A stretch of DNA of 64,000 bases from Parietichytrium sp. I65-24A (lineage: Eukaryota; Sar; Bigyra; Thraustochytrida; Thraustochytriidae). Under the pieces are notes generated by a model. It had not been told where the DNA came from. It ran no database searches and saw only the letters and a program-made list of their open reading frames with translations. The stretch is taken from assembly GCA_012862575.1 (NCBI GenBank), contig BLSF01000005.1, forward strand, positions 310,001-374,000, read 5' to 3'. Shown piece after piece: positions 1 to 64,000 of the stretch; within the stretch, counting starts at the first letter, position 1; every line of letters starts with the position of its first letter. A program made the translations under genes and the position numbers.

Positions 1-636
1 GGGGAAGCGCACGTCGCGGAGGTGATCTCGAAGAATAAGGAAACCATCGATGCTGACGGCTATCTTCATTCTGGGGACAAGGCGTCTTGGTCGACGAAAA
101 ACATGTATCGTATCACTGGCAGGTACAAGGAGCTCATCATCGGAGCAGGCGGCGAAAACATTTCGCCGAGCGCGATGGAGGACAACATTAAAAAACTTGC
201 TCCTGGGATCTCCAATTTTGTTATGATTGGCAACAATCTTAAATTCAACGTAGCGCTGGTCACTCTTTCCGCAGAAGGAGCAACAGGGGAGCAACCTGGA
301 ACCGACATACTTTTGCCAGAAGTCCGTGGGCACGGATCTGAGGGAACAACGAAAATCTCCGAAGCTGCGAATGACCCCAAGTGGATCGAATATTTGCAAT
401 CCGCTCTGGCTGCAACAAACGCCGACGGCTCGGTTTGTCAGAGCAACGCCTGGAAAATTCAAAAGTTTACGATTCTCCCACATGACTTTAGCATTAGTGG
501 TGGCGAGCTCACGCCGACACTGAAGACCAAGCGTGCCGTTATCGACCAAAAGTATGCGCATGTTATCAAGGCCATGATGGCGACTTCAAGCGTGTACTTT
601 AATTGCCACGACCTTTTCGAGAAAGACGCGCACTAG
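1..636 (+). CDS. ACSBG: Bubblegum-type very-long-chain acyl-CoA synthetase, C-terminal part (gene cut by window start)
   Basis: The frame is open from base 1, so about 211 C-terminal residues are present and the true start lies outside the window. The family activates long and very long fatty acids to acyl-CoA with ATP, usually at ER or peroxisome membranes. Visible are the adenylate-forming signatures GYLHSGDKA and GRYKELIIGAGGENISPSAM, where the hinge/A8 region of ANL enzymes lies. Near the C-terminus are NAWKIQKFTIL and GGELTPTLKTKR, the latter carrying the lysine expected to contact the adenylate. The spacing and the FSISGGELTPTLK motif fit ACSBG rather than the ACSL or 4CL subfamilies. 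The coding part ends in TAG. A T-rich tract and an A run (about 671-712) follow and could form the 3' end. A DNA-level intron further upstream cannot be excluded. The family call is firm; chain-length preference is unknown. Confidence 0.92.
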   Translation, partial: GEAHVAEVISKNKETIDADGYLHSGDKASWSTKNMYRITGRYKELIIGAGGENISPSAMEDNIKKLAPGISNFVMIGNNLKFNVALVTLSAEGATGEQPGTDILLPEVRGHGSEGTTKISEAANDPKWIEYLQSALAATNADGSVCQSNAWKIQKFTILPHDFSISGGELTPTLKTKRAVIDQKYAHVIKAMMATSSVYFNCHDLFEKDAH

Positions 637-1154
637 CGCGATCAAGCAACCTGTAGACTGACCAAGTAGTGCTTCTTTTTTTTTCTTCTTTTTTATATAT
701 TATAAAAAAAAACTAATGCTCTTCTTTTTCCTCGCCTTGGCTCTCTGTTTCCTGAAAAACTCGTTGAAAATTCATCTATCGAGAGACTGACCTACGAGCC
801 CGTCAAACGAGCACAAGTGGCACGGCCGACATGCGCAAGCCCGTAGGCCAATTGTGGACGTTAGTGAAGACATCCATGTCGTGGGCATCTCCACCATCAA
901 TGCATTTAAGTGCAACCCCTTTTCGGCTCCTTGAATGTTGCCATCAATTGACGCCTTGATGTGGGCGCATGCAACCGTTTGTTTCACATAGGAGACTTGT
1001 GTCTCTGCAAAAGCTGAACTGACAGTGAATCTAGAAACTAGAAGTTTTTCCCGCTGTTCCAAAGCCTCCGAAAATCTTTAGTCCTCAGGCAGCTTCTGAT
1101 TCCAAACCTCTCTCTTGCTGTCTCTCTGTCTCCATCTCTCCTTCTCTCGCTTTC

Positions 1155-1205
1155 CGCGTTCATGTGCGTTCATCTGTGTTCATATGCGTTCATGTGCGTT
1201 CGTGC
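1155..1205. repeat. 10-bp minisatellite upstream of ATG6
   Basis: About five imperfect copies of a gcgttcatgt-like unit lie in tandem roughly 300 bp before the ATG6 start. Confidence 0.7.
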
Positions 1206-1371
1206 GCTTCTTCCTCGAACTCACAGCACAGATACTCCCAGTCAACTTGGGCCCTGAATCCTTCCTCCATCATCTCCACCACTAACAGCGCGTGAGTAAA
1301 ACGAGCCGAAGTAAATAAATATATAACCCTCAGATCCAACGTGAGATCCAACTTGAGATTGATCGATTGAA

Positions 1372-1471
1372 CACCAAATAACACCAAATAACACCAAAAA
1401 CAACAACAACAACTCCAAAAACAACAACAACGACAACAACAACAACAATAACAATAACAACAACAACAACA
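1372..1471 (+). repeat. CAA-repeat leader in front of ATG6
   Basis: About 100 bp made almost entirely of A and C, mainly CAA triplets with some AAT and ACC. It ends 20 bp before the ATG at 1491. It contains no ATG or stop-rich structure and would be an unstructured 5' leader if transcribed. Its position directly before the start codon suggests it is 5' UTR. Confidence 0.75.
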
Positions 1472-1490
1472 CACGCGCATACTCGCGATC

Positions 1491-2471
1491 ATGGACCGCG
1501 ACGCCGTGCTTCTGCGCGTGGCGCAGGGTTTCGCGGCTGGAACGCAGGCGCTGGACGCAGACGCCCTTGAGCGCGAGCTGGAGCGGCAAGTGACGCACGT
1601 GGAGCGTCGCGCGGAGATGGCGGGCAACTTCGCCGCGGCTCTGACGCGCGAGTCTGGGGGCGCGGACGCCGCGGTTGCAGACGGCGCAGGGCGGGAGCGT
1701 GACAGGCGCGAGGCTGAAGCACGGGAGAGTGAGCTGCGGGAAGAGGTGCGCGCGCTGGCGAAGAGGCGCGCCGAGCTGGAGGCGCAGCTGGAGGAGGTCG
1801 GCGCGGCAGAAGACCACCTGGCGCGGCTGGGGCAGGCGTACTGGCGGCAGGTGAATGCGGCGATGGAGAAGCGTAGCACGCTGGCGGAGAAGGTCGCGAG
1901 CGTGGAGAGTCGCACGGACCAGGCGGTTGGGTGCAGGAACGCGCTCAAGCAGACGAGCGTGCTGAACGACGCCTTCTGCATTTGGTATGATGGGCCGTTC
2001 GGGACCATAAGCGGGCTCCGCCTCGGCCGACTGCCGGAGGTGCAGGTCGAATGGTCGGAGATTAATGCTGCTTGGGGCCAGGTGGCGCTGCTGCTTTCCA
2101 CCTTGGCGCGGGAGGTTCACTTTTCGTTCAGCAAGTACCGGATCATTCCGCAGGGGTCAGTCAGCAAGATGGCCAAGGTGGGTTCCGAGCGCACAACGTA
2201 TGAGTTGTACTGCACCGGCGGATTCTTCAAGAGCTCTTTCAATAATGCTATGATTTGCATTCTTTACTGCGTTCAAGAGCTGGGTGACTACGCGGAGAAA
2301 AACGACAGGGTGATGCGTTTGCCGCATCCCATTGAAGGCGAGAAAATCGGCGGACTCACGATTAGAACTAGCGGTTCTGAGGCCAATTGGACCCTGGCCC
2401 TCAAGTATCTTTTGACGGATCTCAAGTGGCTCGTCGCATGGAGAGTCAAGCGGCAACAGCGGATGCCTTGA
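1491..2471 (+). CDS. ATG6: Beclin-1/ATG6-like autophagy protein, short form
   Basis: A 326-aa protein. Beclin/ATG6 is a subunit of the class III PI3-kinase (VPS34) complex that starts autophagosomes and acts in vacuolar sorting. Residues about 20-150 form an Ala/Glu/Arg-rich coiled coil. Residues about 160-326 match the BARA domain: WYDGPFGTISGLRLGRLP, VEWSEINAAWGQ, a YRIIPQGS stretch, YCTGG and a C-terminal LALKYLLTDLKWLVAWR. The ATG at 1491 follows the CAA leader and is the first in frame. Typical homologues are about 450-500 aa, so the flexible N-terminus with its BH3-like and CXXC segments is missing or reduced to a few residues. The N-terminal half is very GC-rich compared with the BARA half. 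No intron is needed. The family call is secure because the BARA signature runs to the end. Confidence 0.93.
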   Translation: MDRDAVLLRVAQGFAAGTQALDADALERELERQVTHVERRAEMAGNFAAALTRESGGADAAVADGAGRERDRREAEARESELREEVRALAKRRAELEAQLEEVGAAEDHLARLGQAYWRQVNAAMEKRSTLAEKVASVESRTDQAVGCRNALKQTSVLNDAFCIWYDGPFGTISGLRLGRLPEVQVEWSEINAAWGQVALLLSTLAREVHFSFSKYRIIPQGSVSKMAKVGSERTTYELYCTGGFFKSSFNNAMICILYCVQELGDYAEKNDRVMRLPHPIEGEKIGGLTIRTSGSEANWTLALKYLLTDLKWLVAWRVKRQQRMP

Positions 2472-5400
2472 TTTTCCTGTAAAGTCGCGCACGGCTCTAC
2501 GTCGCACTCCGCTTCCTTTGGGGCAAAAGCGCCGACAACGAGCCGACCTTTTTCTAGTCTTGTCTTTTCATTCTCCTTCAGTGGCCAACTGGCCAACTGC
2601 CAAAAGAAAACCTTTGCCCTGCTCCTTGAGTTCGAAACTGTACCATGTTAATCAAAACCGTGTAAAGTCCTAATGCCTGTTCTTCTTTTCTCTTTCACGA
2701 AATCTCCACCAGAGCTTGTTCATACCTCTCTCTTATTTCACCGTGGATTCAAACGCTATCTCATTTCTCGGTTCTATGCTGGAGATCTTGTATCCCGGAC
2801 CATCTCGAAGTGAAGAGATCTCTGTTCACAATAACAATATCGGTACCATCGTGGCCTCTACAAGATTCTACAAGGACGTTGTTAAGGGGCTTTTAAAGCC
2901 AAAATACTCTTGTTCTGACACGTGAGATCAGTGAGAACTGGACAAGATCACGCCAAGTTGAATAATTTTCGCTCTTCCAGGATGGGCGCGTGAAGGCACA
3001 GGTCAAGATCATGGAAATAGTGGCGCCGAGTAATCTGCTGACTTGTTGGACAATAAAAAAGCAGGCGCCAGTTTTGTCATCCACGTGTCGCCAAAGTCAG
3101 GTTGGGTTAACGGGCTCGACAGCATAACACGTTTACAATAGCTGTGCACACCGGTACAAGATAGTAACAATTCACCTGTGCAATTTGTGGCTCGTGCACG
3201 AATTGGACTGGCCGTGACTCTGCACGACAACGCCAGGTAACTGCGGCTATTGCTGCTATGGCAACGGGATGGACGCTGGCTGGATCGAGATTCCCCTGAC
3301 ACCGCTGACCGGGTCAAACTCAATGAACATTGTAGATCAATGTTCGAAACAATGAAAACAATGGAAACAGTCAGTCCTGTCGACTGTCGCACTTGCTCGG
3401 AATTGGGTGCTGCGCGGACATTCAACCACAAAGTTATTTTGGTTTCATGGCAACATTTCCACAGCGCTGCTGTAAAGCGCATGTTGATGTATTGACGAAG
3501 AGTGCTAGTGCAGTACACAAGACCAAAGATGAGTAAATTGACTGCGAATGCAATTTTTAGTATCTTACGGGACAGAGTAAGCTCTTTTTCGTTTCCAAGT
3601 TCATGTGAAGGTATTCTACAACTCGAGAATCGAGAACGAGCAAAGCGAAGAGCGAGGAAAAGTCGCGCCTGCCCACCTCTCTCGTTCTTATTATTTCTTG
3701 TTCTCGCCTTACGCAGTACATTGACCACTACCACACGGACACGGGATTTTTCAAGAAGCTACTCTACCGGTTTCTCTAAGCATCCTCCTCAACCCCACCC
3801 ACATTCAATGCCGTCCCTTCTTATGCGTTTTGGTTATGCGTCCATAGAATTCCTTCCAATTGACACTTGAGGACTATTGAACACTATCCGTGTCTTAGTA
3901 TCCACTTCTTCTCCCCTGCACACCTTCGCCACTGTGCACACCTTGGCTCCTAGAGGCTGTTAGAAAAGCTCTATCATAAGACCAGCGGTTTTTCCTAAGT
4001 GAGAAGAAGAGTCGAGCTCGCTCCCAAAAAGTCTTCAGCACGAGCATTGTTTGCAAAATCAAATTGATTGATGGACCGTCTTTTTTTGGACACGAAACGC
4101 AACAATGGGAGGCAGAAATACAGTAATTGAAATTGTAGAGGGTACCGACAGTACTAGTACAGTGCAGTGCAGTGCAGTGAAGGACAAGGGACAAGGGACG
4201 TGAAGACGAGCAAGAAATGAACAAGTATTTGTGAGTTGCGTGCACAAGTCGAACCAAAAAAGGCAGGCATTCTGTGCCATGTCAACACATGACAAGTGGA
4301 TTCGTGATTCATTACAACAACTTCATCCCAGACAACTAGCTTTCATTCATTCTTTCTTTCTTTCACACTTTTGGTGTTGTGTCTCAAATCAAGTTTGATC
4401 TTGATCGAAAATCCAATCTCGAATGCAATCAATCAAATAAACAGACAAACAAACAAATAAACAAACGACAAAGAACGGCAAGGAAGTCAGAGTTGCACCT
4501 GTTCACAGCTGAGATAGTCTATTTTGTTTGCTTTTCAATCAAAAATAGAAATCAAGACAAAAACAAAAACAAAAAATAGTCGGTCACAAGTATCACTCAC
4601 TTGGTCTTGTGCCAGCGTTTGAAAGACAGACACACGGCCCTTTCGAAACCTAGTGCCCGGCTAAATAATTGCCTAGCATGCGATGCCACGTAGTTGGGGT
4701 GGCACGAGACGCAGCGTAGTGGAGGTTAAAATGCTCTACCCCTTCCTCTTCCCTTTTTCGCCAGAGCAGCAGCACTCGTGCCTTCTTCTCTGCTCCAGGT
4801 GACGGTTATCAGCCGCTAACGCAAACCAGTAGTGCCGTTTCCGCACGCATCGTTTCCTGCAATCCCCTCTCAGCCACGCGCTACCCCCCCGCCAGCGCAA
4901 ACGCTAATGAGCCGCTACCTTGGAAACCTGCCTATTCGTTTATCCTAACATCGTCATATCCCTCGCCCCCTTACAGCTGCCTATGCCTGAACTATGGAAT
5001 GGCTTAAGGTTGTGTAGTAGGGCTGCTGGGACCTGATATATTGGACCACATTTTTCGGCCCACATAAGGAACATTATGAAAAAACAAAAACATGTGTTTT
5101 CCGATCAATCAAGATGACAGTGAAAATATTAAAAATAGAAAAGAATGAAGATTGCAAGGAATGGAAAGAAGCTAGGAATTCTGCACACCAATCAGCTCAC
5201 ACTCTAAGGCCCGGCGCTTGGCACTCTTGGCACACGCTTATCGCCGACCAAAATTGACTTGCTCCTTCGCCCTCAATCCACGCCTCCAAAACTAAGGGCC
5301 CAAGTACAGCGGCCCATTTCCCGACCGCTACACCGCTACGCACTCTCACATCTAGCGCTAGCACTCCCTCTCCCCTCCCTCACACAACCCACACAAGCCT

Positions 5401-5732
5401 CGCCGCACTACTACGCCGGCCAATACGCGACACCCTCGCGGGTGCTAGTACTGTACGCTCTCTCAGCGTTTCCGGTGGGCGGCCCTACTGCAGGGACTCA
5501 TAGGGATCACATGAGAGAGAGAAAAAGGGAGAGAGAGCGCAGTGGACAATAATGACAATGGACAGTGTGTTGCAGAGCCTCTTCTCGTTCTGTGTTGAGT
5601 GTTGAGTGTTGAGTGTTGAGCGGCACGTCAGTTGGTTCCGTGGGTGGTCGCAGACACGAGAGATCACGAGAGCACGAGAGCAGCGTAGTGCGTAGTGCGG
5701 TCGGGAGAGAGGGTGAAAAGAAGAAGAAGAAG
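2472..5732. other. Long intergenic region, no gene recognised
   Basis: About 3.3 kb without a protein that looks real; open frames are short, lack domain signatures and start mostly with non-ATG codons. It contains a gtac-rich spot near 4141-4165 (tagtactagtac-like), a TTTC run near 4350, A-rich sequence at 4430-4575, and a 7-bp tandem repeat (gttgagt) near 5596-5621 close to the next gene. No tRNA or snRNA pattern was seen. Confidence 0.5.
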
Positions 5733-5951
5733 ATGCACACGCTGCGCAAGTCGGCGACGCTGGGCCAGGGACTGCCCCACTCGGAAGCGGCCAAGGTGAT
5801 GATGGCGCAGCAGAGCCTGCCGCCCACGATGGCCACGCTGAGCTGCGGGATCGACAAGTTCATCAAGCTGTGCTCGCTGGAATGGGCCATCGGCAACCTG
5901 GACTCGCTGCGGGAGACCGCCCAGAAGAGCGAGGAGGAGAAGCTCAGGTAG
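5733..5951 (+). CDS. Small conserved-looking protein of 72 aa, function unknown
   Basis: The frame runs from ATG 5733 to TAG 5951. From 5733 on, codons are strongly G/C-ending and regular, unlike the repetitive AG-rich DNA just before it, which supports this start over the longer open frame beginning near 5613. The product has a basic N-terminus (MHTLRKSATLGQG), a middle rich in small residues and Cys (ATLSCGIDKFIKLCS), a likely amphipathic helix (LEWAIGNLDSLRET) and a charged end (AQKSEEEKLR). No transmembrane segment or known family was recognised. It could be a complete micro-protein or the first exon of a longer gene: the sequence at the stop (ctcaggtagcc) resembles a weak splice donor. 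No downstream exon with matching frame was found. Confidence 0.55.
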   Translation: MHTLRKSATLGQGLPHSEAAKVMMAQQSLPPTMATLSCGIDKFIKLCSLEWAIGNLDSLRETAQKSEEEKLR

Positions 5952-6682
5952 CCAGGGAGACCCCGAGTTAGGACGAGTATGTGTAACCTTGCCATGCCAG
6001 GCGCGCACACGAAGACGCGCCGGGCAAACGCTGTACGTACCAAATTAGTGACGCTGTGGACGGGCCCTGTGCGACAGTGGCCTCCCATTTGCCTTGTCTC
6101 AATCTGTTGTTTCATTATGATCCTTTTTCCTGTTAGTGGTGTAGCTGTATATCGCTCTCGACGGCCGTGAGCTTGCTGGCGGTGTATATTAAAAAAAGGA
6201 AAAAGAGATCCCTTCTTTTCAACCCACCTTTTTCTGAATTCTGAACTTCGGATGCCAAGTTTCTCGTTTCTGCTCGAAAGCCAACAACGTCCTATCGATG
6301 TTGCTTCGCGCGTCAGTTTCCACAGTTTACTCGGCCAAGCCAAATGGTCTAGCTCCAAGAAATAGCGGGATATCCCATGCACAAACAGAAACGAAACAAT
6401 TCATGAAGTTGAATATCATCATCATCATCATCATCTGTTATAAAATTTAAGAGGTCGGTCCTGGCAGGATAATAGTTCAGAACTTCTTCCAGCCTCTGCT
6501 TTCGGAAGGAAGAAGTGGTGGCGAAAAACGTTTGGTATCACGGCCCCTTTCTTTGGAAAATATCCACGATCATGGTGGAGAAAGTGCCGAAGAGAGGTTG
6601 CAAGATCCACGATTAATTGCGGGAAAACTCGAATACTTTTCCCGCAACGGTGTCAAGTCATAGAGAAAAAAGGAGCTCTCTC
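5952..6682. other. Convergent intergenic region with an ATC microsatellite
   Basis: It contains an A run near 6190-6205, one exact copy of TTCTGAATTCTG at 6232-6243, and an (ATC)7 repeat at 6415-6435. It would hold the 3' UTRs of the flanking convergent genes. No gene was seen. Confidence 0.6.
6415..6435. repeat. (ATC)n microsatellite
   Basis: Seven perfect ATC triplets outside any coding frame. Confidence 0.9.
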
Positions 6683-8311
6683 TCAAGCCGAAGTTGGGCT
6701 GTGAGCTACGTCAACTTTCCGCAATAGCGAGCGGCAAAGTTTGGTGAAGTTGCTTCTGGAAATGTGGTAGTCTTGGACGACCAATGTGGCTTCCTTGTGT
6801 TGCACGCCTTGCACATGGTCAACAATTCCGACATTGTCCACTCCGCAGCGCTTTAGCAGCTCTGCTGTTCGAATCATCATTGCAGACCATATACATGACT
6901 TGGCGGGGGCGTGGGCGAGGCTGAGACGATACTCCTGCAAAACAATCTTGCAAGCTTCGTGAAGAAGAAAAACTCTGGCGTCAGCACCCTGCTTGTCTTG
7001 GTGCTGCTGCTGACAACGTGTCATCTGCTGCATCATTTTATGAGTTGCTTCCGACTCGAATAAGAATTTGTAATCGTCACAAAACAGGACAGCATTCCTG
7101 TGCTTGGGTTTCTCCCGAAGTTGAGACACCTGCAGCAATTGCCGCTCGTCTGTCTCAAGCTTATTGACATGATACTGCTCCAAGGAATCCAAAAACCAAT
7201 ACGCATCCTTCACGGAAATATCTTGCTTCTTTTTCCCGCCCGTGGTTGTGTCTGCGATCGCGCGGCTGGCTGTTAGCGCAAGCTCTTCACTGGAAGACGA
7301 CGTCGAGCTCGCCGGGTCCAAAAATGGAGCAGACGCCCCATGGCGGGGGTCGAAGTTGGCTACTGCGCCAGCCAAGGACGTGCGACCAGAAACTGGTCCC
7401 CATTTGACATTATGCGCTTCGTTGCTGTGGTCTTCTTCAAGATCGTGGGGTTTTGCTCGTAGCGGAGGACTACTGCTGCGGCGTGGAGAACGCGGCGACC
7501 TTTGGTGCGACCTCTGGGCAAATGCCGAGGAATCGTCCGTCATTGGAAATCTGCCGTCGTGCGCTGCGTGCATGTCATCCAATCGAATAAGTTGCCCATC
7601 TGGCGAGCGAATCATGTGCGAAGTGGTGGCTCGGCGCCTGCTCTTTCCTCCACTGGATCGCAAAGGAGACACGCGGGGGTCAGAGGAGTGAATTGATCCA
7701 TGGCTTATGTACAACGAATTGCCTGACTCCTCGGCCGACGCGCTAACACCGCCAGTGCCAACCCCGGCCAGCTCCATGTCCTCGTGCTGCTGATGGTTTG
7801 CTTGTATCGTGAAAGGAACTCTTGTGTGGCTTGAAGAAGGCCCAGAAGCTGGAGAGAGCTGAGAATGCAAGGGGTACAACATGAAAGACTCCTGGTAGTC
7901 CTCCTCATCCATGCCCCTGTGCGCAGGGGTTGATCGATTGGAGCCAAGAATGCGCTCATGTTCGGCGGAGTCTGAGCTGTCTAACTGGTACATATTCAAA
8001 CCTGGAGGTCTGCGCTGTCCAAACATATGTTCTACTTTCACAGACATGTTGGAGATCTCGGAGTTCGTGCCTCGATCTTGCTCCTGCCAAGCCCACGGCT
8101 GCCGTCGCTGATGATGTTGTTGATAGTGCGGATGATGGTGTTGTTGATGTTGATGGTGTTTGTTTTCAAAGGTCTGGTGCGGAGAGGGCTCTCGCTGATC
8201 AGTTGACCCCGGTTTCGGCTCTTCCGAAGGCGACTTTCCCGATGTGCCAGTGGTCCAGTCGAGATTCTGATCTTTGGACGTTCTCTCAGGACCACGCGGA
8301 TCTGGTTGCAT
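6683..8311 (-). CDS. Orphan protein: low-complexity N-terminus and a compact C-terminal region
   Basis: A 542-aa protein read from ATG at 8311. The frame continues to a GTG and then a stop at 8336-8338, so 8311 is the first ATG. The first 350 residues or so are disordered: Pro/Ser-rich, a His/Gln tract (HHQHQQHHHPHYQQHHQ) and Arg-Ser motifs such as RSPRSPRRSSSPP. The last 170 residues look folded, with even hydrophobic spacing: KDAYWFLDSLEQYHVNKL, NAVLFCDDYKFLFE, a Gln-rich helix, EACKIVLQEYRLSLAHA, CIWSAMMIRTAELLKRCG and VVQDYHISRSNFTKLCRSLL. No family was recognised. The architecture resembles regulatory or RNA/chromatin-associated proteins in general, but no function is claimed. The frame is single-exon. 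Confidence 0.75.
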   Translation of the reverse strand: MQPDPRGPERTSKDQNLDWTTGTSGKSPSEEPKPGSTDQREPSPHQTFENKHHQHQQHHHPHYQQHHQRRQPWAWQEQDRGTNSEISNMSVKVEHMFGQRRPPGLNMYQLDSSDSAEHERILGSNRSTPAHRGMDEEDYQESFMLYPLHSQLSPASGPSSSHTRVPFTIQANHQQHEDMELAGVGTGGVSASAEESGNSLYISHGSIHSSDPRVSPLRSSGGKSRRRATTSHMIRSPDGQLIRLDDMHAAHDGRFPMTDDSSAFAQRSHQRSPRSPRRSSSPPLRAKPHDLEEDHSNEAHNVKWGPVSGRTSLAGAVANFDPRHGASAPFLDPASSTSSSSEELALTASRAIADTTTGGKKKQDISVKDAYWFLDSLEQYHVNKLETDERQLLQVSQLREKPKHRNAVLFCDDYKFLFESEATHKMMQQMTRCQQQHQDKQGADARVFLLHEACKIVLQEYRLSLAHAPAKSCIWSAMMIRTAELLKRCGVDNVGIVDHVQGVQHKEATLVVQDYHISRSNFTKLCRSLLRKVDVAHSPTSA

Positions 8312-11189
8312 TATAGTTACCCTTGCGCTCACGTCTCATGGAATTGGCATCCACTTTCCTCCTTTTTCCTCCTGCGCCACGGGTACTATCTTCAATCAGA
8401 TGGAGTGACCAACCTGCCCTAACTGCTCACACGCTCCTCGCTGCGTCTGTTTGCCTGACGCCCGCTCGTTCCGAATCGCCTGAATTGACCTCGGTCGCTT
8501 GAGTATTGCTGCTCGAAATGGGTTGTTGGGCACCCAAACAACAGCAAATGCGCTCACTATTGGTTGATTGATCGAACGACTAATGGACTAGAAAAGCTCT
8601 CCGCCCTGCTTGCTATGCGAAACTTCCCGCCTATTCCTATCCTCGCCTACCTACCTACCTAACTATCTACCCACACAGCGCACACTGCTTCTTACCCGAA
8701 TCGGCGGTAGTGCTCCTCTAGCGTACCTACCAGCAGGATAGGAAAAGAGGCGTTCCGCAATCCGAGTACGGCGGCGTAAAAGAAACAATAAGAGAACGGC
8801 ACACTGCTCCGATCGCCTAGTCGGGGAGTTATGGTCGCTGATATAGCCACCTCCAGGTGCTCCTTATCTACCTGGTACCGCTTTACTGCGGGACCGCTGT
8901 GAGTCGCTGCGACTTTGCTGTAGGAAAGAGAGACAGACAGACGAGCTGGGCGCACACCTATCTATTGTTGTGGCTATGAAAGTGCTAGGGCGTTCGCAGC
9001 GAAAGCGAGGGTCTCAGATTTTGTCCGGTGCTAGGCAAAGTCGTTATCCGAGGACAGTTTTTGCGCCGCTTTGCCGGGAATGGAGATGGGCAATTGCTTC
9101 AGGCAACGCGTCGCCCTGTTGCTTCTTTTTTGCGCGCCTTGACAATCGATAATCAGGTCTGTGCGTAGCCTTCTGTTCTTCCTCCGAATCGCACACCCGA
9201 AAAGTAGCGTAGACGGGCAAGCGGGAAGCTCTGGCGATCGCAAAGCAAGGCGAAAAAAAGAGTAAAAGAGCGAGATGGAAGGGGCTCAGGGAGGGAACGA
9301 GGGAGATCTACTAAGAGAGTTCCAGCGAAATCGCTAGGCTCGCACTTTACCGTCCAAATGACTTACTTGGGCAAGCAAATGCGAGCGTGGGTATTCAATG
9401 AAAAGCTCGCCACAACCTCCCGCGATCGATTGTATTGGTTGGTGTGTATGTTTGCCTGTTGCAAAGGCTGTATACGCAACTGCAAGCAAAGACTTATTCG
9501 TACTCCCACGTTGAGCAGCAGAAAAGTCGATCCAGAAATGCAAGTTGGATGCCGGAACCGTAAACCTATGAGCGACCAGAGATGAAAAATGTAAAAAGCG
9601 TCTGCAGCAATACGCCTTCTACCGAGCCGAGTGGCAAAAGACACGCAAAAGACACCAGAGAGCGCGGAACACTAGATTCGCGGATGGAGAAAGTAGACCG
9701 AAAAGAATGTACCAAATCACTCGCCGTTTGAGGATGAAAACCGAACTGAATCCTCTTCTGGGCGAATGTACTATACCGCACGACACGACAATGGAGACGC
9801 TGCGTGAGAAAGAATGAAAAGAAGCGCAACAAAGGAACAAATTGAACCACCTTTGGCAAAGCTGGCAAAAAGCCGGGCGCGTTGACCTCCTGCTCGAACC
9901 TACACCTTAGTCCACAACAGCGACAAAACTTGATCTGACCAACCCGTGCTCTGCGTGGTCCACCTGCTCAACTGCTCCTGGCTCTTTGTCGAGATGCCAC
10001 CGCTTGCCAGCACCTTTTCTTCGCAGCAAGCCCCGAGAACCCGAGGACCTTTGCAACGACGTGCACGTGCCTGTGTTCTCCGTGCCCTGTAAAGAGGCAA
10101 GTTGTTGGACTGTTGATGCAATGCCGTCTGAGACACCTCAACAAAGAGATGGTGATTTGAGTGAGGGTTTTTGCACGTACGCGGATGCGGCCAGCTCGAT
10201 CTTGGGGCACCAAGTGACCCGACAAATGGCCCGAGAAGGCGGCAAATAGCAATCCGGGATTGATGGGGTAGGTAGACTGGCTCGACAAGGAAAGACAAAC
10301 TTGGAAACTGTCACTGCAATCGAAAAGCGGGGTTGTCACGTTGTGTTCAGTGAAACAGGGCCAAAATCCTTTTGTCTGAAAGAGTGTCGTCACGACGGAG
10401 ACTTGGCTTTCGCACCGGCTCAATTCCACACAACACGCAGCTCAGTTGCAGCTACCCACACTTTTCGCAGGTTGAGATTGCTCGTCAAATTGGAGTGGTA
10501 TGGGATGTGTGCAAGAAAAGAAACGTCGAATCAAGCTTGTATAAAGCTGTCTTCCATCCTATACAGTCTGACGTGTGGGGCACGAGTGGATAAAGACACA
10601 CGCAAACACGGTGCCCGAGTTCTCGCCCAGCCGCCAACACAAGGAAATGAGAGTTCGATACACGTTCCAGTTGAGGGCGATTGCGATAAAAGTGTCCTGA
10701 TCTCACCGGCTTGGAGCGCGCGTCCAAGTCAGATCGTTGGGAATATATACCAGGCCTCAGCACTCCGACTGGAGGCTCATACAGTGTCGTCACCTCTTCT
10801 TTCACACTCGCCTTGCCTGCTGTTTTGGTCAGGACTGCACGAGGCACTGGCCAACTGGCTCGGACTGGAGAGAGGCGCGGCGTGTCAACTGGCACACCCG
10901 GCAGGCAACCTCGGCAAATGGTCTGGCGACTAACTGCGCAGACCTTGCCTTTGCCCTCGCTTTTACGGCTCCACAGCCAGCTGGACTTTGGGCAGGCAAC
11001 TTAGCTGTGGCGAACTGTGTGGTGATAAACGCCACGGGAAAGGTTTTGATGGAACTTCTTCAGCGGATCGACTCGGGCCACTTCAATATCAGTACCGATA
11101 GACCCGGTACAGGTACTGTCGGAGTATCAGCCTCGCTTCTTTCTTTCCCTTTGTGATGGCTCAGCTTTTGTCTCGCCTTTATGCCTTTG

Positions 11190-11190
<1 letters not shown>

Positions 11191-11220
<30 letters not shown>

Positions 11221-11222
11221 TC
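11191..11222. repeat. (TTTC)n microsatellite
   Basis: Eight tandem TTTC units, followed by further pyrimidine-rich sequence. Confidence 0.9.
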
Positions 11223-12849
11223 CCTTCCTCCCTTCTTTCCTTCTTACTCGATGCTTTGTTGTCGCCTCTGCTTTTACTTTTACTTTTACTTCTACCTTTG
11301 CACTCCCTCTGTTATTTCCCCACTCACACTCACTCTCACCCTCACACTCACTCCCACTTCCTTCCTCTCTCGAGCTCTGTCGCACTCGCGCTGTTTCAGC
11401 TGCTTGTTGGCTCGTATGTATTCAAGGCCTAGACTTTCGGGGCGCAGCGAGAAGCGAAAAGCGAAAAGCGAAAAGCGATATGCGATGTGTGATACTTAAA
11501 AATCAAATCGGGACGGAGACCTGACAGAAGAGTTACGCGAATTGTGTGCAACAGCTGACAGTGGTGCTGCAGGCAGGGCTTGTCTCACGAACAATCAATC
11601 AATCACTCAAGCAGACAGACAGAGAGTGAGACAGTCAGGAGCTGGAACAACTTGCCAGCAGCAGCAGCGCAAGAGGATATTTTTAATCCTTGCTTACTGT
11701 TAGGCCATTAAATCATGGCGACACCAAATGTATTGGAGTCTAAGGCACCGCAGCGCACCAACGGCACTTCACTGCACTCCACGCACTTCACGCACTCTGG
11801 CGACGGAGAGAGGAAGTCGGGTCCGGCTTCCTGGGCTCTAAATCTTTCCACTCCAAACGTCCGAAACTCGAACTTGGCTGGCTGCGCCAGCTGTCAAAAC
11901 AGTCAAAACTCTGTTGCTGCTGTCCACACTCTCCCAATCAGCCAAAACATTTAACAGCACAACAGGACGGAACAGGACAGTTGCCGTTGCCTCTAAATCT
12001 CCTGCCGACCGGCCACTGACCACACACTCTCAGATTCTCCGACATTCTCAGACTCTGAGACGTGGCCGAACTGAGAGAGTAGAGAGGGCTGAGGGAATTG
12101 GGAGAGTTGAGGCCCGGGAGCAGCGAGAAGAAGGAGGAGGGAGAAGGTTTACGCTTTGCTTTACTCCAGTGTATTTGAATCCCCTTTCACTTTCTCGTGG
12201 ATGTATTCCAAATTCCATTGTCGCTGTCAAATTTGGCAAAATTCAAAAGTTTCCAAGCCGTGGGCGTTCCTGTTGTGCGGCGTTCTATGTCACGCATGAG
12301 ACCTCTCTCTCTCTCTCCGCAATCTTCTCCCTTCCCCCCCCCTCCCTTCCCTCCTCTTTCCTCTAACGGTGGTGGGAAAGCAGAGAACAAAGCGCTCTTG
12401 CAGGTTCTCAGCGTCAATCATTATATCATTATTGTCTTGCAGTCAATGTATCCTCCTACCAAGTTGACTGAGCTCCTGATGAAGAGGCAGACGACGAGGA
12501 GGGGAAGGAAGAGGAGGAGGAAGGGGAAGGAAGAGGAGGAGGAAGAGGAAGAGGAGAAAGAGGAAGGATCTCCTGGAAAGAGGCAAGGCACAAACATATG
12601 AAGATATAGGAAGAAAGAAAGAAACAAGAAGGGGAGGGAGGAATAGCAAAGTTTTCCCGGCGCTGGAATCGGTATCTACATACATACATCTAAGAGTATC
12701 AGAAGTTGTCATTCTCCTCTCTCAAGAAAGCGAAAGTCTGCATCTTTCCTTCCCTTCCTTCTATACGGTCGAGTTGTGCACAGCAGGAATTTTTCTTCGC
12801 TGTCGATTCAGAAGGTTGCAAAGTGTTTGATTGTTGATCGACAAACTTT

Positions 12850-12890
12850 CGTTTCGTTTCGTTTCTTTTGTTTGTTTGTTTGTTTGTTTG
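12850..12890. repeat. GTTTC/GTTT microsatellite
   Basis: Three GTTTC units pass into about six TTTG units. Confidence 0.85.
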
Positions 12891-14623
12891 ATTTGCTGTG
12901 CGTGGGGCCAACGCGGCGTGCTTGTTTATCATACATTCCCCTCACATCGGGACAACTTTACTTCAACCACGCAGTTACCAGCGCTTGGCTGGGCCCACAG
13001 CATGCTCCCAAGCCGCGGCAATATTTTGCGCCTGGCAAATCAAATTAAGTAACTTATTAATTCGCGTCAATCTATCCTTCATTCACCCAATGTCTCACTC
13101 GATATTTCTTGGAAATTGTACGTGAGTAATATTGCAAATTTTAAAGACAACAGAAAAACAATTTCTTCAAAACTGTGCTTCGGGGAAATCATTTTAGCAG
13201 GGGGCATTGGCTCCTGCGCTGCGCTAAAATGATATTTTGCCGAGAGAATGAAGTTATTATCAAGAGCGTGCATCAACTCACTGTGCGGGAAGAGCAGGCA
13301 GGAGGGAGGGCAAGTGATTGATTTCTTTTTTTTCATTTGCAAGAGACCAGACCTCCTCTCGGCGATTCTCCTCCGCACTTCCTTCTTTCCTTCCTTCCTT
13401 CCTTCTCCCTTTGCGCCAATGAAGAGTGCGGGAGGAGGCAGGAGCACGAAAAGTGTGAGAGTGTGGCGCCCCCCTCCTTCCTTCTGCGCTTCGGGGGTTC
13501 TGCCTTCTCCTCGGAGATACAGGTGCTAGTCTCCCTTACACGACCCTGCTAGCTTTCGCTTGTGTTCAAAAAGAGACTTGCTGTTTTCGAGAGACGCTCA
13601 CAGTCAGACACAGCATTAAACACTGTGAATCTAAATCAAAATTTAAATCAGGTGTTTTGTGGTTCGTAGCAGCGTGGCTGCACTTCTGCTTAAATGCTGC
13701 CCAAAAAGACCGCAGGCTCTCTCCACTCCACTCCACTCCACTACACTGTCAAGAGAAGTCTCGCGACAACAGCCGCATGGGCATGCCGGGGCACCTGCTC
13801 CGAGTACTCAAACTAGTTCCCGGTCAATTCACTGGAGCATCTGAGTGAACGAGTGAATGAGAAACACCGCTACTGGTACCTACTCGGTATAGGTTCTGAG
13901 TACCAGTAATGTCAGTGCAATCGATTGACAACTCAAAACTGCTGACTTGTCTTTTTCGTCATGACGCTGGTCAAGAACAGCTAAGAGACCTAACTGTCGC
14001 TAACACTGTAAATGAGGGTGAGTGGCGCCATTTTTCGCCGAGCTGATGGAGCAAGGCTAGCTGGACCGTTAACAAGTTCAGCACGCATTTTTCCGTGGGC
14101 TAGATGGCGACCTATGTACTGGCCATAAGGTCCTTAGCACTAGCTAGCTTTAAGAGGTGTGAGTGTGTTGCAACAACTGTGAGATTCTGTGGCGCTGTGA
14201 GGAGACTATGAGAAGAAGAGAGTATTTGTATTGTGAAAAGTGTGGCAGACGGTGGTGTGCTGTGTGTGTGTGTGGACGATTGCTGAACTTGAGCGCCCAA
14301 ACCCTTCAGTGGAGTTCCGCGAGTGCCTGTACTTCCAATTTTTTTTTTTCCAAACCTCAACAAGAGATACTTTTTCGGAACGAGTGCTGAGTACTCCTAG
14401 ACGCAGCTTTATCTCTGTTTCTTCCATCCTTCCACTTCTCTAAACTCTCCAAGTGGACAATTTTGACAAAAGCCAAAATCATACAAAATCTCGAAATTCG
14501 AGTATTAAAGTTCTTCTACTGGGACTCCTGAGACTAGTGGGCGATAGTGGGCGACATTGGGCGACGGGAAGAATACATCTACTCGATCGTTCCGTTCCGC
14601 AAGAAGCGCCCGCAATCGCAATG

Positions 14624-14668
14624 CACCCCACCTTCCGATAGGGTTTGTTTACGCTGTCACTTCGTGGC
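14624..14668 (+). repeat. Dispersed 45-bp repeat, copy 1
   Basis: The segment begins CACCCCACCTTCCG and ends TCACTTCGTGGC. An inverted copy lies at 32378-32417. The two agree at all but about one base apart from a 5-bp gap near the middle. Flanks are unrelated. Confidence 0.8.
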
Positions 14669-17600
14669 TTCACTTGATCGCAATGCGAATTTGCACTTCT
14701 CGTGTCAATTCTTGCGCAGTAATATTTAGAACTGAAGCGAGCACGCTCGCTGGGGAAACTTTTGCGAAAGAAAATGGAGTCGGATTCATTGTCAGCTTCT
14801 CGTTTCGTAACATTGCACTGGAGTTTGAAGCGTCAAGTGCGGCGCAGCATGAGCTCTCTCTCCCACTCAGCGCCAGCCAGTTCAAAGCGACGACAGGAAC
14901 CATCATTCATCATTGGCAGCAAATTGGCTTGCGCGGTTAAAAAACTCGAGCGAGAGGTCCGCAGCGAAAATTCGCATACTCCAGTCGGTGCGAGACGCGC
15001 AATTGCGCCTCTGACATGAGTCTTTCCTCCTGCAATTGACTGGCTCGTTAAATTGCGTCTGTAAAGCTGGCAGAGAAGCTGGATCTTGCAATCAGCACTT
15101 GGCAGCTGACTTGGGGAGTTCTGTCATGCCAACACCTCGTGATACAGTAAATAAGCCATTTATATGCGCCCGTGCGTGAAGTTCGTGGATGAGAGTCAAT
15201 GCTACACTTTCGCTGTCACAAGTACTCGGATCTCCTCAAAAAAGCTGCGCTCACGTTGCTCACTTCTTTTCTCTTCTTGTCGACAGGGAACGATTACTAG
15301 ATACTCTTACATACATGTTCTTTGACGGCGACTCACCAGTTCAAAAATCAGGCTCGAGGATTTGTTTTGAATGAAAAGGTCAAGAGGTCAGCAGTGAATG
15401 ACTCTTTAACTTACATACCTTGCACCGCGAGTACAGAGAAAACAGTCCATTTTGAGTCCGCTTGCAAGAGTTTCTCGTCACCCAGAGTCAGCGGTATGAC
15501 TGTTATTGCCAATACCTTAATCGACAGTGACAAATACGACAAAACTAACTTCTTCTCTGCCCCTCCCATCATCTCCCGGAAACATTTCGACACCCTGCAC
15601 CACCCCTGCTTTTTCCTCTTCCACTTCCTCTTCCTGGGCTACCTGAACTAATACAGACAGTGAAACCCAGTATGGTCCTGAGTACTGCAATTAACTCCTG
15701 AATTCTCTACTTCTATTCCGTTTGGACCGAGACTCGCAAATCTTGAAGGGACCACATGTTGCAAAGTGCAAAAAAGTTGCTACGAGTACGTTCTATGTAG
15801 CCGCATGCTACCCGAAACCCCGCACTCGCGTGCTCCAACTTGCTCTCTGCACTCGTTTCCTTCCCTCCTCATCCCTTCGATGACTGTTAGCCGCCCTTCT
15901 TCTCCCTCTCGCGACATGTCAGCGTTTACTTAGTCGTTGGTCTCTCATTGTTGTTAGGCGCCCTCACACTCGCAATTTGTTCTGCGACTTTGCCAGGTCT
16001 GCACACGAGTCCAGCAATCATAGGATTATGATGAGAACAAGTCCTTGACTTTGGCTTTGAATTCGCAAGTCAATAGTCTTTTGCATTTTGTTTTGCTTTG
16101 CTTTGTTTTCCTATCGCTTTGGAAAAGAAAAATCAACAAGCAAATAATTCTTCAATCGTTTGTGCAATACAAGTTTCAAAGAGTTTTTAAGAACGCTACA
16201 TGTATCCAGGAGCACTCGAGTACGAGCATTAGAGTGCTCGTTACTACTCCTTGAAAAAGCTTGACTCATCAATATGCGGGTAGCGCAGTAGCTAACTGAC
16301 CTCGATAGTAGTGAGATGATTGGGACGCGCTGCAATCTACCGTTAGAGCAGGACTCTGTTTATTTTATCAGAGAACAAGCAGGCAGTAGAGTAAAGAACG
16401 AGTGAGAGGAAAGGGTCGGCGATGCTGTTGTTTTCTGTGTGTTTCACGCTAGTCAAAAAATGCGAGTGATAGAGTGCAGAGCGCTCTGTTGATTTTGATT
16501 GATTGAGATGTGGAGTGATGTTGGCTTAGGGCTCCTCATGGCGCCAGAATTTCGCTATCTGTTCCTACCGTGGCGAGTAGATTGTGAGAGTACTGGCGAT
16601 AGCCATCAAGACCATCAACATTTCGCGGATTTTTGTTGCTCGTTCCCCCTCAGAGAGTGCCAACCCTTCTGTGAAGGGGAAACTTTGGAAGCAAGCCTCG
16701 GAACGCACAAAAGCCGAATGAAAACCAAGTCAATTGATGGTACTCCTCGTGTACAGGGAGTCTTTTTTTAAAATCAAGTCGTAGTGTCTGGTGCTCTACT
16801 AAGCAGGAGATGAAATCGCCGAGCTTGAGCAGCAAAAGCTGTGTCGTTTCATTTCCGATGTGATGCTCTTTTGAAAACTGACCCATGCCTTCATTTAACG
16901 CTTGTATTTGAATAGAATTTGAAATTAACAGTAAATAAAACTGAGGTTAATTCATCGGGAAGCTGTTGTTGTCCAGAGCAGAAAACTCTCAAGAAACTTG
17001 TCAACCTTTCCTTTTCTTTCCTTTTTCTTATTGAGCCGAAACAAAAAATGCAAAATTCAACCAAAGAAAAGCAGCGTGACCTGACACCAGATCTGCAGAT
17101 TCAAAAATAGAACAGATTTCACCCTCACTCTCTTACAAAACCACAGCCTCCTTACTGTGGCGGAGCAGCGACAGTGTCAGCAACTCGGACTATATCGTTC
17201 AGAGCATAACGCTCGCTACAGTGCTAAAAGTTCGCGTTTCCAACTTTCTCCTGGCCATTTTGCTTTGTAAAATCGGAAAGGTGCTAGTGAAGCATCTGTA
17301 CCAATTTGGTAAAGCGAAGTTAATCTAAACTTTACTTCAGTTTTCTATCTTTCGTTCTCTTTCTCTTTCTCTCACCCTCTTCCTCTCACTCTCCTTCTTA
17401 ATTCTTCTCTTTCTGCCTCGGGGCCGAGAGGACCGAGAAACTCGCCATATGCCCCACAAGAGAGCAGCTCCATTCATCCATTCTTACACCCTTCATTCAT
17501 TTCTCATTTCTGGCGATGGAAGTCGCAAAAATTTTGAGTAGTTTCAGTAGTTTCCAACAACTCCAGCAATCAAATCAACTGACATTTGATTAACGAGTCT

Positions 17601-19573
17601 CCCTCCCTCCCTCCTTCCATCCCTCCCTCACTCACTCAGTGCAGTCGCAGGATGTATGGAGGGTCTCGACTGCCTCAGCGATTGAACATCAAATCGAGGA
17701 AAAGAGGGAGGGCCTTTTACAGGAGGCTCACAGTAAACAGAACAAGCAACCCCAGTTTCGTCACCGCTACGAGGAAGGAAGCAAGTAAGTGCGGAGTGAG
17801 AAAGCAATTCAGGATTCTCAAAGCCACAGAGCAGACTCAGATACCGACAGATGAGCTTGTCATTCGGTCTTCGGAATTCGGAAGAAAAATCTGAAGTCTG
17901 AATTTCTGAATTCTCAACCTTCCCTTAGTAGTAACGAGTACTATCACCTAACACCGCGAAATCCGGACCTGGATGCATTCTGTCGTTTCCGCGAACTCGG
18001 TCGCAGAACCTACGGAAGGAGCAGAAGGAGCCTTACCACGCTCTGGCGCAAGAGATGTCGACTCGTGAGGGTATAGTGGGTATAGGACAAAAAGCAAGGC
18101 GAGTTAGTGGCTCTCGTTCACCCAAAAATGGAACTAACCTCTGCAGCCAATACGATCTCGTCTCGTTTCGGAGGAAGGCGAGGCCTTAGCGAGATGCTTC
18201 TTCGGTGGTCAAAGACGACTGTAAAAACGGGGAGTGTCATTTTAAACGAAAACCGCCGAAAATTTAGTTCGTTGGGGAAGCTCATCTCAGGGGGCGATTG
18301 CGAGCTGGAGAAATGTGCTCGACCCCCAAAAGCATTGGTTTGACCCCATTTTCTTGAACATATTCACACAAGGAGACGGTCGGTCAGTGGGTGTCCGTAA
18401 TCGCAAGTACGTGAGACAAGGCTCTCAACGTTCGAGTCTGGTTTTTCGGGCCCAACTTTTCCCAAAAGTATGTACAGCTCGCCTCGGTATTTCAAGCCAT
18501 ATGATATCTGTATTCGTCTCCCAACGTATCCCGACGTGCTCAACATACCTGCCATTCAGTGGCACAAGTCCTCTGTCCCTCTGTGGTATGTAGAGCTCCA
18601 GTTAGGGCTGGTTGTTTCGTGATAAACGCAGTGGAGAATAAAATTTCCCAGATCACACCTTCTGTGTCTCTCTCTCTGTATTCCTTTTCGCAGTCGTGCG
18701 CCTTCCAGGCGCGCAGATTTTCATCAGTGCAAACGATTAGCCTCTGCCTGATTCAGTCATTGCGATTGATTGACTGTGAACCACGTGCTGTGAACTGTTG
18801 AAAGTTGAAACCGTGCACCAAGTGGGACGCTTGGTGTTCGAAATGGTGGGGAATCAAGTCCGACGAAACACTGCTTGATCCCCTCTCTGGAAAACTCAAA
18901 AGACTTTTGAGAACTTTACATTCGTTTATTCTGATTTCGTGCAAAAGTAACTGGAAGCAGGACTGCCAGGCTCTGCGCTGGAGGCAACAAGCCTTGCAGA
19001 TTCCACCAGAGTCTTTCTCCTGAAGATTGCACTCACCGCACTGTCGACACTCGCTTTTGGGTAGAGAGGTAATGACTGGCATGTGAGCCCCATCCCATCA
19101 TCCCGAGTGACGACACGCCTCCTCTCAAACATCACAGTCAGGGCATATTCTTCTAAATTTGAAGTAAACAATTAAATAAATTTACAGTTAATTCTCGTTT
19201 CTTTCCATCATTGTCAATAAGGAATGAGCTACGTCTTTCCTTCTCCTCGGGGAAACTCCTGTTGCACCAGAGCAGAAAGAAGTTGAAGAACTACGCACAC
19301 CTTTCGCACACCCCACCGCAAACGCTCCTAAATTTTTGAGTCAATCTCCTCCTCACACTCTTCCTCACATCTCCACATTTTCGCACAGTTGCGTAGCAGA
19401 GGGAGCCGGTTACAATTGCTGATATCAACGTTCACGCTAGATAGACTCGTGTGGTCGCATTCGGAAGCCGAATTTTTCGAGTGTTAAGAGTGAGCCAGCA
19501 GGATGAATAGTGTATGAAATGATGGGATGTTTCAATTTCACCGACAGACAACAGCAACCTGAGAGGTTAACAG

Positions 19574-19680
19574 ACCAAATGAACCAAATGAACCAAATGA
19601 ACCAAATGGACAAAATGAACCAAATGGACCAAATGAACCAAATGAACCAAATGGATAAAATGAACCAAATGGACAAAATG
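19574..19680. repeat. 9-bp minisatellite (AAATGAACC type)
   Basis: About 12 units alternating between AAATGAACC and AAATGGACA/AAATGGACC variants. One frame would read Gln-Met-Asn / Gln-Met-Asp triplets, but the open frame is just the product of a 9-bp period and has no further coding character. Confidence 0.85.
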
Positions 19681-19966
19681 GCGGGCTTTGGACTCCAGGG
19701 AGGCAGAGCAAAAAGTTCAAGCCAAGTTACTCAACATTTCACGATATGCGCAAAACGAGCCGAATGGAAAGTGTAAGCGCCCTCAGCTCTCTCAGCTCGC
19801 GCTATTGTTGTGGCGAAGAGGAAGCTGGGGAACTTGAACAAGAAGAAACGAACGGAAACGATCTTTCTAGCGTTGCTCTGTGGGAGGCGATTCACTCGAT
19901 TCAATTTTTGAAGCAAATCAACGAAAAGCGAAACAAGGACCAGGCACAGAAGCAAGAGAATCGAGG

Positions 19967-22210
19967 TTAGTACCAGCTTTCCTCCCGAAACACGCTGGCC
20001 TGTCGTCGCGTTTGGCGTGGGCAATCTTGCTCCTCCCTCTTGAGCTCTTGCAGATCCGGAGCAATGCACCATGACGGGATCCGTGGCACCCCAAGTTCGG
20101 CAATCGCCCCGTACAAGGCTTTCGGCATGAGCAGGCGCGAGATGGACGACGACGCGATAGATACAAACAGCCGCGCAATTTCTAAACTTATTCGCGATTC
20201 GTCTTCTGCAAAAAGAACTGCGCCTTGCAAGATAGAGTACGCCGTTAGCGGGCTCTGAGTTACTCCGCTAAAGTAAGCCTGCATCGTCAGAATGCCCACG
20301 ATTGACGGCTTGACACCGGGCAGTGCGTGTTGTAAGATCCCACAGTACAACAGTGATCCCCACCCTGCTCCCGCAGCGAGGGAGGGACTGAATATACCCC
20401 CAGGGATCCCGGTCAGATAAGCAAACAGCGTCGCAAGCATCTTTGAGACGCCATACGTTGGTGACATTAGAAAATGCGAGGCAGGGATGCCATCAAATTC
20501 CAAGGCTGACTGATTGTAGCTTGACGAACAGTAGGTCTCTTCGTGCTGCAGAATGAGCTGAACGTTATTGTATCCTGAGCCGTACACCTCCCCATCCGAT
20601 GCGTACCCAACTACAGCGAATAACAACCCACAAACAAAGCTGTAGATTAACGGGTGAGCTGCGAGGATTTTCACCTGGCGCTTGAGCTTCAAAAGTAAGT
20701 AAAGCACCAGGGACCACAGCCCGCCGAGCAAGGAACCAATGACGATCGCAACAGAACTGGCCACGAGGAGCTGCTCAGTGGTGGCTGAAGCGGTCACAAA
20801 ACCAAAGTATCGATTCCCATTCTCGAGCCACATTGCAACGATCCCAGTAAGAACCACGCTCGAGAGAACCAGCCGTCCCATGGCGCGGTCGAACTTGTTT
20901 CCCATTTCTTCAATCGCAAAGATCACCCCACCAATTGGCGTGTTGAAAGCTGCAGCGATACCAGCAGCCCCTCCAGCTAGCGAGGCAGCTTTAAGATAAG
21001 AATGCCGCGAGATGTCAGTCTTCAAGATCTCCTCACGTATCCTCTTCGAGTAATAGACGCCAAGGCGGAGAACCCCGTAGAAGATACAGCTCGCGATTTG
21101 AACGGTGGGTCCTTCCCGACCCACTGACGCACCAAACAGTATCACTACTGGGGTCAAAATAAACTTTCCCAAGGCTATTCTCCAACTCAAGACGTGTCTT
21201 ATTCGACGGCCAAACACGTCGTCGAGGGCTTTGAACGAAGCTGGCCTCTTCGTGCTCATGGACGTAGGAATGCCATCCAGCTTTTCTACCGAACCCTCCA
21301 ACTCATCAATCACAGCGATCTCCAAGGGAATGCCAGATCCGGATGTTCCCCAGAACAGCACCATGACGGCCACAAGGACTAGGGTGAAGCCCACCGGAGA
21401 TAAAAGGAAGACCAAGGCGCTCATATCTGGATTGGAGCTCCAGTGAAACATACTCGTTGCCGCATAATTGATCACGCGAGAGAAAGCCACTGAGACAAAT
21501 CCCGTGATCACCGCACAACAAGAAAATAGTAGCCATACAAACAAGTGAGACTTCATAAAGATAGACTTCTTCCGCAGATAGAATTCCCATTCTTCCGAGA
21601 TTGACTGCCGGACCTCATCCCATGTACTTGAAAAACTCTCTTCCGAAGGGCCGGATGCGTCGGTGCAACTCTCGTTAATCCGAAACACTTCCATCGCACC
21701 TTCTGATACGGCTTTGGAGACTGTGTGAACCGTACCTGGTACTCTCGTAGACGCCTGAGGACTACTCTCGCTCTGCGATTGCTGGCTTCCAGATGTACAC
21801 GTCCTTTCGTCGCTCTGCAGGTGGCAACTCCTCGCGTCCTCGGGAAACACCAAGCTCTTCGCCCCCCGAACGCTTGTTAGATCTGGAGCTCTCAAGCTTG
21901 AGTCGCCTGCATGCTTCGCACTGGAAGCCGTCAAGTCCTCGAGACTCAGCTCAACATCTCCTGACCCTGCTCCATCACGGCCTGGCCCATCAGCAGCGAA
22001 AGTAGAGCGGCTGGTTTCTGATGAATTTCCCAGTGCGGAAAGAGGTGCTTCCGAATTACTCCGTGCGAGAGAAGACACTCCAGAGAGAGGAACCGTGGTC
22101 AAATCCGGTACGCTCGCCGACCCGGTGTCTTTCTCCCCCTTTTGTGGCGCGCCACGCATCTTGAAGATTTTCTTCGGCTCTTCCACCGTCATCTGTGCAT
22201 CCTCTTTCAT
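19967..22210 (-). CDS. CLC-family chloride channel / Cl-/H+ exchanger
   Basis: A 747-aa membrane protein, ATG at 22210. The first 200 residues or so are a Ser/Pro/acid-rich cytoplasmic tail. The CLC core follows with about 16-18 helices. The selectivity-filter motifs are all present: GSGIP near residue 290, GREGP near 365 (its Glu is the gating glutamate) and GGIFSPSLAAG near 600. The motif FAIEEMGNKFD near 435 places a Glu where Escherichia coli ClC has its internal proton glutamate (Glu203). That favours Cl-/H+ exchange over a passive channel. After the last helix there are only about 50 residues and no CBS domain pair. Most eukaryotic CLCs carry CBS domains, so this is the bacterial-like type. 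It is single-exon and divergent from NUXM. Membrane location is not shown by the sequence. Confidence 0.93.
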   Translation of the reverse strand: MKEDAQMTVEEPKKIFKMRGAPQKGEKDTGSASVPDLTTVPLSGVSSLARSNSEAPLSALGNSSETSRSTFAADGPGRDGAGSGDVELSLEDLTASSAKHAGDSSLRAPDLTSVRGAKSLVFPEDARSCHLQSDERTCTSGSQQSQSESSPQASTRVPGTVHTVSKAVSEGAMEVFRINESCTDASGPSEESFSSTWDEVRQSISEEWEFYLRKKSIFMKSHLFVWLLFSCCAVITGFVSVAFSRVINYAATSMFHWSSNPDMSALVFLLSPVGFTLVLVAVMVLFWGTSGSGIPLEIAVIDELEGSVEKLDGIPTSMSTKRPASFKALDDVFGRRIRHVLSWRIALGKFILTPVVILFGASVGREGPTVQIASCIFYGVLRLGVYYSKRIREEILKTDISRHSYLKAASLAGGAAGIAAAFNTPIGGVIFAIEEMGNKFDRAMGRLVLSSVVLTGIVAMWLENGNRYFGFVTASATTEQLLVASSVAIVIGSLLGGLWSLVLYLLLKLKRQVKILAAHPLIYSFVCGLLFAVVGYASDGEVYGSGYNNVQLILQHEETYCSSSYNQSALEFDGIPASHFLMSPTYGVSKMLATLFAYLTGIPGGIFSPSLAAGAGWGSLLYCGILQHALPGVKPSIVGILTMQAYFSGVTQSPLTAYSILQGAVLFAEDESRISLEIARLFVSIASSSISRLLMPKALYGAIAELGVPRIPSWCIAPDLQELKREEQDCPRQTRRQASVFREESWY

Positions 22211-22728
22211 AGCTGACGCCTCGTTGACATGTAAACTTTTGACCTGACGGCGAGGTGCCAGGAAGGCCTCTCTCGTCGTCTGCGTGGAGGTCTTTCCAAG
22301 CCCTTAACTCTTCTACTTCGATTTGCGCCAGTCTTCAGCACAATCTGTACGTGTACTTACATTTTTCCCACTTGTTGAGGTTGTGCAAATTAATCACCCT
22401 TCCGCTCGCACTATTTACTGCAGCATACAAGTAGACTTGCACATTCGCACTTTGCTGGCGAGATCTCACGCCAGCGTTTCAGCTAATTCCCTGCGGCCGC
22501 CAACTGTGTTCAATTAAGTTCATTTGCTCTCAATTTGCTCCAAGCACTGATTTTCGCTGCCTGGCACAACTGACAGCGACGCAGGTTCAATTTTGACCGT
22601 TGGACAGGTAACCTGTAGGAGAGGCCAGCCACATCGCTGCAAGTCGATGGTGGCTCGCCGTCTGGTTCGAGGAACGCCGGAAGAGACGGGCGGGCGCTCA
22701 ACTCAAGGGCATGTGAGAGCCTTCGTCT

Positions 22729-22732
<4 letters not shown>

Positions 22733-22768
<36 letters not shown>
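22733..22768. repeat. (GA)n microsatellite
   Basis: About 18 uninterrupted GA units. Confidence 0.95.
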
Positions 22769-22769
<1 letters not shown>

Positions 22770-23370
22770 GGACCAAGTGCGGCAAATGTGGGAAAGCATC
22801 TGGGCAATCGAAGGTCTTCCGAAACAATTGAATCTCTTCATGAGAAGGACAACTCAACCACTCACTGCTCAAGTGAGCAGGTGAACAGGTGAATAAGTGA
22901 ACAGTTGGACAATCGAACAGGTCAACAGCAAAGGTTTTGAGCTGTGTTTTGATTGGCATCTTTTTGATTTTTAATTTTAGAAGTGAAAGCCAGCTCGTCA
23001 AATGGACTTTCAATGGCTGCGTTTATGTCCTAATTATATTAGTAATCTTTAAGCCTGCTGATCACCACTGTTTCGCAGGTAAACTTTTCAACCACAGAGT
23101 CAGACTCAAGTTCCACTTCAAGCCTGAGTTCCCATCAGCCCCAATATTTCCCACTACCTGCGCCTGTATTTCCCATATTCAAATACCCACGCATACGCCG
23201 TATCGTCTTACCACCCTAACCCACCGGTCAGGGTCCGCACCTCGCAGTGGCGCTCCTAATGCCTCCACTCACTCGAAACACTAGTCTCCCCACGCCGCTG
23301 AGCGCCCGCCCTGACAGCGTCCGCAAGGAGAAGGCAAGAGTGTCCGCGCGAGCACATACACTCACATACA

Positions 23371-23395
23371 CACATACATACATACATACATACAA
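23371..23395. repeat. (CATA)n microsatellite
   Basis: Six tandem CATA units, within the 110 bp upstream of the NUXM start. Confidence 0.85.
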
Positions 23396-23477
23396 TCACA
23401 CATACAATCACACGATCGAACAGTGAACAGCGGCCACGGCAGAGACAGGAGACAAGAGACAAGAGAGAAGAGACAAG

Positions 23478-23735
23478 ATGAGCAGCAGAGATTTGAAGCC
23501 AAAGTTCCCGGTGAGGGACCCGAGCCCGACGTTCGGTAAGACGGTGGCGTCAATGTCACTGAAGGACTGTGGCGTGATCGCGCTGGTGGGCGGGCTGTCC
23601 GTGCCGTTCGGATACTTTACTGGTGGACCCATCCGCAGGCAGCACATGATGATGACCACCACCGTGGGCGTACTCGGCGGCTTCCTCCTGGCCTTGCAAA
23701 ACTCGTACGGCAGGCTCATCGGCGAGCGGGAGTAG
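23478..23735 (+). CDS. NUXM: Complex I accessory subunit NUXM (21-kDa subunit N-terminal family)
   Basis: An 85-aa protein from ATG 23478 to TAG 23735. The family is a small two-helix membrane subunit of mitochondrial NADH:ubiquinone oxidoreductase known from plants, fungi and many protists but not animals. The match rests on a PKFPVRDPSPTFGKTV start, a first helix (CGVIALVGGLSVPFGYFTGG) and a second helix ending in TVGVLGGFLLALQNSYGRL, close to the plant pattern of a Gly-rich helix followed by QNSAGRLMG. Length is close to the family's usual 85-110 aa. No cleavable presequence is apparent; internal signals are normal for this group. Codons are strongly G/C-ending as in neighbouring genes. 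Confidence 0.88.
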   Translation: MSSRDLKPKFPVRDPSPTFGKTVASMSLKDCGVIALVGGLSVPFGYFTGGPIRRQHMMMTTTVGVLGGFLLALQNSYGRLIGERE

Positions 23736-24384
23736 CTCCTCACTGCGTGCGAGGACGCCTTGACTGTGTCCGAATAATGCTGGAACGCATCGGCGGGTGA
23801 GTGTATGTATGCAATGGGGAGCGGTGGTGGGGAATGGAGATGGGAATGCGGATATGCATTCAGAGCAGAACGAGCACGAAGCTGGGATTGAGGTTGAGGT
23901 TGAGGTTGAGGCTGAGGCTGACCTCGCCCCCGCTTGCGCGCTCGGGTGGTACGTGCATGCATACACGTAGAATGTATGTAACGTTCGTGCTCGCTGGGAA
24001 TGGAGAGAGAGGGCGGGAACGGCTGACTCGCGCGGAACAAAACACTCGGGATGGCGATACGACTGCCTCCTCTTGGACTTGGAGGAGTGGAGCCGGTTGC
24101 GTTGTAGGAGCTGTTTCACAGGTGTGTCTCGTGATGAAAGAGGAGGACTAGATCGGTGAAGGATGAAGAGAAGACAAGACTCGATTCAGGGTGTTTAAAT
24201 GGGAAGAAAAGCAACTCAAGAATTTTCACAACAAAAAACAAAAAAAATATAGCGCACATTATGATAAAAATAACAAGTCAACTGTTTACAAATACATTGC
24301 CTGCACGTTCCCCTACTTCTTTGAAATTTTGAAATATACTGCCAGCTCCTCGCTGCATGCAAGGACCGTCCTACAGAGCAGAGT
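23736..24384. other. Convergent intergenic region downstream of NUXM
   Basis: Contains a 6-bp tandem repeat (gaggtt/gaggct, about 23886-23920) and an A-rich stretch around 24225-24290 likely to lie in 3' UTRs. Open frames on both strands are repeat-driven; no gene is called. Confidence 0.55.
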
Positions 24385-27300
24385 CTACGATACATTTGTT
24401 TGAAATTTTTGCCAAATCAGCTCGTCGCGATGGAAGGCAGCCTCCCCGGGGTCTGATCGAGACCGCGCCAGTCTGTTTCGCGGAGGGACTGAGGCAGCTC
24501 TTCGCTTCTCTAGTTTTCGAGATGCCGTCATGGAAGCAGACCAAGGAGGAAGAGGTGGTGGCGGCATTGAGCCAGCCCGTGCCTTCGCAAGGATTTGTAC
24601 GGACTTTGTGCTCTGCGCCCGGCTACGTGACGGCCGGGGTACTGAGCTCGAAGACTGGCTCGATGCGACAGATCCTCGGCGACTTGGGCTAGTTCTCGGA
24701 AGCTCAGGAGCCATGGGAGGCGACGGTGGGGGAAGTCGGGAATCGATCGGCTCGCTATTGTTTCTGCGGAATTGGGAAGGCTTTGAGGGAAGCGCCTTTT
24801 GCACGGTTTGATCGCCAAGACTGGGAATCGTGTTCGGAAGCGAGAATGACTTGGGCACGTCTGGTGTCTCCGGTGCTCGAGGAAGTGACAGTTTGGGTGT
24901 GTTACCGATCTTTTGGACGCCTTGTTGCTCTTGGTACATTTCTGTCAGGCTTGTGAGAGCCCGGACCCACTCCCGAGCGTTTTCTGGGCTGGCAGCTTGG
25001 AACCGGTGGACTTTTGTCGCTTGTAGGTCCCGGTGTACGTGGACCTCAATCTCAAACTGTGCGTTTCCGGTATCGCCCTCTGCCGAACTTGATGACTGGT
25101 TGTCAAGTGACTTGCTGCTCGACCTACTCCTTGTCGAAGCATTGGACCTTGAGCGCTTTCGAAGACTTTTGCGGCGGGCTTCATTTACCACCATCTGGAC
25201 GCGGATCGCTCCCCGAATATTGATCGTCTTGATCAGATTGATGTACACATTTCCATACCCGGAGGATATCATCTCTTTGTAGAGTATGATCTCTCCTATG
25301 GGCTTGAGAACCATGTACACCTCTTGGTTGTTCTTCAGCCTTCTTACCCAACCTTCGTAAGCCACTTCTTTGCATAACAGCTCCTCCCGATATTCGAGCT
25401 CGGAGAGGCGGTCGTCCATGGCGCTCCTATCTAACGTTGGCGGCGGAGCAGTTTCCATTGCATCAGGAAAGGCAGCTTCGATGATGATGTCAGCTTCAAG
25501 CTCTGGCTCAAGCTCCTTATTGGTCTGATTCCGAGGAGACATGCTCGGATCGACCTTCATGCTTCTACTCGAGTCGCTTTTCTGCTTCTTCTTCTTCTTC
25601 TTTTCGGCCCCTTTGCTTTCTTGCAACAGAAACGGCGCCTACAGCACGATGCCACTCCACATGAACACGACAGACCACCTCCCGTTTCACTCACCCGACA
25701 ACACAGGAACTCAAGCTTTCCCCTAAAATATATCCCAGAAGCGAGCAGACTAATACCGATGCACGTTCCAGCTGCAATTCCAATTATTTTCTTGAGACTC
25801 ATTTTGTGCGTGTCGTCGGAGTCCGTCAAGGAGGAATCAACGGTGGGGGACGTAGTTTGCTGCGAATCGCAATCCTCCGAGCAGATCCCTCCGCAGTCCA
25901 CCCCGCTCTCCACGTCATCCTGAACTCCATTCGAGCACAGATAGTTCTTCACCAGGGAGACTGCCAAACACCCTTTGGAACTGGACACGTAACCCTCTGC
26001 ACAATTGAGATCCTCCGTGGAACAATCGTAGTTCTCGTTTGGAATACGCTTCGTCCCGGCAAAGCAGTCGCAGCGCCCAACGGAAGGCAAACATTTTCCC
26101 GCACCGCCACACACAAGTCCTGAAGATGCTTCCTTTGGGCAGCTATGCATCACAAATGGACAATCCGAGATGCAACAGTCTGCGAGACCTGTCCCACATG
26201 CCTCGCCGGCTTCGCATACTCCGTTCCCACAACTTGCAACTGGTATGTTGCCTACCGAGGCATATGATGTCCCGTTGCATACACCGAGGTCGTCGATATT
26301 CTCGCAACAAAATCCTATTGCGTCCAAAGAGCTGCAGCACTCGCCGTTCATGTCCACGTATTTTGAAGATCCACCGCACACGCCACAAGCATCAATGCTA
26401 TCGCCATCGCAGCAGGAGCCGCTCGAATCAACAAGCTGGTTAGCGGAGCAACACACTCCCGCTGGTGTCAAAGGACCTTCGCATTCACTGACCAAGCTGA
26501 GACCAGAGAGACTTTGCTGAGTCGCGACCCCTCTTTTCGTCACCTTGGACAAGCGACGGCGCCCGCTGACATCACACAGTATCCCGCAATTTTGAGAAAA
26601 GAGCTCCGAGTCACAGTCCTCTCCTTGATACTTGGAATAGTCGGCTGCAAGACACCAGGAGTCCTCACTCCCAAATATCGGTACCACAGGGTCGCAGGGA
26701 AATGAGTTGCACGTTCGCTCCTCCTGAGATAGTAGCGCTCCCAGGGCGCTGTATTCCGTTCTTGTCGCCTTGCCTGTGCCTCCACAAGAAGCTGAGCATT
26801 CTGACCACTTGACAGTGCTGTCGCAATCCGCAGAAACGCCCAAATCCAAAGAACACGCCTCTGGAGCCAACAGTCTACCAGAGCTCAAAGCTCGACACTT
26901 GTTCCTGGTCCATTGCCCACATATTCCATCCAGATTTGGCTCCTCTACGATCTTCGGCACGCATTCGTTAGTGCATGACGATTGCAGAGTCAGGGATGAC
27001 TTTAGCTCACCGTTACAGACTGAGGCGTCCTCAACTACTTGCCCAGTCTTCGGAACGACGCACTGTGCAGTGCGAGTACGGTACATACCTGAATCCTCCT
27101 CGGAACATTCACCGGTGCACTCTGTCCAGTCACTCAGGAGCCATTGCCGGCAAAACGATGGCGAGCAGGATCTTGTCCTCTCTACGGCTTGTTTGCCTAA
27201 AAGCTCACAAGGTGTGTATGAGCTGGACGACCACGACAACAGAGCCCTGGAGGTCTTGCACGTTACCGTCCTCGTCTGTGATCCCAATACGGTACAAGAA

Positions 27301-28409
27301 CTGTTGCTTGACAAAGAACAACTGCCCCAGTCTCCCGTGCTGAGATAATACACTGATGTGATCTCCATGTTTGTCTCTGAAAGACTAACGGGTTCCTCTG
27401 CTGCAGGGACGTACAGAACCGATGCATCACTGTGATGCAGTCGGATTGCACCAAGAGCACTCACTGCCTTGCCTCCCCACAGAATGGATGGAGTCCACTC
27501 CGAGCTCCCGGACTCTATTATAGACTTGCCGATGAGGAGCAAGGAAGATGAGTCGGCATCTTTGGCCCATATGTCCGCCTCTCGCGTGTATGTGGAGGAT
27601 AGTTTAATGACTGCCTTCGATGCACTTGCTTTCGTGCTCCAAGATATTGATACCACTTCAGATACAGACGCTTCCTCGGGCAGTTGCAGCTCATAGTCCG
27701 TTCCCAAGTTCAGAAAAGTAATTGGAAGGGGGTCGGCGCTAGACCGCAGTCCACAAACGTCTTCAGCAACCAGAGAGACGCTGGGGCCGCTGGCCAAGGC
27801 CGAGAGCGAAGATGAATTTAGTACGGCAATTCCATTCTCGAAATCTGAGAGGGTCAAAGCACTCTGATCACTGTCGCTTTCAATGAACTGAAGACTTGCG
27901 ATCTCATAAAGCTCAGCGTCAAAGAGCTGAGAGATGTCTATATTCACCACAGCTTGCGAGATATTCATAAAACTGATTAGCACCGATTCGAGCTCGCTTT
28001 TACGAGTAGGAACGCCCCTGTCTTGATTGCAATGACAGGAGCCGGAGCTTACATTGAATTCCCAAGCCGAGTGCAAACAAACGCAAGTGTCTCCAGCGAC
28101 TGTAGTGGAAGCGTCGCTCGGGCATGTCTTGCACAGCTCTTCATCGTCGCCATACGAGCCTTTAAAGGTGCCTTCCGGGCACGCAATGCATTCAGCTGGA
28201 TCGTAATTTGATCTGTACTTCCCCGGGGGACAAACGCACTGGTGCAACACCTCGGAAAACCCATCGACGCAAGTGCACGCCTCGCCGTCAAACTCTGCAT
28301 TGTCCTTGCACCGAGCCGCTCTGACTGTTAGTTGCGCATGGCCCAGGCGGAGAAGCAGCTGGAGGCCGACGAGGCAGAGAGCCAGCTTTGCGCTCCACAT
28401 GGCGCCCAT
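24385..28409 (-). CDS. Single-pass membrane protein: EGF/TSP1-type ectodomain, TM helix, cytoplasmic PH domain (two exons)
   Basis: Exon 1 is 28409-25695 and exon 2 is 25638-24385; together they give about 1322 aa. ATG 28409 opens a signal peptide (LALCLVGLQLLLRLGHAQ). The ectodomain has Cys-rich EGF/ephrin-receptor-like modules (CVCPPGKY, CPEGTFKGSYG), then TSP1-like modules (WTECTGEC, WSECSASCGGTGKATRTE) and later CGVCGG-type Cys repeats. A helix (IIGIAAGTCIGISLLASGIYF) crosses the membrane. Exon 2 has a Lys-rich start, a PH-like domain (YEGWVRRLKNNQEVYMVL to HRFQAASPENAREWVRAL) and a Pro/Ser/Arg-rich tail. The join is inferred: GTGAGT donor at 25694, CTGTAG acceptor, both exons in phase 0, and exon 2's open frame ends exactly at the acceptor. 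Unspliced, exon 1's frame stops at 25557. The alternative is two genes overlapping by 4 bp. Ligand unknown. Confidence 0.78.
25639..25694 (-). other. Predicted 56-nt intron
   Basis: Minus strand, donor GTGAGT and acceptor CTGTAG, phase 0. It has no stop in the upstream frame, so retention would read on into a different frame of exon 2. The polypyrimidine tract and branch site are weak. Confidence 0.7.
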
Positions 28410-29069
28410 GCGGCTGTCGCGCGCCTCTCTCGGCACTCGCGGGGTTTGCAAGTTGAACCTCTTTCCGGTCAGCGATTGGAGACTCTAATGCTCGAAACAA
28501 AACCCTCCCCGCCGATAGTGAGCGACCTACGCGCAGATACGGGGAGAGGGTACTGAGTACACGAGCTTGCAGCTAATTGACGCACCACGCCTTTGGCGTT
28601 TTTTTCAGTATGGGCATGTGGCCGCCGAGACGACTTGCGAACAGTTCTGTGGGCTGTAACACTTTTCAATTTCCCTCTCCGGCTCATCCGCAAGACGTGA
28701 TCTCAGAGTTTAGAAAAAGGCTGACAACGATTGTGAATTCTGTTCTGACATTCTGTTCTGAACTTGTGATGTAATTTGTTCTTTCATTTATGTAAACATT
28801 CGCACCGAACAAGTCAAAACCTCCCCGGCAGCCATGTAGGACTTAGGGGTAGCCACATTTGTGAATTCTAGAGATCTTGGCGACCAATCTTATTCAACGG
28901 CCATAATTGGGCTAGAGGACAAGGTCACAGACGGCAGCCACAGCTAGATCGAGCTTGATCGTGAGCTTGATCGTGAGTCAAAAACAACATTCTTGCACCA
29001 ACTTGAGCGAGCGAGAAAAAGAAAAATTTATGGTCCCATTCATTTGAGAGAAAAATATGTACTCGTTCC
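28410..29069. other. Upstream region of the TSP1-PH gene and 3' flank of the CUE gene
   Basis: Contains one GTACTGAGTAC site at 28550-28560. The stretch 28940-28980 holds a short gcttgatcgtga direct repeat. No gene was seen. Confidence 0.55.
28550..28560. promoter_or_regulatory. GTACTNAGTAC near-palindrome
   Basis: An exact GTACTGAGTAC, 141 bp before the ATG of the TSP1-PH gene. The same 11-bp word occurs at three other places in the window, always between genes. Confidence 0.4.
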
Positions 29070-30865
29070 TTACGCAATTGGCCTCCAAACCACCCCATGG
29101 AGCTTCGATAGCTGAAATATCGTATCTTCATGGTGATTCCTTGTTGGCCGAAGACGAAAAGAACCCCAGCAGTGTCGAGGAATCCCACCATCAGTCTCCG
29201 GCTGCACGTAACGCTGGTGGACGGCGGGCGGCGAAATTTTGTACTGACTAGCGAGAATATGCTCATCTTTGCTGATGACCTCGAAAAAATTGTAGAACGT
29301 TTGCAAACAAGAAGTCGAACATGTACAACGGTGTCGCTCCATGCACGCAGGTGAAGCTGCCTGCTCTTTCGCAGTACGATGCCTAAAGTAAAGTGCTTCG
29401 CGAAGCAAAAGTGCCTTAATCATCGCGCCACCCACAACGCGCATAGTGGCTTCGTCCCTGCCGCATGGAACTATCACCGAGACGCACGAGCTGCGCCGTG
29501 CTCGAGGTAGAGATCCAAGCTCGTCAAAGCATTCAATTTTTCCAGTCAGACTCCCTTTGCAGGCCGCAATCTCAAAAACATCGCCGAAGAGCTTCGAGGT
29601 CAGGTGGCTGTTGCACATAGATCGCCACACCTCGTCAACATCGTCAATATCAAAGCAGTGAGCCCAGTATCCGAAACTTGGCTCAGAGTCCGCGGCATTC
29701 TGAGAGTGGGAGCTCAAATCCCCGACAGCCTTCTCAAGACTATACGGAGACCCCTGTGCATGACATGGCCATTGGATTCTCTTGCCGTTCCTGGGGTCGT
29801 TTTCATCGTTTCCAGAGCAATCCAACTGAGAAGATGATCTCTTACCGAGTACCTTTCGCACTGAGCTTCTCGAAGGATTTGCGGGGCCAAACTTTTCTGT
29901 ACTACGCCCCACCGGTGGCTCCCGGCACTGCTCGCTAAGCCGAAAATTTGTATGCTTTAGCAGGCGCTCCTGCGCTTCCGCTTCGGAGATGTACTTGGAG
30001 TTAATATTCAAGACAGCCACTGAGCGGTGGGCGGTATTTCTGATGGTAACGTTTAAAAGCTCCAGATGGGTTTTGAGCATTACCTGGTCGTCGAAGCGCG
30101 CCCAGTAGCGCTTTGCTCCTGGTTGAACTGCGCCATCCTCGGATGGCTCGATTCTCTTACGATTCTTCCTTCTCGGATGGAGGAAGAAGTAGTCCTCAAA
30201 CATGAGAGACTCTGCGGGCCGTACAATCCGTGCCCCAAGGAGAGCCTCCGCTCTAGGAGACTCCAGATTTTCATCCGACTCATCGCCTCCCTCTGTCTCT
30301 GCGGCGTCACCTCCCTGCTCGGCAATCAATTCGGCTCGGGAAGGATTTCCGATATCAGCATCCCCATCTTCATCCTCGCCCTCTTCTTCTTCCTCATTGT
30401 AGTCGTCTCTTTCGTCAGCCTCCTCCTCGGCAGCCCGTGCAGAACTTATAAAATTGCCAGGGAAAAAATGGGTTCTCTCATCTGCGTTGATGTGGTCGTC
30501 TGCTGTCTCGCTGTTGGGAGCTCTCTCCCTCTCACTCTCACTCTCCTCGGAGGGAAGAGCACGAGACTCTTCTTCTTCACGCAGCGTACTCTCGTTCGAA
30601 GAAGATTCGTTCGCTCTCAGAAACTCCAAAATGCCTCCATCCCTCCTGCGCCTCTGTCTTTGCATGGAAATCTCTCTCCAGTCTGAGTCAAAAGACACGC
30701 CTGTTGTTAGTTTTCCAGCGCGCACTGGGAATTCCTCTGGGAAACCAACTCACCATTGTGAAGCAAGAACTCGGTGGCCGCCTGGAGAGAGTTGTCACAG
30801 ATCTCCAGAACATCGCCGAGCGTCTCAGCAGGGATATCCGGGAACACGGCCCGGAAGACCTCCAT
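29070..30865 (-). CDS. CUE-domain protein with acidic middle and unknown C-terminal region (two exons)
   Basis: Exon 1 is 30865-30754, exon 2 is 30700-29070; the product is about 580 aa. Exon 1 starts at ATG 30865 and encodes a nearly complete CUE ubiquitin-binding domain: MEVFRAVFPDIPAETLGDVL, then EICDNSLQAATEFLLHN, with the FP and terminal di-leucine features of CUE helices. The intron (30753-30701) is phase 1 and both exons agree in frame, forming GGC across the join. The next part is charged (RQRRRRDGG, then Asp/Glu runs such as DYNEEEEEGEDEDG). Later segments (FGYWAHCFDIDDVDEVW; SCVSVIVPCGRDEATMRVVG; a Cys-rich CMERHRCTCSTSC) look folded but were not recognised. The role is probably ubiquitin-linked by CUE homology; substrate unknown. 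The last 60 residues are less certain because another frame there is also open. Confidence 0.78.
30701..30753 (-). other. Predicted 53-nt intron with CTAACAACAG 3' end
   Basis: Minus strand, donor GTGAGT and acceptor CAG, phase 1. A consensus branch site CTAAC sits immediately before the AACAG end, giving only about six bases between branch A and the final G. Confidence 0.75.
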
Positions 30866-31273
30866 TCAGTCGCACTCTTTTTGGCCCACTCCCGCTACCT
30901 CCTAAAACCAGAACGCCTCCCACCGCACACAACGACCAACCTGCCAGCCGCTTTTCAAATGTTTCAAGCGCACACTACACTAAATCTCAACGATAACAAA
31001 CACACTCGATTAGAGAACTCATTCGCGCTCGCCCGATGGGCTCTCCGTCCTGCTGCCGGCCTTCCGTTGTGTAAAGGATCCGGGCGAGACACACAACTGC
31101 AACTTACCTTGGCCTGCACACAATCCGACTGCGGCGGCGTCTGTTGCGAACGAACTCTGTCAGGACTTTCCTCCTTCGGCCGTCAGCCTCTCGCTCTTGC
31201 AGTTTTGAATTCGCGCGGTACGTACGTACGTACAAAACGGTACTCGGGTACTGAGCACCGGTACGCGAGTACC

Positions 31274-31302
31274 GAATTCTGAATTCTGAATTCTGAATTC
31301 TG
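31274..31302. repeat. (TGAATTC)4 heptamer repeat
   Basis: Four tandem copies of GAATTCT immediately after a GTAC-rich cluster. The included word TTCTGAATTCTG also occurs singly at 6232, 48946 and 62859. Confidence 0.85.
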
Positions 31303-32275
31303 CAAAACCGCTTTCGCCGTTGTGGGAAAAAGTTCAAATTAATCGGAAGCGGGCTAGTCGCGTAACATAGACGGTGCGGTGACGAGACGCGCAACCCCAG
31401 CTATACGTACACCATCGTACACCTCAAATGATGTTAGATGCATTTAGATGCACATCTTCCTAGGTGCGGGTTCTCTTGTTGATTTAACTTTCGAGTTCAC
31501 AACTTCAGTCGCAGCTTTGGCCAGACAAGAGCCGGCGTTGGTGCCGGTACCTTGGTGCTCCGCAAACGAGACCTGAAAACCTTGGCACCGATTGAACAAC
31601 GTACAGTGTGGTAAATGCAAAAGGCCTGCATGCTTTATCGCATTTTCATATATCTTGAAATGTTGAAAGTTAATCTAATTCACTCATACATAAAGATTGC
31701 ACGCAAATAGTCCAAAAAAGATGTCTACGAGTATGAGCAACGACGCGCTTCTCTGTATGAGCCTTACTGGAGCAGAAAGACAAAAATTACTCTGAACCGT
31801 TTCGCACTCGTTGGACTCGGAACGATGCACTGTGATGCACTTGACGAGACGCAATGGCGTCGCGATTCTTTGACCTCACCTCATATGATTCCTTCGCTTT
31901 GAAATGACTGCGATTTCATCAGGTTTTGCTGGCCGTGCTCCGGCTTGCATCAGTGGGCGTGTTCAAGTTCACTCTGCGAATATTCTGGGGCGGACTTAAA
32001 GTGTGCAGCAACTCTAGTCTTCGAAGTATTTATTTTGACAGTAGGCCGTATGTTTCCAAGCACGTCTCGCAGGTAGCCCCAACCCCATGCATGGCGCACC
32101 CACTCCGCGCCCAATATGCTTTGCATCAGACAGAGAACGGGTTCTCGAGACATTTCCAGACGTACTGCACTCTAGCTAGTTAATAGTCTTAAAGCGAACT
32201 CCACTACTCTCTTCAGTTCGAATATGTTCGAATAAGCGGATGTCCATCGTGCTAAGGAAAAAATTAACAGGTACA

Positions 32276-32286
32276 GTACTCAGTAC
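32276..32286. promoter_or_regulatory. GTACTNAGTAC near-palindrome
   Basis: GTACTCAGTAC, the complement of the word at 28550. It lies between the CUE gene and NF-YA, with more GTAC steps at 32310-32320. Confidence 0.35.
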
Positions 32287-32377
32287 ACCATTGTAGTAGT
32301 ACGTACACCGTTTTGATCCGAGTCGGGCGGCAGGGTAACGGTTATCGCTCGCTAAGCATTCCTGCAGTCTATCACTC

Positions 32378-32417
32378 GCCACGAAGTGACAGCGTAAACA
32401 AACCGGAAGGCGGGGTG
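32378..32417 (-). repeat. Dispersed 45-bp repeat, copy 2 (inverted)
   Basis: Complement of 14624-14668 with a 5-bp deletion (about 40 bp). The flanks do not match those of copy 1. Confidence 0.8.
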
Positions 32418-33609
32418 ACTCGCCTTCACTACTCACAGTCAGTACCCCGACTACCCCGATACCAGAACAGTCGGATACCACCTTTGCGTAAAAACACCTA
32501 CCATGTGACTCCCTCCCTCCTCGAAGAAAGCTACCGTCTGTCTCTAGCATGGACGCATCCTCGCTACCTTGCCATCGCGAGATCAAGAAGGTTTAGGTAG
32601 ATTATTCTTTCTGACTGTGAATTTGGTGAATTCTGAATCTGATCAATTAATTTATTCCGCTGTTCTCAGATCTGAACAGTCAAATGTCAAATTCTCACGA
32701 AGACTTGGTAACCAGTTACCCTTCTACTATAGGGGAACCCGCTCTAATGTATAAATAGATTTTCTAAATATTGAAGAACCCGTAGAACGTGTCACCCTGT
32801 TTTTGCGCTAGTCAAGGAGAACCAGTGGTGGCTTCACCTGGTCTTTTCATCTGGCAATAAGAACCGGTTGCAATTTTCCCAGAGGAGGGGATCTTGAAAA
32901 ATGGTGAAGGAGGAAATTATAAATTATAAAAGAAGCATAAAAACACAAGCATAGAACGGCTTAGCTAACCCGCTCAGCATTTGTCGCAACAATGCGGACA
33001 AAACCATGGACCAAGATCACGCTTCCAGTCACCAAACCCGAGCGACTTTGCGAGAGCGCGGACACCAAGCATCACTGTGAACCGCGCACAGGCGACGTGC
33101 ACGTTTGCATGTCTAGCGCGGGCGCAACGCGTCTACAACGCGCGTTGAAGAGCGGCAGGGCACTGCCCGTCTCTTGTGATTCTTTTCATCAGCATTGCTT
33201 GTCTCTTGTGATTCTTTACCTCACTGCATACGTGACCGTTTTGGTCCCGCTGTGACTTGCCGCCTCCCTAAGGGGCGAACAAAAAACTATTCGAGAATGC
33301 TCCTTGGGTTCAGTTCTCCGTGTCGCGTATTTCCTGCCACTCGTTCCACCATCCACTTAACACCCCATCGTTAAAACATCCTAGTGCGCCCCCTGGCGCC
33401 CGCCCGTCAGCCAATCACAGCGCGACTTCACCCTCCCGCTACCTCACCCGCTAGCTCCCGCCTATCCCTTCCAATGCGTTCCGCAGCCCAAGGGGGGGCC
33501 ACCGGGCGCCTCTTCGCCGACGCCCGGCGGGAGAAGGCAAGACCACGCGGCAGTCGACGGCGGCCAGGGACCGGACCAGTACGAGCGCGAGAGGCTCGGG
33601 GAGCGAGGC

Positions 33610-33648
33610 GCGGAGTGTGCGGAGTGTGCGGAGTGTGCGGAGAGTGCG
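33610..33648 (+). repeat. 9-bp tandem repeat (GCGGAGTGT)
   Basis: Four copies just upstream of the called NF-YA start. In the NF-YA frame it would encode repeated Ala-Glu-Cys triplets. Confidence 0.8.
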
Positions 33649-33711
33649 GACCCGGTGTGCAAAGACTGCGACGCGTGCGTGGGTCTTGCGCGCAAGGAAG
33701 TGGCGAACAGG

Positions 33712-34402
33712 ATGGGCGAGGAGGTGTCAGCGGCCATGGCCGGTCTGCTGCAGCAGCAGCCGGAGATCGTCGCGAGTATTCTCAAGTTGTTGGTAAGTTT
33801 TGGGGTGATTAAAGTCTGCGTGGTAGAAATGGGTTCCCACGCGCTGGGAAACGCGTGGCTGGGCGACGGCGTTCATGTACGGAACCGGGGATTTCAGCTG
33901 GCGGAGGCGAACTGGGAGTGGGTTCTCCGCGCAGAGACCGGTTCTGCAGGAACCCGTGCTGGCCATGGATTGAGAGCATCGGCTCGCGGGTAGTGCGCTT
34001 GAAGAAACAATTGGATGTCTAACATAGCATGTGAGGTGCTCTACTGCGTGTGTGTGTGTGTTATTCTTGCGGGGTGAATCGCAGAACCAGGAGGAAAGCC
34101 AGGGAGGTGGGAAGAGGAAGGCGGAGGTCCTCGAGGTTCCAGAGAAGCGGAATTCGTCCGAGAGCAAGTGGTTGTATGCTAGAGATGGGCAAACGCCGAT
34201 TCAAGTAAACCCAAAGCAGTATGAGCGAGTCTTGAAGAGGAGGGTGGCCAGGAAGAAGCTCCAGAAAATGATCAAAGAACAAAAGACGCCGTTCTTGCAT
34301 GAGTCCAGGCACGTTCATGCACTGCGCCGGAAAAGAGGGCCGGGTGGGAGATTTCTCAGCAAAGAGGAGCGCGAACGCCTCGCTGCGGCATCTTCCGAAT
34401 GA
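33712..34402 (+). CDS. NFYA: NF-YA / CBF-B subunit of the CCAAT-binding factor (two exons)
   Basis: Exons 33712-33792 and 34085-34402, about 132 aa from the ATG used here. NF-YA joins the NF-YB/NF-YC histone-fold pair and gives the trimer its CCAAT specificity in the nucleus. Exon 2 has both conserved helices: the subunit-association part IQVNPKQYERVLKRRVARKK and the DNA-binding part FLHESRHVHALRRKRGPGGR. The linker (LQKMIKEQKTP) is of usual length. Exon 1 ends with a Gln/Leu-rich stretch (MAGLLQQQPEIVASILKLL). The intron has donor GTAAGT and acceptor CGCAG, phase 0, and both frames agree. The start is uncertain: the same frame stays open upstream to about 33421 with protein-like sequence (PDQYERERLGERG, repeated AEC) but no ATG, so an earlier exon may exist. 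Confidence 0.85.
33793..34084 (+). other. Predicted 292-nt intron in NF-YA
   Basis: Donor GTAAGT, acceptor TCGCAG, phase 0. It contains a GT-rich run near 34046-34062 before the acceptor. Confidence 0.75.
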
Positions 34403-34897
34403 CCGGTAACGAGCGAATACCCGGTTGGATGTATTTAGTATCTGCTCATTACTGAAGGACAGAGGTTTTTGCCCTGCGCAGCTGATGTGAAGCTGCAGAG
34501 GTCACCATTTATGCTCTCATATTGTACACATGCCGCACCTCCTTTATGCGCGGTGCGAGATAGAGCGCGTAAGCGCTGAATAGTTTAGTGGAGAAGAAGA
34601 GAGATATTAATTAAGAACTCAGAGTTAACCTATTTCGAGTTGAAAAAACTGTAAGATCAAAGATCGACATTGAGAAGATAGGTTACTCTACTCTTCTGGA
34701 GTCATGGCGTGTGTTGTGCTAATAGTTTACATATGTTTCGCATGTACGCGACGTAAGCACTGCTCACAGCTTGCAGCAAACTAGAAAACAATCAAAACAA
34801 AAATTTCCCCACGGTTACAGTCAGCAACACGTGGCTCTGCAAAAGGCAACATGTATTTCGAGAAGACATCTCCAAACTCCGGGACAACAGAAAGTAT
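34403..34897. other. Convergent intergenic region between NF-YA and WEE1
   Basis: AT-richer than the flanking genes, with A-rich tracts at about 34610-34650 and 34785-34805 that may mark 3' ends. No gene or RNA was recognised. Confidence 0.6.
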
Positions 34898-36949
34898 CTA
34901 CATGGTGTTGCTTCGCTTAAACCTGTAGCGATCGTCGTCGTCGTCATTATCACCCTGGCCAGTTCCTCCGCCTGCACTTCCCACTGGGCCGGAGGAAGGC
35001 GGCGCAACAGCTACCGACGCTGCCTGCTTAAGCCTTGCAAGACGCTTTCTATAAGCATCAGCTGCGGCTTTTTCTCTTGCGAGCTTGGCCTCCCACTCCG
35101 TTCGCAGGATTCCGCCGGGGCCACCGGACGACAAAAGCTCCTCGGCGCTAGGCCGCTTCACAGGGTCTTCTAACAGCATCATGCGAACGAGATCTCGCAT
35201 CGGCGGTGTTAATCGACCGAGCGCCACCTCGTCAAGATTCCCGTCCCTAATGTCATGCCACTCCTGGCCGTTTGCAGGCAACTCGCGATATAGGCACATT
35301 TCGTACAGACTAGCCCCAAGCGAGAAGATATCCCCCTTGGGCAAATTCTCGTACTCTTCGTGAAGGACCTCTCTTGCCAGGTATCGGGAGTCCCCCTCCT
35401 CGACGCTCTCAAGGAACGATCGCGCCCGACTTGATCTATTCCTGCCGTGTTCATTGTGAGACGCCTCAGCATCTGCGGAGGCCTCCCCTTCGCTTGATCC
35501 TCTCGACTTAGTCTCTACGTCAAGACTCTGAATTTGAATGTGCATTCGCGCCATGCAGGCGTGGCCAAGGTCACCCACTTTGTACACTCCATGCTTGACA
35601 AAAATGTTGGCGGGTTTGATGTCGAGATGCACGAGGTTTAGCTTGTGGAGCTGCGCAAGGCCCTCCAGTACCTGTCTGGACATGTCTTTCGCAACAGCGT
35701 GAAGTCCCCCGGGATAGTCTCGGTCGCGAATCATGTCCTGCAAGCTCTTATCGCACAATTCTGTCTGGATGTACAAATGCCCGTCTTCCATGAAGGCGCT
35801 AAAGTATCTCACCACATGCGGATTTTCCTCTGTATTGCACAGAGCAGAAAGAGCATAGACTTCCTTCAAAACCCGCTCCTTGTCCAGCTTGCCCTTGAAG
35901 CGCTGTTTCGTCATCTTTACAGCGTACATGCACCCATCAAGACGATTTCTGCACTTGAACACAGTCCCAAACGATCCACCTCCAAGAACGCCCAATTGCT
36001 CGAACTCGTCTTCGAAGCGCGAAAAGGTCCGCTCTGCTTCCTCATCTTTTCCGATGCCCCCGAATGTATGGCGTCGAGGCGAGCGCTTCGCGGGCGGCTC
36101 TGGTGGTTGTGGGGTCTTGGAAATGTGTTTGATGCGCCTTCGTGAAAAGGGCTCCGGCTGCGCGAGTCCGCTTTTGCATATTGCAGGTGACGCAACAGGC
36201 GAACCAATATTGTCGACATCCTTCACCTCCTCCTCTTCGTCAATGAGAACTTCGTCTTCGCCCTTACTGCGTAGCCGATTACCACGCTCCTGGGCTTGAC
36301 TTGGCGTCGTGCACGGAGGCATAGAACTGTCGCTACTTTCTGAACAAAATGAATGGTCAGGTTGGTCGCCCTCCTGCTCGCTGCCAGCATTGCTTTGCAA
36401 GCTGCATATTCTTCGAAGTTTGCGACATAGTAGGTCGGGGCTCGAGAGTTCCTTTGGAGGAGATGCGAGCTCTTCGCCAGCACGCCTTGCTGAATCATTG
36501 TCGCCACATCTATCGAATGCGCCAGAGAGCCTCGCAGGCTTGAGTGGCGACGGGCTCGCAAACTCCCTGCTCTCGTCAAAAGAGCCCATCCTCGACCTTA
36601 GCGTCGAGTCAAAAGTGGTAGACGGACTAGACAAGTACGGGGTTGACTCTTCCCGGAACGCAGTAGACCCACCTGTGTTCGGGGCGGTGTTGCACTCAGT
36701 CTCCTGGGATGGAAAGAATGGATTGACAAATGTGCGGTGCCTTCTGTGAGACCTCAACCCGCCGTCACCTTCGTCTGAAGACGGTGTTGATGCATATCTC
36801 CTCCGCCTCATGTTCGACGCATTACTCTCTGGAGTGCTGAACAGAGTCTTCCTAAACCTTCGCACCGGGGACTGGGACTCCTCAGGCCTTGGCCCTGTGC
36901 TCAGCGCATCGCCAAGTTCCGGTCGCGACCTTCGTGAAGGAGTCTGCAT
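34898..36949 (-). CDS. WEE1: WEE1-family cell-cycle kinase
   Basis: A 683-aa protein from ATG 36949. WEE1 phosphorylates the inhibitory Tyr of cyclin-dependent kinase 1 and delays mitosis, acting in the nucleus. The first 300 residues or so are disordered and rich in Ser/Thr-Pro, typical of CDK feedback sites. The kinase domain begins near residue 315: glycine loop LGGGSFGTVFKCRNRLDG, AVKMTK lysine, KEVYALSAL helix, then YFSAFMEDGHLYIQTELC, strongly WEE1-like. The catalytic loop is HLDIKPANIF, and the DFG position reads GDLGHA, the DLG variant typical of WEE1/MYT1. About 40 residues (an SRGSSEGEASADAEAS-type acidic insert) interrupt the activation segment before GDSRYLAREVL. There is no C-terminal transmembrane helix, which argues against MYT1. 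The tail has a coiled stretch and an Asp run. Single exon. Confidence 0.93.
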   Translation of the reverse strand: MQTPSRRSRPELGDALSTGPRPEESQSPVRRFRKTLFSTPESNASNMRRRRYASTPSSDEGDGGLRSHRRHRTFVNPFFPSQETECNTAPNTGGSTAFREESTPYLSSPSTTFDSTLRSRMGSFDESREFASPSPLKPARLSGAFDRCGDNDSARRAGEELASPPKELSSPDLLCRKLRRICSLQSNAGSEQEGDQPDHSFCSESSDSSMPPCTTPSQAQERGNRLRSKGEDEVLIDEEEEVKDVDNIGSPVASPAICKSGLAQPEPFSRRRIKHISKTPQPPEPPAKRSPRRHTFGGIGKDEEAERTFSRFEDEFEQLGVLGGGSFGTVFKCRNRLDGCMYAVKMTKQRFKGKLDKERVLKEVYALSALCNTEENPHVVRYFSAFMEDGHLYIQTELCDKSLQDMIRDRDYPGGLHAVAKDMSRQVLEGLAQLHKLNLVHLDIKPANIFVKHGVYKVGDLGHACMARMHIQIQSLDVETKSRGSSEGEASADAEASHNEHGRNRSSRARSFLESVEEGDSRYLAREVLHEEYENLPKGDIFSLGASLYEMCLYRELPANGQEWHDIRDGNLDEVALGRLTPPMRDLVRMMLLEDPVKRPSAEELLSSGGPGGILRTEWEAKLAREKAAADAYRKRLARLKQAASVAVAPPSSGPVGSAGGGTGQGDNDDDDDRYRFKRSNTM

Positions 36950-37456
36950 CTACTCGTTTACCACAATAAAGTACATCAACCAAACAACACTCAAATCAGA
37001 TTCACCCGACACCATTCTTCGGCACGAAAAGCATCTTCAACTCACCTTCCTGCGCTTTATCGCCGGGACGTCCTTGCCCGCAACTGGCACGGGCGACTCG
37101 CCCATTGCCAGCATGTGCTTGTGCCTCGACATCCTCTCGCACGGACCTCTACTCTCGTTCCCAAGCGAATACTCTCGTTCCCAAGCGAACACCCGAACAC
37201 CCAAACACCTTTCCCGGCTCCCCAGAACGCTTCACAATCGATCTCGAAGCGCGGCGTCTATCCCTCTGTCGAGCCTCGATCTATCGCCACGCGCCACTAT
37301 CGCTCACTTGCGCGCGCTCCTCTTCAACACTCTTCACTCTTCACTCGAATCCTCCTTTCTCTCCGGTCTCTCCGGTCTCTCCGTTCCTGCGATCTGCAAC
37401 TCGTTCGTTCCTCCGTTCCGGGTCTGACGAGTTCGGAGTTCCAAAGCTCCGGGTTC

Positions 37457-37488
37457 TTTTCTTTCTTTCTTTCTTTCTTTCTTTCTTA
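37457..37488. repeat. (TTTC)n microsatellite
   Basis: Seven or eight TTTC units, about 510 bp upstream of WEE1. Confidence 0.85.
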
Positions 37489-38174
37489 CACTCTTTCTCC
37501 TCACTCACGACCTGGGCTTATCAGGGAAGCATATGCGGCGCTACTAGAGGGAAGGAAATTTTGGGAGCGAGGTGTAATGTGCGGTAGGAGAGGCTAGGGG
37601 CGGTGGTTTGAGGTAGGAGTTGGGTACGGCGCGGTAGAGCAAAGGTTGTTCCGCGGGGTGGGGTTTCCCCGACGGCGCTTGATAAATCTTGTGTTGTTAG
37701 TTTCTTTTCTGTCTTCGCGATTCCCATCGTTTCCGGTTTCGAAGTTTGAAGCTTGAAGATGAGTTTCGGAGTGAAGCAAATTAACAGTAAAGCAAAAGTG
37801 ACTGCGGATGTTGACGCGTGAGCTTTGTTGCCAAGCTGTGTCGCTCGTGCTAGTGGGGTCGTGGAATGTAAAGTGGGGTGCGGATTGCACGGAGTTGGCC
37901 AAGGCGCGTTTCGCAAGAGCCGCGACACTCGGGAAGGTCTTTCCATTAGGCTCCCAGTCATTCTGTGAGGAAGAAAGAGAGCCTGTGGTACTACCGGTAT
38001 GCTTCTTTCTTCCTCGACACATCGGGGAGCTATCTCGCTGAGATTTGCATCAGGGTATCTTCACTAGGTTCAAGTACGTTGAGTGCAGTTAACGACCATA
38101 TAAGAGTCACGAGCAAATGCGAAGAAACGTCGTTGGAAAATCGCAAGTTGTAATTTTCTGCATCTGCTCCGAGT

Positions 38175-38202
38175 CTTTCTTTCTTTCTTTCTTTCTTTCT
38201 TT
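38175..38202. repeat. (TTTC)n microsatellite
   Basis: About seven TTTC units in the same intergenic region. Confidence 0.85.
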
Positions 38203-39265
38203 GAACCCTGGCAAAGTTGAACGAGGCATATGTGTACATCACACAAAACTGATCAAAACTGGCGGCTGCGCTACACCAGTAACACAACAATTGATCTTCT
38301 CAACTCAAGGGTGCCGTTGAGAATTCTTAATCTGAAAAAAACAAGGAAAGAGTGGGAAGGAAACTGCACCAACTGCACCTGACCGTGATCCCGCAGCACC
38401 GGGGCAACCCCAGCGCCAGGTTGCGCCGACAGTTAGACTCCACATCGCACACGTTCTTTCAAACACGATTTGAATTTCCACCTTAATTGCCCCACAGTCT
38501 TGGAGCAATTTACTACACAAGTTCTAATGAAAACCTCCTTGAGCGGAGAGAACCTCTCCGGGAACGTTCACGAATTCACTGGGGTTCCTCGACGGTTGCC
38601 GGTCGAAAATGGTCAAAACAAGTTGAACTTGGTCAAGAGAGTCAAGAGACAAGAGAAAACAAAAAAGAAACTGAACTTGAAGTGGGAGAGACAAAGAGAC
38701 AAAGAGACGAAGAAGCTTGCGCCTTTCGGGAACCCAAGTTACGACGCGAAGTGGGGTTCGGCGTATACATATATATTTCAAACGTTGCACTGGCAGCAGA
38801 AGGCAGTGCTGGTGAGCCTGAATACCGAACTACTGACAGAGAACAAGCAAGCACTGCAACAAAAGACCAGTTGAAGGACGTGCCGGCGTCTCACAAAGAC
38901 CGTCCACGACTATTTACAACTCTTCAAGACTGCCTGACTGAAGAAACGCCACTGGCTCGCTGGCTCGCAGCGAAAGATTCTGGATCAAGGAGGCTGTTTT
39001 AGTCATTCCTCTCAGGGCGGGCCCCGGGAGTTTCTGCGACTCTGAAAAACCAATCGGGAGTCATGAACCAGAGAAGTTGATTGCAAACTTGGCATACTTA
39101 CTTGGCACAAATAATCGCAGGAGCAGAGTTCAGAAAAGACCAGCGGTTATCTGCTGTGGAGAGCGAAGCGTAGAAACAAGACTCAAGTGAAAGGCGGTGG
39201 CGAGAGGCCCACGAAAGGAGACGAAAGTTCGCAAGTCTGGCAAGGACGGGAGCTGACGGGAAACT

Positions 39266-42200
39266 ATGCCCCCGCCTCAAAGGCTCCTGAACCGTCGGGC
39301 TCCGTCTCGCCCGAGCTCGAGCGCGAAATCCTCAAAGTTTGCTGAAGGAGACCAAGTTCAGGCCAAGTACAAAGGCGGGCAACGGTTTTTCTCTGGCGTA
39401 ATTGCCAAAGTGCGCGGCGATGGATCGTACGACATCGACTACGACGATGGAGACAGAGAAAGCGGGGTGCTAGAGCACAAGATCAAACCTGGTGGATCCA
39501 CCGGAGTATCCGGGCCATCGGCGGGATCGCGCCCGCCGGCCAGGAGGCCTTCGCCGATGTCAGGCTCCAGGAAAAGCGAATCGGCTCTCGTGCAGGAACT
39601 GGCAAGGAAAGGCAACAGTCCGCGAGACGTGGAGAAGTACCTCGGCGCTTTCGAGCTGTATGATGGCATGGGGGATGGGAAAGTCAGTGCCAGAGACCTT
39701 GGCAGAGTCCTAAACGGGTTCAAACTCACATTTTCACCCGGGGACATGAGAGACGCGATGACGGAATTTGGCGATGGCAGATCGCTCAACTATCGCTCAT
39801 TTTTGGACGCCGTTCAAGACGCGGGAGGCGGTTCCGGCGGAAGGGGGCGCAATGCGATGGACAGCGCTCAGAGCGACTTCACAGATGAAGACGCTGACGA
39901 CCGCGGCCGTGACCGTCAGGGCTTTAGCCGTGGTGAAAAAATAGAAGCCAAGTACAAAGGCGGGAAAAAGTATTACACGGGAACTATACATGCAGTGAAC
40001 CGGGATGGTACTTATTCCATTCGGTATGATGACGGCGACCGTGAAACAAGTGTTAAAGCCAACATGATTCGCAGAGTAGGCGAACCGTCGCCTGTCAGAA
40101 GTCCAGCAAGAGGTTCTCGTGGCGCCGATCAGATAAAGGACTTACTGGAAATGCATTTAGGCGGTAAACAAGTGCCAGACGGAAAGCTGCAGGATCTTCA
40201 AGACAACTTTGAGATGCTTGATCAGGATGGTACTGGGCAAATTGGGTCACGAGAATTCGAGAGAAATGTAGAGCGAGCCCGAATCGGGCTTGACTATCGA
40301 ATGATCAAGGAAATTGGAGAGGAACTGGCGGGAACTGGCGGCAAAGTAAAGTACAAGCCTTTTATCAAAGCTCTTCGAAACCTAGCTGGCGGGGGCAGCG
40401 GTGGCGGCGGCGGAGCAGTGAGGAACTCTCCTGTCCGCCGCAGCACTAGCCGCGGGCGTTTTATGGAAAGTGAAGAAGATGAAGACGTGGCGGGCGGCAG
40501 CAAAACCACGTATAAACCTGGGCAAGCTATCGAAGCAAGGTACAAGCGCGGAAAAAAGTATTTCCCCGGCGTTATCGATCGCGTGCGGCCCGACGGATCT
40601 TGCGATATCATGTACGACGACGGCGATTCGGAGCAGCGAGTCAGCAGCGCCCTCATTAGAACCGTGGGCGGAATAGGAGAGAGTGACACCGCTGGACAGA
40701 GCGACGGTGGAGGCTTCCGAGAAGGCCAGCGCATTGAGGCAAGATACAAGAAAGGGCGGAAATACTTTGGCGGAGTCATAACAAGAGTTCGCGCAAACGG
40801 TACTTTTGATATCGACTATGACGACGGGGACAAAGAAATTCGAGTACCTGCGGATTTGATAAAGGCTGTGGACAGCGGTGTCGATCGACGCAGCCCAGAA
40901 AGATCAAAGAGCCCGAGAGCCCGTCGAGGCATGGGTGGCGGGGTCATGAACAGCGAGGACGATGGTCCGGGAGGCTTTAAAGAAGGGCAACGTGTTGAAG
41001 CTCGGTATAAGCGGGGTCGCAAATACTTTCCAGGTGTCATCGAGCGAGTTCGACCCGACGGTTCTTGCGACATCATGTACGACGACGGGGACTCGGAAAC
41101 CAGAGTTCCGGCCGATCTCATTAAAGCCAAGGGCTCTGGAGGTATTGGTGGAGGTGGTGTCATGAACAGCGAGGACGATGGCCCGGGAGGCTTTAAAGAA
41201 GGGCAACGTGTTGAAGCTCGGTATAAGCGGGGTCGCAAATACTTTCCAGGTGTCATCGAGCGAGTTCGACCCGACGGTTCTTGCGACATCATGTACGACG
41301 ACGGGGACTCGGAAACCAGAGTTCCGGCCGATCTTATCAAAGCCAAGGGCTCTGGAGGTATAGGTGGAGGTGGCGGGGTCATGAACAGCGAGGACGATGG
41401 CCCGGGAGGCTTTAAAGAAGGGCAACGTGTTGAAGCACGGTACAAGCGGGGTCGCAAATACTTTCCAGGTGTCATCGAGCGAGTTCGACCGGACGGCTCT
41501 TGCGACATCATGTACGACGACGGGGACTCGGAAACCAGAGTTCCGGCCGATCTCATTAAAGCCAAGGGCTCTGGAGGTATTGGTGGAGGTGGTGTCATGA
41601 ACAGCGAGGACGATGGCCCGGGAGGCTTTAAAGAAGGGCAACGTGTTGAAGCTCGGTACAAGCGGGGTCGCAAATACTTTCCAGGTGTCATCGAGCGAGT
41701 TCGACCGGACGGTTCTTGCGACATCATGTACGACGACGGGGACTCGGAAACCAGAGTTCCGGCCGATCTTATTAAAGCCAAGGGCTCTGGAGGTAGTGGC
41801 GGAGGTGGCGTTATGAATAGCGAAGATGATGGTCCTGGTGGATTTCATGAAGGCGATAAAGTCGAGGCGAGATATAAAGGCGGGCGAAAAATGTATAAAG
41901 GAGTAATTGCTCGTGTGAACGTGGACGGCTCGTGTGACATCAAATACGATGACGGAGATTCAGAGCGACGGGTAAAAGCAGAGAATATTACGAAGCTAGA
42001 AAGTTCGAGATCCCCTCGCCGCCCAGGCGCAATGAGATCATCTTCAAATTCGCGATCTCCAAGGGATATGACCACAGATGATAGCGCTGCTGATGACAAG
42101 CTTGCCGTAGGTGACCGAGTTGAGGCAAAGTACAAGGGTGGTGCAAAGTACTTTAGAGGAGTCATTCGGAGAGTTTATCCCAGTGGATCATGCGATATCG

Positions 42201-45200
42201 ACTATGACGACGGGGATTCTGAACAGCGGGTCCCGTCACGAAACATACGAAAAATCTCCTCCGGGAATGCTCGGGCGTCGCGCTCTCCTAGTAAGGGACG
42301 CCAGAGTGGAGCGATTGAAAAAGGTTCACGCGTGGAAGCAAAGTACAAGGGCGGAGCAAAATTTTTTAAGGGAACCGTTAGTAGAGTAAATCCGGATGGA
42401 AGCTTTGCGATTTCGTACGACGATGGCGACCGTGAACTTCGTGTTCCTGCTAGCCGGGTGAGACTACTGGAAGATGCACTCGTAACCACCGAAGCGTCTG
42501 ATACAGATGCCCCGGCCGAGAACATCAGAGAGGGTGACGCTGTTGAGGCGCTGTACAAAGGTGGCCGAAAGTACTACAAGGGGGTCGTGAGTCGTGTCAA
42601 CAGGGACGGCTCGTACAACATTCAGTACGATGACGGCGACTCTGAAAGAGCGGTCCCCCCGGAGAAGGTTCGAAAGTTGCACACAGGAGATGAGACTTCT
42701 GGAACGGACGCTGCGCCGCTTGAACGTGGAGACGCTGTGGAAGCAAGATACAAGGGCGGAAATAAGTTTTACAAGGGTAAAATCATGCGAGTCAACATCA
42801 ACGGGACCTACGACATTGCATACGATGATGGCGATCGTGAAAGAGGCGTGAAGGCAGTCGACGTTCATCGTTCCGGGCAATCAAGTAGTCCTCGCAAAAG
42901 CGCTACCCGAACAAAAGCTTTAGGGGTTGGATCCAGCGTAGAAGCAAAGTACAAAGGAGGGCAAAAGTACTACAAAGGAAAAATCACTCGGGAAAATGCC
43001 GACGGTACTTTTGACATTGCCTATGATGATGGTGATCGAGAGCGCCGAGTCGCTCCAGAAAAAATTAGGTCTCTGGACGGCGCTGATAGCGCGCTGGAAC
43101 CGAGCAGCGAGACCGACGGGGAGGCAGGAATCAAGCGCGGAGATCGTGTAGAAGCACGATACAAGCGTGGAAGAAAGTTCTTCCCTGGCAGGGTGACTGC
43201 TGTGAACTCCGACGGTTCGTATGACATTGCCTACGATGATGGCGACTCTGAAAGGCGCGTGCCAGCTAGTTTGGTCAAGTCAGTACAAAATTCTGCGAGA
43301 CGTTCTCTCTCAAGAGAGCCGCGTGCAAATGACCCCTTTTCTAATGGAGAAGTGAGCGATGCTGCGACATTTGCCCGTGGAGACCGAGTTAAAGCACTGT
43401 ATAAGAACGGTCGAAAATACTACCCCGGTAAAATAGCAAGGGTGAACGTGGACGGGACCTATGACATCGCCTTTGACGATGGAGATAGCGAACGCCGTAT
43501 GACGGTGGACAAGATCAGGAGTCTCGAATCAAGATCTCCTCGGCAATCGGTTGGACGAGGGCGAGCATCACAAAGTCCAGGGCGGAGTCGTATGTCACAG
43601 AGTCCATCTGCAAGAACAGCTGATGACAGACTCAAGGTCGGTTGCAAGGTAGAGGCCCGTTACAAGAACGGCCGCAAGTACTTTTCCGGCAAGATCACTC
43701 GAAGAAATCCAGACGGAACCTTTGACATTTCATATGACGATGGAGACAGGGAGCGTGGGGTCACTTCTGATAAAATCCGTTCTCTGGAGCCTAGCGCTCC
43801 GGAGGGCGACTCCGAGCTGGACGAGATTAGTGTGGGCGATCGCGTAGAAGCAAAGTACCGTGGCCGCCAAAAGTATTACGCTGGTACGATTATTGCTGCA
43901 AATAGGGATGGCACGTTCGATATAGAGTACGACGATGGCGACAAGGAAAGACGGGTGGTGCCTCAAAACGTGCGCAAAGTAGGGGGTGGAAGCCGGCATG
44001 CTGATGTCAGGAGCTCGCGCTCTCCGCGGAGCCCGGCTGCAATCTCTGCCGGGGACCGCGTAGAGGCCAGATACAAGAAGGGTCGAAAGTTCTACAAAGG
44101 CACAGTCGAAAAGGTTGGCCGCGATGGAAGCTTCGACATCCGATATGATGATGGGGACTTTGAGCGCGGGGTTATCCCCGAATTTGTCAAAGCCCTCGAG
44201 TCCAGGAGCCCCAAGCACGACGCAAGGCGGGCGAACGTCGGTTTCGAATCGGAAGGAGAAGAGACCGATAGACAGTCTTTTTCGAAGGGCGCTCGGGTCG
44301 AGGCGAGGTACAAGGGGAAGTCAAAATATTACAAAGGAACGATCGTGCGAGCCAATGCAGATGGGTCCTACGCCATAGACTACGACGATGGAGATCGCGA
44401 GCTTAGAGTGAAACCAGAGCTCATCCGCTCAATGGACGGACCAAGGTCTCAGTCTCCAGTGCAGAGACGAGGAGGGTCGCTGCGCCGTTCACCAGCGGCC
44501 GCGGAGAGCGAGTCTGATTCTGACCCCAGTGGAGTGCGTGTCGGCGATCGCGTCGAAGCACGTTATAAAGGTGGCCAAAAATATTACAAAGGCGTTGTCA
44601 AACGAGTGCATGGCAGTGGCGCGTGTGACATTGACTACGACGACGGCGACTCAGAGTCGCGAGTCCCGCCAAGGCTCATCCGCTCACTGCAAGATGAGGA
44701 AGGAGGTGATGAAATTGCTGAGCTCCTTCGAAGGGTGTTGAAGAAGAGCGTTCGAAAAGGCACTCTTGAAGACTACCACCAAGTCTTTGATATGTTTGAT
44801 CGCAATGATGATGGGTACATCAGCCGTCCCGAATTTGGTCGAGCCCTGGATAAACTTGGTCTCAAGTTCACTCATGGCGAACTCAATCAGCTGATGAAGA
44901 AGCTCGACCGAAACAGGGACGGTAAAATCAGCTACAAGGAATTCATTAAATTAGTGCATCCCAACGATCGACACACGGCGCGATCTTCGCCCTCCAGGAG
45001 GAGCACAAGCCCTAGCAAGCGGGCCAAGTCACCCTCTCGAAGGCGCGATGACTCCAGCGTGAGCTCAGGCACCTCGTCATCGAGTGGGAGTCGAGGAGCA
45101 CTCTCTCGGCTTGCGAAGTCTGGGAGAAGGGTTTCGTCGTCTCGGCCAGGCTCGCGAAGGCGAAGCTCAAGTCGCAGAGGGTCACGTTCAAGAGACCGTT

Positions 45201-47221
45201 CTTCATCGCGCGCAAGCTCCGGTTCTGGATCCACAGCTTGGTCGGAAGAAGGAGACGATAGTGCTGCAAATGAAACCTGGGAAAGCGACAGCGACGCAGA
45301 GCAAGACCTCGTCTTGCAAAAGTTCGAGGCGTATATGGGACGCCGAATCAGCAAAGACAAGAAACAAAAGTACAAGCGTGTTTTTGGAAAAGTCGATCGC
45401 AAGCACTCAGGTAAGATTCGCAGTGATGAGCTGGAGAAAGTCCTGAGATACATGGGCGTTCGTAAGAGGGTCTCTAAAGCCCTCCAGAAACGTCTCGTTG
45501 AAAAGTATGGACGAGGTTCAAGTTCCTCAATCTTTTACAAAGAGATGGTAAGCGGCTGCAAAGAGGCGTTTGAGCTGTCAAAGGATGGCGAGCCGCCGAC
45601 GTTCGAGGGACAAGTGGAAAATGTCTTACAGCGATTCCGAACCTTGGCAACCGGAAAAGACGTGGCCCAGGAGCTTGGTGCCCTGGACAAACAGAATGAT
45701 TTGCTGCTACCTTCCAAAGCTATTGTCAAATACTTGATCGGCCTTGGTTTCAAGAAATCGGAGAGGCCTGTCCTTGCCAAATTTCTTGCTTTGTTTGAGC
45801 CTGAGGGAGTGAAGGGCAAGATCCCCTATCAGGATTTCGTTGCTTTCTGCTCGAGCAAAGACGCGGCGAGGGCCGAACAATTGCCCAACTGGAAACGCGC
45901 AATAACCGGGCTGGATATTAAGAATGGGATGAATAAATTGCGCGAGGAGCGGGAGAAGCGAGAGCGGGATGGTGTAGACCCACTCGTTTGGCAGGTCTTG
46001 AGCAAGCTTCGCCAAGTCATTGCTGACGCGCTGAACTCGGGAATCGCGAAAGATTTTAGTGACGCATTCGAAATGTTTGATATCAACAAAGATGGCAAGA
46101 TTGACAGTGATGAAATGGGGCAAGCACTCGCGAAGCTGGGTTTTGATGTTAACGCAGAAGAGGTCAAGAAAATTATTACCAAGCTCGACCCTGACGGGCA
46201 GGGACAGAGTGTAGACTACCGACACTTTCTTATGTATTGCACTAGAGGTTCCGATCGGGACCAGTGGGCACTTGGTCCAAATGGCGAGGTGGTTGGCACC
46301 ACCTACGCTGGCGAGCTTGAGAGCGCTGTGAGGCAAAAGATAAGAAAGTCTGCGCTGGTTAAGAAAACTGGCCATCACTCGCTTTTGCGAGTGTTTCGCT
46401 CATATGACAAGGAAAATCGTGGATATGTAGACAAGAAGGTCTTGCGCAAAGTTGCTACAAGCTTGAAATGGGAACTCACCAATGAAGACTTGGCATGCCT
46501 GGTGGCAAGGTTCGATTTGAAAGGTGAAGACCGGTTTGCATACAAAGACTTCATATCTTTCTTGAGCCTTGATGACGACGCCGTGTACAATGTTGAGCAG
46601 CGTGTGATCGAGTTCGTGGCGTCTATGATCCAAAAAGGGGCGGACATGAAAGAGTGCTTCGACTTATTTGACCGTAATCGCGACGGGAAGATTTCCGCAA
46701 AGGAGCTTTGCTCAGCAATGATGAAGCTAGGCTTTCCTGTTGGCGAGTCAGAATCAAAAGAGCTGATACGTCGCATCGACGTGGACAGGGACGGAAAAAT
46801 CAGTTTTGTTGAGTTTATCAGGGCTTTTGCGCCACGACAACCCCAAGGTGGGGTGACGCTTGCGTTGCAAGATGAAAATCAAAATTTAGCTAATGGGGGT
46901 GACTCCGGAGTTGCTCAGCCGCTTGCTCTGCTAAACGACAAGCCTTACTTTACGGGAGGATTTTCAGATTGGACTGGCGGTCTCCTCGATCCTAGCACGA
47001 GTGTCCCGCTTGCGCCAAAAGGCTCGGTTGGAGAATGGCTGGAGAAAGTTGCTAGTCCAATGGAGAAGAGAAATTTCTTTGCCTTCTTGCAATTGGTGTC
47101 CAACTTTGAACAGACACTCGGTCTGCAGCAGAACAGATCGGAACCAAATTCGACGTCAGACGGAGAAGTGATACTCCAACTCGGGACGAAGCTCAAAGTT
47201 TCCATGAAGTTTCACACCTAG
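39266..47221 (+). CDS. Giant protein with 21 Tudor-like repeats and multiple EF-hands
   Basis: A 2651-aa single-exon protein from ATG 39266. From about residue 26 to 1810 it carries 21 copies of a 50-residue module of the form GDRVEARYKGGRKYYKGVI then VNxDGSYDIxYDDGD then ERRVPxxxIR, resembling Tudor/Agenet beta-barrels. Charged Ser/Arg linkers such as SRSPRRP separate them. EF-hand-like pairs interrupt the array near residues 115-190 and 290-370. The C-terminal 840 residues contain at least five canonical calcium loops, e.g. DRNDDGYISRPE, DRNRDGKISYKE, DINKDGKIDSDE, DRNRDGKISAKE and DVDRDGKISFVE, preceded by an Arg/Ser-rich stretch. Calcium binding is expected from the loops. Tudor folds usually bind methylated Lys/Arg or act as scaffolds, but the aromatic cage cannot be judged here. 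No TM or signal peptide. Possible roles include a calcium-responsive scaffold in cytoskeleton, cilium or nucleus. Function not assigned. Confidence 0.9.
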   Translation: MPPPQRLLNRRAPSRPSSSAKSSKFAEGDQVQAKYKGGQRFFSGVIAKVRGDGSYDIDYDDGDRESGVLEHKIKPGGSTGVSGPSAGSRPPARRPSPMSGSRKSESALVQELARKGNSPRDVEKYLGAFELYDGMGDGKVSARDLGRVLNGFKLTFSPGDMRDAMTEFGDGRSLNYRSFLDAVQDAGGGSGGRGRNAMDSAQSDFTDEDADDRGRDRQGFSRGEKIEAKYKGGKKYYTGTIHAVNRDGTYSIRYDDGDRETSVKANMIRRVGEPSPVRSPARGSRGADQIKDLLEMHLGGKQVPDGKLQDLQDNFEMLDQDGTGQIGSREFERNVERARIGLDYRMIKEIGEELAGTGGKVKYKPFIKALRNLAGGGSGGGGGAVRNSPVRRSTSRGRFMESEEDEDVAGGSKTTYKPGQAIEARYKRGKKYFPGVIDRVRPDGSCDIMYDDGDSEQRVSSALIRTVGGIGESDTAGQSDGGGFREGQRIEARYKKGRKYFGGVITRVRANGTFDIDYDDGDKEIRVPADLIKAVDSGVDRRSPERSKSPRARRGMGGGVMNSEDDGPGGFKEGQRVEARYKRGRKYFPGVIERVRPDGSCDIMYDDGDSETRVPADLIKAKGSGGIGGGGVMNSEDDGPGGFKEGQRVEARYKRGRKYFPGVIERVRPDGSCDIMYDDGDSETRVPADLIKAKGSGGIGGGGGVMNSEDDGPGGFKEGQRVEARYKRGRKYFPGVIERVRPDGSCDIMYDDGDSETRVPADLIKAKGSGGIGGGGVMNSEDDGPGGFKEGQRVEARYKRGRKYFPGVIERVRPDGSCDIMYDDGDSETRVPADLIKAKGSGGSGGGGVMNSEDDGPGGFHEGDKVEARYKGGRKMYKGVIARVNVDGSCDIKYDDGDSERRVKAENITKLESSRSPRRPGAMRSSSNSRSPRDMTTDDSAADDKLAVGDRVEAKYKGGAKYFRGVIRRVYPSGSCDIDYDDGDSEQRVPSRNIRKISSGNARASRSPSKGRQSGAIEKGSRVEAKYKGGAKFFKGTVSRVNPDGSFAISYDDGDRELRVPASRVRLLEDALVTTEASDTDAPAENIREGDAVEALYKGGRKYYKGVVSRVNRDGSYNIQYDDGDSERAVPPEKVRKLHTGDETSGTDAAPLERGDAVEARYKGGNKFYKGKIMRVNINGTYDIAYDDGDRERGVKAVDVHRSGQSSSPRKSATRTKALGVGSSVEAKYKGGQKYYKGKITRENADGTFDIAYDDGDRERRVAPEKIRSLDGADSALEPSSETDGEAGIKRGDRVEARYKRGRKFFPGRVTAVNSDGSYDIAYDDGDSERRVPASLVKSVQNSARRSLSREPRANDPFSNGEVSDAATFARGDRVKALYKNGRKYYPGKIARVNVDGTYDIAFDDGDSERRMTVDKIRSLESRSPRQSVGRGRASQSPGRSRMSQSPSARTADDRLKVGCKVEARYKNGRKYFSGKITRRNPDGTFDISYDDGDRERGVTSDKIRSLEPSAPEGDSELDEISVGDRVEAKYRGRQKYYAGTIIAANRDGTFDIEYDDGDKERRVVPQNVRKVGGGSRHADVRSSRSPRSPAAISAGDRVEARYKKGRKFYKGTVEKVGRDGSFDIRYDDGDFERGVIPEFVKALESRSPKHDARRANVGFESEGEETDRQSFSKGARVEARYKGKSKYYKGTIVRANADGSYAIDYDDGDRELRVKPELIRSMDGPRSQSPVQRRGGSLRRSPAAAESESDSDPSGVRVGDRVEARYKGGQKYYKGVVKRVHGSGACDIDYDDGDSESRVPPRLIRSLQDEEGGDEIAELLRRVLKKSVRKGTLEDYHQVFDMFDRNDDGYISRPEFGRALDKLGLKFTHGELNQLMKKLDRNRDGKISYKEFIKLVHPNDRHTARSSPSRRSTSPSKRAKSPSRRRDDSSVSSGTSSSSGSRGALSRLAKSGRRVSSSRPGSRRRSSSRRGSRSRDRSSSRASSGSGSTAWSEEGDDSAANETWESDSDAEQDLVLQKFEAYMGRRISKDKKQKYKRVFGKVDRKHSGKIRSDELEKVLRYMGVRKRVSKALQKRLVEKYGRGSSSSIFYKEMVSGCKEAFELSKDGEPPTFEGQVENVLQRFRTLATGKDVAQELGALDKQNDLLLPSKAIVKYLIGLGFKKSERPVLAKFLALFEPEGVKGKIPYQDFVAFCSSKDAARAEQLPNWKRAITGLDIKNGMNKLREEREKRERDGVDPLVWQVLSKLRQVIADALNSGIAKDFSDAFEMFDINKDGKIDSDEMGQALAKLGFDVNAEEVKKIITKLDPDGQGQSVDYRHFLMYCTRGSDRDQWALGPNGEVVGTTYAGELESAVRQKIRKSALVKKTGHHSLLRVFRSYDKENRGYVDKKVLRKVATSLKWELTNEDLACLVARFDLKGEDRFAYKDFISFLSLDDDAVYNVEQRVIEFVASMIQKGADMKECFDLFDRNRDGKISAKELCSAMMKLGFPVGESESKELIRRIDVDRDGKISFVEFIRAFAPRQPQGGVTLALQDENQNLANGGDSGVAQPLALLNDKPYFTGGFSDWTGGLLDPSTSVPLAPKGSVGEWLEKVASPMEKRNFFAFLQLVSNFEQTLGLQQNRSEPNSTSDGEVILQLGTKLKVSMKFHT
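40946..41812 (+). repeat. Four near-identical 216-219 bp tandem units inside the giant gene
   Basis: Units begin at 40946, 41162, 41381 and 41597; a diverged fifth starts at 41813. Each encodes VMNSEDDGPGGFKEGQRVEA, the rest of one Tudor-like module and a KGSGG linker. They differ at only a few third positions, plus one extra Gly codon in the second unit's linker. All other modules of the protein have diverged widely. Confidence 0.92.
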
Positions 47222-48804
47222 GGATGCTGGAGTAAGTATCTGCGGAACGCATCCTCGAGAGCCTTTGCCCTCAAGTCCGTCTCTTGCAACTGCACCATTG
47301 CTTTGCGAAGGTCTAGCCTTGCGATAGCCAGCAATTTGCGCAATTGCTCATTTTCTTCCTTGAGAACTCCAACCTCGCTGTCTGCGTGTATGGCGTCGCT
47401 GGTGGTTACCTTTTGAAGACGTTTTCTTTGCTTTTTAAGCGCTTCTTTGGTTATATCAAATGCAGCGACATTCTTTTCTTGATGTTTGATTTCCGTTTGT
47501 TCGACCTTCTTGAGGCCTCTCCCTGCTTTTTTGATTTCATCGAGCAACTCGTTCTCAGGCGAAACAGCCGGGGAGGGAGCATCCTTCGTAAGACGTCGGG
47601 ACTGCATGCGATCTATCTTTTTCTGACGTCCGAGCGAGGCTCCTTCTTGCATTTGAGAGTCAATTTGTGGTGTTTGTGACTTACTTTTCGGTTTGCTTCG
47701 CTTTGGTTCATCCGGAGGGTTCCGTTCCACCTCATCTTCCTCTTCGTCTTCTGTCGTTTTCCTTTCCTCTTCTTCTCCAGGCTGTGCCTTCCAGTCTTTC
47801 TGCTTTCGTTTTTGCTGTGGCTTTTCCTGCTCCTGCTCCTGCTTTTCTTCCCCTTCCTGTTCAGCTCGCTCTCGCCGTGTATCGGCATTCTTATGCTGTG
47901 CAGCGCAATCACCTGCGTCTTCAAGCCTTGTGTTGCTCGAACCCACCAAAGTCTTTTCTTCTGTCATTTCGCTTTCTTCGATATGGCCACTTGGACAATT
48001 GTCTCCAGTCGGACTTTTAAGGTCTTCGCGTGCAATGGCGGTTGCAGAAAGATCTGAATGGGTTTTGGATGCGTCAACCTTCTCGTCGCCCCCTTCATTT
48101 GTGACGCAGTTTGTTTCTTCTGTAGAAACCTGCTGCGCACTGTTGATAGCTGTTTCCTCTGCCCCCGCGTTATCATCTTCTTCGTCATCATCGAACGGGT
48201 GATGATCACCTTCAGACACGAAGTCGCTTTCTTCCGCGTTATCTTCACTGACCTCAATCTTCGTTTCCTCTTCAACGATTTTAGTGTTTTGAGTGTTTGA
48301 ATGCCTCTGCTCCTCATGGTGCAGCTTTTGTGCAAGCTCGGCGTCTTCCTTTTCGCGCTTCAACTGCGCCGATTTGCGTGCTTCGCGGGCCTGATATTCG
48401 TCTGCCTCAGCTTTTTTCTGCTTCGCTTTTTCCACCATGGCCATGTTCTTCTCCATTTCCAACTTGGCTTCTTCCATTCCCGGGATAAAAAGTTCTTCTT
48501 CTTCCTTGCTCGCGAAATCTTTTATAGGTGCACCTTTCGTGTTGAGGGTCTTGCCTTTGTTGTCTCCTTTTGTAGCTGCCTTGTAAAACTCACACATGAT
48601 GTCCATGAACTCTGCATTTGACAACACCTTGCTTTCTCCGAACGCATTCACGACTTCTTTCGCGCTTGGCACCCAGCTTCGAAACTTCTTGCTGGATGGA
48701 AGATCTCTCAGCACTGACTCGACGTCATCTGCTGCAAGGCAACCATCCCCGTCCCCCCATTTGTCCACCTTCTCTCCGATGATCTTGGCGCAATAGCCGT
48801 CCAT
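47218..48804 (-). CDS. Acidic coiled-coil protein with degenerate EF-hand-like N-terminus
   Basis: A 528-aa protein read from ATG 48804; the frame stays open to a stop at 48883-48885 but has no earlier ATG. Residues about 5-80 resemble a worn EF-hand pair (DKWGDGDGCLAADDVESVL, then VLSNAEFMDIMCEFY) with the first loop position replaced. A long helix follows (EEAKLEMEKNMAMVEKAKQK, AREARKSAQLKREKEDAELA). The middle is a disordered Glu/Asp/Gln-rich region, and the end is a leucine-zipper-like coiled coil (VGVLKEENEQLRKLLAIARL). No enzyme motif. It converges with the giant Tudor/EF-hand gene: the two stops share one CTAG. Both proteins having EF-hand-type segments is suggestive of a link but not proof. 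No family recognised. Confidence 0.85.
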   Translation of the reverse strand: MDGYCAKIIGEKVDKWGDGDGCLAADDVESVLRDLPSSKKFRSWVPSAKEVVNAFGESKVLSNAEFMDIMCEFYKAATKGDNKGKTLNTKGAPIKDFASKEEEELFIPGMEEAKLEMEKNMAMVEKAKQKKAEADEYQAREARKSAQLKREKEDAELAQKLHHEEQRHSNTQNTKIVEEETKIEVSEDNAEESDFVSEGDHHPFDDDEEDDNAGAEETAINSAQQVSTEETNCVTNEGGDEKVDASKTHSDLSATAIAREDLKSPTGDNCPSGHIEESEMTEEKTLVGSSNTRLEDAGDCAAQHKNADTRRERAEQEGEEKQEQEQEKPQQKRKQKDWKAQPGEEEERKTTEDEEEDEVERNPPDEPKRSKPKSKSQTPQIDSQMQEGASLGRQKKIDRMQSRRLTKDAPSPAVSPENELLDEIKKAGRGLKKVEQTEIKHQEKNVAAFDITKEALKKQRKRLQKVTTSDAIHADSEVGVLKEENEQLRKLLAIARLDLRKAMVQLQETDLRAKALEDAFRRYLLQHP

Positions 48805-49052
48805 CTCCTTCCTCACTTTCTTTCTCACTATCTTGCACGCCGTCGTGTCCCGACTCCCGCGTCCCGTGTCAGAATGCTTTCGTCAAATGTGCTTCTGCTC
48901 TGCACATTACGTTCCTTCTCCTTCTCCTTCTCCTTGTCACTCTCCTTCTGAATTCTGAAAATGTGTACTTTGCCACAACACTTTCCATACATTCACTCTC
49001 CACCTACACGCCTTAGACACCTAGACCCTCCACATCTTCTATTCTTTAAAAG

Positions 49053-49122
49053 TCACATATCACATGCCACATATCACATGTGACATGTCGCATGTCACAT
49101 GCCACATGCCACATGTCGCATC
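49053..49122. repeat. CACATG/CATGTC minisatellite with internal palindromes
   Basis: About seven 9-10 bp variants of tcacatgcc/acatgtcgc, including CACATGTGACATGTCGCATG. The palindromic CATG cores could be E-box-like sites or simply an expanded repeat. Confidence 0.75.
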
Positions 49123-49449
49123 GAGTGACAGTAGTCTTGGCTGGGCAAGGCAAACTTTGAACCCGTGAAAATTGTAAAACAACAAAACTTGCCTCGCCAA
49201 AACGTGAACGCCTCTTTTCCGATCAGGCGAGCTGTTCCCGATCAAGGAGCTGTTCCGTCGCTCTCGTGCGGAACGCAATTACTTGGACTCCGCTCAGACT
49301 CCCACCCGAGTATACCCAAATCCTAATCAATACTACCGGCTCCTACTCTCCCCGCCTAGCTAGTTCATCCCACTTGACCCAATTCCAACTTGACCTTCTT
49401 CCGAACGGTACTCGCGTACACTCTTCCCACAGCGCGGACTGGTAAGAGA

Positions 49450-49490
49450 CAGATAGATAGATAGATAGATAGATACATCCATACATACAT

Positions 49491-49514
<24 letters not shown>
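49450..49514. repeat. GATA and GA microsatellites before MRD1
   Basis: About six GATA units followed by CATA steps and about twelve GA units, ending 30 bp before the MRD1 ATG, so probably in its 5' UTR. Confidence 0.9.
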
Positions 49515-49522
<8 letters not shown>

Positions 49523-49543
49523 AGAAGGAAAGAAGGAAGGACG

Positions 49544-51799
49544 ATGGAGGCTGCGAGCTCGCGACTGTGCGTGAAGAACGTTCCCAAGTACGCAACAGAG
49601 AAGCGTCTGAAGGAGTTCTTCGCTAAAGTAGGAGACGTGGAGCTGACAGACGTCAAGGTTCTCAAGACGAAAGATGGGCGGCCGCGGCAGATGGCTTTCG
49701 TGGGATTCAAGAGCGAGGAGCAGGCGGCCAAGGCTAAAAAGTACTACGACAAAGCCTTTTTTGATACGTGCCGCCTGAACATCACCTTTGCGCTGCCGCA
49801 AGGAGACTCTCGCATTGGGAGAGTGTGGAGCAAGCACGCCAAGCCGCAAGCGGCTGGGCAGAAAAGGTCCCGCGAGGATCAGGCTGCGGCGGAGGAAGAG
49901 GCCGACGCATTGAAGAAGAAGAAGGAGGGCAAGAGCGCCAAGTTGGCAGAGTTTCTTGCCATCATGCAACCGCGGAGCCGGACGCAGTTCTGGTCCAATG
50001 ACGATGGGGGTGCGAAGGAGCTCATGGAGGAAGAGTCTTCCTCGGAAGAAGAAGAGGAGGAGGAGAACGAGAATGAGAATGGAAACGGTGGTCAAGCTAC
50101 TCGCACGAAATCCACAGACGGCGCTCAAGAGAATGACAAGGCGGATGGAAACGGGAGGAAAGAGCCTGCATTGGACGTAGCCGAGGATACTGGCCGTCTG
50201 TTCATAAGAAATCTGCCTTTCTCCACCACAGAAGAAGACCTGGACCAGCTCTTCTCCAAGTTTGGCCCATTAACAGAAACCCACATTCCTCTCGACGACA
50301 TGCAGCGCTCCCGCGGGTTTGCGTATGTTGCGTACATGATCCCAGAAAATGCTCTCAGAGCCATCGGTGAGATAGATCGCACAGTCTTTCAAGGTCGGCT
50401 TCTTCACGTTATGCCTGCTTACGGGAAAATTGACGACGAATTAAGCGACATGCAGAAGGGCAAGGCAGGACAGTCCGAATACAAGGCCAAGAAGGAGGCT
50501 GAGCGCAAGGAGAAGGCCGGAGACACACGCAGCTGGAACGCTCTGTTCGTTCGTGGTGATGCCGCTGTGCAGGCGGTGGCTGACCAGCTTGGCGTTGGCA
50601 AAGCTGATCTTTTGCTCTCCGAAGCAGGAGATGACGATGAGGATGGAGAGAAGCGCTCTGGACCGAGTGCTGCTGTTAGGATGGCATTGGCTGAGACTCG
50701 TGTCATTTCCGAGACGAAAAAGTTCCTCGAGGAGGAGGGTGTGAACATGGACCTCTTGGAGAGGGGGGTGAGGGACCCTTCGAGTGTACAGAGAAGCAAA
50801 ACGTGCATATTGGTGAAGAACTTGCCCGCGAGTACTGACAAAGTGCAGCTCCGGCAAATGTTTTCAACTTTTGGCCAGATTGCTTCGTTCGTGATGCCCC
50901 CGTCGCGTACCATGGCGCTGGTAACATTTTATGGACAAAAGGATGCCAAGAAGGCATTCAAAGGTCTGGCATATCGCCGGTACAAAGAAGTCCCGCTTTA
51001 CTTGGAATGGGCTCCTGATCAGGTGGTGAAGGTCACAGAAGAAAAGGCTCAACCAGTGCAGGAGAGCGCCCCACTTCCGGCGGCTGGATCAGAGGTGGCG
51101 GAGGAGGCGCACACTACGTCCGCCTCAGAAAGAACTGACACTGTTTCCGATGTACACACGCTGTTCGTTAAGAACCTCAACTTCGACACGACCGAGAAAT
51201 CGCTTCGTGGTTTGGTGGAGTCCAAGGTTGGCAAGGGGGCAGTCATCAATGTTGCGATTCCCACTCGCAAAGCTGCAAATGGGGCGCTGCTTTCATCCGG
51301 GTTTGGCTTTGTGGAGTTCTCAACCCCAGAGGCCTGCAGAAAAGCACTCCGTCTTTGCCGCGGTAGCACGCTCGACGGTCATGATATTGAGGTTAAAATT
51401 TCTGAGAGAAAGACTGATATGGCTGCGGTGCAGGAGAAGAGCCGCAAGACAACTTCCAACGAGTCTTTGGCAACAAGCGACTCAAAGAAAGCCGAAAAGC
51501 TCACGAAAATCGTGGTACGCAATCTTGCCTTCGAGGCGAACAAAAAAGAGCTCAAGCAACTCGTCGGTGCTTACGGGCAGATCAATACAATTCGCATTCC
51601 GAGAAAATTCGACGGGACGTTGCGAGGTTTTGCGTTCGTGGATTTCGTTACTCACCAGGAAGCAAAAGCTGCATTTGCTGCTCTTTCGAATACCCACTTT
51701 TACGGCCGCCACCTTGTTATCGAGTGGGCGGAAGAGGCAGACACAATCGAGTCTCTCCGCGACAAGGCATCCAAAGAGCTCAACAAGAGCTCCAACTGA
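49544..51799 (+). CDS. MRD1: Multiple-RRM rRNA-processing protein MRD1/RBM19
   Basis: A 751-aa protein from ATG 49544; the frame is open 30 bp further to a GTG but ATG 49544 is the first methionine. MRD1 (yeast) / RBM19 (animals) binds pre-rRNA in the nucleolus and is needed for early cleavages that release the 18S rRNA. Five RRMs were seen: about residues 5-85 (RLCVKNVPKY as RNP2), 217-292 (RLFIRNLPFS, RNP1 RGFAYVAYM), 418-490 (CILVKNLPAS), 537-625 (TLFVKNLNFD, RNP1 SGFGFVEFS) and 654-735 (KIVVRNLAFE, RNP1 RGFAFVDFV). The third RRM has a degenerate RNP1 (TMALVTFYG), as usual for this family. An acidic run (EESSSEEEEEEENENEN) lies between RRM1 and RRM2. Number, order and spacing match MRD1. 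Single exon; convergent with the WD40 gene 276 bp away. Confidence 0.92.
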   Translation: MEAASSRLCVKNVPKYATEKRLKEFFAKVGDVELTDVKVLKTKDGRPRQMAFVGFKSEEQAAKAKKYYDKAFFDTCRLNITFALPQGDSRIGRVWSKHAKPQAAGQKRSREDQAAAEEEADALKKKKEGKSAKLAEFLAIMQPRSRTQFWSNDDGGAKELMEEESSSEEEEEEENENENGNGGQATRTKSTDGAQENDKADGNGRKEPALDVAEDTGRLFIRNLPFSTTEEDLDQLFSKFGPLTETHIPLDDMQRSRGFAYVAYMIPENALRAIGEIDRTVFQGRLLHVMPAYGKIDDELSDMQKGKAGQSEYKAKKEAERKEKAGDTRSWNALFVRGDAAVQAVADQLGVGKADLLLSEAGDDDEDGEKRSGPSAAVRMALAETRVISETKKFLEEEGVNMDLLERGVRDPSSVQRSKTCILVKNLPASTDKVQLRQMFSTFGQIASFVMPPSRTMALVTFYGQKDAKKAFKGLAYRRYKEVPLYLEWAPDQVVKVTEEKAQPVQESAPLPAAGSEVAEEAHTTSASERTDTVSDVHTLFVKNLNFDTTEKSLRGLVESKVGKGAVINVAIPTRKAANGALLSSGFGFVEFSTPEACRKALRLCRGSTLDGHDIEVKISERKTDMAAVQEKSRKTTSNESLATSDSKKAEKLTKIVVRNLAFEANKKELKQLVGAYGQINTIRIPRKFDGTLRGFAFVDFVTHQEAKAAFAALSNTHFYGRHLVIEWAEEADTIESLRDKASKELNKSSN

Positions 51800-52075
51800 T
51801 TACTTTCACCTATGCAATGTTAAAATTCGAACTTTATCATGTCGTATTGCTTTTCTTTTGTTTTTTCAAGTTTGCGATGGCTCCTTGGAGTGGTGAATCG
51901 TGTTTGAGACTGCGCCTGTACAGCTTTTCACAATTAGAGATCAGGGCAAGAGAGAGTGAGAGTATGTACGGAGCAATATTTGTTCGGGAGTGAGGGGGCA
52001 GAGGAAAAGAGCGTGAACTCAAGAATTACGAAGTAGACTATAATATAAGAGCTCAAAATAAAAAAAGGTAGCTTT

Positions 52076-53143
52076 CTAAAGACGCATGACTGTATCTGGA
52101 CGTACTTCAAAGAGCTTGATGAAGCCGTCCCAGCTTCCGGAGAGTACTTGCAGCGAGCGATTTGAGCTCGAGCTTCTAGGCCTCACGGCAATTGTGCGTA
52201 CGTAATCTGAGTGGAAACAAATTTTATCGGAAGGGGCGGGGGCCTTGTCATTGATGCTGCTCGACGAGATGTGGCAGTCTTCACCACCAGCGATTGCGAA
52301 AGGCTTGGAATCTACGGCCATAAGATCGACGGAGTGCACCGCGCCAGCGTGCAGTCTGTCTTTGGACACTGATACGAACTCGCCAGGCTTGCGGACGTCA
52401 AACAAACAAACGTGGCCATCTTCAAATCCCGCAGCCAGAGTTGACAATGTGGAACGTCTGGACAAGGACAGTGCGGCGCCGAATTCGCCAACATGGAAGC
52501 TCTGCATGCAGCCGCTGCTTGTCTCCGCGCGATAGTCCCATATCCTGACGCCCCCGTCCTGATGAGCGGATGCAATCCACACGTTTTGAGAAGGGCACAT
52601 GACATCCCACACAGCCTTTGACTGCAGCGGTGCTGTTTTCGCGGAGAAGTCTCCAATTGGCGATCCAGGCTTGGTCATGTCCCACAACTTTACATCTCCG
52701 TCCATTCCAGCGGAAAACACCCTGCGATTGATCCTGTCCACCGCCAAGGCCGTTACATTGCTCTCGTGGTCCGCCAGCGTGTTTTGCAGACGCAATTCCA
52801 CCATCGGCCGCTTTTGCTGCTGGCCGAACCCTTGAACCTCTTCCAGGGCGTACAAGTACACGTTCCCGTCGTCCGCGCCCGTGATCAGAGTCTTCTTGTC
52901 TGTGAGCCATTCCACCGACGACAGCGAGCACCCTACCGTGGTGGCGCCGCCAAGTTCCAGTTTCGGCTGCGGTGTTGCGGAATCCTCCTCACAAACGTGC
53001 ACCAGTCGCAGCTGGCCATCCCACAAATTGCCTCCAAGCCGAGAGCACGCGACGGCGGCCAAGTCTCCTGACTCCGAGAACGCTGCGCTCTCCACCTGAT
53101 AGCCTTCGCACCTCGCCTCGCTGATCTCTACCACCTCCGCCAT
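52076..53143 (-). CDS. WD40-repeat protein, possibly MEP50/WDR77-like
   Basis: A 355-aa protein from ATG 53143. It makes a beta-propeller: repeats are visible at LITGADDGNVYLYAL, HESNVTALAVDRINRRVFSA then DGDVKLWDM, VWIASAHQDGGVRIWDYR, LAAGFEDGHVCLFDVRKP and VLSGSWDGFIKLFEV. Size, six or seven blades and the GDVKLWD / HVCLFDVR spacing fit the MEP50 (WDR77) methylosome partner of PRMT5 and several other small WD proteins. The match is not specific enough to name it. No extra domain or signal peptide. Single exon; short convergent gap to MRD1. Confidence 0.8.
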   Translation of the reverse strand: MAEVVEISEARCEGYQVESAAFSESGDLAAVACSRLGGNLWDGQLRLVHVCEEDSATPQPKLELGGATTVGCSLSSVEWLTDKKTLITGADDGNVYLYALEEVQGFGQQQKRPMVELRLQNTLADHESNVTALAVDRINRRVFSAGMDGDVKLWDMTKPGSPIGDFSAKTAPLQSKAVWDVMCPSQNVWIASAHQDGGVRIWDYRAETSSGCMQSFHVGEFGAALSLSRRSTLSTLAAGFEDGHVCLFDVRKPGEFVSVSKDRLHAGAVHSVDLMAVDSKPFAIAGGEDCHISSSSINDKAPAPSDKICFHSDYVRTIAVRPRSSSSNRSLQVLSGSWDGFIKLFEVRPDTVMRL

Positions 53144-53197
53144 CCCTCTATCCACACTCCTCTCCTTCTGATCCCGCGCAAAGCACCACAATCAATT

Positions 53198-53266
53198 CTG
53201 CGTTTCCTGCGTCTCCTGCGTCTCTTGCGTCTCCTGCGTCTCTTGCGTCACTTGCGTCTCTTGCGC
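53198..53266. repeat. 9-bp minisatellite (TGCGTCTCC/T)
   Basis: About eight units, 55 bp upstream of the WD40 gene's ATG, so in its 5' UTR or core promoter. Confidence 0.9.
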
Positions 53267-53420
53267 GATGCCCCTGTGTCTCAGAGTCCCAGTGTCCCAG
53301 TGTCCCAGTGTCCTCACGCCACAAAGAGCGTGCGCGACGATAAGGGGAGATGTAAGGATATGGGCAAGGAGAAGGCAAGGATACGCGGGGACCAGGGCTC
53401 GCACGCGTGAAATAAACACA

Positions 53421-53455
53421 GTGAAAGAGAGAAAGAGAGAGAGAGAGAGAGAGAA
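53421..53455. repeat. (GA)n microsatellite
   Basis: About 15 GA units with two AAA interruptions. Confidence 0.9.
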
Positions 53456-53514
53456 GCATAGATAGATGGATGTTACGCTGGAGGCCGGAGCTGCTAAAGC
53501 TGTACTGACAGTGA

Positions 53515-53525
53515 GTACTGAGTAC
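53515..53525. promoter_or_regulatory. GTACTNAGTAC near-palindrome
   Basis: GTACTGAGTAC followed by AC, exactly as at 28550; about 370 bp upstream of the WD40 gene's ATG. Confidence 0.4.
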
Positions 53526-53817
53526 ACGGGATTACATTGTATTACATGGGTGGATGGCATGCCCTGTGGCTTACATTGCTTACATGGAGCTTTGTGGACT
53601 CTGCGGACTGTGAATGAAGGCGTGGGACAAGGTGAGGAATGAAAGTTTGTAAACACACTGTTGGCTGAGTTCATTTTGGATGTGTTGGCGTTCAGTGTCA
53701 CTAGTAAAGTGTAAATCGTACATCGAGAGATGGAGACAGCTCGAGGGTAAAGTCACAAAAAAGGAGGTCGATCAGGAGGAAAAGTCAGTCGTGGAAGATG
53801 GAAGAAGCGGTGCTTTT

Positions 53818-54900
53818 CTAATGGAATGTGGAAGAAGCGCACTGCTGCCACCACTGCTCGTGCTTGTTGAACCAGTCGATGGTCTGCTTCCAGCCCTCCT
53901 CGAAGGAAATTAGCGGTTTGTAGCCGAGATCGGTCTCTGCTGCGGAGATGTCGAAATACCGGTCGATTGTAAGCATGGCAAGGGTGAAAGGGGTGAGGCG
54001 GAACCTAACCCCGGTGGCCATCGTGACGCCACGAAGAAAGTATGCCGCGAGGAAAAGCACAAAGTACGGGACCTTGAATTTGGAGTACATGGAAGTGTAA
54101 CCCATGCCAACTCCAGCCTGGTCCAGTACGCCCCAGAACAGTTGCTCTGGGCCGTCAGTGACAATGTAAAAGTTGCCGAGGATTGGCGACCCCTGGTACA
54201 GCTTGTCATAAGCCAGGATGAGTCCATGGCAGTAGTTATCAACGTGGGTGAAAGAAACGCGGTTTTTCCCAGAACCCATGATGCGCAGCTTTCCAGAGCA
54301 CTGGGCTGCCATAAGATTCGGCAAGAAGAGCCCGTCGCGAGGGCCATACACCTGATGTGGTGCGATTGCCACCGTCATGAGGTCGTTAGAGCAAGCCTCG
54401 CGAAGAGCGATCTCTCCCATGGCTTTAGTCTCAGCGTAAGCCTCAAGGAACTCTCCAGGCGGTCTGATTTTCAGCTGGTTTTCGCGAAGGCCACTGATAT
54501 CCTTCCCGTCGAATCGGGTTGACGGAGAGCTCGAGGCGACCAGCTTCTTCACGCCATTCTTCTTACATGCCTCGATAACGTTGAGCGTGCCCTCGTAGTT
54601 GACCTTGAGGTAGGCGTCGTGTTTATGGTATGGTCCCACCAGAGCCGCAATGTGCCACACGCAGTCGGCGCCTTGGCAGATTTTCACCACATCATCCAGC
54701 TTGGTGAGATCTCCCTTCACGTACGTAACTCTCTTCTTCTGCTCTGCGGTCAGAAACTCCAGCTCAGGGTTCGAGTCCACGTCGTTCCTGTCGAAAGAAA
54801 CAACTTCCTTCGCGCCGAGCTGTACGAGCATCTCCACGAGTCTCCGGCCCACGAAGCCACTCCCGCCGGTTACCACTGCTTTGATGCCTTCCACACCCAT
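53818..54900 (-). CDS. NAD(P)-dependent sterol dehydrogenase/decarboxylase-like (3-beta-HSD family, NSDHL-like)
   Basis: A 360-aa protein from ATG 54900. The frame is open another 95 codons to a GTG but has no ATG and low-complexity sequence, so 54900 is preferred. The family oxidises 3-beta-hydroxysteroids; NSDHL/ERG26 removes C4 carboxyl groups of sterol precursors at the ER. Rossmann motif TGGSGFVGRRLVEML near the N-terminus, DRNDVDSN after beta-2, and catalytic Tyr-x3-Lys as YAETK near residue 154, with upstream Ser (SSPSTRF). PHQVYGPRDGLFLPNL and RVSFTHVDNYCHGLILA are characteristic of the 3-beta-HSD family and of NSDHL. A hydrophobic segment (VPYFVLFLAAYFLRGV) near residue 270 could anchor it to the ER. 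Substrate is inferred from family only; related plant and fungal members differ. Single exon. Confidence 0.85.
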   Translation of the reverse strand: MGVEGIKAVVTGGSGFVGRRLVEMLVQLGAKEVVSFDRNDVDSNPELEFLTAEQKKRVTYVKGDLTKLDDVVKICQGADCVWHIAALVGPYHKHDAYLKVNYEGTLNVIEACKKNGVKKLVASSSPSTRFDGKDISGLRENQLKIRPPGEFLEAYAETKAMGEIALREACSNDLMTVAIAPHQVYGPRDGLFLPNLMAAQCSGKLRIMGSGKNRVSFTHVDNYCHGLILAYDKLYQGSPILGNFYIVTDGPEQLFWGVLDQAGVGMGYTSMYSKFKVPYFVLFLAAYFLRGVTMATGVRFRLTPFTLAMLTIDRYFDISAAETDLGYKPLISFEEGWKQTIDWFNKHEQWWQQCASSTFH

Positions 54901-55245
54901 CTTGGCTCTCTTCTTTTTGCTCTGTCCTGTCCTGTCCTGCCTCGCTTCCACTAGGCTCGCCGCACTCTTGTCGTTGGCTTTCGGACGCCACCGAACGAAG
55001 CGAATGTGCTTAACAGAAAGCTCAAAGACTGCTTGTTCTCTCGCGTGTCCTCTGCAGGTGACGGATTGACGGATTGAAGGATTGACGTGTTGTTGATCGA
55101 GATGAATTGGCGGATTGACGAGGTCTTTCTTCCCTCCCTCTCCCTCCCTCCCAGCTGATCTAACTAACTTGTGACCTACGATCACTGAAGTCTAAACTAT
55201 GCCTCCGTTTGATCACGTTTCTCTCTCAAAGGTCAACACGGTACT

Positions 55246-55263
55246 GTACTGAGTACTCAGTAT
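55246..55263. promoter_or_regulatory. Overlapping GTACTNAGTAC near-palindromes
   Basis: GTACTGAGTACTCAGTAT: one perfect copy of the word plus an overlapping near copy, about 350 bp upstream of the dehydrogenase ATG. Confidence 0.4.
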
Positions 55264-56124
55264 CAGTACTGTTTTAGTACGCAGGATTGATGGGTGATGG
55301 CTGTCGAAGACTTTGATTGCGAATCTCTTCTTGGCGACCAACTCCTGACTTGATTTCTTTCTTTCTTTGTGTGTCTTTCTCCTTCGCTGGTAGTACCGGT
55401 ACAGGCATGAATGAAGAAGTCGCGTTCTCCTGCTCACAGATGGAAGTTTTGAACTCGTACGGGCCCTCACCGAAAACGAAAGAAAAGGAATGTTGTAGTC
55501 TGTTGATTGTCTGTTGATTGTTGATTGACAATGAAGCAATGACCATGACGAACGCCGCTGTCAGCCAGTCAACGCCCGATGAAAGGAAGGAAGAAAAGAA
55601 TATGATCAATCCATCCAAATTCCAAACTTTCCATCATCCCTCCTTTCTCGTGCTCAGCTACCCATTACAGCAACGGCTAACTAACCGTAGACCCGAGTAG
55701 GCAGCGTTTTTGATTGCGGCAACCATTGCGCTCCCCAGCCCAAGTCCGGAGGCATCTCCCTCGTCTGGCGCTCTGACAGCGTGGGTGTGCGCGGCTAGAT
55801 TGTGAGTCAGCAGGAGATGGCACAATCTGCGGCAATCCTCGGCGGGTAGCAACGACTAGGGTGACGGGGTAGCCACGTTGACCGCTGCGGAAGGTGTGGC
55901 ATGGAGAACGACCACTCCGGGGAGTGCCACAGTGTAGGGAGACAGAGAGACCGTGACTTTCATCCTCCGAAATTGTGGGAATGTTAGAATGTGAGAACGC
56001 GGGGATGTAAGCAAGAATGCGAGATGGGAAACGAAGCAGAGCGACGAATTGTCCGAGCTTTTCTTCAACGAATTGAAATGCAAATGAAACGAAAGAAAAG
56101 CTGTCCTCGTTTCGTTTGTCTGCC

Positions 56125-56150
56125 TGTTTGTTTGTTTGTTTGTTTGTTTG
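56125..56150. repeat. (GTTT)n microsatellite
   Basis: Six tandem GTTT units. Confidence 0.85.
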
Positions 56151-56781
56151 ACTCTGATTGATTGTGTTTTGTCGAAATCAATGATTGTAATTGTTTGCAA
56201 AAGGCCGACGCCAGCAGCGGTTACTAGGAATTGACACGTGGAAAACCGGTCAAGTAACGGCATCAATGGCATCGGACGCGCAACAACACAACGTCGCGAG
56301 TCAGGGCCTCTTCCGAAGGGAGGACTGTTCAAACTTGTTTGCAGTCTCTTTCTCAATTGATCGTGGTGATATATGCTTTGTTCGCTTAAAGGGGGGTGGA
56401 TAGAGCGATGAACGAAAGAGGGTGTCTGCTGCTCACCAAGACGATCGCCAGTGATCGCTCTGAGTGGAACTCGTCCAACGTTTTGGTTGGATCACGGCAC
56501 GTTTGCGGAGCCGGTTGTACTGAACCGCTCTGTTCGACGGTAGTACAGCGGACATCATCGTCCGACATGGTCATCGGTACAGTGAAAGAAAGGGGGGACA
56601 TCAGACTGTGCGTGGACTTGTGCATTCCAAAGCAATACACACACGTTCGAATAGTTGCAAACATTGGTATTCGATTTTAGCAGCCAAGTTTGTAGACTTT
56701 GCAAATTCAGCTTCTGTCACTTATCGCAGCGAGTTGGTTCTCTTCTGGGGAACTAGCCTGTTTGAACTGGCTTTGCTTGAG

Positions 56782-56816
56782 CGATTCGATTCGATTCGAT
56801 CCGATCCGATGCGATC
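56782..56816. repeat. GATTC/GATCC tandem repeat
   Basis: About six 5-bp units that change from GATTC to GATCC along the array. Confidence 0.85.
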
Positions 56817-57044
56817 CTCAAGAATTTGCTGCAGAACACCGAGCCAGGTTAAAGCTAAGTTCACTTTCCGCGCTCATGAGCGTACTTCCAAACGTGACTC
56901 GGACAGTGGAGGAAAACGGTTGCATGGATGTCGGTGGTCTCAAACATTGACGATCAAGAAAACAACGAGAACGATGACGGAGAAGACAAATAAAAATATT
57001 TTGTAGCTGATCTAAGCATATGATCCACTGCAGGGGATAATTTG

Positions 57045-58727
57045 TTACAGCTTGGACGGTCCTGGGTTCAAGGGCAAGTACCTGGCCAAGAATTGCAATG
57101 TCTCAGAAGTGAACCTGTCATTCTGATCACCCACAATCATGTGCGCCGCATCCTCAACGTCCACGAAGCTGGCGTTCTTCATATTAGCGACGAGATCACG
57201 AACGGATTGCATGGACACGACATCGGTGTTACGGCCACGCAAAATCAACGTCGGCGTGGATGTTTGGGATGCCTGTGAAAGCAAAATGCTGCCCAATGCT
57301 GTCAAAGATGCCTCTGAAGGGTCGTCGTCAGGAACAAACGCAGGGTCCCAGTGCCAGACATAGCGACCGTCCGCCTCACGCTTGCGAAGGTTTTTTAACA
57401 AACCTTGCACTCCAGAGTCGCCCTCGGTAGCGGATCCTTGCTCCTTGGCGGCAGACTTGTACTTGCGAACAGATTCTGCAGCCTCTTCCAAGGTGGCAAA
57501 GCCACTCTTTCCTGTCTCTTTCATCCATGTTGTAATTCTTGAGACTCCTCCAAGAGACATTTTGGGGGTGATGTCAACAAGGAGAATTGCTTTTGCTATC
57601 TGCTTCGCAGTTTGCGAAGCGAGAGTAGCCAAACCGCCCATAGACGCCCCTACGATGGCAAACCCTTCGGGATGGTCGGCGAGCTTTAAAGTCGAAATCA
57701 AGCCGTCAAGGTCCATTCCCATTGCCTTAATACCGTATCTTTCTTGGAAATTGATGCCCTGACGCTTGTCCCAATAGCTGTCCCCATGGCCCTTCTGGTC
57801 AACAGTCATGCAGCAGTAGCCTTTCTGCGCAATTTGTGCGGCTGCCTTGTCCCATGAATGCCTTGTTTGGCCGCCCCCGTGAAGAAATAATATGATGGGG
57901 TTCGCGGCATAGCCAAACAAGTCCAAGGCAATCTCGCCGCCGTCGACGCCTGCTTTATACTTTAGGTGCGTCGGCTTTGAGCAGGCAGTGGAAGGGTCAG
58001 GGACAAGCAGCGTTTCTGGCACCCCGAGCACTTTTGCAAGTTGCCGCAGAGCTTCTTTTTGCCTGCCAATCTCGACCTTGACGGTCTTCCAACCGAATTG
58101 TTCGGCGGCTTTTAGGTTCATCCCGATGTCGTCCAAGAACGCCACCTTTGTGGGCTCTACTTTGATGATCTCGCAAGCCAACTTGTAAATCCGAGGGTCT
58201 GGCTTTCGCAGTCCGACCACCGAGCTCTCAATAATCTCATCAAAGAAGCACTTTAAAAAATTTGTTGAGCTCGAGTCTTTGGCCGAGTCCTTGTCTGCTT
58301 CATCGATTTGCCAATTGTTCGTGAGAGCCGCTGTCTTGTACCCAAGGCCGCGCAGCACGAAAAGAGCGTGGCACATGTCTGGCGATATTGCCGCCGCCTT
58401 CTCCATCATCATTCGGAAGAGTTCAACGGTATCTATCTGCACTTTCTCAGGCAGCTTTGGCACCGGCTTGCCCTTCTTCTTGAGGTAGATTTCCAGCGCC
58501 TTCAGATTCGATGTATTCTCCAGCTCCTCCTTGAACTCTCTATAAAACGCCTGCATTCCCAGCTCCCCGCGCTCCAGCCTTTGAAATGCTCCATCTTTCC
58601 CACGAGTCACAATCGCCACGTTCACGTACCCATCCGGCACCCCGTGCTTCTTCTCGTACTCTGCGATTCCCTGCAGCGGACTTCCGAGCACCACGCCGCC
58701 AAGGTCGAAAACAACTGCTTCTGCCAT
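57045..58727 (-). CDS. HAD-like domain fused to a serine alpha/beta-hydrolase
   Basis: A 560-aa protein from ATG 58727; the frame is open another 47 codons to a GTG but without ATG. Residues about 1-225 are a HAD-like phosphatase domain of the EPHX2/ACAD10 type: VVFDLGGVVLGSP (nucleophile Asp; the usual second Asp is Gly), AALTNNW, KPDPRIYKLACEI and AFLDDIGMNLKAA. Residues about 265-560 are an alpha/beta hydrolase: oxyanion loop LHGGGQTRHSWD, nucleophile elbow GASMGG with Ser near 360, late acid region RGRNTDVVS, and the His in VEDAAHMIVGDQ. The order is that of mammalian soluble epoxide hydrolase, but epoxide hydrolases use Asp at the nucleophile. With Ser this is more likely an esterase or perhydrolase-type enzyme. 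The WHWDPAFVP motif is common in such hydrolases. Substrate unknown; cytosolic by lack of signals. Confidence 0.88.
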   Translation of the reverse strand: MAEAVVFDLGGVVLGSPLQGIAEYEKKHGVPDGYVNVAIVTRGKDGAFQRLERGELGMQAFYREFKEELENTSNLKALEIYLKKKGKPVPKLPEKVQIDTVELFRMMMEKAAAISPDMCHALFVLRGLGYKTAALTNNWQIDEADKDSAKDSSSTNFLKCFFDEIIESSVVGLRKPDPRIYKLACEIIKVEPTKVAFLDDIGMNLKAAEQFGWKTVKVEIGRQKEALRQLAKVLGVPETLLVPDPSTACSKPTHLKYKAGVDGGEIALDLFGYAANPIILFLHGGGQTRHSWDKAAAQIAQKGYCCMTVDQKGHGDSYWDKRQGINFQERYGIKAMGMDLDGLISTLKLADHPEGFAIVGASMGGLATLASQTAKQIAKAILLVDITPKMSLGGVSRITTWMKETGKSGFATLEEAAESVRKYKSAAKEQGSATEGDSGVQGLLKNLRKREADGRYVWHWDPAFVPDDDPSEASLTALGSILLSQASQTSTPTLILRGRNTDVVSMQSVRDLVANMKNASFVDVEDAAHMIVGDQNDRFTSETLQFLARYLPLNPGPSKL

Positions 58728-58894
58728 ACTTGCACTTGCACTTGCACGTCCGCCTCTTCCTCTGGCTTTCGGCCCAACTTTTTCGCAGGTTCCCCGTCCA
58801 CGTGGCTGGTTCCTTCGCTGCCTGACTGCACCTGCGCCTGTCAGTCCGATACTTAGGTCTTTGTGCACTGTGCCCGGGTGGGTTCATCAAGAGG

Positions 58895-58940
58895 GGTTCT
58901 CCGGTTCTCCGGTTCTCCGGTTCTCCGGTTCTCCGGTTCC
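58895..58940. repeat. 8-bp minisatellite (GGTTCTCC)
   Basis: Five and a half perfect units, about 170 bp upstream of the HAD-hydrolase ATG. Confidence 0.92.
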
Positions 58941-59562
58941 TTGGACGCGGTGAGAGTCGTGCACGAGACGGGAGCTCTTTCCCCCGTGCTCTTTGGAACC
59001 AGCTCTTCGACACTTGAACTGCTCGGCTGTTCGGTCCTTGCAGTCCTTGCCCACGGAACCCGAACCCAAAAGTTTGGCCACGCGATGTTTCAATCGTGCT
59101 TACTAAGCTTGGCTATGCTTGGCTTTTAATCTTGCTAATGGGGCGGACTCAGACCAAAATGGGTACCGCATGTTGGGGCTACGGTTTTCCATGGGCAATC
59201 GGGTTATTCCATCGAGTTAGCAAAGCACCTAGCGCATCGTTACACAATAAGTGAGCAGCGGTTACCACATGTAACCACTCTTAATTCTACAACATTTCAT
59301 GGTAAGATCGAACTGTAGTCATCGTTAGTGAACCCCCATCTATCACCACTAGTAGACAGTTCTGTAGAGTAAGAAAAGAACAAAGGAAGCGGGCAGTAAA
59401 AAAGGGGGGGGGGAAAGGAGGGAAAAAAGGATAGAAAAAGGGGAGGAAAAAAGCCAGAGAAAAGCCAACCCACAATCTCAGAGCGAGTGCAGCAGCCAAA
59501 CGAAGCGATCAGGAACGGTTCCGCTTGACGCGCCAGTCCTCGGTTCTCGGTTCCGCGCCAGT

Positions 59563-59590
59563 CCCAGGTCCCCAGGTCCCCAGGTCCCCG
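59563..59590. repeat. 8-bp minisatellite (CAGGTCCC)
   Basis: Three perfect units plus a partial, followed by CGGTTCTCG, about 190 bp before the SWIB gene. Confidence 0.88.
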
Positions 59591-59776
59591 GTTCTCGCAG
59601 ATTTTGCGGTTCTTGCGGTTGCCGGGTCCCCCTTCGCCATCGTGGATTAAATAAATCTCTTTCACTCCTTTCACGCGCGAGTGATCAGACCGCGTGGCCG
59701 CGCGGTAGACATACACCCGCAATAGAGCGCGAAAACGGTAGGCAGAAGCGGTAGGAAGCGGTAGGAAGCGGGCGCA

Positions 59777-61285
59777 ATGGACGACGAGGTGCGGCGAGTG
59801 GTGGAGGACTTCATCCAGGGAAAAAGTCTGAAATATGTCAAGCTCAAGGAGGTGCGCGAGCATGTGAGCGTGATGCTGGGCGTGATGCCCAAGAAAGAGC
59901 AGATTATGACGATTCTACTCAACTTGCAAGAAGGAGAGAATGCCAAGGACGCCGGTTCCGCGATCGCGCAGGGCAGCGCCGCGGACGGGGACGGGGACGC
60001 TCACGTTGGGGATGATAATGAGGAGGACGAAGATGAAGAAGAAGAGGAGGAGGAGGAGGACGACGAGGAAGATCAGGATTACGAGGAGGGCGACGGCGAT
60101 GAGGATGCGGAGGAGGAGGAAGAAGATGGAGAGGACGACGGAGAGGACGAAGGGTCCCAGGTGAAGCCGTCGTCGATGTACCGGCGCAAGTACTGGCTGA
60201 CGCAGCCGCTTGTAGAAGTGGTAGGTTCCTCGAACGCTACGCTGTACGAAACGATAAAGGCGGTGAACAAGCATATCCGCGATTATCAGCTGTCCAGCAC
60301 GGAGGACCTGAAGGAAATTTACTGCAACACTGTGCTCAAGAGCATCTTTCACCGAGACAAAATCGATGTCTCGGAGATTCGCCCGCTGCTGAGAGAGCAA
60401 TTTCAGCAGCTCACGGCATGCGCGAGTGAGGTAGACGCGGACGGGAAACCGTCTTCGCGCTCTGTAAAGCGGCCCGCAAAGAAAAAGCCCAAGCGTTCAG
60501 AGGCGCGGGGTGGATTCGGAGTGCAGGCGCTCGTGATTTCCCCGGCCCTTCGTGAGCTTGTGGGCGAGACGGAAATGACTCGCACCAAAGTGGTCAAGGC
60601 AGTCTGGAAATACATCAAGGACAACAACCTTCAGAACCCGGACGATCGCCGCAAGATCTTTTGTGACGAAGCTCTGTACAAAGTTTTCCGCAGGGACGTG
60701 ATCAATATGTTTCAGCTGAACAAATACCTGACAGTACATCTCATGACGCAGGAGCAGGCAAACAACGGGGAGCCGTTCCCGCTGCATTTGTTAGATTTGA
60801 CACAGGAGGAATTCGACAAAGCCAAAGGCCCTGAGAGCAAGTCCAAGAAACGAAAGCGCGAAGCGAAAGCTACTGCGGACCAGCCAAAAAAGAAGAGGGG
60901 TGGTTTTAAAGCCAAGGTGCCACTTAGCGAGGAGCTCTCGAATTTCATGGGCGGACAGCCCGAAGCCACTCGAGGTGAGGTGGTCAAGCAGCTGTGGGTG
61001 CATATCAGAGCCCACGGCTTGCGCAATCCCGCTAACAAGCAGGAAATTGTCTGCGACGACGTACTGCGCAGTTTGCTTGGCCAGGATGTTGTCACTCAGT
61101 TTAGTATGAACAAGTATATCCAGCCGCACTTCATCAAAGGTGGCGCAAAGAAGCGAGAAAGCTCCCCCGCCTCTCTTGAAGATGTGGGCCATGCTGGGAT
61201 TGGCCACGACCACTTGCATCACGATGTGCAGCACCATCACGTCCTCCATGACCACGACCAAATCCCACAAGACTCTGAGGTCTAG
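59777..61285 (+). CDS. DEK_C plus three SWIB/MDM2 domains, chromatin-associated protein
   Basis: A 502-aa protein from ATG 59777. Residues 1-55 match a DEK C-terminal-type helical domain (RRVVEDFIQGKSLKYVKLKE). A long acidic run (about 70-125, almost all Asp/Glu) follows. Then three SWIB domains: about 135-215 (YWLTQPLVEVVGSSNATLYE, DLKEIYCNTVLKSIF), about 250-330 (LVISPALRELVGETEMTRTK, DRRKIFCDEALYKVF) and about 385-465 (LSEELSNFMGGQPEATRGEV, NKQEIVCDDVLRSLLG). A Lys-rich NLS-like segment (KKRKREAKATADQPKKKRGG) separates the second and third. The tail is His-rich (HDHLHHDVQHHHVLHDHD). SWIB domains occur in SWI/SNF BAF60/SWP73 and in chromatin/rRNA transcription proteins such as yeast UAF30. 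Three in one chain is more than usual. The nuclear role is inferred. Confidence 0.9.
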   Translation: MDDEVRRVVEDFIQGKSLKYVKLKEVREHVSVMLGVMPKKEQIMTILLNLQEGENAKDAGSAIAQGSAADGDGDAHVGDDNEEDEDEEEEEEEEDDEEDQDYEEGDGDEDAEEEEEDGEDDGEDEGSQVKPSSMYRRKYWLTQPLVEVVGSSNATLYETIKAVNKHIRDYQLSSTEDLKEIYCNTVLKSIFHRDKIDVSEIRPLLREQFQQLTACASEVDADGKPSSRSVKRPAKKKPKRSEARGGFGVQALVISPALRELVGETEMTRTKVVKAVWKYIKDNNLQNPDDRRKIFCDEALYKVFRRDVINMFQLNKYLTVHLMTQEQANNGEPFPLHLLDLTQEEFDKAKGPESKSKKRKREAKATADQPKKKRGGFKAKVPLSEELSNFMGGQPEATRGEVVKQLWVHIRAHGLRNPANKQEIVCDDVLRSLLGQDVVTQFSMNKYIQPHFIKGGAKKRESSPASLEDVGHAGIGHDHLHHDVQHHHVLHDHDQIPQDSEV

Positions 61286-61406
61286 TGTGCCCTTGGCCGC
61301 CGCTCATCATCATTCACAATCCACGTCTTTCTGGGGAGGGAAAAGTTTGGGAAACTCGCCAATCTTTCAATGCAAATGTTTTTTATATACTCAATATCAA
61401 CACTGC

Positions 61407-61607
61407 TCACTCACGCGCTTTTGGATAAAAGTGATCGTTGCCATCAACGAGTAAACCTTCAATTTCTTTCATTTTCTTTGACCTTTTCACAGCGAGTTCA
61501 TCTACTTTCTTGACAAATGAGTCTTCAAAGAACGAGCCCTTCGACAAACGATTGTTTGCGAGAGGCGCTGGAAGTAGTCGCCGCTTCTGTTCAGAGAACA
61601 CTGTCCG
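61407..61607 (-). CDS. Possible 3' exon on the minus strand, 66 codons
   Basis: An open frame with protein-like content (VFSEQKRRLLPAPLANNRL, KGSFFEDSFVKKVDELAVK, RSKKMKEIEGLLVDGN) and a stop at 61407. It is preceded by a good acceptor: a pyrimidine-rich run from about 61633 to 61609 ending in CTTTAG. The frame has no ATG near its 5' end, so it would be the last exon of a minus-strand gene. One phase-compatible partner is the membrane protein at 61793-62512, whose tail contains a GTGACA donor (61837-61832) in phase 0. Splicing there would replace the last 15 residues or so with this exon. The donor is weak, so this is a suggestion only. Confidence 0.35.
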   Translation of the reverse strand, partial: RTVFSEQKRRLLPAPLANNRLSKGSFFEDSFVKKVDELAVKRSKKMKEIEGLLVDGNDHFYPKARE

Positions 61608-61792
61608 CTAAAGAGAGGAAAAGAAAATGAAATGAAACAAAGCAAGTGATATGGACAAAATTAGGTTGGTTGGTTAGTAAATTACAGATCGGATTACTCC
61701 CGAACCACTCGGGCACGGGAAACTTTTCAAGCAGGATCACATATTATTCGTTACAGACACAGCATTTCCAAACGCGGATAAACGGGAAAGTT

Positions 61793-62512
61793 CTAAACTG
61801 TAATGAGAGGTTTTTCCAGCTGCTTGTTTGATGTCACGGATGGACGGGAGCTCTTGCTCCAAGGATACCAGCTGGACGCCACCACGGAGTCTTCAGAGGT
61901 TGCCTGTGGCTGCTTGAAGCGAGCGCAGTTTTCTACGTCGTCGAGTATAGCCCATTCGACAACGTATGTTTTCTCGTCGTCCGACTGCGACGCAGCGCAG
62001 AGGTTCAGGAAGAAGACGTAGAGTGACACGAAGAGAGCAAGGATCAAGAGCATAGGTGGGGATTTGACGCACGAGTACGTGATAGTCAAAATGACCCCTG
62101 GCAGTGCTTCATCACCATCATCATCTTCAGCAACATCCACCACCATTTCGGTATCAAAGCCGTTGTTCGGGTTCGTCAACCACGACAGGAGCCAATAGCC
62201 CTCCGCAGTGGTCTCCACCAACAAGTCGTACTCTGCGCTGTCCAGCGCTTCTGACCCGATCTCCACATCCACGTCCACCACTGCCACATCATCCACGTCC
62301 ACCACCAAGTCCGCGCCTTCTGCGAGCTCCAGCTCCACCACGTCCAATGTCACAGTGTCATCAGACCCTGCCTCTCCGCCCACGAAAGCCACTTCAATGT
62401 AGTCTATGAGCTCGCTCAGCCCGTCGCCAACGCCTGCATCAGCGACCCCAGCGCAGCTCCCCGCCACTGCGGCCACGCCCAGGGCAACCTTCAGACACCT
62501 TCCTCCGAACAT
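61793..62512 (-). CDS. Small secretory-pathway membrane protein with acidic lumenal region
   Basis: A 239-aa protein from ATG 62512. It has a cleavable-looking signal peptide (CLKVALGVAAVAGSCAGVADA). An acidic, Val/Asp/Glu-rich region of about 120 residues follows (DDTVTLDVVELELAEGADLV, VDVDDVAVVDVDVEIGSEAL). A transmembrane helix comes next (PPMLLILALFVSLYVFFLNL, about residues 153-172) and then a 65-residue cytoplasmic tail. Predicted type I topology. No family recognised. The 3' end may be alternatively spliced to the exon at 61407-61607. It converges with the SWIB gene. Confidence 0.75.
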   Translation of the reverse strand: MFGGRCLKVALGVAAVAGSCAGVADAGVGDGLSELIDYIEVAFVGGEAGSDDTVTLDVVELELAEGADLVVDVDDVAVVDVDVEIGSEALDSAEYDLLVETTAEGYWLLSWLTNPNNGFDTEMVVDVAEDDDGDEALPGVILTITYSCVKSPPMLLILALFVSLYVFFLNLCAASQSDDEKTYVVEWAILDDVENCARFKQPQATSEDSVVASSWYPWSKSSRPSVTSNKQLEKPLITV

Positions 62513-64000
62513 TTCTCCACTACGACAAAGCGGACGCGACCTGCGCGAGCTTTGGCTAGCACTGGGACGGACGTGCGCGGGGACTCCTCAGGTTCAGCAG
62601 AATCAGCGTTGGGACGCGCCAGCTTTGCTTCTTGCTTCTCTGCTTCTCTGCTTCTCTGCTTAGGCGTTCGAGGGACGAATCGTTCTGGGACTGCTCTGCC
62701 AAGCTCTCTGTATCACAATGTGTTTGGTTGGTTTGTTTGTTTGTTTCCTTCTTTTCGACTAACTACTCTGACTACTCGCTGCCCTACTCATAATTGCGTG
62801 TATTCTCTAGGACGCCTCCTCTGTCTCTCGAGCCAGCTCTGAAATAAATTTATTCTGATTCTGAATTCTGTGAGTGAGTATGAGTGAGTCCATCTTCTCC
62901 ATCCGGACGGCGGTAGCAGTAGCTATGAGTTGGTGTAGCACAACGGAGAGCATATGTGGCCGAACAAGATGTGGCGGACGTAAGGGGTGGTCAAGGAATT
63001 TCTTAAGAGCGTTCGCGCGCCGGCTGGCTGGTGGGAGCGGCTACGCGGATGGTAGGACTCCACCTCTGCGACGTACGAGGCCATGAACAGCAGATTTTAG
63101 ATTTCAGTACTGCCTAACAGCTAGTATCGCTTAACAAATTATATGATCATCAGATAAGTACCTCAAAGCGGATGTAAGTTCATGATATGTTGTGAGACGA
63201 TGTGAGGGAGGCCAATCCGTAGGAGAGTTACAACAGCGAATCCTTTTCTTTGGAGAGAGAATGCAAATGACAGCAGATGACACCAGAAAGAGAGAGACAG
63301 AGAGGGAAAGGGAGTGTGGCTGAATCAAGGTCGACTCTTCTTCATTCTTATTTCTTAGTTCCCCCTAGGTACGCATCTTCTAAGCTTCATGTAATCCCTG
63401 AACCTTATGTGCACTCAGGCAGTTCGCCTAGCGTGGTTTCATCGACTCGCTCTCGCTCGTATGATATCTATGATGCAGAACGTCAGGGAGGTTTGAGTTG
63501 GACAGAGAGAGTTTTTTTCGTTCTTCCTTTCAGACATTTTCTCTCTTTTCACTTTTGTTTCTTTCCTCTTTTTCTCTGACAGGCGCTGAGGAAGAAGGGC
63601 GCTAGAATTAGAATAATCAATCAGAAACAGAGTTGCTTTACGTGACATGTTCTTTCACGTCGCGCGATTCCACAAAGCCAAATGACCCAAATGAGCCAAA
63701 AACAATGCAGCAGCAAGGCACTCACTCGCTCTCTGTGAATGCTGGGTACCAGGTACCCTGATTCCTGATGCATCCTGGGCATCGCGGCTGTCCACATCTG
63801 TCCACCTCGCAGTTGATGGGCGTGCATGCACTTGCTTGGTGCTTGACGTGGCTGCAAAGATCGCAACTGACGTGCGTGCGTGGTGTCCGAGTTATGGTTG
63901 GTTAGGTGCTAGATAGCGAGCGGGTGGATCCAAGATCATCATGATCATGATCATGATCAACACTCGTTTGGGTGGCTGACTCGGACTCACAGTCAGAATT
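62513..64000. other. Terminal intergenic region, no gene recognised
   Basis: About 1.5 kb. It contains TTTG repeats near 62727-62746, one TTCTGAATTCTG (62859-62870), a TGAGTGAGTA-type direct repeat right after it, GA-rich sequence near 63285-63315 and an ATCATG/ATGATC repeat at about 63936-63960. A tRNA A-box-like stretch near 62935 lacks a B box. No protein gene was seen. Confidence 0.5.

Follow-up and report, generated by a model that had tools for sequence, protein, structure and literature searches.

A signature of phosphoinositide-binding PH domains is K-x(n)-K/R-x-R near strands 1 and 2. Thrombospondin type 1 repeats are represented in Pfam by models such as PF19035 (TSP1_CCN) and PF19030 (TSP1_ADAMTS). 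Introns that tend to be retained in human transcripts are short and have weak splice sites, as described in one study (PMC1831480). The window considered here is a stretch of 64,000 nucleotides from Parietichytrium sp. I65-24A, with a GC content of about 0.52, in a genome of 42.5 Mb. One of its genes most likely encodes a cell-surface receptor with an intracellular PH docking domain, to judge from its predicted parts, and would be one of three such receptors in the genome.

The gene lies on the minus strand and consists of a 905-codon frame followed by a PH frame of 417 codons. Exon 1 (25695..28409), delimited by an open frame from 28484 to 25557 and by Pfam, length and hydropathy, begins with a signal peptide-like N-terminus, MGAMWSAKLALCLVGLQLLLRLGHA (28335..28409; hydropathy peak 1.62 at residue 2, end point set by eye). 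Its Cys-rich ectodomain includes a TSP1-like stretch (residues 531-572, 26694..26819) and a juxtamembrane Cys module with DACGVC, CGNGVCE and EGF-like elements (25968..26450). A single predicted transmembrane (TM) segment, IIGIAAGTCIGISLLASGIYF (residues 875-895, 25725..25787), has a hydropathy peak of 2.03, the highest of the 1322 residues, and the exon ends in RGKLEFLCCR. Exon 2 (24385..25638), recognized from its open frame and Pfam, has 417 codons and a stop, encoding a linker, a PH domain with a Ser/Arg-rich insert (24946..25359) and a Ser/Pro-rich C-terminus. Removal of the putative 56-nt intron GTGAGT...TGTAG between them (25639..25694) would join the two frames in phase 0 into a protein of 1322 residues. 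In this spliced form the motif LCCR lies six residues past the TM segment, with six Lys 12 residues further on. The run (AAG)6 CAG AAA (25579..25602) reads KKKKKKQK in the PH frame and most of KRRRRRSRK one frame over. Upon retention, exon 1's frame continues without a stop through the 56 nt and would yield a Cys/Arg-rich tail followed by TGA (25557..25694); this TGA (25557-25559) overlaps an in-frame ATG of the PH frame (25558-25560). Re-reading of the sequence bears out the frames, coordinates, GT-AG ends (25694/25639), phase, open reading and overlap reported by the first-pass annotation; the tail has 45 residues, not the 46 it had counted.

Two paralogues, C62 (a frame of 3539 aa) and C4 (2294 aa), are found in the same genome. 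Each has a signal peptide-like start (Met and a hydrophobic stretch), TSP1/Cys/EGF-like modules, a TM segment and a PH domain in one uninterrupted frame. C62 is composed of 12 Ig stretches, PKD, TSP1 (below cut-off), EGF, TM and PH, with a second PH-like stretch recognized by eye only, and C4 of PKD, TSP1, TM and PH. The window gene shares the order of signal peptide, Cys modules, TM and PH, provided that its frames are joined, but both paralogues lack an intron at the TM-PH junction and have longer ectodomains, with Ig and PKD in C62 and PKD in C4. The juxtamembrane Cys module is common to all three; in the alignment that of the window gene is 49% identical to C62 and 43% to C4, with 46 invariant columns, and a TM segment is present at the aligned place in the paralogues. 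Two intronless relatives with the same parts in the same order, each in a single frame, thus support the earlier claim that the TSP1-like/Cys-rich, TM and PH parts belong to one gene.

Genome searches, all of which give lower bounds, link the ectodomains: that of the window gene retrieves at least C62, that of C62 retrieves at least two weak EGF-type matches besides C4 and the window gene, and that of C4 only C4, C62 and the window gene among the matches listed. The tails do not detect one another by sequence. Exon 2 as query returns itself and a rejected match, and the C62 tail returns only itself; BLASTP of the window PH finds no match to the second PH-like stretch of C62 and reaches only E 0.018 with the PH domain of C4. 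The rejected match is a 4138-aa frame on C14 (29%, E 5.9e-5), in which the first 3247 residues, those scanned, contain DUF908, DUF913 and UBM and no PH. Viral contigs, scanned with both exons, yield no relatives. Among 30 PF00169 loci of the genome (two from one frame), inspected with 1.5-kb flanks, five have a hydrophobic stretch upstream in frame, and within these flanks a Cys-rich ectodomain ahead of it is recognized in none of the five. Elsewhere in the genome, frames of 4460 and 5583 aa carry three and five acyl-carrier stretches, and a long ACP array is not found in any frame.

The domain names TSP1, EGF and PH given by the first-pass annotation hold only in part. In the window protein alone, TSP1_CCN scores 21.8 bits (cut-off 27), PH scores 24.8 bits (E 3.4e-5), just below the cut-off of 25.1, and no EGF model matches at E<=1; in the genome-wide PF00169 list the gene's PH is a partial match of 22.5 bits, again below cut-off. 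Some of the names pass in the paralogues: PH in both C62 (27.1 bits) and C4 (32.7 bits), TSP1_ADAMTS (cut-off 23.8) in C4 (35.7) and not in C62 (19.8), and EGF in C62 (30.3 against 24.3) and not in C4 (17 against 22.1). A search of solved structures gives one weak TSP1 match for exon 1 (CCN3 chain 6rk1, E 0.035) and none for exon 2 at E<=0.1, and NCBIfam returns nothing at E<=1. The PF00169 match of the window protein covers the whole PH domain (positions 3-103 of 105) and includes the C-terminal Trp (REWVRAL). It differs from the PF00169 family in its sub-threshold score, its Ser/Arg-rich insert and its place behind a TM segment, and the phosphoinositide signature is absent near its start, as it is in C4 and in the second PH-like stretch of C62; the first PH of C62 has only KGWLWKKSR. 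The likeness to thrombospondin type 1 repeats consists of the one sub-threshold match in the window protein and the C4 stretch above the TSP1_ADAMTS cut-off, but here the repeats are coupled to DACGVC/CGNGVCE modules, a TM segment and a PH tail.

The putative intron was compared with 22 GT-AG introns placed in interrupted domain loci of this genome. Acceptors were picked by domain continuity from GT-AG candidate lists (that of L062 was read by eye); L056, in which the acceptor is unclear, the second interruption of L062 and several partial kinase/kinesin matches were left out. With GT-AG pairs alone sought, the domain becomes continuous through an intron that has a GTRNGT donor in 18 of the 19 loci fetched, L056 being the exception. 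The 22 introns span 68-137 nt, have a maximum GC of 0.50 and contain CTRAC in 18 cases; the donor GTGAGT occurs in one and the acceptor TAG in eight. The putative intron conforms to the GTRNGT..YAG form of the genome (GTGAGT..TAG) and is, at 56 nt, shorter than all of them, with a GC of 0.55, no CTRAC and TTCAT (YTNAY), 27 nt from its end, as the only branch-point candidate. On a motif score of our own design, fixed after inspection of the first 11 introns, it reaches 6.4 against 9.7-13.0 for those 11, the second set being unscored. Of 143 frame-joining GT-AG pairs around the junction, a GTRAGT donor is present only at 25694. Its next YAG partners, at 113 and 170 nt, were rejected, and the 113-nt acceptor is preceded by almost no pyrimidines. 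RNA folding in the region of the intron is no stronger than in shuffles. An ab initio GTRAGT scan gives six clusters against four, one and three in controls, little above background, and a splice-motif-free scan of 220 kb for neighbouring coding frames returns 13 junctions, mostly with weak coding scores; the window junction is among them, and its best candidate there is the 56-nt pair. From 25638 on, codon statistics point to the PH frame (+6.8 against -7.1 bits); for 25694-25639 in exon 1's frame they give -4.2 bits, a value as low as that in 1.8% of exon 1 windows. Judged by its synonymous codons, the retained stretch cannot clearly be called non-coding (10.7% of exon 1 windows score as low).

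Because chance GTRAGT..YAG pairs that join the frames are rare (3.7% of 3000 one-base frame errors simulated in ORFs of this genome), removal of the intron is likely. A weak, perhaps leaky, intron is favoured for the 56-nt segment over a frame error of one base in an unspliced gene, and it is probable that the locus is a single-pass TM-PH receptor gene in which the canonical mRNA arises by removal of this intron and any retained form is a by-product. That the gene is unspliced like its paralogues is rather unlikely. It would call for a one-base length difference in the assembly or strain at the homopolymer-rich positions 25585-25614, and the Cys/basic "tail" would belong to the regular juxtamembrane region of one TM-PH protein. 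Consistent with this are the intronless paralogues, the four counts on which the putative intron is an outlier, and the 18% of simulated one-base errors that produce an equally good false intron with a score of at least 6.4; synonymous codons are compatible with coding. The first 30 retained codons, moreover, contain six Cys, as a palmitoylated juxtamembrane region might. Judged post hoc, this number is reached in 0.66% of dinucleotide shuffles (1981 stop-free ones) and 0.09% of mononucleotide shuffles (1075 stop-free ones). However, a GT-AG intron accounts for the interruption in 18 of the 19 loci fetched, a set that covers part of the partial matches, with no need for a frame error; the splice pair is rare among simulated errors, and codon log-odds point to a change of frame by 25638. 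The assembly has no second copy of the junction for comparison. A split into two genes, one for a membrane protein that ends at 25557 and one for a PH protein that starts from the ATG at 25560, is very improbable: each frame is independently open and an ATG does lie at the overlap, but the paralogues have these parts fused in a single frame, the PH start would fall within the coding region of the other gene, and PH-frame codon statistics already appear in the 78 nt ahead of that ATG. Scarcely credible is a -1 ribosomal frameshift at the slippery-type heptamer AAAGGGG (25608..25614, with a homopolymer), which would fuse the frames without splicing. The heptamer has the correct zero frame, and a shift by -1 leads exactly into the PH frame, but GGG slips poorly as a second codon, the RNA downstream shows no unusual degree of structure (z -1.25, equalled by 19 of 200 shuffles), and the chance of such a heptamer in an overlap of this length is estimated at roughly 10%.

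The first-pass annotation had proposed that one gene switches between two inner-leaflet attachments, and this proposal is not supported. Regulated retention, by which the cell would toggle between a receptor with the PH domain and a form that has the Cys/Arg tail instead, is improbable. The frame is open through the intron, but a stop-free 56-nt body with the same ends occurs in 68.7% of 5000 dinucleotide shuffles and the open reading is therefore no evidence. The intron resembles the human retained class (PMC1831480) in being short and exon-like in GC with weak signals, which counts for retention, whereas the human cases were demonstrated by cDNA and the window intron is predicted from genome sequence. 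Since exon 2 stays open in a single frame up to its stop, a further intron need not be assumed and a signal for exon-junction decay would be absent, which also counts in favour. In contrast, neither paralogue has the intron, and these two are the only relatives found in which conservation of intron or tail, the latter a check the annotation had suggested, could be assessed. The 15 Lys/Arg of the tail are contributed by exon 2 in another frame: 14 are wholly exon 2-encoded, one codon straddles the 3′ splice site and none is wholly intronic, and eight (KRRRRRSRK) correspond to the AAG run. Both forms would have Cys and polybasic features, because the spliced form has LCCR and six Lys past the TM segment, and in a retained mRNA more than 1.1 kb that had been coding would become 3′ UTR. 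It is equally improbable that the intron gates an adhesion receptor as a valve, whether leaky or regulated, with splicing adding the PH domain, retention substituting the Cys/Arg-rich tail and only the signalling module being switched; here the (AAG)n run would keep the juxtamembrane region basic in both frames, and thus both forms attached to the inner leaflet. Apart from one intron that is weak and possibly leaky, nothing supports the splicing switch.

Under the favoured reading, a receptor gene with a weak intron, the product would be a single-pass type I surface protein with a signal peptide, a TSP1-like and Cys-rich/EGF-like ectodomain, a TM segment, a short basic linker and a PH domain. 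Splicing out of the 56-nt intron, ten residues past the TM segment, would give the canonical mRNA for the 1322-residue protein. The ectodomain may bind a ligand or another cell, and the predicted topology would keep the tail at the inner leaflet by means of the TM segment, the LCCR motif and the K-rich linker. The PH domain would then act as a docking module, for which protein partners or generic acidic lipid are likelier than a specific phosphoinositide. An intron this short and weak probably leaves some of the mRNA unspliced; such mRNA would encode the PH-less form with its 45-residue basic tail, most likely a by-product rather than a regulated isoform.

What is worth keeping of the finding is the family of three PH-tailed receptors. 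Among the papers listed in literature searches none describes a TSP1/EGF/Ig ectodomain combined with a PH tail, a weak sign that the combination is unpublished. An intron-poor genome holds three receptor-like proteins in which extracellular modules of animal type (TSP1, EGF-like and, in a single case, 12 Ig stretches) are combined with a cytoplasmic PH domain. If displayed at the surface, these proteins would represent a kinase-free receptor design and would offer a simple system for how a membrane-tethered PH domain signals.

The gene at 24385-28409 lies on the minus strand, where a first frame is open from 28484 to 25557. Its start ATG at 28409 opens a signal peptide-like stretch, followed by a Cys-rich ectodomain and a predicted transmembrane (TM) segment, IIGIAAGTCIGISLLASGIYF, at which hydropathy peaks for the whole protein; RGKLEFLCCR after it marks the end of exon 1 at 25695. 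In a second frame (25638-24385), a basic linker leads into a PH domain, and the C-terminus is rich in Ser and Pro. The intervening 56 nt (25694-25639, GTGAGT and TGTAG ends) would connect both frames in phase 0, and among 143 frame-joining pairs no other GTRAGT donor serves. Re-derivation of frames and segment confirmed the coordinates of the first-pass annotation. Its TSP1/EGF/PH naming holds in part: in this protein alone TSP1_CCN (21.8 bits, cut-off 27) and PH (24.8 bits, cut-off 25.1) match below their Pfam cut-offs and EGF is unmatched at E≤1, but in the paralogues some of these matches exceed their cut-offs.

The paralogues come from searches of the 42.5-Mb genome that contains the window, with match lists that are lower bounds. 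The ectodomain query matched a 3539-aa frame on contig C62 (51% across 76 residues). Among the matches listed, the C62 ectodomain retrieved a 2294-aa frame on contig C4 and the window gene, and that of C4 retrieved C62 and the window gene with no further match at E≤0.01. Two weak EGF-type matches to the C62 ectodomain, on contigs C82 and C52, show no TM segment in the portions of their frames examined. The single C62 frame begins with a signal peptide-like sequence and carries 12 Ig stretches, PKD, TSP1 (under cut-off), EGF (over), TM and PH (27.1 bits, over). C4 likewise runs through a signal peptide-like start, PKD, TSP1_ADAMTS (35.7 bits) and an EGF match (below cut-off) to TM and PH (32.7 bits), the two scored domains exceeding their cut-offs. 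A TSP1-like, TM and PH architecture is seen at least twice more in this genome. That both paralogues keep these parts in one order within one frame strongly supports assigning the two frames of the window gene to one protein, adding new support to the earlier proposal of one gene for a Cys-rich/TM/PH product. In the juxtamembrane Cys module (DACGVC, CGNGxCE, EGF-like), identity is 49% to C62 and 43% to C4, with 46 columns invariant across the three. The cytoplasmic tails show hardly any sequence likeness. Among the matches listed across the genome, exon 2 and the C62 tail each found only themselves, after an exon 2 match on contig C14 was rejected by a Pfam domain scan of that frame. By BLASTP the window PH gave no match to C62 PH2 and E 0.018 to C4 PH. 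The C62 gene (G000:C62, approximately 217563-228179, minus strand) encodes animal-like extracellular modules in an intron-poor genome.

The 56-nt segment is an outlier beside the introns placed in this genome. Domain continuity in kinase, kinesin and PH domains placed 22 reference introns, covering 18 of 19 fetched interrupted loci with GT-AG pairs alone considered. These measure 68-137 nt (mean 92.4) with GC of 0.37-0.50, donors GTAAGT (18), GTACGT (2), GTATGT (1) and GTGAGT (1), acceptors CAG (13), TAG (8) and AAG (1), and CTRAC near the 3′ end in 18. The segment is shorter, has a GC of 0.55, pairs the rare GTGAGT with TAG and lacks CTRAC, with one TTCAT at 27 nt instead.

Such atypicality would suit a gene with no intron, its frames separated by a one-base length difference (a frame error) in the assembly or strain. 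As a control, one-base changes were introduced at 3000 random places within 20 ORFs of this genome. In 3.7% of cases a GTRAGT..YAG pair of 38-145 nt restored the frame, and in 18% a motif score as high as the segment's arose; each of the first 11 placed introns scored above it. Six Cys in 30 retained codons, a count reached by 0.66% of stop-free dinucleotide shuffles and judged post hoc, would fit a Cys-rich juxtamembrane region read through such an error, or chance. Against this, no resolved interruption required a frame error, and codon log-odds over 25638-25560 (+6.8 bits in the PH frame versus -7.1 in exon 1's) favour a frame change by 25638. Read in the frame of exon 1, the segment itself scores -4.2 bits, a level that 1.8% of the windows from exon 1 reach or fall below; by synonymous codons alone the share is 10.7%, which is not telling. 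A real but weak intron is judged clearly the more probable, a frame error distinctly the less so.

The proposed retention switch finds no support. The retained tail has 45 residues, not 46. None of its 15 Lys/Arg is wholly intron-encoded; one is specified by a codon spanning the 3′ splice site, and exon 2 supplies the other 14. KRRRRRSRK supplies eight and is the AAG-run stretch shifted by one frame, which stays polybasic because AAG codes Lys and AGA Arg. Two of the three reading frames of the run itself (25579-25604, minus strand) give basic residues. The intron indeed has no stop in exon 1's frame, but this carries no weight, as 69% of shuffles are stop-free. Neither C62 nor C4 has an intron at the TM-PH junction, so the tail is not conserved. 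Nor would the two forms differ much in inner-leaflet attachment, since the spliced protein already has LCCR six residues past the TM and then, after a further 12 residues, six Lys; what would truly set the forms apart is the PH domain. Some retention is plausible by analogy, as the segment resembles the weak, short, exon-like introns associated with retention in human transcripts (PMC1831480).

Elsewhere in the window, a 2654-aa frame (39257-47218, plus strand) unusually combines 12 Tudor_5 stretches with EF-hands, and a 506-aa frame (59765-61282, plus strand) has three SWIB/MDM2 stretches. At 34901-36949 (minus strand) the protein kinase model matches in two stretches, so an insert is probable. 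On other contigs of the genome, single frames of 4460 aa (G000:C7:19811-27643, three acyl-carrier stretches) and 5583 aa (G000:C66:7956-22997, five) may be large modular type I PKS genes.

The gene product is proposed to sit at the cell surface as a type I receptor or adhesion protein, with a PH docking module on the inner side. Phosphoinositide-binding PH domains typically carry K-x(n)-K/R-x-R near the domain start. This motif is absent there from the window gene, C62 PH2 and C4, so that binding to proteins or generic acidic lipids is likelier than recognition of one specific phosphoinositide. The ligand, the partner and the location of the protein are inferred. The part of interest is the family formed by the three PH-tailed receptors.
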